A stretch of 43,983 bases of DNA, taken from positions 1-43,983 of the forward strand of contig NZ_WTPX01000025.1 in NCBI RefSeq assembly GCF_013036045.1, read 5' to 3'. Position numbers and translations under genes: made by a program. This DNA is from Alienimonas chondri (GTDB lineage Bacteria > Planctomycetota > Planctomycetia > Planctomycetales > Planctomycetaceae). The notes beneath the pieces are model-generated. The model was not told the origin of the DNA, did no database searches, and saw only the letters and a list, made by a program, of their open reading frames with translations. Of this stretch, positions 1 through 43,983 are shown piece after piece (position 1 is the stretch's first letter; the number at the start of each line of letters is the position of its first letter).

Positions 1-20
1 GTATAGATCGCCGCCGCCCG

Positions 21-773
21 ATGACCGCCGACACGCCCTCCCCCGCCGATCAGTCCGCTCCGCCCCGGCGCGTGCCGTGGCCGGCGGCGGCGATCTATAC
101 GGCGTTTCTCGCCGTGCTCGTGCCGGTGTATTGGCATTATTATGGGCCGACGAACTTCCTCTACTTCTGCGACCTGGCGCTGTTTCTAGCGCTGATCTCC
201 GTCTGGACGCAGCGGTCGCTGTGGGCGAGCGCCGCGGCGGTGGGCATCCTGATTCCGCAGGCGGTCTGGGTGGCGGACTTCTTCGTGACGATGGCCGGCG
301 GAGAGTTGCTCGGCATGACGGACTATATGTTCGACTTCGACAACCGCGAGGAACTGTTCCTGCGGGGGCTGAGCTTCTTCCACTTCTGGCTGCCCTTCCT
401 GCTGGGCTATATCGTGTGGAAACTCGGCTACGACCGGCGGGGGCTGGTCGTGTGGACCGTGATCGCTTGGGCGGCGATGCTGATCGGCTACTTCCTGCTG
501 CCCGGGCCCGGTGAGGCGCCCGACCGGTTCACGCCGCAGAACGTGAACTACGTGTTCGGCACCTCGGAGAAGGAACCGCAGACGATGGTTCCCCCGCTGG
601 TCTGGTTCGGCGGGCTGCTGATCGGCCTGCCGGCGCTGGTGTTCGTGCCCACCCACTTCGCCCTGCGGGCGCTGTGCGTCGACGCCACGCCGGGAGCGGC
701 CCCGCGGCGAGTTCCCCTCGCCGCCGACGACGAGCCGGCAAGCGACGTTTCCGGTCGGGAGCGGTCGGCTTAG
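21..773 (+). CDS. Six-helix integral membrane protein of unknown function
   Basis: The 250-residue product has about six hydrophobic helices (near residues 20-43, 46-63, 67-92, 117-137, 143-162 and 192-220) joined by short loops and ending in a charged, disordered-looking tail. The loops are rich in Trp, Tyr and Phe (for example VYWHYYGP), and there is no enzymatic motif I recognise. It starts at an ATG close to the window edge, so any upstream operon partner is out of view. The next gene, cysS, begins 50 bases after the stop. I recall similar proteins being listed in planctomycetes only as membrane-associated proteins; that is memory, not a search. The reading frame is secure, the function is unknown. 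Confidence 0.75.
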
Positions 774-823
774 ACTGCCGCGCTCACCTCGCCGCCGACG
801 GACCGCCCCCGCTTCCCCACGTC

Positions 824-2335
<1,512 letters not shown>

Positions 2336-2370
2336 GCGGGGGGGGCTCCTGTCACGAGGCCGCCCGCGGC

Positions 2371-3045
2371 TCAGCTGAGGTCCGCAGCGGCGAACAGTTC
2401 GTTCAACTCGATGCGGAAGCCGGGCAGAACCGGGTCGCCGACGAGAGCGTCGCCGGGGCCGAGCGGGCGGTCGTCGTCCGGGCCGGCCCAGATGACGGCG
2501 GTGCGGGCCTCGGGGTCGACCTCCCAGACCCGCACCACGCCCGCGGCGAAGTAGATGGACCGTTTTCGCTCCATCTCCCGGCGGGTGTTGCCGGGCGAGA
2601 GCACCTCGACGACTAGCGCCGGCGGCACGTCGGAATAGCCCTGCCGCCGGAGTCCGTCCGGCCGGGCGGCCCGCGGGGTGAAGGAGGCGTCCGGCGCCCG
2701 CAATCCGTCAATGAAGTGGAAGAACCCGTCCGCCGGGTGAACCCAGCCGAGCTTGCCGGGTTCGACAAAGTTGCCCAACAGCCGGACGAACTCGCCGCCG
2801 AGCCAAGACGAAAGGTCGCTCACGGCTTTCTCGATCAGGGTTCCGTCGATTAACTCGAACACGCCGACGCCGCGGGCGTTGATGCGGGCGTGGTCCTCCT
2901 CGGTCGCCGTGCCGGGGGCGGGGTCGCGGACGACCCGCGAGCCGGGAATGGGGCCGAAGCGATCCAGCAGGTCGGCCAGCGTTAGCCCCGGCGACGAAGC
3001 CGGGGCACGGGGCGCTTGGATGGGCGAATCGATCACGGCGGACAT
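2371..3045 (-). CDS. Uma2 family (DUF820) PD-(D/E)XK nuclease-fold protein
   Basis: The 224-residue protein has the family hallmarks: a PDASF segment (Asp119), the core strand PPALVVEVLSPGN (Glu147), Lys161 in an ERKRSIYFAAGV helix, the VRVWEVDPEA strand and a late LPGF motif. These fit the PD-(D/E)XK fold. Uma2 proteins are abundant in cyanobacteria and planctomycetes, usually as scattered single genes, and their real substrate is unknown. This copy stands alone, convergent with cysS and divergent from kdsD. The acidic and basic residues of the core look intact, so it is not an obvious pseudogene. Endonuclease activity is inferred from the fold only. Confidence 0.88.
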   Translation of the reverse strand: MSAVIDSPIQAPRAPASSPGLTLADLLDRFGPIPGSRVVRDPAPGTATEEDHARINARGVGVFELIDGTLIEKAVSDLSSWLGGEFVRLLGNFVEPGKLGWVHPADGFFHFIDGLRAPDASFTPRAARPDGLRRQGYSDVPPALVVEVLSPGNTRREMERKRSIYFAAGVVRVWEVDPEARTAVIWAGPDDDRPLGPGDALVGDPVLPGFRIELNELFAAADLS

Positions 3046-3086
3046 GAATTGAGTTTACCACGGCGGCCGCCCCGCGCGACTCGCTC

Positions 3087-3116
3087 TTCACCCCGGCCCC
3101 GCGGTCGCACTATAAC
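3087..3116 (+). promoter_or_regulatory. Candidate sigma-70-type promoter for kdsD
   Basis: In the 107-base gap between the divergent Uma2 gene and kdsD there is ttcacc (3087-3092, 4 of 6 to TTGACA) and tataac (3111-3116, 5 of 6 to TATAAT) with an 18-base spacer. This would place transcription start near 3123, about 30 bases before the GTG start. It rests on sequence resemblance only. Confidence 0.4.
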
Positions 3117-3152
3117 GGTGGGGTTCCCCGCTCCGCTTGGAGATCCCGCCCC

Positions 3153-4169
3153 GTGGGTCTGCCCGCCGTTCAAGCCGATGTTGCTCAGGACCTCGTTCCC
3201 TTCGACCGATTCGCCGCGGCGAATCGGGCCGCGGAGGTGCTGCGCGCGGAGGCCGACGCACTGTTCGCTCTGGCCAAGGCGCCGCCGGCGGGGCTGATGG
3301 AGGCGGCGGATCTGATCGAATCCCGCGGCGGGGGCGTGGTCGTCACGGGGATGGGCAAGGCGGGGTTGGTCGGACGCAAGATCGCCGCGACGCTGGCGAG
3401 CCTCGGCACGCCGGCCTGCGTGCTGCACCCGGGCGAAGCGGTGCACGGGGATCTCGGCATGGTTCGCGACGATGCGACCGTCCTCGCCCTGTCGCACAGC
3501 GGGGAGACGGCGGAGGTCACCCAGATTCTCGCCTCGCTGAGCCGCCGCGGCGTGCCGGTGGTCGCGGTCACGGCCAAGGAAACCAGCACGCTGGGCCGGG
3601 CGGCGGCGGTGGTCGTGGCGATGGGCAAGCTGCGGGAAGCGGACGCCCATAACCTCGCCCCCACGGTCAGCACCTGTGCGATGATGGCGCTGGGCGACGC
3701 CCTCGCCGTGCTGCTGAGCGAACGCGCCGGCTTCACCCCGGACCGCTTCGCCGCCTTCCACCCGGCCGGCTCGCTGGGTCGCAAACTGGCCCGGGTCGAT
3801 GAGGTGATGCGCACCGGCGACGCGTTGCGGGTGTTCACGGACGATCAACCGGTGCGTAAGGTGCTGGAGACGTCGCAGGGCGAACGCCGCACCGGCGCCG
3901 TGATGCTGACCGACCCCGCCGGCCGGCTGACCGGCCTGTTCACCGACAGCGATCTCGCCCGACTGCTGGCCCGGCGGGGGGAACACGAACTCGACCGTCC
4001 CATCCGCGCCGTGATGACCCGCGAGCCGATCACCGTCTCGCCGGACGGCTCCGTCGGGGAGGCCGTCAGCCTGTTGAAACGTCGGAAGCTCAGCGAGTTG
4101 CCGGTCGTCGACGCCGCCGGGCGCCCGATCGGGCTGGTGGACATCACCGACTTGATCGGCTTGGTTTGA
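3153..4169 (+). CDS. kdsD: Arabinose-5-phosphate isomerase (KdsD/KpsF family), SIS plus two CBS domains
   Basis: Interconverts ribulose-5-phosphate and arabinose-5-phosphate, the first step toward Kdo of lipopolysaccharide. The SIS domain fills about residues 20-205, with GMGKAGLVGRKIA, HPGEAVHGDLGM, the sugar-phosphate loop SHSGET, LAPTVSTCAMM and HPAGSLGRKL. Two CBS motifs follow (about 213-270 and 283-338), the second ending LPVVDAAGRPIGLVDITDL. The length of 338 matches the family (about 328). The start is GTG, with GGAG about ten bases upstream. It is followed after 47 bases by the giant LptC/LptA-like gene, mirroring the proteobacterial kdsD-kdsC-lptC-lptA order without kdsC. The alternative, a sugar-phosphate isomerase for another glycan, is less likely. 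Confidence 0.92.
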   Translation: MGLPAVQADVAQDLVPFDRFAAANRAAEVLRAEADALFALAKAPPAGLMEAADLIESRGGGVVVTGMGKAGLVGRKIAATLASLGTPACVLHPGEAVHGDLGMVRDDATVLALSHSGETAEVTQILASLSRRGVPVVAVTAKETSTLGRAAAVVVAMGKLREADAHNLAPTVSTCAMMALGDALAVLLSERAGFTPDRFAAFHPAGSLGRKLARVDEVMRTGDALRVFTDDQPVRKVLETSQGERRTGAVMLTDPAGRLTGLFTDSDLARLLARRGEHELDRPIRAVMTREPITVSPDGSVGEAVSLLKRRKLSELPVVDAAGRPIGLVDITDLIGLV

Positions 4170-4216
4170 ACCGCTTGGTTTGAACCGGGACCGATCCGCT
4201 TCTCACAAACGCCGCC

Positions 4217-7200
4217 GTGTCGAATCCCGATTCCCGCCGCACCGCTCCCGGCCCCGGCGCTCCGGCGATCGGACCGCGGTACGGGCCGACGTCCGTCACC
4301 CGTCGGGCGGCGCTGACGACCGGCGCCGCGGCGGGGCTGACGGGGCTGTATCTGGCGTATGCGGCGACGGTCACGCCGCTGCTCGAATCCGCCCGGATGA
4401 AGGCGGACACCGAAGCCGAGGGCCGCGAGAAGGGGATCCTCGCTCCGAAGTCCAACAAGGAACTCGCCCAACGCTACCTGCCGCATGCGCCGTTCGCCGA
4501 GGAGGCGAAATATCAGATCGGCTCCGGCAACAGCATGATGTATTGGAACGAGTGGGAGATCGTGGAGCGGGGCGAGAAGAGCGCCTTGCAGGTCTCCCCG
4601 TTCGCGATGGTCGTCGTGGACGACGCCGGCCTCGATCCCGAAACCGGCGGCAAGCCGCCCACGACCGTCACGGCGGGCAAAGCCCTGCTGCGGTTTGAAT
4701 CGAACATCTCCGAGGAGATGGTCTCCAGCCCCGGACGGGTCGTCAACGGCGTCTTTCAAGGTGCCGTGCGGGTCGACGGCGAAGGCGGGTTGCAGATCGT
4801 CGGCTCCAATTTTCAATACTGGGAGGGCGACCCGACGAACAAGTTCTCCATTCTGTTAAGCGACTATCCCGTCGACTTCCGCCACGGCGGCTCGAACCAT
4901 ATCGACGGCGACGGGGAGCGGATCGCCCGCGGGCATGAGGGCCACGGCAAGGGCGTGGAGGTGAAGCTGTTCCGCACCCGCACCCCCGGGTCCTACGACA
5001 ACATCGCCGCCGACGGCCTCGCCGAGGTCGCCGTGCGCGGTCCGGTCGCGCTCACCCTGCAAAGCGGCAGCGGCCTGCCCGGTCTCGATGCCGCCGGCGG
5101 CCCGCTGGCCGACGCCGACGCCGAAGCGGTCGAGGACGTGAATCAGGACGAACCGCGTCAGCCGGTACACATCACCGCGACCGGGCGGCTGGTGTTCGAT
5201 CCGCACGCCAACACGGCTCTGTTCACCGCGATCGAACCGGAGGGCGTCCGCGCCTGGCGGGACCAACCGGCCGGCACCGTGCCGCCCTCGCCGGATCGGG
5301 CGGGACCGGACGAGCTGATCGCCGACGACCTGCTGGTCATGTTCTCCCCCGCGACGCCGGAAGCTCGCGAGGAAGCCGCGGCGATGCGGGCCGCCCGCGA
5401 GAACCGCAACTGGGACGACCGGGGGTTCTACGCCGCCGACGACGATCTCGAAGCGACCGCCGTCATCGCCAACGGCGCCCCGGTCCGGGTGAACTCGCCG
5501 GCCCGGCAGGTTCAGACGACCTCCGCCCGCTTGGAACACGACGTTCGCAAGGACGTCCTCACCCTGATCGGCCGCACCGACGGCGACCGCCCGCAACCGG
5601 CCACCGGCGTGCAGCCCGCGGTGTTCCGACAGGCGGCCCGACTCCGCCCGGAACTGGGCGACGTCGTGCGGGTGATGCTGCCGGACTCCGTCATCGATTG
5701 TCCGCGACTCGTGGTGATGCCGCCGGAGATCCCGGCGGGCGTCGACCCGAAATCCGTCGACGCCCCCCGGCGGATCAATGCGCTCGGCCCCGGGACGCTG
5801 CGGCGGACGGACCCGGAAACCGGCGAACCCGCTGCGCTGGTCAAATGGCCGGGCACGCTCACAACCCAGCGCGACGCCGGGAACGGGCGGGACGTCGTCA
5901 TTCTCACCGGCCCGAAGCGGCCCCAGCGGGATGCGAACGGGCACACGGCGCTGGCCGATCAGGTGATCGTGCAGACCTTCGCGGAAGGCTCCGACCTCGC
6001 GGCGGATCACATCGTCCTGGAGTTGGAGAAGAACCCGGACGCCGACAATCAGCCGCCGTCCGACGCGAACGGCAGCGCCCCGCCGGAGAACGACGGCGCC
6101 CTGGCCGGAGCGGACCCGATGGGCGGGAAGATGCGACCGGCGAAGGCGATCGCGACCGGCTCCGTCCGCATGAAGGGGCCGGAGCTGCTCGCCGGGGCGA
6201 AGAGCGTGCATGTCGACTTCGTCGATCCCCCGCCCCTGCCCCCCAAACCGCCGGGCGACGCGGTCGCCGACGCCGGCGGAGCGGGCGGACCGGGCGCCGC
6301 CACGCCCGCGGAACCGACGCCGGAGCCGGAGAAGGAAGAGCCGAAGCAACCCGGCCCGCTCTCCAAGTTCTACGCGGACGACATCGTCGCCACGCTGGTC
6401 CGGGCCCGGACCGACGAACGGGGCGTCGAGGTGCAGGAAGGCTACGTCTCCCACGGCGTCGCCACCGGTCAGGTCGGCCTCTTCCAGGACGCGGCCCCGC
6501 CGACCGAACCCGGCGGGAAGGGACGCGATCGGCGCTATGCCAAAGCTTCCAGAATGGTCGTCACCGGCGCCGGCCCCGGCGAGCAATTGCTGACGATGTT
6601 CGGCAAGGAAGCGACCGAGGACTCCCCCGCGATCCCCGCGGAACTCGAGGGCAGCGGCTCCGACCTCACCGGGCCGGAGATCCGCTTCGATCCCCAGAAG
6701 AACACCGCCGTCGTCGTCGGCGCCGGCTGGCTCAACCTGCCCGTCAAAGGCGGGGGCATGCCGGGGTTCGCCGGCGCCTCCGAACCGGACCCGGCCGCAC
6801 AGCTCTCCGCGGACGAGGAGGACCCGGACCTCCCCTCCCGCAAATCGGTGCGGGTGGACTGGCGCGAATCGATGACGTTCGACGGCAGCGTTGCGACGTT
6901 CTACGGCGGCGCCCGCACCTTGTTCCACGGCATCGAGGGCGAGGTCGGTTCGCCGCAATATACGGAGGACACCGTCAGCCTGTATTGCAAATTGATGACC
7001 GTCACCCTCACGGAGAAGGTCGTCTTCGGCTCCTCCCTGCCCGGCGCCGAGCGGTCTCCCAGCGAACGGGGGCCGGGGGATAAGAAGGCGAACGAAGCCG
7101 AGATCAAACTCATCACCTGCCACGGCCGGGTGAACGTCCGCGGTCGGCAGGACGCCCCGGACCCGCGTCAGGCCAATCCCAAGGAACGACTGGTCCCGCG

Positions 7201-7906
7201 CGAGGCCCAGCGGGTCGAGGCCTCCTTCGCCCAGTTGGAAGTGCTGTGGAAGACCGGCGACTTCACCGCCCAGGGCGAGGGCGATATGAAGGTCTGGCGC
7301 CGCGACGACAAGACCGCCCCCGCCCCCGCCGGGAACGCCACGGTCCGGCCGAACGCCGGTCGCCAGCGGAGCATCGCCCTCCCCTGCGAATTAATTCACG
7401 TCGTCTTCAAGCGGGACGTCCGCGGCAACCTGAACGGCCCGGATGCGATCTTCCACCCGAATGCCGACGGCGACGTGGAAGTGACCCACGGCCCCGTGCG
7501 GGACTTCGGCGTGCCGCTGCTGACCGGCCCGGCGGTCTCCCTGCCGGCGGGCGCTTCGCGGATGAAGTCGCGTCGACTCGAACTGCGACACGTCGCCGCC
7601 GCCAATGCGGACGAACCCAAGACCCGCGAGCTGTTCGCCAGCGTCAACGTGGAGATCGAGGGCCACGGCGAATCCAACGACGGCAAGCCCGGCGCCTGGT
7701 ACTGGGCCAACGCCCCGCAGGCGACGTACAACGAAGCGAAGGACCGTTTGCAGCTCAACGGCAACGCCGACGGCCTCGTGCAGTTGTATCGCGCCGCCAC
7801 CGAAACCGGCCCGCGGACCCTCGCGACCAGCCGTACGATCGTCTACTTCCCCGAGACGAATAAAGTCGACGTGAAGGGCGTCCAGGATCTCGACGGCTTG
7901 CCGTGA
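4217..7906 (+). CDS. Giant membrane-anchored protein with LptC-like and LptA/OstA-like regions
   Basis: The 1229-residue protein starts at GTG. A basic N-terminus is followed by one hydrophobic helix at about residues 31-50, then a long periplasmic part. Residues about 95-260 form beta-rich sequence (a YWNEWEIVERG segment, later LLSDYPVDFRHGG) that I read as LptC-like. The last 150 residues have the LptA/OstA rhythm: an ATYNEAKDRLQLNGNADGLV segment, then TIVYFPETNKVDVKGV. Between them lie further predicted beta segments and Pro/Glu-rich linkers (about 600-710). LptC is normally about 190 residues and LptA about 185, so this would be a fusion with extra repeats. The position directly after kdsD supports a role in lipopolysaccharide transport, but the family call is from pattern, not a profile hit. 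The TRRAALTTGAAAG start also resembles a Tat signal. Confidence 0.55.
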   Translation: MSNPDSRRTAPGPGAPAIGPRYGPTSVTRRAALTTGAAAGLTGLYLAYAATVTPLLESARMKADTEAEGREKGILAPKSNKELAQRYLPHAPFAEEAKYQIGSGNSMMYWNEWEIVERGEKSALQVSPFAMVVVDDAGLDPETGGKPPTTVTAGKALLRFESNISEEMVSSPGRVVNGVFQGAVRVDGEGGLQIVGSNFQYWEGDPTNKFSILLSDYPVDFRHGGSNHIDGDGERIARGHEGHGKGVEVKLFRTRTPGSYDNIAADGLAEVAVRGPVALTLQSGSGLPGLDAAGGPLADADAEAVEDVNQDEPRQPVHITATGRLVFDPHANTALFTAIEPEGVRAWRDQPAGTVPPSPDRAGPDELIADDLLVMFSPATPEAREEAAAMRAARENRNWDDRGFYAADDDLEATAVIANGAPVRVNSPARQVQTTSARLEHDVRKDVLTLIGRTDGDRPQPATGVQPAVFRQAARLRPELGDVVRVMLPDSVIDCPRLVVMPPEIPAGVDPKSVDAPRRINALGPGTLRRTDPETGEPAALVKWPGTLTTQRDAGNGRDVVILTGPKRPQRDANGHTALADQVIVQTFAEGSDLAADHIVLELEKNPDADNQPPSDANGSAPPENDGALAGADPMGGKMRPAKAIATGSVRMKGPELLAGAKSVHVDFVDPPPLPPKPPGDAVADAGGAGGPGAATPAEPTPEPEKEEPKQPGPLSKFYADDIVATLVRARTDERGVEVQEGYVSHGVATGQVGLFQDAAPPTEPGGKGRDRRYAKASRMVVTGAGPGEQLLTMFGKEATEDSPAIPAELEGSGSDLTGPEIRFDPQKNTAVVVGAGWLNLPVKGGGMPGFAGASEPDPAAQLSADEEDPDLPSRKSVRVDWRESMTFDGSVATFYGGARTLFHGIEGEVGSPQYTEDTVSLYCKLMTVTLTEKVVFGSSLPGAERSPSERGPGDKKANEAEIKLITCHGRVNVRGRQDAPDPRQANPKERLVPREAQRVEASFAQLEVLWKTGDFTAQGEGDMKVWRRDDKTAPAPAGNATVRPNAGRQRSIALPCELIHVVFKRDVRGNLNGPDAIFHPNADGDVEVTHGPVRDFGVPLLTGPAVSLPAGASRMKSRRLELRHVAAANADEPKTRELFASVNVEIEGHGESNDGKPGAWYWANAPQATYNEAKDRLQLNGNADGLVQLYRAATETGPRTLATSRTIVYFPETNKVDVKGVQDLDGLP

Positions 7907-7941
7907 CGGGCGGAGAGATCAAGCAGGGGACGGACGGTTTC

Positions 7942-7965
7942 TCCCCCTCCCTTGAGGGAGGGGGA
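7942..7965. terminator. Bidirectional terminator-like hairpin
   Basis: Arms ccccctccct (7943-7952) and agggaggggg (7955-7964), extended by a T-A pair, lie between two convergent genes. The nominal two-base loop opens to TTGA. Four A residues follow on the plus strand, giving a short U-run in the minus-strand transcript. Confidence 0.6.
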
Positions 7966-8002
7966 AAACAGGAATGAGTCGCCGCCCCGCCCCGCCCCGC
8001 CT

Positions 8003-9400
8003 CTACTCCGATAAATCGGCTCGCACCAGCTCGTTGTCGTTCCGCCAGAACACGCTCTTCATCGCGTAGGCCGGCTGGACCCAGACGACCCGGCGGCCGC
8101 CGGCGATCTGGGTGGGCTTCAATAACGTCTTAGAGCCGGAGATCGTCGCGCCCTCGGGGGAGAGCGTGCCGCTTTGCAGTTCGCCGGTCTCCACGGCGAA
8201 GTAGGCGGCGTTCGTGTCGCGGATCGGGGTCGTGAAGATCGTGCCCCAATTCATGCGGCTGTCGAAGAATTCCCGGTCTTGGGCGAGGCGGTCGCCGGAC
8301 CGCATGTCCGCGACGATATAGACGCCGCTTTTATCGGGGCTGAAGATCGCCCCGTTCTCGCCCATGCCGGGGGCGACGACCGGCGTGTTCATGACGCCGT
8401 TCATCCCCGTGCGGGCGTCGCCGCGCCAGAGGATCTGCGGCTCGTCCGTCGGGTCGACGGCGAGCTTGACCATCGCGCACTGCGAGGAGTCCTCGGCCAT
8501 GCAGAACAGCAGGCGGTCGTCCCCGTCCTCGACCAGCACCGGGTGCGCGATCGACATATTATATTGCGGGGCCAATCCCACGCTCCAATGCACCTCGCCG
8601 GTGGCCGGGTCGACGGCGTTGAGGCTCTCCGCGGTCCACGCGGCGAGGAACTCCTTGCCGTTCACCTCATACAGCGCCGGCGGAGCGTAGCCGACTTCAT
8701 CCTCCGCCCGGCAGGCCTTCCACTTCAGTTCGCCGGACGTTTTGTTCACGCACAGCAGCGCCCCGTCCGTCGGACCGGCGATCACGTACAGGTTCTCGCC
8801 GTCGATCAGCGGGTGCGAGGCGAAGCCCCAGATCGGGACCGTCGAACCGAACTTCTCGACGACGTTATAGCCCCACACCTTCGCTCCGGTCCGAGCGTCC
8901 AGACAAACCAAATCGCCCATCGCCCCGAGGAAATACACCCGTCCGCCGGGGCCGCCGAGACCGCCGGGTTCGATCTCCACCGTCGGCGTGACCCGCGGGC
9001 CGGCGGGGTATTGAATGCGATAGGTGACCTGCGGGGCGTACTCCCACACGGCGTCGCCGGTTTTCGCATCGAGGCACAGCACCCGTTCCTTGCCGGAAAG
9101 GTCGGGGTTGGAGAACTGGTTGTCGGGGAAGGCGTCGGGGTCGTCGATCACCCAGTCTGCGACGAACACCCGTCCGCCGGCGACCGCCGGGCCGGCGTAG
9201 CCGCCGCCGATCTTCACCCGCCACAGCTCCTTCGGCGGCGTCTTCGAGAAGTCCGTCGTCACGCCCGTTTCCCGATAGACGCCGTCCCGCTGCGGGCCGA
9301 GCCACTGCGGCCAGTCGTCGGCGGAGGCGACCGCGGCGCTCGCCAGACACAGGACGATCGCCGACGGGGCGAACGTCGGCAGGGAGAAGGGCGAACGCAC
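8003..9400 (-). CDS. Exported PQQ-like beta-propeller repeat protein
   Basis: The 465-residue protein begins with a signal peptide (hydrophobic core about residues 8-24, ending AVASA) and the mature start DDWPQWLGP, which is typical of planctomycete PQQ-like propellers. Repeated blades include KERVLCLDAKTGDAVWEYAP, GDLVCLDARTGAKVWGYNV, LLCVNKTSGELKWKA and LNAVDPATGEVHWSVG, the tryptophan-docking pattern of the PQQ/BamB propeller fold. Such proteins may be quinoprotein-like or pure scaffolds; no catalytic quinone ligands can be assigned by eye. I chose the GTG at 9400 because the open frame upstream overlaps the plus-strand gene at 9528 and lacks a signal peptide at its start. No partner gene is obvious nearby. 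Confidence 0.85.
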   Translation of the reverse strand: MRSPFSLPTFAPSAIVLCLASAAVASADDWPQWLGPQRDGVYRETGVTTDFSKTPPKELWRVKIGGGYAGPAVAGGRVFVADWVIDDPDAFPDNQFSNPDLSGKERVLCLDAKTGDAVWEYAPQVTYRIQYPAGPRVTPTVEIEPGGLGGPGGRVYFLGAMGDLVCLDARTGAKVWGYNVVEKFGSTVPIWGFASHPLIDGENLYVIAGPTDGALLCVNKTSGELKWKACRAEDEVGYAPPALYEVNGKEFLAAWTAESLNAVDPATGEVHWSVGLAPQYNMSIAHPVLVEDGDDRLLFCMAEDSSQCAMVKLAVDPTDEPQILWRGDARTGMNGVMNTPVVAPGMGENGAIFSPDKSGVYIVADMRSGDRLAQDREFFDSRMNWGTIFTTPIRDTNAAYFAVETGELQSGTLSPEGATISGSKTLLKPTQIAGGRRVVWVQPAYAMKSVFWRNDNELVRADLSE

Positions 9401-9513
9401 GGCGGCCTCGGGGAATGTGGTTTGAACGGGCCTCGCATCATGCGGCGCGGGTCGACGGGGGCAACTGAATCGCCGCGGGCGTGCGCATGTCTGTCCGCCC
9501 GCTGCGGCGCTCC

Positions 9514-9519
9514 TACAAT
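9514..9519 (+). promoter_or_regulatory. Possible -10 element giving a near-leaderless transcript
   Basis: TACAAT (5 of 6 to consensus) sits only 8 bases before the ATG at 9528. A poor -35 (ctgtcc, 9491-9496) is 17 bases upstream. If used, the mRNA would begin at or next to the start codon. This is weak evidence. Confidence 0.3.
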
Positions 9520-9527
9520 GCAGACCG

Positions 9528-9908
9528 ATGCCCAAAGCCGCCCCCGACGATTCGCCGACCTCTGCCGACGCGGCGACTCCGCCCGGTCCTCCCGTCACCG
9601 CGCCGAACAAACGGGTCATCGTCCGCGGCCTGATGATCGGCGGGGCGTTGGGCGGCGCCTTCGGGGCGATGAACCTCGCGGCTGGCGATGCGGGGGTGAA
9701 CACCGGCGTGAACATTGAACGCCCCGCTCCCGGCGAACCGGAACGGCCCGGCGCCGAGAACTGGCACGCCCAGGCCGCTCGCTACACCGGCTGGTGCGTC
9801 TTCGGCGGGGCGCTGCTGGGCGGTCTGTCCGGCGCCGCCGCTCTCGCCCGCGATTCGCTCCGCGGCGGAGCGGAGCGTCCGCCGGCCGGCTACGACGACG
9901 GGAGATGA
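9528..9908 (+). CDS. Small membrane protein with two hydrophobic segments
   Basis: The 126-residue product has a Pro/Ala-rich N-terminus, a Gly-rich hydrophobic segment at about 36-52 (GLMIGGALGGAFGAMNLAA) and a second at about 89-107 (WCVFGGALLGGLSGAAALA). The two glycine-rich helices could form a hairpin in the membrane. I do not recognise the family. It is divergent from the beta-propeller gene and lies 151 bases before the VWA gene, with a perfect inverted repeat in between. The reading frame has normal composition, unlike the Arg-rich frames overlapping it, so I believe it is real. Confidence 0.6.
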   Translation: MPKAAPDDSPTSADAATPPGPPVTAPNKRVIVRGLMIGGALGGAFGAMNLAAGDAGVNTGVNIERPAPGEPERPGAENWHAQAARYTGWCVFGGALLGGLSGAAALARDSLRGGAERPPAGYDDGR

Positions 9909-9958
9909 CGATCGCCGCTCTCGCCCCGCCAACCCGACGCGTCCGCCCGCTTCACCAA

Positions 9959-10020
9959 CCCGAAGCGTCAGCGAGGGCGGACCAGAGGGCGAACCTCAAT
10001 TCCCTCGCTGACGCTTCGGG
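9959..10020. repeat. Perfect 19-bp inverted repeat, terminator-like
   Basis: cccgaagcgtcagcgaggg (9959-9977) is repeated exactly in inverted orientation at 10002-10020, with a 24-base loop. It lies after the small membrane protein gene and 39 bases before the VWA gene. There is no U-tract. I recall the core gaagcgtcagcgaggg as a common intergenic repeat of planctomycetes; that is memory and needs a search. Confidence 0.75.
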
Positions 10021-10059
10021 CTAGTTCTGCCTCACTCCGCCCCGCTCCTGCATAACGCC

Positions 10060-11196
10060 GTGCCGAACTACGAATATCGCCCGTTCGACGGGTCCGAAGA
10101 GTTCACCCCGCAATCCGCGGATGCGGTCTTCGATCAGCTGTCGGAGTACCTCACCGACTTCGGCGAGGACGTGCTGGACAACCTCGAACGTTGGGAGGAG
10201 GAGAACCCGGATCTCGTCGACGCCCTCGTCAAACGCGGCCTGGTCGAGAAAGACGGCGAGGGCAAATATCGCGTCACTCCCAAGGGCATCAAACGGGTCG
10301 AGTCTAAAGCGTTGGAGGCGCTGTTCGACGCCCGCGGGAAGGACAAGCTGGGCAAACACGAGACCCGCCACCGCGGCGCCGGGCAGACGGTGCATGAGGA
10401 GACGAAAGCCTACGAATACGGCGATCCCGTCTCGAATCTGAACCTGCACGAGACGATGAAGAACGCGATGGTCCGCACCGGCGGCGGCACGCCGGTGGAG
10501 ATCGCGGAGGGGGACTTCGTCGTCCACGACAGCGAATATCAAACCGCCTGCGCCACCGTCGTGCTGCTCGATATGAGCGGCTCGATGAGCCGCTACGGCA
10601 AGTACGGCCAGGCCAAGAAGGTCGCGATGGCGTTGCAGGGATTGGTGCGAGGCAAGTATCAGGGCGACTTCCTCAAGACCGTCGGCTTCTACACCTACGC
10701 CAGCCCGCTGAGCGAGAAGGAACTGCTCTATAGCGCGCCCAAGCAGGTCAGCATCTACGATCCGCAGGTGCGACTGACGATCCCGTTGGATCGCCCGCCC
10801 GGCTTCGTGCCGGAGCACTTCACGAATATCCATGCCGGCTTGCAGTTCGCCCGCCGTATCTTGAAGAAACAGCCCGCGGCGAACCGCCAGATCATCGTCA
10901 TCACCGACGGCGAGCCGACCGCGCACATCGAGGATCGCAGCATCAAGCTGATCTATCCCCCCAGCCCCCGCAGCGCCGCGGCGACGCTGAAGGAGGCCAA
11001 GCGTTGCGCGAACGAGGGCATTCATATCTCCTCGTTCGCCCTGGTCGAGGATTACTTCTATCTCGGCCTGGTGAACTTCGTGCAGAAGATGGCCCAGGTC
11101 ACCGGCGGCGTCGCGGCGTACTGCAACGCGGACGACCTCGGCAACATGGTCGTCGAAAGCTTCCAACAGGGCCGCAAGAAAAAGCGGGCGATGTGA
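10060..11196 (+). CDS. VWA domain protein with intact MIDAS
   Basis: The 378-residue cytoplasmic-looking protein has no signal peptide or membrane helix. The N-terminal 110 residues are helical and acidic, including a winged-helix-like stretch (LVKRGLVEKDGEGKYRVTP). The von Willebrand A domain spans about 165-370, with the metal-ion-dependent adhesion motif DMSGS (Asp171, Ser173, Ser175) and a second Asp in VITDGEP (Asp283). Intracellular VWA proteins of this sort usually work with a MoxR or ChlI-type AAA ATPase, but none is present in this window. The GTG start follows closely after the 19-bp inverted repeat. The fold assignment is firm; the role is not known. Confidence 0.88.
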   Translation: MPNYEYRPFDGSEEFTPQSADAVFDQLSEYLTDFGEDVLDNLERWEEENPDLVDALVKRGLVEKDGEGKYRVTPKGIKRVESKALEALFDARGKDKLGKHETRHRGAGQTVHEETKAYEYGDPVSNLNLHETMKNAMVRTGGGTPVEIAEGDFVVHDSEYQTACATVVLLDMSGSMSRYGKYGQAKKVAMALQGLVRGKYQGDFLKTVGFYTYASPLSEKELLYSAPKQVSIYDPQVRLTIPLDRPPGFVPEHFTNIHAGLQFARRILKKQPAANRQIIVITDGEPTAHIEDRSIKLIYPPSPRSAAATLKEAKRCANEGIHISSFALVEDYFYLGLVNFVQKMAQVTGGVAAYCNADDLGNMVVESFQQGRKKKRAM

Positions 11197-11210
11197 GGCG
11201 CCGGCGGCGT

Positions 11211-12395
11211 ATGGTGGGCGCCGTGTTCCGCGCCCTCGCCCTCCGCTTCCGCCGCGTCCCGAGCGATCCGCCGCCCCCGCCGTGGCGCCGGCGGTTCGTG
11301 CTGTTTCTGAAGCGTTGGAAACGGACGATCGCGTTCGCCGGACTGGTCACGGCGTTGCTGGGCTGGGCCGCGTGGCCGCATCTGTCCGCTCAGATCGCCG
11401 GCCTGCTGGCGGAGCGGCGGGGGCACGACGTGGAATGGGACCACTATCTCTCCGAAGAGATTCGCTGGTGGGCGCCGTTATCGACGGACGCCGCCGTGTG
11501 GAAGACGCCGGTCTGCGTTTTTATCAACTATGACGTGGACGACGGGGACGTGGATGAGGACGGTCGGCGGGATCATCCCGAAACGTTCTCCGACGCCCTC
11601 GATCGCGTCGAGAACATGCCGAGCGTGAACGATCTGAGAGTTTACGGCTGCGCCGTCAGCCTGACGGACGCAGAGCGGTTCTCAGCGATTCACGAAGCGG
11701 AGTTCTTATTGTTCTACCAGTGCGACTTCGCTCCGGGCGCCGTCACTGAGATCGCGAAACGAGGCGGGTACGGTTTCGTGGATCTGTCTCATTGCACGCT
11801 CCCGCCTGGCGAACTGGCTCAACTGGCGAAAAATCAAACGCTCTTTCAGCTGCGTGTCTCAGATATCGAGCGGGTCGGCGGGCAGTTCGCGGCGTTTGCC
11901 GATCACCCGAAACTGGTGGGCGTTCTAGCCGACCGGACGGACTTCAACGACGCCGACTTGCGCGCGGTCGTCCGCTGCGAGCAGATGTCCCGGCTTCACC
12001 TCGAGGAGACCGCCGTGACGGACGCCGGGTTCGCCGAACTCCCCGAACTGCCGTCTCTCACCATACTGAGATTGGCGAACACGCCCGTCACTGACGCGAC
12101 CGTTCGCCGGCTCGCCGAACGTTGCCCGAACCTGTATTGGTTGGATCTCTCCGGCACACAGGTCACCGACGACGCCCTGCCGCACCTCGCCCGGCTCACG
12201 TCGCTTCAATACCTGAACCTCGCCGGGACGCGCGTCACGGCCGCGGCGGCGGACCCGGCGTTTGACTGGCCGGCGCTGGAGGATTTAAGTCTACCCGTCT
12301 CGCTCATTGAGGGAGACGCGACGGCGCTCGTCTGGGGACGGGAATCGAGGCGCCGCGGGGGACCGACCTTCCAGTTTGAAGACCCGCCGGAATAA
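11211..12395 (+). CDS. Membrane-anchored leucine-rich repeat protein (copy 1)
   Basis: The 394-residue protein has an Arg/Pro-rich N-terminus, one membrane helix at about 40-56 (TIAFAGLVTALLGWAAW) and a large extracytoplasmic part. The C-terminal half has repeats of the TDAG type, for example LHLEETAVTDAGFAELPELP, LRLANTPVTDATVRRLAERC and LDLSGTQVTDDALPHLARL. It starts at ATG 11211, 15 bases after the VWA gene; the longer open frame overlaps the VWA gene. It is paralogous to the gene at 13259: both have a helix, then (H/Q)YL..(I/L)R..APL.TD...W.TPV, then the repeats. Likely a protein-binding surface protein; the partner is unknown. Confidence 0.82.
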   Translation: MVGAVFRALALRFRRVPSDPPPPPWRRRFVLFLKRWKRTIAFAGLVTALLGWAAWPHLSAQIAGLLAERRGHDVEWDHYLSEEIRWWAPLSTDAAVWKTPVCVFINYDVDDGDVDEDGRRDHPETFSDALDRVENMPSVNDLRVYGCAVSLTDAERFSAIHEAEFLLFYQCDFAPGAVTEIAKRGGYGFVDLSHCTLPPGELAQLAKNQTLFQLRVSDIERVGGQFAAFADHPKLVGVLADRTDFNDADLRAVVRCEQMSRLHLEETAVTDAGFAELPELPSLTILRLANTPVTDATVRRLAERCPNLYWLDLSGTQVTDDALPHLARLTSLQYLNLAGTRVTAAAADPAFDWPALEDLSLPVSLIEGDATALVWGRESRRRGGPTFQFEDPPE

Positions 12396-12423
12396 CGCTC
12401 CTGCCGCGACTCTGCCGAATCGC

Positions 12424-13068
12424 TCACGTATCCAACTGCACGTACAACGCCCGGCCGCGGGCGGCGATGTCGGCGACGGGGTTGTAGAGACCCAGGAAGA
12501 ACTGCGTGGCGACGGATTCGTCGTCGTCGTCCATCGCCTTCGGGTTGAAGCCCGGCAGGGCCGCGGCGTGCGGCTCGACCGCCTTTAATTGCTCGTGTAG
12601 CGTGCGCGTCTCGGCGGGCGTCATCAGGTGGTAATAACGCTCCAATTGCGAGCGCTTCTCCGGCGGGCAGCGGAAGCCGGAGCAGCCGAACGTCTTCTCC
12701 TCCATCAACGGCGCCCCGTTCGCCGCGGCGAACTCGGCGCAGTCCCAATAAATGCTCTCGTAGTCCGTGCACTCGAAGTCCAGCCCGCACGCCTCGCCCG
12801 GCTCATGGGCAAAGGAGTGGACCAAGTTGTCCCAGACGTCCGCCTGCCCCTCGGTCAGGTCGCCGTACCAATCGGCCTTGGCGAGACGGGTTTTGACGAG
12901 ATCGGCAAGCGGGGCGAGTTCCGTCGGCCAACCGACCTTCGCCGTGTCGTCTCGGTAATCTTCGCTCAATAAATGCTCTGCCAGCGCCCGGGCCTGGGCG
13001 TCGGTCGGCTCGGTGACGAGTTGCGTGAACGCGTCGCCGTCGAGCGAATAGATGAAGTAACCGGCCAT
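12424..13068 (-). CDS. Unrecognised soluble protein
   Basis: The 214-residue acidic product has no signal peptide or membrane helix. It begins MAGYFIYSLDGDAFTQL and contains an aromatic, Cys-containing middle (ACGLDFECTDYES, FGCSGFRCPPEKR) and a helical C-terminal part (MTPAETRTLHEQLKAV). Four cysteines within about 45 residues could bind a metal, but the spacing matches no motif I know. I chose the ATG at 13068 because the upstream extension is Arg-rich and crosses the start of the divergent LRR gene. It lies between the two LRR paralogues on the opposite strand, so it may have been inserted between them or retained after a duplication. Confidence 0.65.
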   Translation of the reverse strand: MAGYFIYSLDGDAFTQLVTEPTDAQARALAEHLLSEDYRDDTAKVGWPTELAPLADLVKTRLAKADWYGDLTEGQADVWDNLVHSFAHEPGEACGLDFECTDYESIYWDCAEFAAANGAPLMEEKTFGCSGFRCPPEKRSQLERYYHLMTPAETRTLHEQLKAVEPHAAALPGFNPKAMDDDDESVATQFFLGLYNPVADIAARGRALYVQLDT

Positions 13069-13258
13069 CGGGTTCGATCCCTGCGGAGAGTGAGCGCATT
13101 GCAGCAGGCCGATGATCGTGACTTTCGCCGGAGCGGGCGACCAGCGAGCCCGTCGCCGAACCGTCGCCGAACGGGGACCAATCGGGCCGAGGATTGGATT
13201 CGAAAAAACCTCGGACTCGTGTGAACCGCGGGGCGTTCGGCGACGTATCGTCGTCGCC

Positions 13259-14428
13259 ATGTACGATCTGCCCCCCGCCGACCGTTCCGAATCCCTGCTG
13301 ACCCGCTACGGTCGTCCCGTGCGTTGGGCGGCGTCGCGGATTCCCACGCCGGGGCGGGTCGAGCGATGGGCGCGGCGCCATCCACGCGTCGCGACGTTCG
13401 GGTTGGGACTGTCGCTGACGTTGGGAGCGGCGACGTATCCGCACGCCTCGGCCGCCTGGAACGGGCATGTCGTTCGCTATCAGGGGCATCCGGTCCAGTT
13501 CGGTCAGTACCTGGATCGGGATCTCCGCCGCATCGCCCCGCTGCCGACGGACTCGCTGTTCTGGCTCACGCCGGTCGCGGCGACCTACCAGCGAGACGCC
13601 CCGCATTCCGGCACGGTGAACGAGTTCCTGGACCGGCTGGACGGCATGCCCCATGTCGCCCGCGTCGCGTTCAATCGGGCGACGCTCTCCGCGGAGCAGA
13701 GCGCCCGAGCCGCGGCCCGTCATCGCCACGCGACGCTCGATCTGCGACATTGCTCCATCGCGTGGGGCGGCCTCCGGCCCTTCACCTCCAAGACGAATTT
13801 GCATCGCGTTCGCCTCACGCACTGCTTGCTGCCGCCCGAGGAACTGGCGCCGCTGGCGGACGCCGCCGGACTGATCAGTCTCGATCTGAGCGGCAGCGTC
13901 GGGGTGAGCGGGGGACTCGCCGCGTTGGCCGGGCACCCGGCGCTGTCGGAGACGCGGGCCGCCGGCTCGGATCTGAACGACGCCAGCTTCGCCGCGCTCG
14001 TTCACTGTCCTTCGATCGCCTCCCTGCAACTGGATCGAACGAACGTCACCGACGAAGGCCTCGCGATGATGGACGGCGCCGCGACGGGGTTGATCAGTCT
14101 GTCGCTGGCCCACACGAACGTCAGCGATTGGGGCGTGGCGTCGATGGGTTCGCACCCGCAATTGTCCGCGCTGGATCTCTCCGGCACGAACGTGACCGAC
14201 GCCGGCCTGTGGTCGCTGGTGCAGAACTGTCCGAACCTCGACGCCCTCACGCTCAGCGGCACCGCTGTCTCGGACGAAGGGCTGGCGGCGCTCGTCCATC
14301 TCCCGAAACTCTCGGCGCTGGATCTGTCCGAGACGAACGTGACCGACGCCGGCCTGGCCGAGGCCGCGGAACGACACGGCTGCACCGCGATCGCCGCATC
14401 GGGCGTCATCGAATGCACGGCCGGATAG
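13259..14428 (+). CDS. Membrane-anchored leucine-rich repeat protein (copy 2)
   Basis: The 389-residue protein has one hydrophobic segment at about 47-65 (ATFGLGLSLTLGAATYP) after a basic N-terminus, then a mature domain. The C-terminal half has regular 24-residue repeats such as LQLDRTNVTDEGLAMMDGA, LSLAHTNVSDWGVASMGS, LDLSGTNVTDAGLWSLVQ and LTLSGTAVSDEGLAALVHL. The repeats are more regular than in the copy at 11211, with which it shares the region before the repeats. The start is the ATG at 13259; an upstream in-frame extension lies in the divergent gap and is not supported. Probably surface-exposed, with a protein-binding role inferred from the fold. Confidence 0.84.
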   Translation: MYDLPPADRSESLLTRYGRPVRWAASRIPTPGRVERWARRHPRVATFGLGLSLTLGAATYPHASAAWNGHVVRYQGHPVQFGQYLDRDLRRIAPLPTDSLFWLTPVAATYQRDAPHSGTVNEFLDRLDGMPHVARVAFNRATLSAEQSARAAARHRHATLDLRHCSIAWGGLRPFTSKTNLHRVRLTHCLLPPEELAPLADAAGLISLDLSGSVGVSGGLAALAGHPALSETRAAGSDLNDASFAALVHCPSIASLQLDRTNVTDEGLAMMDGAATGLISLSLAHTNVSDWGVASMGSHPQLSALDLSGTNVTDAGLWSLVQNCPNLDALTLSGTAVSDEGLAALVHLPKLSALDLSETNVTDAGLAEAAERHGCTAIAASGVIECTAG

Positions 14429-14461
14429 GAGCCGCCCGCGGGAGCCGTCGGCATCGACGGT

Positions 14462-15313
14462 TTAGCCGGCGAAGGTGTCCGGGTTCGGACCGACGCGGCC
14501 GGGTTCGCCGCGGTCGAGGGCCGTCAGCGTCGCCATCTGGTCGTCGCTCAGCGCGAAGTCGAACACTTGCAGGTTCTCCCGCATCCGTCCGGCATCGGAG
14601 GACTTGGGGAAGATCACGTCCCCGCGCTGGATGTGCCAGCGGAGCACGACCTGGGCCGGCGTGCGATCGACGGCCGCGGCGACGGTCGTCACCGCCGGGT
14701 CCTCGATCAGATCGCCGGCGCGGGCCAGCGGGCTCCACGCCTCGATCAGCAGGCCGCGCTTGAGGTTGTCGATCCGCACCGCGTCGTTCGTGAAGTAGGG
14801 GTGGGCTTCGATCTGGTTCACCGCGGGTTGAACCTCGCTCCCCGCGGTCAGCTGATCCAAGTCCTGCGGGCGGAAGTTCGAGACCCCGATCGATTTCGCC
14901 CGGCCCTCCTTCTGGAACTCCTCCAGCGTCTTCCACGTCGAAACGAAATCGCCGTCGTACCGCGTCGGCAGCGGCCAATGAATGAGGAAGAGGTCGACGT
15001 AATCCGTTTGCAGATTCGCGAGGCTCTGATCAAACGCCCGGCGGGCGTCGTCCGGTTCGTGCGCGTCGTTGTTCAACTTGCTGGTGAGGAAGATCTCCTC
15101 GCGAGCCAGCCCGCTGCTGCGGATCGCGTCGCCCACGCCCCGCTCGTTGCCGTACATCTGAGCGGTGTCGATGTGGCGATAACCGGCCTCCAGCGCCTCG
15201 CCGACGATGCGGGCGGCGTCCGGTTGTTCGACCTGCCAGGTTCCGAATCCCAACTGCGGGATTGATCGACCGTCGTTGAGGGAGAGGGACGGGATCGTCG
15301 CGGGAGCGTTCAT
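14462..15313 (-). CDS. Aldo/keto reductase
   Basis: An NAD(P)H-dependent carbonyl reductase with the (beta/alpha)8 barrel of the AKR superfamily. The catalytic tetrad is complete: Asp49 (RHIDTAQ), Tyr54 (MYGNE), Lys79 (LTSKL) and His112 (LIHWP). The cofactor-binding stretches SIGVSNFRPQDL and VIFPKSSDAGRMREN are present. The length of 283 residues fits the family. It begins LNDGRSIPQLGFGTWQV, as in 2,5-diketo-gluconate reductase-type enzymes, but the substrate cannot be told from sequence. I chose the ATG at 15313 over a GTG at 15355 because the family aligns from there. The gene is convergent with the LRR gene. Confidence 0.93.
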   Translation of the reverse strand: MNAPATIPSLSLNDGRSIPQLGFGTWQVEQPDAARIVGEALEAGYRHIDTAQMYGNERGVGDAIRSSGLAREEIFLTSKLNNDAHEPDDARRAFDQSLANLQTDYVDLFLIHWPLPTRYDGDFVSTWKTLEEFQKEGRAKSIGVSNFRPQDLDQLTAGSEVQPAVNQIEAHPYFTNDAVRIDNLKRGLLIEAWSPLARAGDLIEDPAVTTVAAAVDRTPAQVVLRWHIQRGDVIFPKSSDAGRMRENLQVFDFALSDDQMATLTALDRGEPGRVGPNPDTFAG

Positions 15314-15393
15314 CTCGACGTTCGTTGAATCATGCGAGCCGGGAGACGCCTGCACGGCGACGGGGGTGCCCCGGGAGAGAAGCGGGCGGGCGC

Positions 15394-15780
15394 TCAGGTG
15401 TATTCGCCGCCGCCGATGGCCGTGAGGGCGGAACGGGCGGCGCCGGCGACCTCGGAATCGTCGTCGGCGCTGGCCCGCTCGAGGGCGACGTACGCCGCTT
15501 TCGCTTCGGATTGCAACGCGCCCAGCGCCTTCGCCACGGCGATGCGGACGTCTTTGGGACGCGATTCGTGCAGCGCCGCGGCGAGCGCCGGCACCTGCGG
15601 CCTCGCGGCGGACCCCAATTCGCCCAGCCGCTGTGCGGCGTCGATGGCTTGGGCGTCGTCCGTCAGCGCCTCGGCGAGCGCGTCCGGCGTGGCGTCCGGG
15701 TCGGAGACGGGAGTCGAGTCGGGCACGGCGGAGCGGGAGGGACGGTGAAGCGAATTCGGTCGTTCGATCGGCCTGGGCAT
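15394..15780 (-). CDS. Small HEAT-repeat-like protein
   Basis: The 128-residue protein is almost wholly helical. It has two HEAT-like units, AAQRLGELGSAARPQVPALA and VRIAVAKALGALQSEAKAAY, followed by a partial one ending AGAARSALTAIGGG. A Pro/Ser-rich segment of about 30 residues precedes them. HEAT repeats bind proteins, and no enzymatic residue is seen. The gene sits between the aldo/keto reductase and the fasciclin gene on the same strand. A strong hairpin just upstream of its start probably terminates the fasciclin transcript, so it should have its own promoter. Confidence 0.7.
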   Translation of the reverse strand: MPRPIERPNSLHRPSRSAVPDSTPVSDPDATPDALAEALTDDAQAIDAAQRLGELGSAARPQVPALAAALHESRPKDVRIAVAKALGALQSEAKAAYVALERASADDDSEVAGAARSALTAIGGGEYT

Positions 15781-15791
15781 TCTACCAAAGA

Positions 15792-15836
15792 CCGCGGGGC
15801 CGGTTCCGCCCGCGAGGGGAGGAACCGGCCCCGCGG
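15792..15836 (-). terminator. Terminator-like hairpin after the fasciclin gene
   Basis: Perfect 16-bp arms (15792-15807 and 15821-15836, ccgcggggccggttcc and its complement) enclose a 13-base loop. On the minus strand the stem is followed by tctttgg, a weak U-tract. It lies about 50 bases after the fasciclin stop codon. Confidence 0.7.
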
Positions 15837-15884
15837 GGCGTCAGGTTCGTCAAAGCGTCCGCGAAGCGGACCGTTCAGGAGTGA

Positions 15885-16442
15885 CTACTCTTCGGTCGCG
15901 TTGCGCTTGGTCATGGCCTTCGGGGGCATCAGAACGGTGTCGATCACGTGGATGACGCCGTTGGAGGCCTTCACGTCCGTGGCGGTCACCTTGGCCTTGT
16001 TGAGCATCACGGAACCGTCTTTGACCGTCACGCGAACCTTCTTGCCGTTCAGCGTTTCGACCCGCTTGCCGTCCAGCTTGACGACGTCCTCGGCCATCAC
16101 CTTGCCTTTGACGACGTGGTAGAGCAGCACGGCCTTGAGCTTTTCCTTGTCCTTCAGCAGACCTTCGACCGCCCCCTCGGGCAGCTTGGCGAAGGCTTCG
16201 TCCGTCGGGGCGAAGATCGTCAGTTCGGCGTCCTTGGCGGTCAGGGCGTCGACGAGGCCGGCTTCGGTCGCCGCCGTCAGCAGGGTGTTGAAGCTGCCCG
16301 CGGCCTTGGCGGTCTCCACGATGTTTTTCGTGGCCGTCTCCTCGTGGTGATCGAGGGGGGCCGGGGCGGGAGCGGCGGCGGTCAGCAGGCCGATGCAGCC
16401 GAAGGCGGCAGCGGTGGAGAGAACGTTGGTGAGCGAACGCAT
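15885..16442 (-). CDS. Secreted fasciclin (FAS1) domain protein
   Basis: The 185-residue protein consists of a signal peptide (about 1-25, ending TAAAPAPA) and a single FAS1 domain (about 38-174). The H1 motif [10 protein letters not shown] (75-84), the central YHVVKG (108-113) and the H2 motif [13 protein letters not shown] (161-173) are all present and in order. Single-domain FAS1 proteins are secreted or periplasmic and are thought to act in adhesion or matrix interaction. The start is the ATG at 16442; an upstream in-frame extension has no signal-peptide features. It is separated by its own terminator-like hairpin from the next gene, so it is likely monocistronic. Confidence 0.93.
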
Positions 16443-16528
16443 GGGGGTCGATTCAGTGAGGGAGAGGAGTGGCCGGGGCCGACGTTCGCAAGCCGCGACG
16501 TTCGACCTCACACACTTCCTAGACCCCT

Positions 16529-16600
16529 GCGGTCAGCGGGCGAGGGGGTGATGAACGAAAAAACGTTCAAGGCGGTGCCGCCCCCACCCGCTGACGCGGG
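16529..16600 (-). terminator. Imperfect terminator-like hairpin after the WD40-cytochrome gene
   Basis: gcggtcagcgggcgaggggg (16529-16548) pairs imperfectly with cccccacccgctgacgc (about 16581-16597). Inside it lies a second small hairpin, gaacg (16553-16557) and cgttc (16564-16568) around an A6 loop. It lies just downstream of the minus-strand stop at 16613. Confidence 0.5.
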
Positions 16601-16612
16601 AATCGACCGGCG

Positions 16613-19003
16613 TTAGCTCTCGTCCGCGGGCTTCAGGCGCTCCGCCGCCAGCTTGAGACCGGCCAGACGAGCGGCGACGGCGTCGCGTTCGGCGGCGGGA
16701 TCCGGCAAGGCGTCCGCTTCCTTCTTCTTCTCCTCCGCGGGACCGATCGCTTTCTCGGCAGCCTCGGCGGCCTTCTTAGCGGCGTCCAGATCCTTCGGCA
16801 GCTGCTTGACCGCAGCCTCCGCGACGGCAAGCTCCGCGGCGATTCGCTTCGATTCGGCTTCGGCCGCGTTCTGAGCGTCCTTTGCGATCTGCGCCTCTTT
16901 CGCGGCCTGCTGCGAGGCCTCCACGGCTTTCGCCGACTCTTCCATCGCCTTCGCCGCCGCCTGTTCGGCGGCCTTGAGGGCTTCGTCCGCCGCTTTTTTG
17001 GCGTCCTCAGCCGCCTTCTTCGCCTCGGCAAGCTCTTTCTGGGCAGCTTCCGCGGCCTGCTTGGCGGCGTCGGCCGCATCGCCCTCGGCGCTCTCGGCGG
17101 CCTTCGTCGCTTCCGCGGCTTGGCCCTCGGCGGTTTCGACCGCATCGGCGGCCTCCTTGGCGGCCTCGGTTTGTTGCGACCGGGCGCTCTCGACGGCCTT
17201 GGTCGCCTCAGCGGCGTTCGCCTCGGCCACCTTCGCGGCTTCGGCCGACTTCTTCGCGGCCTCGGCGGCCTGTTTGGCGGCCTGCTCCGCCTTGGACGTC
17301 GCTTGCTTGGCCTTCGAGGCGGCCTCGGCAAGTTCCTTCCGGGACTTCTCCGCGGCCTCTTTCTCCTTGGCGACCGCGGCGACGCGCTCGGCGGTCGCCT
17401 TCTTCGCTTCCTGAGCCTGCTGCACCGCGGCGGCGGCGTCCGCCCGGCGTTTGGCGACGCCCTCGGCGGCGGCGGTCAGCTCCTTCAATTTGGTTTCGGC
17501 GGCGGCAATCCGCTCCGGCATCGGCGGCGGAACCGGGGAGAACTCCGCGGCCAGTTCGCCGGTAGCGGGATCGAACGCGGCGACCTGACCGGTCCAGTCC
17601 CCGACGAAGACCCGCGGACTCCGCTTCCCGTCGGCGGCGGCGACGGCTTCATCGGCACAGGCGACGGACAGCGCGAAGTCCGGCCGCTTGGGGAAGTCTT
17701 TGAGCTGCTTACCGTCGATGCCCCATGTCGAGCTGCCGCCGTTGCGGCCGGCGACGGCGAAGGTGCCGTCCGCGGCGAACGCGACGGACTCCGCCCCGCT
17801 GACCCTCAAGTCCACTTTGCGGACCAGTGCCCCGTCCTCCGGGTTCCAGAGATGAACCGTGTCGTCCAGGCTGGAGGAGGCCAGCAGGTTTGAGTCGGCC
17901 CGCCAGCTGAGGCCCGTGATCGCGTCCCGATGGCCGCGGAGGTCGGCGTAAAGCAGACCGCTGGCGGCTTCCCACATGCTGAGGTTGCCGCCGCGGTCGC
18001 CGATCGCCAGCAGCACGCCGTCCGGGCTGAACGCGACCGCCGTCGCCCAGTCGGTGGGTTTCTCGATCATATAAACCATCTCGCCGGAGGCGACGGCGTA
18101 GACCTTCACCTTCTTGGAGGTGGTGCCGATCGCGACGAGCGATTGATCCGGGGAGATATCCGCGGCGAGCACGGCATCCGGCTCCTCGCCGATCTCCATC
18201 ACGCGAGCGCCGGTGGTGACGTCCCAGACGACCGCCAACCCGCGATACGCCCCGCGACCGCCGCCGGCGATCAGCAGGCGACCGTTCGTGCTGAACTTCA
18301 ACGACTGCGGCCGGCCTTCCGGGAAGGGCAGCACGCCCCAGGGCTGAAGCGAATCGGCGTGGAACAGCAGCACTTGGCCGTCGCCCCCGATCGCGATCAG
18401 CGGCGCCCACTGGCTGGCGGCCATCGCGACGACGGCGTCCGCACGATCGCCCACGCGGCCTTCGACGGGGATCGCCTCGACGGACAGCGGCTTCGGATCG
18501 GCGTCATAAGAGGCCGCGTCGTACGGGTTGGGCGGCATCGGCGGCGGGCCGTCGGGACGGCCGATCGGGGCGGCGCCCAGCGACAGATCCTCCTTCGGCT
18601 TCATCTTCACCTTGGAGCCGGCGTTCTCGCGGGCGCCGGTGTCGATCCATTTCTTCAGCGTCGCCAGATCCGCGTCGGCCATCTTCGCCCCGTTGGGCGG
18701 CATCACCGGCTCGGCCTCGTGGGCGGCGAGCATATAGAGGTAGCTGTACTCGCCGTCCCCGGGGCTGACGACCTCGCCGCTGCCGCCGCCCTGCATCAAC
18801 GCGGCGAACTGGGACATATTCAAGCCGCCCTCCTGCTTGTCGGCGTTATGACAGCCCACGCACTTCGCCCGCAGAATGGGCAGCACGTGGTCGTCATAGG
18901 TCAGCGGCTTTTCCTCTTCGCCTTCTGCGCCGCACGCCGGCGACGTCCAGAGCGAGAGAGGGCAAACCAGCAGTACGGCGAGCGGGGCGAGGCGGAGCGA
19001 CAT
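16613..19003 (-). CDS. Planctomycete cytochrome-WD40 propeller protein with long Ala-rich coiled coil
   Basis: The 796-residue exported protein has a signal peptide (about 1-26), then a PSCyt1-type cytochrome c domain with the haem motif CVGCH (Cys48, Cys51, His52) and a likely distal ligand region EPVMPPNG. A WD40-like propeller follows at about 190-490, with blades such as VVWDVTTGARVMEIGEEPD and GHRDAITGLSWRADSNLLAS. About residues 500-780 form an extremely Ala/Lys/Glu-rich helical region (KAAEEA-type heptads) that predicts a long coiled coil. Cytochrome-WD40 fusions are typical of planctomycetes; the tail is the unusual part. It is last in the run with DUF1549/DUF1553, PPC and DUF1501 genes, and a 34-bp palindrome lies in the upstream gap. 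Confidence 0.88.
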   Translation of the reverse strand: MSLRLAPLAVLLVCPLSLWTSPACGAEGEEEKPLTYDDHVLPILRAKCVGCHNADKQEGGLNMSQFAALMQGGGSGEVVSPGDGEYSYLYMLAAHEAEPVMPPNGAKMADADLATLKKWIDTGARENAGSKVKMKPKEDLSLGAAPIGRPDGPPPMPPNPYDAASYDADPKPLSVEAIPVEGRVGDRADAVVAMAASQWAPLIAIGGDGQVLLFHADSLQPWGVLPFPEGRPQSLKFSTNGRLLIAGGGRGAYRGLAVVWDVTTGARVMEIGEEPDAVLAADISPDQSLVAIGTTSKKVKVYAVASGEMVYMIEKPTDWATAVAFSPDGVLLAIGDRGGNLSMWEAASGLLYADLRGHRDAITGLSWRADSNLLASSSLDDTVHLWNPEDGALVRKVDLRVSGAESVAFAADGTFAVAGRNGGSSTWGIDGKQLKDFPKRPDFALSVACADEAVAAADGKRSPRVFVGDWTGQVAAFDPATGELAAEFSPVPPPMPERIAAAETKLKELTAAAEGVAKRRADAAAAVQQAQEAKKATAERVAAVAKEKEAAEKSRKELAEAASKAKQATSKAEQAAKQAAEAAKKSAEAAKVAEANAAEATKAVESARSQQTEAAKEAADAVETAEGQAAEATKAAESAEGDAADAAKQAAEAAQKELAEAKKAAEDAKKAADEALKAAEQAAAKAMEESAKAVEASQQAAKEAQIAKDAQNAAEAESKRIAAELAVAEAAVKQLPKDLDAAKKAAEAAEKAIGPAEEKKKEADALPDPAAERDAVAARLAGLKLAAERLKPADES

Positions 19004-19066
19004 GGGGCGAATCGTCGGGGACTCGGAAATCTGTTGGACAATCTCGGCGTCAACGGCATCTATGAC

Positions 19067-19100
19067 GTAACGCCGAGGCTCCGCGGAGCCTCGGCGTTAC
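19067..19100. terminator. Perfect 34-bp palindrome between cytochrome genes
   Basis: gtaacgccgaggctccg at 19067-19083 is followed immediately by its exact complement at 19084-19100. It begins 13 bases after the DUF1549/DUF1553 stop on the minus strand and precedes the next gene by 63 bases. There is no U-tract on either side, so termination, processing or 3'-end protection are all possible. Confidence 0.65.
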
Positions 19101-19112
19101 GGGCGGGACTGA

Positions 19113-21665
19113 TCAGTGGTTGAACAGGAACTCGCGGCTGTTCAACACCGCCCAGAAGTAGTCTTCCAGCACGGCTTTGGGTTCTTCGCCCTCCGCGAGA
19201 GCCTCTTCCAACGCTTTCTTCTCCGCATCCGTCGGCTCGCGGGAGAGACAGCGGGCGGTGATTTCCGCCAGCACTTCGGCGGGTTCCATCGGCGGAATGT
19301 CCTCGGCGCCGTCCTGGCCCTTCTCGCCTTTCAACAGCGATTCGACGACCTTCCCACGTTGAACCTTGTCGTGCACCGTGCTGCCGTTGAGCAGGTGCAA
19401 CGCCTGGGCGAGGTTCGGATCGGTCCGCACTTCGCAGCTGCACACGGTTTCCCGTTTGGCGCGGCCGAAGGTGTCCAGGAAATAGGTGCTGGTGTTGCCG
19501 TCGGCGATCTCCACCGCCCGGCTGCCCAGCGGCAGACCGCGAAACTTCTCGGAGGTATCCGTGACCGCATTGATGCTGTCGAGCATCACTTCGGCCCGCA
19601 TCCGACGCAGCTTCGCGGAGGCGAAGTTGGCGGTGTCCGCGACGTTCGTCGGATTCGTCCGGGTCGCCAGTTGATAGGTGCGACTGGCGCAGATGTCCCG
19701 CACGAGCCCCTTCAGGTCGTAGCCGCTTTCGATAAACCGCTGGGCGAGCGCGTCCAGCAGCGCCTCGTTGGCGGGCGGGTTGGAGATCCGCACGTCGTCC
19801 ACCGGCTCCACGATTCCGCGGCCGGTGAAGTGCGCCCAGACCAGGTTGACGATATTCCGGGCGAAGTACGGGTTCTCCTCGGAGGTCAGCCACTCCGCCA
19901 GCACTTCGCGGCGGTCGCGTCCCTTGAAGCGTTCGTCGTTGGCGAAGTCCGGCTGCTCGCCGCCCAGGAACTTCGGATCCACATCCTTGTTCGTGACCGG
20001 GTGCTTCACGGAGCCGCTGTTGCGGTTGTAAACGATCCGCTCGCGGGGATCGTCGGAGTTCTTCGTGCTCACCTGAGCGAAGAACGAGGCGAACCCGTAG
20101 TAGTCGTCCATCGTCCACCGGTCGAACGGGTGGTTGTGACATTGGGCGCACTGAATCCGCATGCCCATGAACACCTGGGCGACGTTCTCCGCGGTCTTCA
20201 GCGTGTCGCGTTCGGTCCGGTAGTAGTTGGTGGCCGGGGTGTCGAACGTTCCGCCGCTGCTGGCGAGCAGTTCGCGAACCATCTGATCGACCGGCACGTT
20301 GCCGTCGATCTGCTCCTTGAGCCAACGGTGATACAGCACCGCTTCCTTGCCGGTCAGGACGTTGTTGTCCGTGCGGATCGTCAGCAGTTCGGCCCACTTC
20401 ATCACCCAGATGTCCGCGAACGCCGGCTTCTCCAGCAATTCGTCGACCAAGGCCTGACGCTTGGAGGGATCGGTGTTTTCGAGGAACTCCCGGGTGGCGT
20501 CGGCCGGCGGAACCACGCCGACGAGATCCAGATAGGCCCGGCGAACGAACTCCGCGTCGGTGCAAAGCTCGCTGGGCTTGATCCGCAGCGTGGCGAGCTT
20601 CGAATAGATCGCCTCGTCGATGTAGTTGGCGGGAGTTTTGTCCTCCGGCCATTCAAACTGCACGTTCTTCGGCAAAATGATGCTGGGCACGCCGACGGTA
20701 TGCACGTCGAACCGGGCCGTGATGAACGCTTCCGCGCCCCCGGTGCCGGTCACCGGACCGGCGGTGACGACGCCGGCGTCGTCGATCGGGGCGGTGATCG
20801 GGTTGTCCGTGTTAAAGGCGACGAGGTGCGTCACGTCGCGGTCGGTGCCGTCGGCGTAAGTGGCCACGGCGACCATCCGCTGGGTCGTACCTTCGCCCGT
20901 GAGGGCGAATTCCGGCGGGTACAGATCCAGGGAGACGCAGGCCGGCGGGGCGGTCGCCGGGTCGGCCCCGTCGTCCTTGGCGCCGTCGGCGATCCAGCTG
21001 AGGATCAGGTCCGCGTATTCACTGTCCGGCTCGAACAGTTTGCCGCCGGTGTGGGAGACGGCGCCGGTGCTCTTCTCGAATATCAGGCTGCGTTCGGGCA
21101 CGCCCAGGTTCAGCCGACGTCCGCTCTGCTCACGGGTCAGGCGGAAGTGATCGCCCGCCGGATCGAAGCCGAACAGGCTCAGGCGGAAGCCGTCTTTTCC
21201 GCGGGCCGCCCCGTGGCAGGAGCCGTTGTTGCACGCGGAGCGGGCGAACACCGGCATCACGTCGTTGCGGAAGCCGACCGGCGGGGTGACGCCGGACTCG
21301 ACCACCGTCAGCGGCACTTCGACCTTCTGGTCTTCGTACGTCACCGTCACGGAGGTGACGCCGTCGGCGGCGGGGTGATAGGTGAACCCGCCGTCCTCGC
21401 CGACGCTGGCTTTCGCGAAGCGATCGTCGGCGGCGACGAACTTCGCGTCGGCGGTGACGTCGCGCGTCGTGCCGTCCGACAGCGTCAGGACGGCGATCAC
21501 GCTCTGGCGATCGCGGGCGGTCGAGAGGTGCACCGCGGGCGGGTACACGTTCAACGCGACCGCGGTCGGCGCGGCGTTCGGATTCGGCGCCGAGGCCTCG
21601 GCATCGGGTCCGGCCGCGACCGGTCCGCTGGTCAGGAGAGCGGCAGCGAGGAGCAGAGGGGTCAT
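19113..21665 (-). CDS. Exported DUF1549/DUF1553 planctomycete cytochrome with two Ig-like domains
   Basis: The 850-residue protein has a signal peptide (about 1-19), an Ig-like (Big_2 type) domain at about 35-125, then CNNGSCH (Cys145, Cys150, His151), a CX4CH haem-like motif. A second Ig-like domain lies at about 243-330. DUF1549 (PSCyt2, about 347-555) contains the canonical CAQCH (Cys506, Cys509, His510) in IQCAQCHNHPFDRW. DUF1553 (PSD1, about 590-845) has NIVNLVWAHFTGRGIVEPVD and ends FLFNH. The families are planctomycete-rich, of unknown biochemical role, and act outside the cytoplasmic membrane. The start codon overlaps the stop of the PPC gene (TGATG at 21663-21667), so translation is probably coupled. 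Confidence 0.93.
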   Translation of the reverse strand: MTPLLLAAALLTSGPVAAGPDAEASAPNPNAAPTAVALNVYPPAVHLSTARDRQSVIAVLTLSDGTTRDVTADAKFVAADDRFAKASVGEDGGFTYHPAADGVTSVTVTYEDQKVEVPLTVVESGVTPPVGFRNDVMPVFARSACNNGSCHGAARGKDGFRLSLFGFDPAGDHFRLTREQSGRRLNLGVPERSLIFEKSTGAVSHTGGKLFEPDSEYADLILSWIADGAKDDGADPATAPPACVSLDLYPPEFALTGEGTTQRMVAVATYADGTDRDVTHLVAFNTDNPITAPIDDAGVVTAGPVTGTGGAEAFITARFDVHTVGVPSIILPKNVQFEWPEDKTPANYIDEAIYSKLATLRIKPSELCTDAEFVRRAYLDLVGVVPPADATREFLENTDPSKRQALVDELLEKPAFADIWVMKWAELLTIRTDNNVLTGKEAVLYHRWLKEQIDGNVPVDQMVRELLASSGGTFDTPATNYYRTERDTLKTAENVAQVFMGMRIQCAQCHNHPFDRWTMDDYYGFASFFAQVSTKNSDDPRERIVYNRNSGSVKHPVTNKDVDPKFLGGEQPDFANDERFKGRDRREVLAEWLTSEENPYFARNIVNLVWAHFTGRGIVEPVDDVRISNPPANEALLDALAQRFIESGYDLKGLVRDICASRTYQLATRTNPTNVADTANFASAKLRRMRAEVMLDSINAVTDTSEKFRGLPLGSRAVEIADGNTSTYFLDTFGRAKRETVCSCEVRTDPNLAQALHLLNGSTVHDKVQRGKVVESLLKGEKGQDGAEDIPPMEPAEVLAEITARCLSREPTDAEKKALEEALAEGEEPKAVLEDYFWAVLNSREFLFNH

Positions 21666-24412
21666 CAGTTGGTGTCTCCGTCGGCGGAGTCAGTGTCGGT
21701 CGGCAGGCCGGCGGCCTCACGGCGGAGGCGTTCCAGTCGGCTCAACGGTTTGGGTTTGGCGGGGGCTTCCGCCACTTTGGGCTCTTCCTTGGTCTCTTTC
21801 TTGGGCTCCGGCTTCTTGGGGGCCTCGTCGACCCGCAGGTCGGTGGTCCCCGCGGTGAAGACCCGGGCGCCGGCGCCCGGCTGGTCCTCGGCGATCGCCT
21901 TGCCGTCCTCGTCAACGTTCGGCAGCACGACCTCGGCGACAAGTCCCTTTCGGGTGCCGCGGGGGGCGTTCTCGGCGGCGCTGATCTCGAACACGAACGA
22001 TTCCATGTCGGAGGTCACCTGAACCGGCTCGCAGTTCAAGCCCTCCGGCAGACCCATCAGCGTGACGGTCGCCGTGCCTTGGAAGTCCGCGTTCTCCAGT
22101 TCGGCCGTGATCGCGGTCGACTGCGTCAGCTGCACGGCGCCCTTGGCGAGCTTCAGGGTGAACGGGGTCTCGGCGACCTCGATGTCCACCAGTTCGCTGG
22201 AGCACAGCCCGGTTCCGCCGCCGTAGGTCACGCCGTTGAGTTCGTTCGGCAAAGCGGCGAAGGCCAGCACGTAGAACGGGAACTCGCCCAGCGCCGCGTT
22301 GCTGTTGGCGTTCAGGGGATAGGTGGCGGTGTCCTCGCCCTTCTTGACGGTGCGTTGGTAATCGCAGCCGATGCCGGCGGTCCGCTGGGGGAACTCCATC
22401 TTGATCTCCCCGTCGAAGCCGTCGTCGCGATGCACCTTGATCTGCAAGTCGAGTTTGCCGTTGCGCACCAGCGGGGCGGCCGGCGGGAGAACCTCGATGG
22501 AGAACGGCAGCTTCTCCGTCACCGCGACGGCCACCTTGGGGGCCTCGACGACCCACAGGGAGCCTTGATTGTTGTAGCGGACGAGGTCCGCTTCGATCAG
22601 CGAGGAGGCGTACGCGGCCCGTTGGTCGGGGCCGGCGGAGACCATCTCCGGCTTGTCGGCGGCGAAGGCGCGGAGCTCGCTGAGCGTGCCGCCCAGCGGG
22701 GCGTCCTCGGCGGCGGTGAACAGCACCGGCCAGGTGGACTGGTTCGCCGGCACCGTCGGGGAGGTGATCGTCACGCCCTCGGGCAACTCGGCGGCGTTGA
22801 CGGCCAACTCGCCGCCCAGCCCGTCGCGGGAGACCGTCACCCGGGTGGCGAAGTGGCCGCCGCGGGGAATCACGACGCGCTGCCGGCCCTGTCCGTACCG
22901 CCCGTAGCGGGGGATCGAGAGCGTCGGCGTGCGGACGGGGGAGCTGATCTCGAACCGGTACACGAACCGCGGTCCGCCCTGCTCCAGGTGATCGCGGACC
23001 CGCACGGCGTACGTCCCGTCTTCGGGCAGGCTGAAGTCTTCCTGCGGATCCAGTCCGACGCGATCGCTGCCGCCTTTCAGGTACTTCCCGTCCCACTGCT
23101 GATAGAGGGCGAGTTCCGGGTCGATCGGGGAGCCGAGCCGCGTCCCGAAGATCGTGAATCGCAGCGACTGGCCTTTCCGGCCGGCGAAGACGAACCAGTC
23201 CTCGTCGCCCGGCTCTTCCAGGATGCCGTTGAAAGCGACGCCCTCGAACGCGTCCGGCTTGACGGCTTCGGCGGCCTTCTTGACGGCGCTTTCATCGCCG
23301 CCGTCGGCCTTCGCTTTCTCCTTCGCGGCTTCGACCGCAGCGAGGTACGTCGCGACGGCGGGATGCGCGGTGCCGGTATTCCGGTTGTCGTTCGGTTCGA
23401 CTTCCAGCACGTTCGGGAACGGCGACGCCCGGAACGGCAGGGCCGAGGGGCTCTTCGCGCCGGCTCGCTCCGCGTAGACCTGCCCGGTCTGGTCGCTGGT
23501 CTGCCCGGCGACCGGGGTGACGGTCTGTTCAAACGGCCCGGCGGGATCGCCGAGGAAGGTGACTTTCGTCGGCTCGCCGACCGGCCCGCCCGCGGGGTAC
23601 ACGGCATAGGGGCGGGGGAACGCGTCCGACCGCACGCCGACGTGCATCCGGTAGTAGGCCCGGCCGTTGCCCTTGAACTCCGCATCACGGATCCGCAGCA
23701 GGTAGGAACCTTTTTCCTCCGCGGCGAATCGCAACACCGGGTCGGCTTCGGTCAGCGGCGTGTCGTCGGAGGCGGCCAGCTCGCGGCCCTCCATGTCCAG
23801 CAACTCGATCGCGGGATCCCAGTTGTTGTTCTCGACGTTCGCCAACCGCATCCCCTCGACCTCGACGTTCAACGTTTGACCGGCGTCCAGATCGAGCAGG
23901 AAATGGTCCAGGTCTTCGTTGTCGATTCTGCCCAACACCGTCACGCCGCCGGCCTCTTCAAAGAGGTCGGCCGTCAGCGGTTGCGGGGTCTCCGGATCGC
24001 TGTTGGGGGCGTCCTCCGGATCGACCTCATCCACTTCCGGCAGAGCGCCGATATAGATCGTATGGAACGCCGTGAGTCCGTTGGCGCACCGCAGTTGCAC
24101 CACGTGCTCCCCGAGGCGGGCGTCCGGGGCGATCTTCACCGTGACGTTGACCTTGCGGTCGCCGCGCTTCTCGTCCGGCTCGATGGCCGTCACCTCGAAG
24201 GCGCTGGGCTCGTAGAACAGAACCTCAGCCGCGTCCTGCAGGCGATTGCCCTCGAAGGCGAAGGTCACCTCGGCCCCCTGTCGGGCACCGCGAGGCAGAA
24301 TGACGGAGAGTTCCGGGTCGGCGGCTGCGGCCGTACCGGCGGTGAAGGGGTTGGCGTCGGCGACCAGCAAGGTCACGGACAACGCCAGCAGCGCTGCGGA
24401 GCGGGCACGCAC
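21665..24412 (-). CDS. Exported PPC (pre-peptidase C-terminal) repeat protein
   Basis: The 915-residue protein has a GTG start and a signal peptide at about 1-27. It is built from beta-sandwich units. Two PPC-like domains are visible at about 150-255 (LDHFLLDLDAGQTLNVEVEG) and 390-500 (DEDWFVFAGRKGQSLRFTIF), each with the D-x-F/D-W-F core. Further Ig-like stretches follow to about 860, and the C-terminus is Lys/Pro/Glu-rich. No protease domain is present. It is encoded between the DUF1501 gene and the DUF1549/DUF1553 gene, an arrangement I recall as common in planctomycetes. A binding role at the cell surface or periplasm is inferred. Confidence 0.88.
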   Translation of the reverse strand: MRARSAALLALSVTLLVADANPFTAGTAAAADPELSVILPRGARQGAEVTFAFEGNRLQDAAEVLFYEPSAFEVTAIEPDEKRGDRKVNVTVKIAPDARLGEHVVQLRCANGLTAFHTIYIGALPEVDEVDPEDAPNSDPETPQPLTADLFEEAGGVTVLGRIDNEDLDHFLLDLDAGQTLNVEVEGMRLANVENNNWDPAIELLDMEGRELAASDDTPLTEADPVLRFAAEEKGSYLLRIRDAEFKGNGRAYYRMHVGVRSDAFPRPYAVYPAGGPVGEPTKVTFLGDPAGPFEQTVTPVAGQTSDQTGQVYAERAGAKSPSALPFRASPFPNVLEVEPNDNRNTGTAHPAVATYLAAVEAAKEKAKADGGDESAVKKAAEAVKPDAFEGVAFNGILEEPGDEDWFVFAGRKGQSLRFTIFGTRLGSPIDPELALYQQWDGKYLKGGSDRVGLDPQEDFSLPEDGTYAVRVRDHLEQGGPRFVYRFEISSPVRTPTLSIPRYGRYGQGRQRVVIPRGGHFATRVTVSRDGLGGELAVNAAELPEGVTITSPTVPANQSTWPVLFTAAEDAPLGGTLSELRAFAADKPEMVSAGPDQRAAYASSLIEADLVRYNNQGSLWVVEAPKVAVAVTEKLPFSIEVLPPAAPLVRNGKLDLQIKVHRDDGFDGEIKMEFPQRTAGIGCDYQRTVKKGEDTATYPLNANSNAALGEFPFYVLAFAALPNELNGVTYGGGTGLCSSELVDIEVAETPFTLKLAKGAVQLTQSTAITAELENADFQGTATVTLMGLPEGLNCEPVQVTSDMESFVFEISAAENAPRGTRKGLVAEVVLPNVDEDGKAIAEDQPGAGARVFTAGTTDLRVDEAPKKPEPKKETKEEPKVAEAPAKPKPLSRLERLRREAAGLPTDTDSADGDTN

Positions 24413-24451
24413 GGGGCGGCTCCCGGGCTTGGGGGAGAAACAAAAGGGGAT

Positions 24452-24484
24452 CGTTAGCCGTCCTCTTGAAGAGGACGGCTAACG
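24452..24484. terminator. Palindromic hairpin between DUF1501 and PPC genes
   Basis: Arms of 16 bases (cgttagccgtcctctt at 24452-24467 and its complement at 24469-24484) are separated by one base. It lies in the 100-base gap after the DUF1501 stop on the minus strand. Like the palindrome at 19067 it sits inside an apparent operon and has no U-tract. Confidence 0.6.
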
Positions 24485-24512
24485 CACGAAACAGAGGATC
24501 GCGACGCGAGAA

Positions 24513-25835
24513 CTAGGCGAGCAGCGCTTCGATGGGCGTGCCGCCGTCGACGATCTCGATCGGGCGACCGCCGGGGGACATCAGTTCCTTGCTGGCCCGA
24601 ATGCCGAGCCGGTCGTACACGGTGGCGGCCCAGTCCATCACGGTGACCGGATCGGTGTCCGGCTCGGACGCGGTCGCGTCGCTGCTGCCGTAGACGACGC
24701 CCCGTTTCAGGCCGCCGCCCGCCATCAGCACGCTGAACACCTTCGCCCAGTGGTCGCGGCCGGCGGTGTTGTTGATCTTCGGAGTCCGGCCGAACTCGGA
24801 GCCGACGCACACCAGCGTGCTGTCCAGCAGGCCGCGTTCGTCGAGATCGGAGATCAACGTGGACAGCGCCTGGTCCAGATCCGGGCCGCTCCGCTTGAAG
24901 CCGTCCGCGATCTTGTCGTGCATATCCCACCCGCCGTAGGTGAGGGTCACGAACTTGCTGCCGGCTTCGACCAACCGACGGGCCAGCAACATCCGGGCGC
25001 CGGCCTGGTTGCGGCCGTAGCGGTCGCGGGTCTTGGAGTCTTCCTTCTCCAGGTCGAACGCTTCGCGGGCCTTCGGGTTGCCGATCAGCCCGTAGGCCCG
25101 GTCGTAGAAGCTGCCGACGGCGTCGAGGCTATCGTCGCTCTCGGTGGAGGCGAAGTGGTCGTTGACGGCGTCCAGCAGGCGACGGCGCCGGGTGAACCGG
25201 GCGTCGTCCACGCCGTTCGGCAGGCTCAGGTCGCGGACCTTGAAGCCGTTCTGAGCCGGGTCGCCGCCGACGGTAAAGGGGGCGTAGCTGCTGGAGAGGT
25301 AGCCGGTGCCGGCGAACTCGTTCGGCTGGCCGGGCACGCAGATGTACTGCGGCAGGTTGTTCTTCGGCTCGAACTCGTGGGCGACCACGCTGCCCATCGA
25401 GGGGAACTTCAGCGCCGGGCTGGGCCGATACCCGGTGAACATGTTGTGCGTGCCGCGCTCGTGAGCGGCTTCGCCATGGGTGAAGCCCCGCATCACGACG
25501 CACTTGTCGGCGATCGCGGCGGTTTTGGGGAAGGTCGCCCCGAACTCGACGCCGGGCAGCTTGGTCTTCACGGTGCCCAGCGGGCCGCGGTACTCCGCGG
25601 GGGCCAGGGGCTTCGGATCCCAGCTTTCCTGCTGGGCCATGCCGCCGGGCAGGTAGATATAAATGACGCCCTTCGCGGGGCCCTCGACGGTCTCGAAGAA
25701 CGCCTGATCGGCGCGAGCCGCCTGCTGCATCCCGAGGAATCCGGGAAGCGTGAGCCCGAGACCTCCAATGGCGCCGACTTGCAGGAAGTCGCGGCGAGAC
25801 GGACCGGCGCACCGGCGTGCACGAGGAGAAGTCAT
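24513..25835 (-). CDS. Tat-exported DUF1501 family protein
   Basis: The 440-residue protein begins with a twin-arginine signal (SRRDFLQ at 13-19, then a hydrophobic GAIGGLGLTLPGFLG). The DUF1501 body follows: KGVIYIYLPGGMAQQESWDP, FTHGEAAHERGTHNMFTGY, VTLTYGGWDMHDKI, SEFGRTPKINNTAGRDHW and the C-terminal VMDWAATVYDRLGI. The family belongs to the alkaline-phosphatase/sulfatase-like superfamily and keeps Asp/His/Glu positions that could bind metals, but no activity has been established to my knowledge. Tat export implies folding in the cytoplasm, often with a cofactor. It is the first gene of the four-gene minus-strand run down to 16613, so the promoter should lie in the 354-base gap upstream. 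Confidence 0.93.
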   Translation of the reverse strand: MTSPRARRCAGPSRRDFLQVGAIGGLGLTLPGFLGMQQAARADQAFFETVEGPAKGVIYIYLPGGMAQQESWDPKPLAPAEYRGPLGTVKTKLPGVEFGATFPKTAAIADKCVVMRGFTHGEAAHERGTHNMFTGYRPSPALKFPSMGSVVAHEFEPKNNLPQYICVPGQPNEFAGTGYLSSSYAPFTVGGDPAQNGFKVRDLSLPNGVDDARFTRRRRLLDAVNDHFASTESDDSLDAVGSFYDRAYGLIGNPKAREAFDLEKEDSKTRDRYGRNQAGARMLLARRLVEAGSKFVTLTYGGWDMHDKIADGFKRSGPDLDQALSTLISDLDERGLLDSTLVCVGSEFGRTPKINNTAGRDHWAKVFSVLMAGGGLKRGVVYGSSDATASEPDTDPVTVMDWAATVYDRLGIRASKELMSPGGRPIEIVDGGTPIEALLA

Positions 25836-26189
25836 GTGGTTACTCCGTCGGGGGCGGGACCGGGCCGGCGAAGTGCACGACCGCGGTAGTGGAGGCGGGA
25901 AGCGAAGATTGACCGACGACGGCCATGACGACGACCCTGAACCGGGCTGGATGCCCCAGGCAGGGGGAACGCATCGCCAATCGCTGTTCTATTCAGCAGA
26001 ACGTCGCGTTGTGCGGTTGTCAAGCGCAACCCCGCGAAGTCTGCCGAAGACCGGTGTATTTACACGCCGGGCAGAAGAAACGTTCGTCACAAAATGCTGC
26101 GGGACGAAAACCGCCTCCGCGGCGCCGTGTTCCCCGCCTCTCCGTAGGCTTGGAACCCGTCTCTTTGCGAATCTTTGCAGACCCGGGCG
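25836..26189. other. Gene-free gap upstream of the DUF1501 run
   Basis: No credible coding region is seen in these 354 bases. The stretch around 25980-26100 is less GC-rich than its surroundings, as expected for a promoter region. On the minus strand a perfect TTGACA lies at 26023-26018, but no good -10 is found at 16-18 bases; the nearest AT-rich segment (tgaatag, 25996-25990) is 21 bases away. I therefore call it only a probable promoter region for the DUF1501 gene. Confidence 0.4.
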
Positions 26190-26561
26190 CTACGCGATCG
26201 CCGTTCCGTCCGGCACCCGTCGTTCCAGGCCGAGCAGCATCACGCCGCCCTCCGGAACCGCGCCCAGAACCAACACCTCGCTTTTGATCCCCGCGATCCG
26301 CTTCGGCGGGAAGTTGACGACCGCCGCGACCTGGCGGCCGACCAGCGCCTCCGCATTGTATCGATCGGTGATCTGGGCGGACGAGAGTCGTTCTCCCAGC
26401 GGCCCGAAATCGATCCGCAACACATAGGCCGGCTGACGAGCCTTCGGGTTCGGCGACGCGGACAGGATCGTGCCGACTCGCAGATCCAGCGCGGCGAATT
26501 GCTCGACCGAGGCCTCGGCCTTCGCGGGCGGTTCCGCGGTCGTCGCGCGTTCCGTCGTCAC
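26190..26561 (-). CDS. csaA: CsaA-like tRNA-binding domain protein
   Basis: The 123-residue protein is a single OB-fold EMAP-II-like tRNA-binding domain. FAALDLRVGTILSASPNPKA (about 22-41), LRIDFGPLGERLSSAQIT (48-65), VVNFPPKRIAGIKSEVLVLG (81-100) and the C-terminal VPDGTAI match CsaA, a dimeric protein with chaperone-like and tRNA-binding activity. The family is about 110 residues, so the first 18 residues are a small Ala/Glu-rich extension. The GTG start overlaps the glutathione peroxidase stop codon by four bases (GTGA, 26558-26561). This argues for translational coupling and rules out the longer open frame, which runs through the peroxidase gene. Confidence 0.9.
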   Translation of the reverse strand: MTTERATTAEPPAKAEASVEQFAALDLRVGTILSASPNPKARQPAYVLRIDFGPLGERLSSAQITDRYNAEALVGRQVAAVVNFPPKRIAGIKSEVLVLGAVPEGGVMLLGLERRVPDGTAIA

Positions 26562-27220
26562 TCGGCGGAGGCCGTCTCGGTGTCGGCGTCCGCGGCGGGA
26601 GCCTTCTCTTTGAGAGCCTGCCTGATGGCGGTGAGCATCTGCTTGCTGTCCGGGGAGACCTGCGACCGGAAGCGGCCGATCACTTTGCCGTCCCGGCCGA
26701 CGAGGAACTTTTCGAAGTTCCACTTCACGGGGCCGGCGTCATCGGTGGTGCCTTCCGCGGTCAGTTCTTCATACAGCGGGGAGGCGCCGTCGCCTTTGAC
26801 CTCGATCTTGCCCATCAGCGGGAACTCGACGCCGTAGTTCTTCTCGCAGAACGCGGCGATCTCCGCCGGGGCGCCGGGCTCCTGGCCGCCGAATTGATTG
26901 CAGGGGAAGCCGAGGATCACGAGGCCTTCGTCGCTATATCGCTCGTGCACCTTCTGCAGCGGCTTGTATTGTTTCGTGAAGCCGCACTGGCTGGCGACGT
27001 TCACGATCAGCACCACCTTGCCGCGATATTGCGCCAGATCGACCTCGGCTCCGTCGAGGTTTTGAACCGTATGATCCAGGACGGTATCGAGTTTTTGATC
27101 GGTATGCTGCGGGTCGGCGGCGGGGGCCGACTGCACGAAGACGGCGCCCGCGGCCGTCAGGCCGACGGCGCAAACGAGACCGGCGAACAGGGAACGGCGG
27201 GCGGCGGGACAGCAGAGCAC
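26558..27220 (-). CDS. Exported glutathione peroxidase family protein
   Basis: A thioredoxin-fold peroxidase that reduces hydroperoxides. The family blocks are present: VLIVNVASQCGFTKQY with the peroxidatic Cys79, LGFPCNQFGGQEPG with the catalytic Gln, and VKWNFEKFLVGRDG with the Trp-Asn pair. A second cysteine in FPCNQ fits thioredoxin-dependent types. It has an N-terminal hydrophobic segment (LFAGLVCAVGLTAAGAVFV) and an APAADP site, so it is probably secreted or membrane-anchored. I chose the GTG at 27220 directly before this signal. An in-frame ATG at 27367 would add 49 Arg/Pro-rich residues. About 20 acidic and Ala-rich residues extend the C-terminus. Confidence 0.9.
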   Translation of the reverse strand: MLCCPAARRSLFAGLVCAVGLTAAGAVFVQSAPAADPQHTDQKLDTVLDHTVQNLDGAEVDLAQYRGKVVLIVNVASQCGFTKQYKPLQKVHERYSDEGLVILGFPCNQFGGQEPGAPAEIAAFCEKNYGVEFPLMGKIEVKGDGASPLYEELTAEGTTDDAGPVKWNFEKFLVGRDGKVIGRFRSQVSPDSKQMLTAIRQALKEKAPAADADTETASAE

Positions 27221-27444
27221 GGGAGGCGCCTTCGGGTGGAATCTCGCGATGGCGTTGGGGAACGCGCAGCGAAAAAAAGGGGGCGGGAGCGACGTCCGTG
27301 CCGCATGCGAGGCGAACGCGGATCGGCGAACGGCCTCAAGAGGGGCGCTCAACGGATCGGCATGCACCGGCGGGTTCGGCTATCGTAGTCACTGTCCCCC
27401 GCCCGCGACAATCACCTGCCGTCCAAGGTACGCTGTGGGGCGGT

Positions 27445-27963
27445 ATGACCGACTCCAACCGATCCGCCGCTCCGGGGACGCCCCAGCCCGCCCCGGCGAC
27501 TTCGGCGTCCGATCCCGGCGCTCATTCCGCCGTCGTTCGCGTGGTGGCGGCCACGCCCCCGGGGACGCCCGCCGGCCCTCACCTCAAAGCGAAGGTGGAT
27601 ACCGGCGCCCGCACCAGCAGCGTGCACGCCTTCGACGTGGAGACGTTTGAACGCGACGGCGTGGACCTCGTTCGCTTCACGCTTCACCCGCGTCAGAAGT
27701 CCGGGAAGAAGGCGGTGGCCTGCGAAGCCGAACTGCTGGGCGTTCGGGACGTGAAGAGCAGCAACGGCGTGGTGCAGGCGCGGCCGGTGATCCTCACGCA
27801 TGCGGTGGTTTGCGGGAAGCGGTTCCCCTTGGAACTAACACTCGCCAACCGCGATGCGATGGGCTTCCGCATGCTTTTGGGCCGCGAGGCGCTGCGGGGG
27901 CGATTCCTCGTCGATCCGGCCGCCAGTTATCTCGGCGGACGTCCTCCCAAGTCCAAGCGGTGA
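27445..27963 (+). CDS. RimB/RloA-like retropepsin-fold protease (ATP-dependent zinc protease family)
   Basis: The 172-residue protein has a disordered N-terminus of about 28 residues and then the retropepsin-like domain. The active-site-like motif VDTGARTSSVHA (51-62, Asp52) is followed by the signature segments RPVILTHAVVCGKRFPLELT and RMLLGREALRGRFLVDPA. The family is annotated as zinc protease, or as the RimK-associated aspartyl protease, in operons with RimK-type glutamate ligases. Here the start is ATG 27445, and the end overlaps the following deacylase gene by four bases (GTGA). No ligase is present in the window. The likely substrate is a peptide or an amide-linked tag, by inference from known neighbourhoods. 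Confidence 0.87.
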   Translation: MTDSNRSAAPGTPQPAPATSASDPGAHSAVVRVVAATPPGTPAGPHLKAKVDTGARTSSVHAFDVETFERDGVDLVRFTLHPRQKSGKKAVACEAELLGVRDVKSSNGVVQARPVILTHAVVCGKRFPLELTLANRDAMGFRMLLGREALRGRFLVDPAASYLGGRPPKSKR

Positions 27964-29189
27964 ACGACCCTTCGGTGAACGACGATTCGTCTGATTTGGC
28001 CAAGGATGAATTGGCCGAGAACGACCTCGAGCCGCTGGCCGGCCCGACGATCGACCCCTCTGAGGAGATCCCCGGCGATCTCCCCAACGGAGAGCCAAAC
28101 GCGGGAATCGACGACGACGCCGAGGACGCCAGCGCCGAGACCGACACGATGCCGGCCGACCCCGAGCCGCCGGACCTCACGCCGCGGACGGACGTTCCCG
28201 TTCCTTCGCAAGACGGCGCCGCGATTCGGCCTCTCACCGTCGGCGGGACGGTTTGCCCGGCCGGCGCTCGGACGCACGTCGAACTGCCCGTCGGCCGCTT
28301 GCCGACCGAGACCTGGCTGAACGTCCCCGTCGAGATCGTCCGCGGCGAGCGGCCCGGTCCGACCGTCTGGCTGACCGCCGCGATTCACGGGGACGAACTC
28401 AACGGGGTGGAGGTGATCCGTCGCGTGCTGGCGAAGGTCACCTGCGAGAAGCTGCGGGGCACGCTGCTGGCCGTGCCGATCGTCAACGTCTTCGGCTTCA
28501 ACGCCCGTAGCCGTTATCTGCCGGACCGTCGCGACCTCAATCGGTCCTTCCCCGGCTCCGCGAGCGGGTCGTCCGCATCGCAACTCGCCCATCTGTTGAT
28601 GACGGAGGTCGTCGCCCACGCGGACGTCGGTCTCGATCTGCACACCGGCAGCGACCATCGCTTCAACCTGCCGCAGATCCGTGCGAACCTCGAAGATGCG
28701 GAGACGCTGCGGCTCGCGGAAGCGTTTCACGCCCCGGTCACGATGCACTCCGGCGTGCGAGACGGCAGTCTCCGCGGGGCCGCGACGGCGTTGGGCAAGC
28801 CGGTGCTGCTGTATGAAGCCGGAGAGCCGCAGCGGTTCAACGGGGAGAGCATCGAAGTCGGCGTCCGCGGCGTGCTGAGCGTGCTGCGGGCCCTGGACAT
28901 GCTGCCGCCCCGCAGCGCCGCCTCCAAGGCGAAGCATCCCGACCCGCCGCCGTCGGTCCGCGTGCCCTCCTCTACCTGGGTGCGGGCGAAGCGAAGCGGG
29001 ATCTTTCGGCCGACCGCGAACCTCGGCGTGCACGTTTCCAAGGGCGACCGGCTGGGCGGCATCGCGGACGCCTTCGGCCGCAATCGCAGCGCCTTGAAGG
29101 CGCCCTTCGACGGCGTCGTCATCGCCCGCGCCAACAATCCCCTCGTGCACCGCGGCGACGGCGTGGTGCATCTGGGGCGGGTGGAATGA
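27960..29189 (+). CDS. Succinylglutamate desuccinylase/aspartoacylase family zinc hydrolase
   Basis: The 409-residue protein has a low-complexity acidic N-terminal extension of about 85 residues (Asp/Glu/Pro-rich) and then an M14-like AstE/AspA domain. Zinc ligands are His143 and Glu146 (AAIHGDELNG) and His228 (GLDLHTGSDHR). Arg191-Asp-Leu-Asn-Arg (RDLNRSFPG) binds the substrate carboxylate in the family, and Glu286 (LLYEAGE) is the likely catalytic base. A C-terminal beta domain (about 325-409) ends in APFDGVVIARANNPLVHRGD, typical of the family. GTG start, overlapping the RimB-like stop. Together the pair probably hydrolyses amide-linked amino acids or peptides; the exact substrate is unknown. 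Confidence 0.9.
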   Translation: MNDPSVNDDSSDLAKDELAENDLEPLAGPTIDPSEEIPGDLPNGEPNAGIDDDAEDASAETDTMPADPEPPDLTPRTDVPVPSQDGAAIRPLTVGGTVCPAGARTHVELPVGRLPTETWLNVPVEIVRGERPGPTVWLTAAIHGDELNGVEVIRRVLAKVTCEKLRGTLLAVPIVNVFGFNARSRYLPDRRDLNRSFPGSASGSSASQLAHLLMTEVVAHADVGLDLHTGSDHRFNLPQIRANLEDAETLRLAEAFHAPVTMHSGVRDGSLRGAATALGKPVLLYEAGEPQRFNGESIEVGVRGVLSVLRALDMLPPRSAASKAKHPDPPPSVRVPSSTWVRAKRSGIFRPTANLGVHVSKGDRLGGIADAFGRNRSALKAPFDGVVIARANNPLVHRGDGVVHLGRVE

Positions 29190-29191
29190 GG

Positions 29192-29317
29192 TCGGATGTG
29201 GGATCTCGGATTGGGGATGTGGAGCGGTCGGCTCCCGAATCGAGGGCGTGATGGCGTAAGGTGACGTTCCGCCGATCGCCTGTGCGTCACATCCCACATC
29301 CGCCATCCCACATCCGA
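29192..29317. repeat. Nested inverted repeats between deacylase and thrC
   Basis: tcggatgtgggat (29192-29204) is exactly complementary to atcccacatccga (29305-29317). Inside, gggatgtg near 29214 is complementary to cacatccc near 29288, and further partial copies of the atcccacatcc unit occur at 29289-29299. The gap is 130 bases long and has no other recognisable content. Confidence 0.6.
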
Positions 29318-29319
29318 AA

Positions 29320-30681
29320 TTGACAGTCGCCTACCAGACGCCCGCCGCCCCCGCCGACGCCAGCGAATTCGATCTGTCGGAGGTGCTGCCGACCTGCAAA
29401 CCGCTCGGCGGGCTGCTGGATATCGAATACGACTGGGACCGCGTGGAGGTGCCGGATTCGCTCTCCTGGTTCGAGAAGCGCTGGAGCACCCGTCGTAACC
29501 CGTTGGACTTCTCCGGCGTGTGGCGCTTCCGCGAACTGCTGCCGTTCGCCCCGGACGACATGATCGTCACCGTCGGCGAAGGCCAGACGATGCTGCGTCG
29601 CAGCGATCGCGTCGCCAAATATTGCGGTCTCAACGCCGGTTGCCTGCACCTTCAATATGAAGGGCTGAACCCCAGCGGCAGCTTCAAAGATAACGGCATG
29701 ACCGCCGCCAGCACGCACGCCCGCATGGTCGGGGCGAAGCTGGCAGCCTGCGCGAGCACCGGCAACACCAGCGCCAGCCTCGCGTTATATGCCGGGGCGA
29801 GCGGCCACTTTCGCTGCGTGGTGTTCGTCGGCAGCGGCAAGATCGCCTTCGGCAAGCTCTCGCAGGCGCTCGACTACGGCGCGGTCACGCTGCAAATCGA
29901 AGGCGACTTCGACGACGCCCTCATGCGGGTTCGCGAGGTCTGCGACGAAGCGAACATCTACCTGTGCAACTCCGTCAACCCCTTCCGGCTGGAGGGGCAG
30001 AAGACGATTATCTATCGCATCCTCGAAGGGATGAACTGGGAGGTTCCCGACTGGATCGTCGTGCCCGGCGGGAACCTGGGCAACAGCAGCGCGTTCGGCA
30101 AAGCATTGATCGAACTCAAGAAGCTCAACCTGATCGACCGCCTCCCGCGGTTGGCGATTATCAACGCCGGCGGGGCGAACACTCTGTTCCGCCTCTACGA
30201 ACACGACGGCCTGCGCTGGAACGACGGCGAGCCGGACGAGGAACTGGTCGGCCGCTTCTACGGCGAGATGGACGCCGAGAACCGCCGGGCGAACACCCTC
30301 GCCAGCGCCATTCAGATCAATCGACCGGTCAACCTCTATAAATGTCTGCGAGCGCTCGACGCGACCGACGGCGTCGTCCGGGAGGCGCACGACCCGGAGA
30401 TCCTCGACGCCAAGGCCCAAGTCGGCGCCGGCGGGTTCGGCTGCGAGCCGGCCAGTGCCGCCAGCGTCGCGGGGATTAAAGCGCTGCGGGCCGAAGGGAT
30501 CATCGCCCCCAGCGACCGCGTCGTCGGCATCCTCACCGGCCACGAATTAAAAGACCCCGACGCCACGGTGAACTATCACCGCGGCGACGGGGCGTCCGCG
30601 AAAAGAGAGTTTTCCAATGCCCCGATCCCCGTGGCGAACGACGCCGCGGCGATCCTGAAGGCGTTGGAAGGACTGACGTAA
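29320..30681 (+). CDS. thrC: Threonine synthase
   Basis: A PLP-dependent fold-type II enzyme that converts O-phosphohomoserine to threonine. The PLP lysine is Lys123 in [11 protein letters not shown]. The phosphate-binding region [10 protein letters not shown], the [14 protein letters not shown] helix, the cofactor loop [16 protein letters not shown] and the [20 protein letters not shown] segment are all present. The length of 453 is typical of the longer class of thrC. The start is TTG at 29320, which keeps the family-like N-terminus, but there is no clear ribosome site and a later start cannot be excluded. No other threonine-pathway gene is next to it. Confidence 0.92.
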
Positions 30682-30705
30682 CCGGCGAGCCGCGACCGCT
30701 CTGCT

Positions 30706-30880
30706 CCCCTCTCCCTCGAGGGAGAGGGGCTGGGGGTGAGGGTGTGCGAGCCTTCGTGCGCAGGCGCTCGAAGGGCGGCGTGCGCAAATTCGACGAGCGA
30801 GCGACGGGGCCGTGAACAGCAATCGATCGGGGAATGCCCCCTCACCCCCGACTCCTCTCCCCCAAAAAGGGGAGAGGGGA
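30706..30880. repeat. Composite inverted repeat: two hairpins in the thrC/DUF1559 convergent gap
   Basis: A 24-bp perfect palindrome (cccctctccctc at 30706-30717 and its complement at 30718-30729) follows thrC. A second hairpin, cctctcccc (30854-30862) with ggggagagg (30869-30877), lies before the end of the DUF1559 gene. The outer sequences gaggggctgggggtgaggg (30724-30742) and ccctcacccccgactcctc (30839-30857) also pair with about three mismatches, so the whole 175 bases can fold as one structure. Probable bidirectional terminator; the rest of the 237-base gap shows nothing else. Confidence 0.6.
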
Positions 30881-30918
30881 GAAGAGTGGGAGTCAGGCGA
30901 CGGCTCGCCGACGTTCAC

Positions 30919-33858
30919 TCAGTAATCGCCTGCCCCGACGGGTTCGGCGCCGCTGGTGGTGGACAGGGCTTCGAGCACCGACGGGTCGACGTTCTCCGAG
31001 ATGAACTGCACGCTGCCGTCGGCGAAGCCGAACTGCGTGCCGCCGGGGTGCCCGCCGAAGCCGTCGGGGCCGTTGATATACGGCTTCTGCGTAAACGCCC
31101 GAATCGTCGACGGCCCGCCCTGCGCCCACGGACCGACGTTTTCATGGACGGAGCCGTACATCAACGTGTTGGACAGGCCGTCCGTGATGTCGCGGAACTT
31201 GGTGGCCCGGTCGTAGCCGAACACGCCCGTCTTCACCGTGCGCGCCGGGGCGGTCGCCGCTTTCGCCCCGACGCCGGCGATGCCGACGTAGTGGGTGACG
31301 GCGTAGCCCTCGTCGGTCGTCGGTCCGCTGGGGATACTGGGGTTCACAAGGGAGGGGATCACGCTGCGGGCGACGCGGCCGTTCGGCCCGGCGTTCCATG
31401 CCTGCTTCGGGTCGAGCGCTTCGGCGAGCGCCTGCTGCTCCATGAACGGCAGCAGGGCGACCATAAAGCTGAGTCGTTGCTTCACCGGTAGGTCCGTTCC
31501 CTCGACCGTGCCGCGGGGCAGGGTCTTGAAGGTGTCGTAATAATTATGAGCGGCGAGGCCCATCTGTTTGATGTTATTCGCCGACTGCGTCCGCCGGGCC
31601 GCTTCGCGGGCGGCCTGCACGGCGGGCAGCAGCAGACCGATCCCGCCCGCGACCATCGGCAGGGCCAGCATCGAGGAGCCCGCACCGCCGCCGCCGGCGA
31701 ACGCCGGGACCGGCAGCGAGGCGTACCCCGTGCCCCGCACGCCCTCGCCGGTATTCACCGCCCAGGACACGTTCGGGAACAACGGCCCGGTGACCAGTTC
31801 GGTCGGCGGCAGGGCGATATCGGTCGGCCCGTCGGCGAACTCGTTAATCGGCGGCAGCAACGTACCGATCAAGTTATTGAGGAACGCCGCGGCGGGTCGG
31901 GGATCGCTGGCGGCCAGCGAGGTGAACTCGTCCGGCACGCGTTCGAACTGCGGCGCCCAGCGGCCGGTCGGCTCCCAACGGGGCAGCGTGCCGTCGACGC
32001 GGTACAGGAACGCCGCGACCGCCTGCGGCGTCGGGGCGAACACGACCCAGTCGTCCGTCACGACGACGCTCGGCCGGAAGAACCCGCCGATGGAGATCGT
32101 GGTGATCTCCGCCCCGGCCTGCCGGATGACGTTGATCGAACCGCCTTCGCTGGCCCCCGGCGGCAACTCGCGGAGGATCCGGTCGTTGAAGCGTTGCAGG
32201 CCGGCCCGCAGCGCCGCGGCGTCGTCCACGGAGACCGCGACCACGCCGCCCAAGCCGAACAGCCCGCCGTCGGCCGGGTCGCTGTAGACCGCGGCGACGT
32301 TCCCCAGCGGTTCCAGCAGGGAGGCCCGCACGTCGAACCAGGCGAGGTCGTTGAGCATCGTGGAGGGGTTCTCCATGAGCGCCCGCTCCTGGCTCTCGGG
32401 CCGCTGGAGCTTGGCGAGTTCGGCGAGCGCCTCGACGACGCCGTCGTAGATCCGGTCGAAGTCGACCGAACCCGCCGCGAACGCCCCGACCTCCGCCGGC
32501 ATCGGCGGGAGGTCGTCCATCGTGATCGGCGAGGGATCGAGTGCCGCGAGCAACCCGCGGGGGGCGCCCCGCAGCGTCCATTCGGCGTCGCTCCGCAGCG
32601 CCTTGCCGTCCACGGAGAGCGAGCCGCGGAAGCCGGCGAGCGCGTCCAGGCCCAGCGACGTCAACACTTCGTTGACCGTCACCTGTCCTTCGTCACGCCA
32701 GTCGGCCTCGTAAGCGGGAAATTCGCCGAAGCGATCGGCCACCGCCGCGAAATCGAGCCACCCGGCGACCAATGCGTCGTCCGGAGTGCTTTCGGCGAGG
32801 GGGAGCGTGCTGAGCGCCTCTCCGTCGCCGGCGCTGACGGCGGAGGCGGCTTCGACGGCGCCGGGGCCGGCCGCGGCGACGAGATGTTCGCCGACCCGCC
32901 ACAGACCGAAGTTATAAAAGGGCGGCGCCCCCGGAATATTGCCCGCGGTGACGGTCACGCCGTTCATCTCGACCTGACGCAATTGCAGCATGTCGCGCTC
33001 CTCCTGCGTGGTCTGCGAGAGAACCGCTTCGACCTCGTCCGCGGCGCCCGGCAGCACGACGCACAGCGCCGGGAACGGCGGGCCTTCGGGCAGATGAATC
33101 GACAGCGCCACCCCGCCGTTCTTCACCGCATCCCCCAACGCTTGCAACGCCGCGAGGGCTTCGGCGCGTTCGGTCGGGATCTCCTCCTCCATCGTCTCCG
33201 CATCGAAGGCGTCGAGATCCTCTTCGAGGACTTGAAGCTCTTCGAATTCGGCCGGCTGCTGGAACTCATCGAACGCTTCCTGGTCGAACTCCTCCACCTC
33301 AATTTCCTGAACCGCATCCTCGTCGAACTCCTCGACGGCTCCTTCGTTGATCTCCTCAAACTGCATCTCGATCTCGACCGGCTCCGTCTCCTCAATAAAC
33401 ATCGGTGCGCCGGTCGCCTGATTGAAGGCGTCCTGAGCCTGTTCGAGCGCCTCCTCCCAAACCTGACTGAAGGACTCGCCGACCGCGGGGAACAGGCCGC
33501 TTTCGACCAGCGCCTCGTGGGCCGCGGTGCCTTCCAGCGCCGGGCCGAGCACGTCGGTCCCGGCGACGGTGACGAACGCGGCGGCGCCGCCGGCCGGCAG
33601 CAGGTCGGCCGGGGTGCGATCGTCGGCGGGGACGCCGCCCAGTTCGATCGGCGGGCCGGCGACGTTTTCCACGATCAGATCGGTCGTCGGGAAAGCGGTT
33701 TCCACCTGTAGCTCGCGCGGCGGTTGCGCCTGGGCGGCGGGACGCGTCGCCCACAGACCGGCGACGACCAGCAGGGCGAGCGCCGCGGCGATGCCGGCTC
33801 GGCGGAGAGCGCCTTCGGACGGATCGCGAGACGGGGGAGAGGGGGCTTGGGCGGACAT
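30919..33858 (-). CDS. Large DUF1559 fusion protein with an internal pilin-like helix
   Basis: The 979-residue protein has an N-terminal membrane helix or signal (about 20-38, GIAAALALLVVAGLWAT). A large region of about 60-700 is without a clear family call, and within it about residues 155-235 are extremely Glu/Asp-rich. The C-terminal DUF1559 part starts near residue 735 with GIGLLLPAVQAAREAARRTQ, then NNIKQMGLAAHNYYDTFKTL, and ends in HPGGTQFGFADGSVQFISEN. Ordinary DUF1559 proteins are about 300-400 residues and begin with a type IV-prepilin leader (FTLIELLVVIAI). Here that leader is missing and the LLPAVQ helix is internal. The middle region may be DUF3352-like. The gene is last before the convergent thrC. 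Confidence 0.85.
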   Translation of the reverse strand: MSAQAPSPPSRDPSEGALRRAGIAAALALLVVAGLWATRPAAQAQPPRELQVETAFPTTDLIVENVAGPPIELGGVPADDRTPADLLPAGGAAAFVTVAGTDVLGPALEGTAAHEALVESGLFPAVGESFSQVWEEALEQAQDAFNQATGAPMFIEETEPVEIEMQFEEINEGAVEEFDEDAVQEIEVEEFDQEAFDEFQQPAEFEELQVLEEDLDAFDAETMEEEIPTERAEALAALQALGDAVKNGGVALSIHLPEGPPFPALCVVLPGAADEVEAVLSQTTQEERDMLQLRQVEMNGVTVTAGNIPGAPPFYNFGLWRVGEHLVAAAGPGAVEAASAVSAGDGEALSTLPLAESTPDDALVAGWLDFAAVADRFGEFPAYEADWRDEGQVTVNEVLTSLGLDALAGFRGSLSVDGKALRSDAEWTLRGAPRGLLAALDPSPITMDDLPPMPAEVGAFAAGSVDFDRIYDGVVEALAELAKLQRPESQERALMENPSTMLNDLAWFDVRASLLEPLGNVAAVYSDPADGGLFGLGGVVAVSVDDAAALRAGLQRFNDRILRELPPGASEGGSINVIRQAGAEITTISIGGFFRPSVVVTDDWVVFAPTPQAVAAFLYRVDGTLPRWEPTGRWAPQFERVPDEFTSLAASDPRPAAAFLNNLIGTLLPPINEFADGPTDIALPPTELVTGPLFPNVSWAVNTGEGVRGTGYASLPVPAFAGGGGAGSSMLALPMVAGGIGLLLPAVQAAREAARRTQSANNIKQMGLAAHNYYDTFKTLPRGTVEGTDLPVKQRLSFMVALLPFMEQQALAEALDPKQAWNAGPNGRVARSVIPSLVNPSIPSGPTTDEGYAVTHYVGIAGVGAKAATAPARTVKTGVFGYDRATKFRDITDGLSNTLMYGSVHENVGPWAQGGPSTIRAFTQKPYINGPDGFGGHPGGTQFGFADGSVQFISENVDPSVLEALSTTSGAEPVGAGDY

Positions 33859-33997
33859 CGTGCGGGACCGGTCGGGGAACGGGTCGCCGATCCTGTCGCG
33901 CCCGCCCCCGCGCCGACAACCGAATCGGGAGAACCTGATCAGTCCGCATTCCTCCGCAGAGCGCGCCGCCTGGCGGCGACGGCGAAGCGGGGGGCGT

Positions 33998-35599
33998 TTA
34001 GTTCACCCGCCAGAAGCCCGGGGCCAGCAGGACGAGGATGGCGAACAGTTCCAGCCGGCCGAGCAGCATTAACACGGTCAGCAGCAGTTTGCTCTGCGGG
34101 GCGAAGTCGCTGTAGTTCTCCGCCGGGCCGAGCTTGCCGAGTCCCGGTCCGATATTATTGAGGCAACTCGCGACGGCGCTGGCGCAGTCGATCAACTTCT
34201 CCGCCTGAGCGCCGGGCACGTCGTCGTGGGCGGCCCATTGGTCGCCCGGCTCTAATAAACAGAGCGCATACCAGCCGCCGACGAACAGCGTCAGCACCAG
34301 CGCGAAATAGACGACCACGTCGTGTCGCAAATCCCGATCGACGGGCAGGCCGAACAGCTTCATCGGGCGGACGACGTTGGGCCGGAACGCCTTTTCGACC
34401 TCCAAGCGGACCACCTTCGCCAGCAACATAAAGCGGATGACTTTAATCCCGCCCGCGGTGCTGCCGGAGCAGCCGCCGCAGAACATCAGCAGGAAGATCA
34501 GCCCCTTGGCGGACTCGCCCCACTCCGTGTAATCCTCCGTGCCGAAGCCGGTCGTGGTGGTGATGGCGACGGACATAAACGCCGCGTGCCGGAACTCCTC
34601 GAAGGCGGAGTCGTATTGTTTTCGGGTGAGCAGATAGGTGAACAGCAGGCCCGTCGCGATCGCCAGGATGGCGAGATACACGCGGAACTCCGGGTCGCCG
34701 AACACCAGTTTCAATCGGCCCCAGACCTTGCCCTCGCCCAATCGCGGCGTGCCCCGCAGCACGAGGTAATAGAGGCTGAAGTTCACCCCGGCCAGCAGCA
34801 TGAACAGGATGACGGTCCATTGGATCAACGATCCGAAGTGGCCGACGCTGTCGTTGTAGGTGGAGAACCCTCCGGTCGCGAGCGTCCCGAAGCTGTGGCA
34901 GAGCGCGTCGTATAAGCTCATCCCTTCGAGGGAATACACCAGCGTCGCGACCGCCGACAGCGTGACGTAAATCAGCCACATCGTCAGGGCGTGCTCCTGC
35001 ACGCGGGGGCGGACCGCTTCGCTGATCGGACCGGGGACCTCCCGGCGCATCAAGGCTTTCCCCCCGGCGCCCAATTGGCCGAGGATCGCCACGAACAGCA
35101 CGATGATGCCCATCCCGCCCAGCCAGTGGGTGAAGCTCCGCCAGAACATCACGCAACGCGGGACCGCGCGGGGGTCTTCCAGTTCGTCCAACACGCTGGC
35201 CCCGGTCGTGCTGAAGCCGCTGACGCTTTCAAACACCGCATCGACCAGCGTCACCCGGACGTTGAACTCCGGATCTTCGGGGTAGTACTCCCGGTAGGAG
35301 CCGCTGAAATACAAGGGCATGGCGCCGAGAACGCCGGCGAGGATCCAGCCCAGCCCGACGACCGCCAAGGCCTCTTTCCGCAGAATCGTGTCGCCGCCGG
35401 TCTTGCGGCCGTACCACCATAAACCGCCGCCGAACAGGACCGAGACCGCGATCGAGGCCGCCAACGCCAGCGCCCCGCGGGTTTCGATCTCCTGCACCTG
35501 CCCGAAAAAGGGGAAGGCCCACGGCAGGGACAGCGACATACTGCCGCCCACCAGCATCGCCAACATCCCCAGCAGCCGACAGAGCAGCGGCCAATTCAT
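33998..35599 (-). CDS. trkH: TrkH/KtrB family potassium uptake channel subunit
   Basis: The 533-residue polytopic membrane protein has the four-fold pore architecture. Filter-like loops are [29 protein letters not shown] and [12 protein letters not shown], each with the central glycine that lines the K+ filter. The paired membrane helices around each loop are obvious, and the gap between loops three and four contains [16 protein letters not shown]. The length matches TrkH (about 480-500) with small loop extensions. The regulatory NAD-binding subunit TrkA is not encoded in this window. The start at 35599 gives a clean N-terminal helix. The gene lies upstream of the DUF1559 fusion on the same strand, 139 bases away. 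Confidence 0.95.
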
Positions 35600-35913
35600 C
35601 GCGGGACGGGGCGGAGCGAATGCGGAGTCGACTGGGGGAGGACGGGAATGTCTCCCCGCGGGCCGACGTTCACAACCCCGCCGCCCGGTTCATGCCGCGC
35701 GATGAAGCGGTTCCCCGACCGAGCCGACGCGCAAGCCGCGTGAGCGTCGGTCGTGAGTCGTCCGACGTGAGCCTTCAATCCGACGTCTCGTTCCGGCTGC
35801 GTCGACGGCCGATGCTCGCGCACCGGGCTTGTCTCCAGTTGACGATAACGTCTGAGCAGGATGACGAAACGCCGACGCCCTTGCGGAGGCGTCGGCGGAG
35901 CCGTTCGACCGGC
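35600..35913. other. Gene-free gap with two inverted repeats
   Basis: No credible gene is seen in these 314 bases. They hold a short inverted repeat, ccgacgc (35724-35730) and gcgtcgg (35744-35750), around a cgcaagccgcgtgag stretch, and a stronger hairpin at 35870-35897 listed separately. The rest of the gap presumably carries the trkH promoter, which I could not pinpoint. Confidence 0.45.
35870..35897 (-). terminator. Terminator-like hairpin after the unrecognised gene at 35914
   Basis: Perfect 10-bp arms, cgccgacgcc (35870-35879) and ggcgtcggcg (35888-35897), enclose an 8-base loop 16 bases after the minus-strand stop. The minus-strand transcript continues tttcgtcat, a short U-run, so this is a plausible intrinsic terminator. 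Confidence 0.6.
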
Positions 35914-36444
35914 TCAAGCGGCTTGGGCGGTTCCCGCCGAACTTCCCACGGCGCCCCTCACGCCCCGCCAGCAGGCGGTTCCGGGAGCGGTGTGCAGCAC
36001 CCATCCGCCGGGGCCGGCCGGACGCAGGGCGTCCAGCAATGCGGAGCGACGGTCCGGCACGCAGAGGCCGTCGGCGGGGGGAAGCGCCGAGAGGTCGTCG
36101 CCGTGCACCACGGCGAGGCTGTGTCGTCCCGGACGCACCAAGTCGGCGGCGGAGACGGCCCGCAGCCGGTCGGAGCCTTCCGCGGGACCGACGTAGATCG
36201 CCGCTTCAAACGCCGCGGCGCCGGGGCGCACGGACGCCGGTCGGGCTTCGGCGGGGGAGGAAACGACTTCCACCTGAACGCCGAGGTATTCCAAGATGGA
36301 CTCCCACGTGCCGGCATAGGGGCCGTGCAACAGCGCCCGGTCGCCCGGGGCCAGGCGGGAGGCGGTCAACACCGCGCGCATCACCCGGTTGGCGGGGACC
36401 GCCGTCGGGGCGAACAGCGGTAAAGCGTGAACGGGCTGCAACAT
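35914..36444 (-). CDS. Unrecognised protein, possibly a nucleotide-binding fold
   Basis: The 176-residue product begins MLQPVHALPLFAPTAVPANRV. It contains alternating hydrophobic strands and helices (APGDRALLHGPYAGTWESIL, then VQVEVVSS, AAIYVGPAEG, HSLAVVHGDD, GGWVLHTAPG), suggesting a Rossmann-like alpha/beta fold. I see no certain glycine loop or catalytic motif. It lacks a signal peptide. I prefer this frame to the overlapping plus-strand frame because that one is Arg/Gly-rich with no secondary-structure pattern. It lies between trkH and the SDR gene on the same strand and has its own terminator-like hairpin. Function unknown. Confidence 0.5.
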   Translation of the reverse strand: MLQPVHALPLFAPTAVPANRVMRAVLTASRLAPGDRALLHGPYAGTWESILEYLGVQVEVVSSPAEARPASVRPGAAAFEAAIYVGPAEGSDRLRAVSAADLVRPGRHSLAVVHGDDLSALPPADGLCVPDRRSALLDALRPAGPGGWVLHTAPGTACWRGVRGAVGSSAGTAQAA

Positions 36445-36558
36445 CGCGGGCGTCCTTGCCGGTGCGATTGGGGGAAGGTCTGCATTCCGGGGATAGGTTT
36501 CACCTCCGAGCGCTGTCAATCCCGGCTGCCGCCCCAAATGCGGAGCGCCGGTCGTCCG

Positions 36559-37374
36559 TCAGCCCTGCATCAAGCTTTCCCCGCCGTCGACGACGATCTC
36601 GGCGCCGGTCACATGGCTCGACAGGTCGCTGGCCAGATACAGCACCGCGTTGGCCACGTCGCGGGGATCGCCGGGGGCGCCGTCGGTCAGGGGGATGCGG
36701 CCGTCGAGGTATTCCACATGGGGCTTTTCCGAATCGACGTTCCGCTCCACCGTCTTATCGAAGATCGGAGTCATGATCGCCCCGGGGATGATCGCGTTCA
36801 CCCGAATGCGATGGCTGGCCAGTTCCAACGCGGTCATCTTCACGAACGCCACCTGCCCGGCTTTGCTGCAGCTATAGGCGGTCGATCCGGTGTTGCTGAA
36901 CACGCGTGTGCCGTTCACGCTGGCACAGACGATCACGCTGCCGCCCCGCTCCTTGAGCCACGGCAGGGCGTACTTGACGGTGAGGAACGTGCCTTTGAGG
37001 TTCACCGCGAAGGTGTGATCCCACTCCTCCGGTTCGAGATCCGCGATCGGCGCCCACACGCCGTTGATGCCGGCGTTGGCGTAGACCACGTCCAGGCGCC
37101 CGGCCTGATTGGCGAATCGCTCGATCACCGGGCGGAGTGAGACCTTGTCGGACACGTCCGCCTCTAAGCACTCGCAGCGACCGCCGGCACCGCGGATCGC
37201 CGCGGCGACTTCCGCAACGTCCTCGCGTTTCAGATCCAGCAGGCCGACGAACGCCCCCGCGGCGGCGAGGCGTTCGGCGCTCGCCCGGCCCAGCCCGCTG
37301 CCGGCGCCGGTCACGAGCGCCGCCCGGTTTGCCAACGACACGAGCGGGGCGGCGGGGGGAGCGTCGTTCGACAT
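36559..37374 (-). CDS. Short-chain dehydrogenase/reductase (SDR)
   Basis: A classical SDR of 271 residues. The cofactor loop is TGAGSGLG (22-29), the acidic residue after beta2 (LLDLKRE, Asp47) favours NAD(H), NAG is at 100-102, and the catalytic Asn125, Ser152, Tyr167 and Lys171 (YSCSK) are all present. The C-terminal PGAIMTPIFD and the final ASDLSSHVTGAEIVVDGGES are the usual SDR ending. The substrate cannot be read from sequence; close relatives act on sugars, steroids or 3-oxoacyl groups. It is divergent from the AI-2E exporter gene, with a small hairpin in the shared upstream gap. Confidence 0.94.
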   Translation of the reverse strand: MSNDAPPAAPLVSLANRAALVTGAGSGLGRASAERLAAAGAFVGLLDLKREDVAEVAAAIRGAGGRCECLEADVSDKVSLRPVIERFANQAGRLDVVYANAGINGVWAPIADLEPEEWDHTFAVNLKGTFLTVKYALPWLKERGGSVIVCASVNGTRVFSNTGSTAYSCSKAGQVAFVKMTALELASHRIRVNAIIPGAIMTPIFDKTVERNVDSEKPHVEYLDGRIPLTDGAPGDPRDVANAVLYLASDLSSHVTGAEIVVDGGESLMQG

Positions 37375-37431
37375 GCGGAGTCCGTGATCCGTGAGGGGGG
37401 GCGAACAGTTTCGCCGGGACTTCGCAGCCGA

Positions 37432-37451
37432 AACCCGGGCGAAGCCGGGTT
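37432..37451. promoter_or_regulatory. Small inverted repeat in the divergent SDR/AI-2E gap
   Basis: aacccgg (37432-37438) and ccgggtt (37445-37451) flank a six-base centre in the 169-base gap between divergent genes. It could be an operator or a leader hairpin. It is short and could be chance in high-GC DNA. Confidence 0.3.
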
Positions 37452-37543
37452 GATCGGGCAGGGTCGGCCCCGTGACGCGGCGCGACGGCGTTCATCAGAA
37501 TAATCGTCTGAAGTTACCATCGCTCATCAGTCGTTCCCGCGCC

Positions 37544-38722
37544 ATGCCGCCCGCTTCCCGAACCGTTGACGCCTCCGGCAATTCCGAGCCGGTCCCAGTG
37601 GAAAACGAGGCGCTGGACGACACCGTCCCGCCCGGCGAGTCGCCCAGCCCGTTCGTGCGACACGTCTGGAAGGTGGCGGCGATCTCTTCGATGGTCGTCG
37701 CGGCGTTTTTAGTGCTCTGCTACGCCCCGGAAGCGGCACTGTTGGTTTTCGCGGCCGTTTGGTTCGGCGCGTCCCTGAGGCACGGGGCCGCCAAACTGGC
37801 GAATGCGATCGGTGCGTCCCCGGGGATCGGACTGGCGCTTGTCGTGACCCTACTGGTGGTGGGGCTGTTCGGCTCCCTGGCGGTTGCGGGGTGGCGCGTC
37901 AGCGGGCGGATCGACACGCTTTCGCAGAACCTCTCCACCGCCCGCGGGAGCGTGGAGAAACGATTGACCGAAAACGGGATGGGCGGCGTTGTGCGGGCCG
38001 TGCCGGACCCGCTGAAAATCGTCGGCGGATTGATGGGCGGGGGGAAGGACGGACAGAGCGCCCAGCAGCGGGCCTTGACCGCCCCGCTGACCTTTACGGT
38101 GTACGCCCTGTTTATTTTCTTCACGGGGCTGTTTCTGGCGATCAGCCCCGCGGTTTATCGAGACGGTCTCGTCAGTCTGTTTCCAGATCGACAACGGACG
38201 AAACTCACCGACGTGCTGGAGCATTGCGGCGACGGTTTATGGCAATGGACGAAAGCCCGCGCCACGGCGATGGTCATCACGGGCGTACTCACCGGGCTGA
38301 CGCTGTGGGCCTTGGGCATCCCCATGCCCGCGACCCTGGGCGTGCTGACGGCTCTGCTGGTGTTCATTCCCAATATCGGCGCCGTGCTGGCCGTGGTCCC
38401 GCCGCTCCTGTTGGCGTTTGAAGTCGGTCAATATACGCCGTTGTGGGTGCTGATCGCCTACGTCGGCGTGCAGTTGTTGGAAAGCTACGTCATCACCCCC
38501 AACGTGATCCGCGAAGGCACCGGCGTGCCGCCGGCGTTGGTCATTACGGCCCAGTTGGTGTTCGGCATTTTGTTCGGCGCCCTCGGCGTGTTGTTCGCCA
38601 CGCCGCTGGTACTGGTCGCGATGATCTTCATCACCCGTTATTGGATCAACACGGCCCTGGGTCACGACGAAGTCGATCCCCCCTGCGAGGACGCCCACGA
38701 GGAAGCGATGCAGGCGGCGTGA
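37544..38722 (+). CDS. AI-2E family transporter (PerM/YdiK type)
   Basis: The 392-residue membrane protein has a Ser/Glu-rich cytoplasmic N-terminus of about 40 residues, two or three N-terminal helices, a central amphipathic region (about 125-175, with the RIDTLSQNLSTARGS helix) and a block of C-terminal helices. Family signatures are ALGIPMPATLGVLTALLVFI, IPNIGAVLAVVPPLLLA and QLLESYVITPNVIREGTGV. The family was named for a proposed autoinducer-2 export but also includes sodium/proton antiporters, so the substrate is open. I chose the ATG at 37544; the extension to 37472 has no support. Confidence 0.92.
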   Translation: MPPASRTVDASGNSEPVPVENEALDDTVPPGESPSPFVRHVWKVAAISSMVVAAFLVLCYAPEAALLVFAAVWFGASLRHGAAKLANAIGASPGIGLALVVTLLVVGLFGSLAVAGWRVSGRIDTLSQNLSTARGSVEKRLTENGMGGVVRAVPDPLKIVGGLMGGGKDGQSAQQRALTAPLTFTVYALFIFFTGLFLAISPAVYRDGLVSLFPDRQRTKLTDVLEHCGDGLWQWTKARATAMVITGVLTGLTLWALGIPMPATLGVLTALLVFIPNIGAVLAVVPPLLLAFEVGQYTPLWVLIAYVGVQLLESYVITPNVIREGTGVPPALVITAQLVFGILFGALGVLFATPLVLVAMIFITRYWINTALGHDEVDPPCEDAHEEAMQAA

Positions 38723-38854
38723 ACGCCGATCGCATGTCGGTCCGAAGGTCGTCGCCTTCGGCTGGGCCTGCGGTTCGCAACGCCTCATTGCCCGAGGGGC
38801 TTCCGAGGGATAGCCTCCAGTTTGCTTCTCCCTTAAAATCTCGGTCGATCCGCC

Positions 38855-40141
38855 GTGCCTACCGCATTCGCTTCCGGTCCGCCTTCGCCCCCGAGGCGCC
38901 GGTTTTTGAAGGCGGCCGGGGTGGCGATCGCCCTGCCTGCGTTGGAGTCGATCGCGGGGACGAAGTCCGCCTCCGCCGCGCCCGACGGCGCCGAGCCGAA
39001 GCGATTGGTCTGCCTCAGCAGCGCGCTGGGCATCAACCCGGAGGCGTTCTTCCCGAAGACGTTCGGCCGCAACTATGAACTGTCGCCGACGTTGCGATCG
39101 TTGGCGGATTTGCGGGAGGACTTCACCGTCTTCTCGCATATGGATCACCCGAATATCTTCACCAAGCACGGGTCGATGAACTCCCTGCTGAGCGGGGTGG
39201 ACGCCAAGCGGGCCGGGCCGGGGGAGAACGTTTCGATCGATCAGGTCGTGGCGTCGCACGTCGGTTATGAAACGCGGTTTCCGTCGCTTCATATCTCGTT
39301 GGGCGGCGGTCAGGGAGCCTCGTGGACGGCCTCGGGGATCAAGGTGCGGGAGGAGTCCGATCCGCTGGATCTGTTCCGCAAGCTGTTCGTGAACGACTCC
39401 GCCGCGGCGAGGAAGGCTCGCCAACTGGAACTGGAGGAGCGCGGCAGCGTGCTGGACCTCGTGCGGGGGCAGGCGAAGCGCGTCGACGGCCGCCTGAACG
39501 CTCCGGACCGGGCGAAGCTGGACGAATACCTCACCGCGATCCGCGAGGCGGAGGGTCGTATCCAAGGCATGCGACGCTGGCAGGACGTGCCGAAGCCGGA
39601 AGTCGATTTCAACGCCTCCGCGAACCCGCACGGGTCGATGGATTACCCGACGCTCTCCCCGTTGATGTTCGACCTGCTGTATCTGGCGATTCGCTCCGAC
39701 TCCAGCCGGGCCTTCACCGCCGGCTTCGGGATGCACAACCATGTCATCGAACTGGACGGCGTCACGGGCGGCTATCACGGCCTCACCCACCACGGCAATC
39801 TGCCGGACCGGCTCCGACAGCTCCGCAAGATCGACGCCTTTTATCTCGAGCAGACGGCTCGGTTCCTGACGAAGCTGAAGAACGCCCCCTCCGGGAACGG
39901 AACCCTGCTGGACGAGACGACGGTGTTCTTCGGCAGCGGTCTGGGCGACGCCTCCCGCCATTCGAACCGCGACCTGCCGCTGCTGCTCGCCGGCGGCGGC
40001 TTCCAACACGGCGCCCACCTCGACTGCACGCAGCCGAACGGCCGACAGACCCCGCTGAACAATCTGTTCACTACGGTGTTGCAGAACTTCGGCGTCGAGA
40101 TCGACCGCTTCAACAACGCCACGGGGAGCTTCGCTCTGTGA
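38855..40141 (+). CDS. Tat-exported DUF1552 (HXXSHH) family protein
   Basis: The 428-residue protein has a GTG start, a twin-arginine signal RRRFLK (14-19) and a hydrophobic segment up to KSASA. The DUF1552 body includes VCLSSALGINPEAFFP, DFTVFSHMDHPNIFTKHGS, MHNHVIELDG and the family motif as HGLTHH (308-313), with Thr in place of the usual Ser. It ends TTVLQNFGVEIDRFNNATG. The biochemical role is not known. It overlaps the next gene by four bases (GTGA, 40138-40141). DUF1552 genes are regularly adjacent to DUF1592-type cytochromes, which supports joint function in the periplasm. Confidence 0.93.
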   Translation: MPTAFASGPPSPPRRRFLKAAGVAIALPALESIAGTKSASAAPDGAEPKRLVCLSSALGINPEAFFPKTFGRNYELSPTLRSLADLREDFTVFSHMDHPNIFTKHGSMNSLLSGVDAKRAGPGENVSIDQVVASHVGYETRFPSLHISLGGGQGASWTASGIKVREESDPLDLFRKLFVNDSAAARKARQLELEERGSVLDLVRGQAKRVDGRLNAPDRAKLDEYLTAIREAEGRIQGMRRWQDVPKPEVDFNASANPHGSMDYPTLSPLMFDLLYLAIRSDSSRAFTAGFGMHNHVIELDGVTGGYHGLTHHGNLPDRLRQLRKIDAFYLEQTARFLTKLKNAPSGNGTLLDETTVFFGSGLGDASRHSNRDLPLLLAGGGFQHGAHLDCTQPNGRQTPLNNLFTTVLQNFGVEIDRFNNATGSFAL

Positions 40142-42531
40142 TCGCTTCGCACAAGTCCCCGCTGCTTTTGAAGATCGCTCTGCTCGCGGCCTGCCTGACG
40201 ACGCCCGTCCCGGCCGGGGCGGACGAGGAGACGGACGCCCTGCGACCGCTGTTGCACGCGTACTGCGTGCGATGTCACGGGCCGGAGACGCAGAAGAGCG
40301 ACGTGCGGTTGGACCGCCTCGCCGAGTTGGACGGCTGGGATTATGAACTAATTTACGACCAGATCGCCGGCGAGCAGATGCCCCCCGCAGGCGAGCCCCG
40401 CCCGAGCGACGCGGAGCGGCGCACGCTGATGGAGCACACGCTTCGACTGGCGAACCGCGACGCGACCGACTCGACGCCGGGGCTGCGGCGGCTCAATAAA
40501 CGGGAATATACGAACACGATTCGGGACCTCCTCGGCCTACACGCCGGCGTGTACGACCCCGGCGCGTCGATTTATGAGGAAGAGATCGACGAAGGGTTCG
40601 ACACCGCCGCGCAGTCGCTGGTCATCTCCAACGAACTGCTGCTGGAATATCTGGACGCCTCGGAGAAAAGCCTGCGGCACGCCCTGTTCATTTCGGAGGC
40701 GGCGCAGCCCGAATCGCGGCGGATCGAGGTGAACGTCGGACGGATGCGGGGCGTCGGCGGCAGCCGCTACGTCACCGGCGGCAGGGGCTCGAGGACCCTC
40801 CGCCTGGGCGGAAAGGGCCGCATCTACGACGGCAGCGGGAACCGGACGATTCGCGTCCCCGGCGTCTACCGCATCACGGCCACCGCCGCGGGCGTCGACC
40901 GGGACGCCTACTCGATCGAGTTCCTGCCCCCGGACAAGCCGTTCGTGTTGGGCTTCGGCGTCGCCCCGGACGATCCGGCCAGCGTCTCGGGCGGCGGACG
41001 GTTATTAAAGACGTTCGATTTGCAGGACGACGCGAAACGCACGGTGCAGTTCGACGTGTGGATCGATAAGGACCACATACCGTATTTCTCGTTCGTCAAC
41101 GGACCGGGAAAGCCGATCACGCAGATCCGCGCGGGCATCCGCCGCGGAACGGTTCCGAAATCGGCGATGAAGCCGCCGTATCGATTTCCCGGCGTGCGAC
41201 TCACCGAGTTCACGATCGAAGGGCCGTTTTACGACCAGTGGCCGCCGGTCTCCTTGCAAACGACGTACGACTCCGAGGAGATCCCGGACCTGTCGGTCGC
41301 CGATGAACGGCGGGCGGCCGTCCAACGATTTGCCGCTCGGACCTTTCGTCGGGACGTGACCTCAGAGGAGCTGCGACCGTACTTCGCCTATCTGAATCGG
41401 CGCCGCGCCGCGGGCGACGATTGGCGCGAAGCCGTCATCAAGACGTTTGCGGCGATGACGGCCTCCCTCGACTTCCTCTATCTCGATCTGCCGTCCGGAC
41501 CGCTGGACGACATGGCGCTGGCGAACCGGCTCTCCTATTTCCTCTGGAGCACGATGCCGGACGCCGAATTGTTCGCGGCGGCGCGGGCCGGCACGTTGCG
41601 CGACCCGGCGGTCCTGCGGGCGCAGATCGAGCGGATGCTCGCGGACGATCGACACGCCCGGTTCTGCGACAGCTTCGTCGATCAGTGGCTGTCGCTGGAT
41701 ACGCTGGGCGAGATGCCGCCGGACGCCAAGGACCCGGTCTACCGCGTGTATTATCGACAACGGCTCGAACCGGCCATGCGGGAGGAGACCCGCCGCTATT
41801 TCCGCCATGTGTTCGACGAGAACCGCAGCGTCCGCGAGTTCCTCGATTCGGACTATTCCTTTATCAACCGCGGCCTGGCCGAACTCTACGACGTGCCCTT
41901 TCCGGGCGCCGGCAACGATCCCGACGACAAGGGGTTCGTCCGGGCGACCTTCCCGCCGGGCGTGCCGCGCGGCGGCCTGCTGGGGCATGCCAGCGTGCTC
42001 TCGCTGACCTCGAACGGGGTCGAAACGTCGCCGGTGACGCGCGGCGTGTGGGCGCTGGGCGACCTGCTCGGAAACCACCCGCCCCCGCCGCCCGAGGAAG
42101 TGCCCGCGATCACGCCGGACCTCAACGGCGCTCTCACCGTCCGCGACCTGCTCGAACGGCACCGCAACGACGCCGCCTGCATGGAGTGCCACCGGCAGAT
42201 CGACCCGCTGGGGTTCGCGCTGGAAAGCTACGACCCGATCGGCCGATTCCGCACGCGGTATTCAAAAACGCAGGCGGTCTCGACGAACGGAACGTATCTC
42301 GGCCGGGACTTCGAGGACGTGGCAGGGCTCAAACGCATTCTGCTGGAACGTACCCGGCCGTTCGCCCGAAACCTGACGGTCCGCATCGCCGAGTACGCCA
42401 AGGGGCGGACGCTGACCGCGGGCGACTTCGCGACCGTCGAGGCGATCGTGGACGACGCGGAGCGGAACGACTACCGCTTGCGGGACCTCGTGACGGCGAT
42501 CGCGGTCAGCGACCTGATGACGAACCGGTAG
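40138..42531 (+). CDS. Planctomycete multidomain cytochrome (PSCyt1-DUF1587-1595-1592-1588-1585)
   Basis: The 797-residue exported protein has a GTG start and a signal peptide at about 1-27. The N-terminal haem motif is CVRCH (Cys43, Cys46, His47) with MPPAG further on. Then DUF1587 (RRLNKREYTNTIRDLLGL), a beta-sandwich insertion of about residues 200-380, DUF1595 (FAARTFRRDVTSEELRPYFA), DUF1592 (LANRLSYFLWSTMPDAELFA), DUF1588 with a second haem motif CMECH (Cys681, Cys684, His685; RQIDPLGFALESYD) and DUF1585 at the end. The order is standard for this family. Probably a periplasmic redox protein of unknown substrate, working with the overlapping DUF1552 protein. Confidence 0.94.
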   Translation: MIASHKSPLLLKIALLAACLTTPVPAGADEETDALRPLLHAYCVRCHGPETQKSDVRLDRLAELDGWDYELIYDQIAGEQMPPAGEPRPSDAERRTLMEHTLRLANRDATDSTPGLRRLNKREYTNTIRDLLGLHAGVYDPGASIYEEEIDEGFDTAAQSLVISNELLLEYLDASEKSLRHALFISEAAQPESRRIEVNVGRMRGVGGSRYVTGGRGSRTLRLGGKGRIYDGSGNRTIRVPGVYRITATAAGVDRDAYSIEFLPPDKPFVLGFGVAPDDPASVSGGGRLLKTFDLQDDAKRTVQFDVWIDKDHIPYFSFVNGPGKPITQIRAGIRRGTVPKSAMKPPYRFPGVRLTEFTIEGPFYDQWPPVSLQTTYDSEEIPDLSVADERRAAVQRFAARTFRRDVTSEELRPYFAYLNRRRAAGDDWREAVIKTFAAMTASLDFLYLDLPSGPLDDMALANRLSYFLWSTMPDAELFAAARAGTLRDPAVLRAQIERMLADDRHARFCDSFVDQWLSLDTLGEMPPDAKDPVYRVYYRQRLEPAMREETRRYFRHVFDENRSVREFLDSDYSFINRGLAELYDVPFPGAGNDPDDKGFVRATFPPGVPRGGLLGHASVLSLTSNGVETSPVTRGVWALGDLLGNHPPPPPEEVPAITPDLNGALTVRDLLERHRNDAACMECHRQIDPLGFALESYDPIGRFRTRYSKTQAVSTNGTYLGRDFEDVAGLKRILLERTRPFARNLTVRIAEYAKGRTLTAGDFATVEAIVDDAERNDYRLRDLVTAIAVSDLMTNR

Positions 42532-42561
42532 TGCGCCGCTCTCTTGGAGAGAGCGGCGCAC
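42531..42561. terminator. Terminator-like hairpin in a convergent gap
   Basis: gtgcgccgctctct (42531-42544) and its exact complement at 42548-42561 enclose a 3-base loop. The stem begins on the last base of the cytochrome stop codon and ends 11 bases before the end of the convergent sugar dehydrogenase gene. There is no U-tract. It can serve both transcripts. Confidence 0.65.
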
Positions 42562-42572
42562 GTTCGTGCCGC

Positions 42573-43808
42573 TCACTCCGCCGCGAACGTCCACAGCTGA
42601 CCGAAGGTGGTCATGAAATACGCTTCGCCGTCCGGACCTTCGCCGAAGCTCATCATCGGGTGCTTATAGCCGGTCAGCGGCCGGTTGCTGATCACGCGGC
42701 CGTCCTCGCCCTTCTCCAGCGCCCACAGCAGGCCGGTGACGTAATCGCCGTAGAGGTATTTGCCCTGCAGCTGCGGGACTTTCTCGCCCCGATAGACGAC
42801 GCCGCCGGTGATCGATTTGCCGACCGTGTGATCGTATTCCCAAATCGGGAAGGCCAGCCCCTCGATCTCGCCGGCTTTCGCCAGCTGATCCTGCTTCGGT
42901 TCGAAGACGTGGAAGCCTTCGTAGAAGGACCAGCCGTAGTTCTTGCCGCGCTCGACGAGGTCGATCTCTTCCCACTTGTCCTGACCGACGTCCGCGAGCC
43001 ACAGCTCGCCGGTTCCCGGGTTCCGTTCGGTTCCCGTATCGAAGCTGAAGCGCCAGGGGTTGCGGAAGCCGTGGGCGTAGATCTCCGGCTGAGCGCCCTC
43101 GACGCCGACGTACGGGTTGTCGGCGGGAACCCGATACGCTTTGCCGTCGTCCGGCTTGCCGTCGACGTCCAGCCGCAGCATCGCCCCGAAGACGTTGCCG
43201 AGGTCTTGGCCGTTGTCCTTCGGGTCGCCGCCGCTGCCGCCGTCGCCGAAGGCGACGTAGAACTTGCCGTCCGGGCCGAACAGGATCGTGCCCGCGTTGT
43301 GGTTCCAGTACGGCTGCTGGAGCCGGTAAATCTCCTTCTCGCTGTCCAGATCGAGCCGCTGCTCAAGGCCCTCGCCGACGGCTTTGAACTCGCTGATGAC
43401 GGAGGTGTGCGGGGCGTCGTTGGTCGTGTAATACACGAAGACGCGGCCGTTGGATTTGAACTGCGGATGGAACGCCAGGCCCAGCAGACCTTCCTCGTTC
43501 TGCTTGTCCTTGTAGGTGACGCGGTCGGACAGATCGGCGAACGGCGTGACCTCCTCCACGTCGGGGTCGTTGGGGAACTGGACGATCGGCCCCTTCTGCG
43601 TGACCACGATCACCCGGTCGGAGCCGTCGCCGGGGTGGGTCAGCAGGATGGGGCGATCGAAGGTGAGGAACTCGAACGCCCGCACCGCTTTGACCGGCAG
43701 CGGGGTCTCGTCGACGTTCGTCGGCGGGGCGGGCAGAGCGCCCTGTTCCGCCGCGGCGGGATCGGGACCGGCGGCGAGCGCCGCAGCGAGCATCAACGGA
43801 GCGAACAT
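42573..43808 (-). CDS. Exported PQQ-dependent sugar dehydrogenase family protein (GSDH/YliI type)
   Basis: The 411-residue protein has a short signal peptide (about 1-20) and a six-bladed propeller of the soluble glucose dehydrogenase family. Signatures are NEEGLLGLAFHPQF, NHNAGTILFGPDGKFYVAFG with the His expected near the quinone, GDGGSGGDPKDNGQDLGNVF, EIYAHGFRNPWRFSFD and LWLADVGQDKWEEIDLVERG. Members oxidise aldoses with PQQ or have lost activity. In planctomycetes they often sit next to cytochromes, as here. I chose the ATG at 43808 directly before the signal; the frame extends to 43862 without support. Confidence 0.92.
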   Translation of the reverse strand: MFAPLMLAAALAAGPDPAAAEQGALPAPPTNVDETPLPVKAVRAFEFLTFDRPILLTHPGDGSDRVIVVTQKGPIVQFPNDPDVEEVTPFADLSDRVTYKDKQNEEGLLGLAFHPQFKSNGRVFVYYTTNDAPHTSVISEFKAVGEGLEQRLDLDSEKEIYRLQQPYWNHNAGTILFGPDGKFYVAFGDGGSGGDPKDNGQDLGNVFGAMLRLDVDGKPDDGKAYRVPADNPYVGVEGAQPEIYAHGFRNPWRFSFDTGTERNPGTGELWLADVGQDKWEEIDLVERGKNYGWSFYEGFHVFEPKQDQLAKAGEIEGLAFPIWEYDHTVGKSITGGVVYRGEKVPQLQGKYLYGDYVTGLLWALEKGEDGRVISNRPLTGYKHPMMSFGEGPDGEAYFMTTFGQLWTFAAE

Positions 43809-43959
43809 GCAGAAATCCTCAGGCGGGCGACGACGGACGCGGGAGACGAACGAATCGATCATAGCCGCACGCCGACCGGCCGTTTAGGCTGCGGCAGTCC
43901 GTTGCCGGTTGTAAGGGTTCGCCCATGGTCGCCGCTCTGTTCCTCGCTGACCCGCTGCC

Positions 43960-43983
43960 GTGACGACCGCCCCGCCCACGCCG
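43960..43983 (+). CDS. Possible 5' end of a gene leaving the window
   Basis: A GTG at 43960 opens a frame (VTTAPPTP) that runs off the end without a stop. The composition resembles the N-termini of other genes here, for example cysS. Only eight codons are visible, so this is a guess. Confidence 0.2.

Follow-up and report, generated by a model that had tools for sequence, protein, structure and literature searches.

A giant planctomycete protein encoded beside kdsD is probably a fused LptC-LptA bridge

Results

The 1229-residue protein encoded behind a kdsD-like gene in Alienimonas chondri very probably unites the planctomycete LptC and LptA in a lengthened single chain that serves as periplasmic bridge. 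This reading builds on computed evidence: on homology, the predicted fold, repeats within the chain and the order of the genes, and on the finding that, KdsC apart, the genome contains the other Lpt and Kdo/lipid A genes looked for. The features of the window, by which we mean the whole stretch of 43,983 nucleotides analysed, are listed below; residue ranges are approximate.

3153..4169, + strand: kdsD-like gene (KpsF/GutQ family sugar-phosphate isomerase), 338 aa, SIS + 2 CBS
4170..4216, + strand: intergenic gap of 47 bases between the kdsD-like and the giant open reading frame
4217..7906, + strand: putative giant LptC-LptA fusion protein, 1229 aa, GTG start (homologues, profiles, predicted fold)
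4310..4387, + strand: predicted N-terminal membrane anchor helix, residues 32-57 (AlphaFold helix 2-25 of the model; hydropathy, 101 rows)
4529..5065, + strand: predicted jellyroll 1, LptC-like, residues 105-283 (structure match to LptC 3my2, 4b54)
5156..5812, + strand: predicted jellyroll 2, LptA-like, residues 314-532 (structure match to LptA 2r1a_C)
5813..6334, + strand: continuing beta region and low-confidence Pro-rich linker, residues 533-706 (LptD alignments, internal repeats; boundaries uncertain)
6335..7294, + strand: predicted jellyroll region 4, LptA/LptC-like, residues 707-1026 (structure matches to LptC 6mjp_C, 4b54_A)
7376..7903, + strand: predicted jellyroll 5, C-terminal, LptA-like, residues 1054-1229 (structure match to LptA 2r1a_C)

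The open reading frame coordinates (3153-4169 and 4217-7906) confirm the preliminary description of this DNA, according to which kdsD is followed 47 bases later by a 1229-residue protein, and the short gap suggests that the two genes form a putative single transcription unit. The 338-residue product of the first gene scored 239.2 bits against TIGR00393 (KpsF/GutQ; curated cut-off 203.7). Since the equivalog cut-offs for the E. coli proteins were far from reached (KdsD 225.5 vs 505; GutQ 218.3 vs 481), the name KdsD is given here by family and gene context. A kdsC gene is missing from this locus in A. chondri.

The giant open reading frame is a real gene. Its product is 70% identical to the counterpart in another genome of the same genus, and homologues of about 960-1340 residues in the same frame occur across dozens of genomes, some of them single-contig. 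Within the family, 93 of the 101 genomes searched gave a match (A. chondri itself included); a collection of plasmids gave none. A phylum-wide profile search matched 45 of 148 genomes at E up to 0.001; the other 103 either are without the protein or lie past the reach of the profile, two cases that the search does not separate. The arrangement is not confined to this genome: it recurs in the same family and in other lineages, and the best reading is that the LptC-LptA fusion is widespread in planctomycetes.

The AlphaFold-predicted structure consists of one N-terminal helix and 67 strands, and profile self-comparison detected internal repeats (E 3.5e-10). In Foldseek searches with the whole and the middle model, LptD rows came first at probability 1.00 and LptA rows reached 1.00 as well; the highest Z values for both models belonged to Lpt proteins without exception. 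Rows for Rhs, Tc-toxin, teneurin and DDB1 (E 1e-7 to 1e-3) had probabilities below 0.45 and were set aside. Jellyroll 1, predicted right after the anchor, aligned with LptC 3my2 and 4b54 (Z 10.1-10.3, rmsd 2.7-3.0 over 121-122 of 125-126 residues). The LptA jellyroll fold was predicted at residues 314-532 (2r1a_C, Z 12.2, rmsd 2.1 over 124 of 135 residues) and at the C-terminal end (2r1a_C, Z 11.2, rmsd 2.0 over 127 of 135 residues). Region 4 aligned with LptC 6mjp_C at 789-1019 (Z 10.9, rmsd 3.3 over 130) and with 4b54_A at 814-1026 (Z 9.9), and alignments of the LptD periplasmic domain extended into the beta region at 533-706 (middle model 17-346).

The predicted fold alone cannot separate LptC from LptA, as LptC structures also align to jellyroll 2 (3my2, Z 10.2) and to the C-terminal end at about 1013-1229 (6mit_C, Z 10.1). 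Because the two folds are so alike, unit 1 is assigned to LptC by its place after the helix and by the profiles of its relatives; the LptC profile TIGR04409 matched residues 156-223 in four of nine relatives scanned singly. Within these limits, the model agrees with the LptC-like start and the LptA-like end proposed in the preliminary description, whose domain ranges (90-270, 830-1000 and 1080-1229) fit the predicted units well. That description stood or fell with a jellyroll fold, and Lpt-type jellyrolls are what the model predicts.

The protein had also been called membrane-anchored, for which the prediction speaks: AlphaFold places one helix at the N-terminal end, as expected for the single transmembrane anchor of LptC. 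The Kyte-Doolittle peak of the window protein is 1.32 at residues 38-56 (usual threshold 1.6). Across 101 aligned rows, which come from two overlapping sets, hydropathy reached at least 1.6 within the first 120 residues in 74, and at least 1.2 within the first 110 residues in 100.

On the level of sequence profiles, the window protein itself reached none of the curated cut-offs. It had no match to TIGR04409 or PF06835, and a weak one to TIGR03002 at residues 1164-1222 (E 0.11, 12.3 bits vs cut-off 71.7). At E up to 1, PF03968 matched 28, TIGR03002 26 and TIGR04409 19 of the 39 aligned same-family proteins; the best TIGR04409 match (5.6e-7, 29.3 bits) stayed below the cut-off of 38. E. coli LptC did not align with the profile of the giant-protein family, and E. 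coli LptA aligned at 707-857 with E 4.9e-4 at a probability of only 32%. Two shorter relatives from other families of the phylum, L204 (658 aa) and L207 (635 aa), lie directly after kdsD-kdsC and match the giant-protein family profile at E 5.6e-22 and 4e-15, respectively. L204 scored 71.6 for LptC (TIGR04409, cut-off 38) and 72.1 for LptA (TIGR03002, cut-off 71.7), L207 62.1 and 101.3. By profile score, each is a single chain that clears the curated cut-offs of LptC and LptA alike.

Gene order points in the same direction. In all 38 same-family regions fetched, kdsD adjoins the giant gene on the same strand, with gaps of -44 to 280 bases. We then used a conserved KdsD piece, taken from 24 of the 39 genomes, as bait and took the best 80 of 582 relatives as named loci. 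Among these 80, the giant-protein profile was matched at 73 of the 74 planctomycete loci with a long open reading frame at most 1200 bases from kdsD, and at 66 of 67 once the seven loci sharing DNA with profile rows were removed. At the sole non-matching locus of the 74 (L116), the candidate frame is cut by the contig end. Left out were L102, which has no KdsD frame by motif, and L113, L118, L135, L145 and L150, which have no long frame by the distance rule; L113 carries a 1076-residue frame further along. Where the gap measured at least 400 bases, a KdsC-motif frame lay between kdsD and the giant gene at 41 of 47 loci (again among the best 80 of 582). Of the remaining wide-gap loci, L119, L129 and L156 carry DVDGSLT and L131 and L134 show the KdsC motif on a looser look, while at L143 neither the strict nor the looser look found it. 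KdsD was nearby in 11 of 16 regions fetched from the phylum-wide matches and not in the other five. As judged from the sequences, the giant gene thus holds the place of lptC downstream of kdsD-kdsC, with kdsD here and with kdsD-kdsC in other lineages. An lptB gene was not seen beside it: none of 61 complete named loci (among the best 80 of 582; median 1.9 kb available) had a downstream ABC ATPase pattern, and none of the first three downstream frames, present in 36 of 38 same-family regions, bears both ATPase motifs.

The preliminary description also depended on further lpt and Kdo genes elsewhere in the genome, and such genes were found. LptB is encoded away from the giant gene (293.7 bits vs cut-off 240), two genes of the LptF/LptG family exceed the PF03739 cut-off, and LpxC and the Kdo transferase WaaA are both present. 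A putative LptD-like protein scored 21.5 bits against PF03968 with its stretches summed (cut-off 20.4) and 18.0 for the protein alone. The LptD barrel profile PF04453 gave no barrel match in this genome (best E 0.97); a profile of 15 LptD-like proteins matched LptD 8h1r at E 6.2e-4. Taken at profile level, LptB, LptF/LptG and an LptD-like candidate thus occur in one genome, as expected for an Lpt export system. No KdsC was found at E up to 0.001, and neither LptC nor LptA was detected as a protein of its own. The PF06835 search for a separate LptC was negative at E up to 10; it also misses the giant protein and therefore leaves room for another diverged LptC. The locus had been called condensed, which holds for lptC and lptA, apparently joined, and fails for lptB, a separate gene, and for kdsC, missing here.

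Discussion

The E. coli operon runs kdsD-kdsC-lptC-lptA-lptB, and the planctomycete order kdsD-(kdsC)-LptC-LptA resembles it. In contrast to E. coli, LptC and LptA would be one gene with extra jellyrolls, lptB lies elsewhere and kdsC is absent from the locus in A. chondri. The giant protein resembles LptC (TIGR04409/PF06835) in the single helix predicted to anchor its N-terminal end and in a predicted LptC-type jellyroll, but has 1229 instead of 191 residues and no recognisable sequence match. To LptA (TIGR03002/PF03968) it is likened by predicted jellyrolls at the C-terminal end and internally. However, LptA is a free soluble periplasmic protein of about 185 residues, whereas here the LptA part would be covalently joined to the LptC part. 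Because it is a 1229-residue chain with a predicted anchor, we class the protein as a fusion containing LptA-type units and not as LptA. It shares its predicted fold with the periplasmic domain of LptD, the first Foldseek match of both models, but no barrel domain was recognised in it and a separate LptD-like protein is encoded in the genome. A diverged bridge outside Proteobacteria has been recognised before through gene order and AlphaFold in Borrelia burgdorferi, where the available text reports LptC and LptA as separate genes followed by lptB (PMC10353723); planctomycetes appear to fuse them.

In the proposed bridge, the N-terminal helix would sit in the inner membrane at the position of LptC, beside LptF/LptG. 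LptB2FG would load jellyroll 1 with lipopolysaccharide or a glycolipid of the lipid A type; about four further LptA/LptC-like jellyrolls would carry the slide on across the periplasm, and the final one, LptA-like, would dock on the LptD-like outer-membrane protein. We infer in this way that the giant protein exports lipopolysaccharide and spans the periplasm, and likewise its membrane topology, its partners, a continuous groove, its cargo and the dispensability of a separate LptA. More tentatively, a single covalent beta-slide may take the place of the E. coli LptA bridge; its length would be fixed, it would reach from LptF/LptG to the LptD-like protein, and the number of jellyrolls (chains of 635-1336 residues) would set the allowable width of the periplasm as a lineage-specific ruler.

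Alternatively, the LptC-LptA fusion could be one part of a mixed bridge, in which further LptA-like units or the periplasmic part of the LptD-like protein complete the path. This makes the same identity claim as the one-chain bridge, and the odds of the two overlap. The LptD-like protein indeed has an LptA-type N-terminal region of its own, and short frames with weak LptA/LptD_N matches exist (245 aa in G096, E 0.014; 161 aa in G042, 0.38; 110 aa in G012, 0.004). However, of 150 PF03968 rows listed from 101 genomes, 122 fall in frames of 950-1300 residues, 18 in 400-950, five in frames below 400 and five above 1300, and one of the five below 400 is the giant protein in broken form. We regard a mixed bridge as rather unlikely.

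Quite improbable is a carrier of another lipid, such as a phospholipid or hopanoid, that works as bridge-like lipid transfer proteins do (AsmA/TamB/YhdP, LPD-3) and is adjacent to kdsD by historical accident. The solved LPD-3 complex 9cap_A, which we take to be a bridge-like lipid transfer protein, was among the Foldseek matches (probability 0.80 for the whole model, 0.60 for the middle), and the lipopolysaccharide of planctomycetes has been little studied, which gives this idea some room. Against it, LptD, LptA and LptC are the best-supported structure matches (LptD first, probability 1.00), relatives clear the LptA and LptC cut-offs, and linkage to kdsD and kdsC is kept in distant families. 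AsmA/TamB did not occur among the Foldseek matches listed, which carries no weight either way. That the long frame is an artefact of gene calling in GC-rich DNA or of misassembly, as long overlapping frames on the opposite strand (4856-7123, 755 aa) might suggest, has a negligible probability and is already refuted by the same-frame homologues in dozens of genomes.

According to the available portions of a 2022 survey of outer-membrane genes, the planctomycete Lpt system is among the "largely reduced" ones, and lpt gene clusters occur in Proteobacteria only, among 85 genomes checked for synteny (PMC8871954). A planctomycete genome study of 2012 worked with LptD, and LptA and LptC are absent from the available part of its text (PMC3422733); the accessible sections of PMC9972910 and PMC5007114 describe no LptC-LptA fusion. 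The bridge that seemed to be missing from planctomycetes is apparently there in the form of a giant fusion, and this may be the reason that their export system looked incomplete. Its kdsD-kdsC context suggests that the proteobacterial gene order is old. If true, a bridge made of one chain would open two questions to direct test: the number of LptA units that a bridge requires, and whether its length sets the width of the periplasm.

Layout of the kdsD locus

The preliminary description had placed kdsD directly ahead of a single giant protein, and this layout was borne out by annotation of the window, in which we found the following genes:

2371-3045, minus strand, Uma2 nuclease-like gene
3153-4169, plus strand, KdsD-like gene with a SIS domain and two CBS stretches
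4217-7906, plus strand, giant ORF of 1229 residues with a GTG start, 47 bases after the KdsD-like gene
8003-9715, minus strand, PQQ beta-propeller gene
13112-14428, plus strand, leucine-rich-repeat gene
16613-25835, minus strand, PSCyt1/WD40, PSCyt2/PSD1, PPC-domain and DUF1501 genes in tandem
30919-33858, minus strand, DUF1559 gene
33998-35599, minus strand, TrkH cation transporter gene
42573-43862, minus strand, glucose/sorbosone dehydrogenase gene

The KdsD-like protein scores above the TIGR00393 (KpsF/GutQ) cut-off and below those of the narrower KdsD and GutQ equivalogs. The giant ORF by itself matched no Pfam family and gave a weak LptA match in NCBIfam (E 0.11). Its nature was therefore sought in its relatives and its predicted fold.

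LptC and LptA signatures in one chain

We scanned 39 aligned giant proteins of the same family (Planctomycetaceae) with domain profiles, counting matches at E up to 1. PF03968, the LptA and LptD N-terminal domain, was found in 28 of them (best 8.3e-9) and TIGR03002 LptA in 26 (best 5.6e-9), while the LptC profiles TIGR04409 and PF06835 matched 19 (best 5.6e-7) and seven (best 0.0038), respectively. Nine members were also scanned singly. This gave four LptC matches at residues 156-223 and a weak one at 77-127, and LptA-type matches at 249-389, 686-851 and 955-1043; one member had no match at all. Against PDB sequences, the 39-protein profile returned four matches at E up to 10, all of them LptA, each only at E 0.15-0.38.

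The most telling sequence evidence comes from L204 (658 aa) and L207 (635 aa), two short relatives in other families of the phylum that are encoded directly after kdsD-kdsC and match the giant-family profile (E 5.6e-22 and 4e-15, respectively). Both exceed the curated cut-offs for LptC (71.6 and 62.1, cut-off 38) and LptA (72.1 and 101.3, cut-off 71.7) in one chain, and both also pass PF06835 and PF03968.

The giant gene occupies the lptC-lptA position

The giant protein is present in 93 of 101 same-family genomes, A. chondri among them, covering 55 of 58 genera. Its identity is 70% to the same-genus copy and mostly 25-38% to the others across aligned parts. In 38 of 38 same-family regions the gene lies 3' of kdsD on the same strand (gaps -44 to 280 bases), while the outer neighbours vary, as judged by eye from unclustered ORF lists. 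A pair kept among changing neighbours suggests that selection holds both genes together.

A search baited with the conserved CBS segment of KdsD gave 582 relatives, of which we took the best 80, named planctomycete loci whose record titles include Gemmataceae, Thermoguttaceae, Schlesneria, Rhodopirellula and Zavarzinella. An ORF of at least 300 aa started within 1200 bases 3' of kdsD in 74 of the 80, and 73 of these 74 matched the giant-family profile (66 of 67 without the seven loci sharing DNA with the rows of the profile). Complete copies (n=61) span 974 to 1336 aa, with a median of 1079. Like the window, 27 of these loci have a gap below 400 bases; in the other 47 it is larger, and 41 of the wide gaps hold a KdsC-motif ORF (five more with a looser criterion). 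In 11 of 16 regions taken from the phylum's other families, KdsD stood beside the giant relative, ten of them with a KdsC motif in between; the remaining five had no KdsD. KdsC was confirmed by its profile in all three of these regions that were checked (183.8, 158.3 and 171.7 bits, cut-off 106.95).

While E. coli has the order kdsD-kdsC-lptC-lptA-lptB, the planctomycete loci read kdsD-(kdsC)-giant, and hence the giant gene occupies the lptC-lptA position. No lptB was found directly 3' of it in the same-family regions and the bait-derived loci where downstream sequence was present. L200-L203 and L215, from other families of the phylum, encode relatives of 1019-1113 aa with no KdsD within the surrounding 14 kb, so that the fusion may persist there without the operon; L200 matches PF03968 at 3.2e-5. 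Long giant proteins also occur in two records titled Candidatus Kuenenia and Bacteroidales (L117, L122), whose titles or binning may be wrong.

Predicted fold and internal repeats

AlphaFold modelling of residues 32-1229 with 61 relatives (mean pLDDT 78.5, pTM 0.65) yielded one N-terminal helix followed by 67 strands of at least three residues, with a few short helices between. The predicted folds, compared using VIA-align 2, agree with the LptC-like start and LptA-like end proposed earlier. Residues 105-283 (model 74-252) of the predicted structure match E. coli LptC (4b54, Z 10.3, rmsd 2.7 over 121; 3my2, Z 10.1, rmsd 3.0 over 122), and residues 1054-1229 (model 1023-1198) match LptA (2r1a_C, Z 11.2, rmsd 2.0 over 127). 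LptC 6mit_C also aligns with the modelled C-terminal end (Z 10.1), the LptC and LptA folds being alike. The LptD periplasmic domain aligns over the border of units 1 and 2 (model 113-467, Z 12.3, rmsd 3.4 over 178) and over the last two units (model 820-1185, Z 11.2, rmsd 4.4 over 171).

The extra beta repeats that had been proposed were likewise recovered. In a separate model of residues 296-1062 (pLDDT 78.7, pTM 0.77), the predicted fold of residues 314-532 matches LptA (Z 12.2, rmsd 2.1 over 124) and LptC 3my2 (Z 10.2), and that of residues 789-1019 matches LptC (Z 10.9, rmsd 3.3 over 130). Non-Lpt structures reached Z 8.0 at most for both models. Foldseek placed LptD in its top rows for both, with low-probability Rhs, teneurin and Tc hits further down; the LPD-3 complex was also listed, with probabilities of 0.80 for the main model and 0.60 for the middle one. 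Comparison of the family profile with itself aligned 581-1197 with 342-1033 (E 3.5e-10, probability 96.7%) as the best off-diagonal match, followed by 707-1030 with 143-490 (80.2%) and 1035-1194 with 292-473 (77.2%). Together, internal repeats and predicted folds suggest about five jellyroll-sized units, the boundary of units 3 and 4 being only approximate. Cys924 is invariant in the family (39/39) and Cys968 is found in 34/39; they may form a disulfide in the fourth unit, a likeness to LptD, which has disulfides.

Lpt and Kdo partners in the A. chondri genome

The search for lptB, lptF and lptG elsewhere in the genome (97% complete, 355 contigs) was successful: LptB scores 293.7 bits (cut-off 240), with a single such gene present per genome in 13 of 13 family genomes, and two LptF/LptG-family genes lie on separate contigs. 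A putative outer-membrane partner, an LptD-like protein of 1194 residues, reaches 21.5 bits for PF03968 with stretches summed (cut-off 20.4) and 18.0 bits, under the cut-off, when scored alone; PF04453 was not found in it. Homologues number 14 in 14 family regions, and a profile of 15 such proteins matches LptD 8h1r at E 6.2e-4, with PF03968 in 15/15 and PF04453 in 3/15. LpxC and the Kdo transferase (waaA) are both encoded. Despite the presence of kdsD, lpxC and waaA, KdsC (TIGR01670) had no match in the contigs at E up to 0.001. Its reaction may fall to another phosphatase, or kdsC may be missing from the assembly.

A Pfam search for a separate LptC (PF06835) gave no match in this genome at E up to 10, a search that misses the giant protein too. 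Among the LptA/LptD_N matches listed for 101 family genomes, 122 of 150 fall in 950-1300 aa frames, a length that fits the giant and LptD-like genes, and five of 150 in frames below 400 aa. Short frames with weak matches (G096:C1:1110843, 245 aa; G042:C1:5901272, 161 aa; G012:C692:5292, 110 aa) may represent separate LptA-like proteins or have arisen by chance.

A proposed one-chain bridge across the periplasm

In the top-ranking open-licence PMC literature, we found neither an LptC-LptA fusion nor planctomycete LptA/LptC proteins described. A survey terms the planctomycete Lpt system largely reduced (PMC8871954), and one study used LptD, BamA and TonB, with 'LptA' and 'LptC' absent from its text (PMC3422733). 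Diderm Firmicutes are reported to have a pair of OstA proteins, each about 200 aa long (PMC5007114), and Borrelia has separate lptC and lptA genes (PMC10353723), unlike the single planctomycete chain.

The best reading is that the giant protein is a one-chain bridge. Its predicted N-terminal helix would sit in the inner membrane, and the LptC unit would take glycolipid, the presumed cargo, from LptB2FG. The LptA-type units would then run in series, probably as a continuous groove, and the last unit would dock on the LptD-like protein. The analysis shows the gene order, the homology, the predicted fold and the presence of the partners, whereas the topology, the docking, the cargo and an unbroken groove are inferences. 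Taking 4.8 angstrom for each strand and an arrangement in two sheets, the 67 predicted strands could, as a rough estimate, reach some 16 nm if stacked unbroken.
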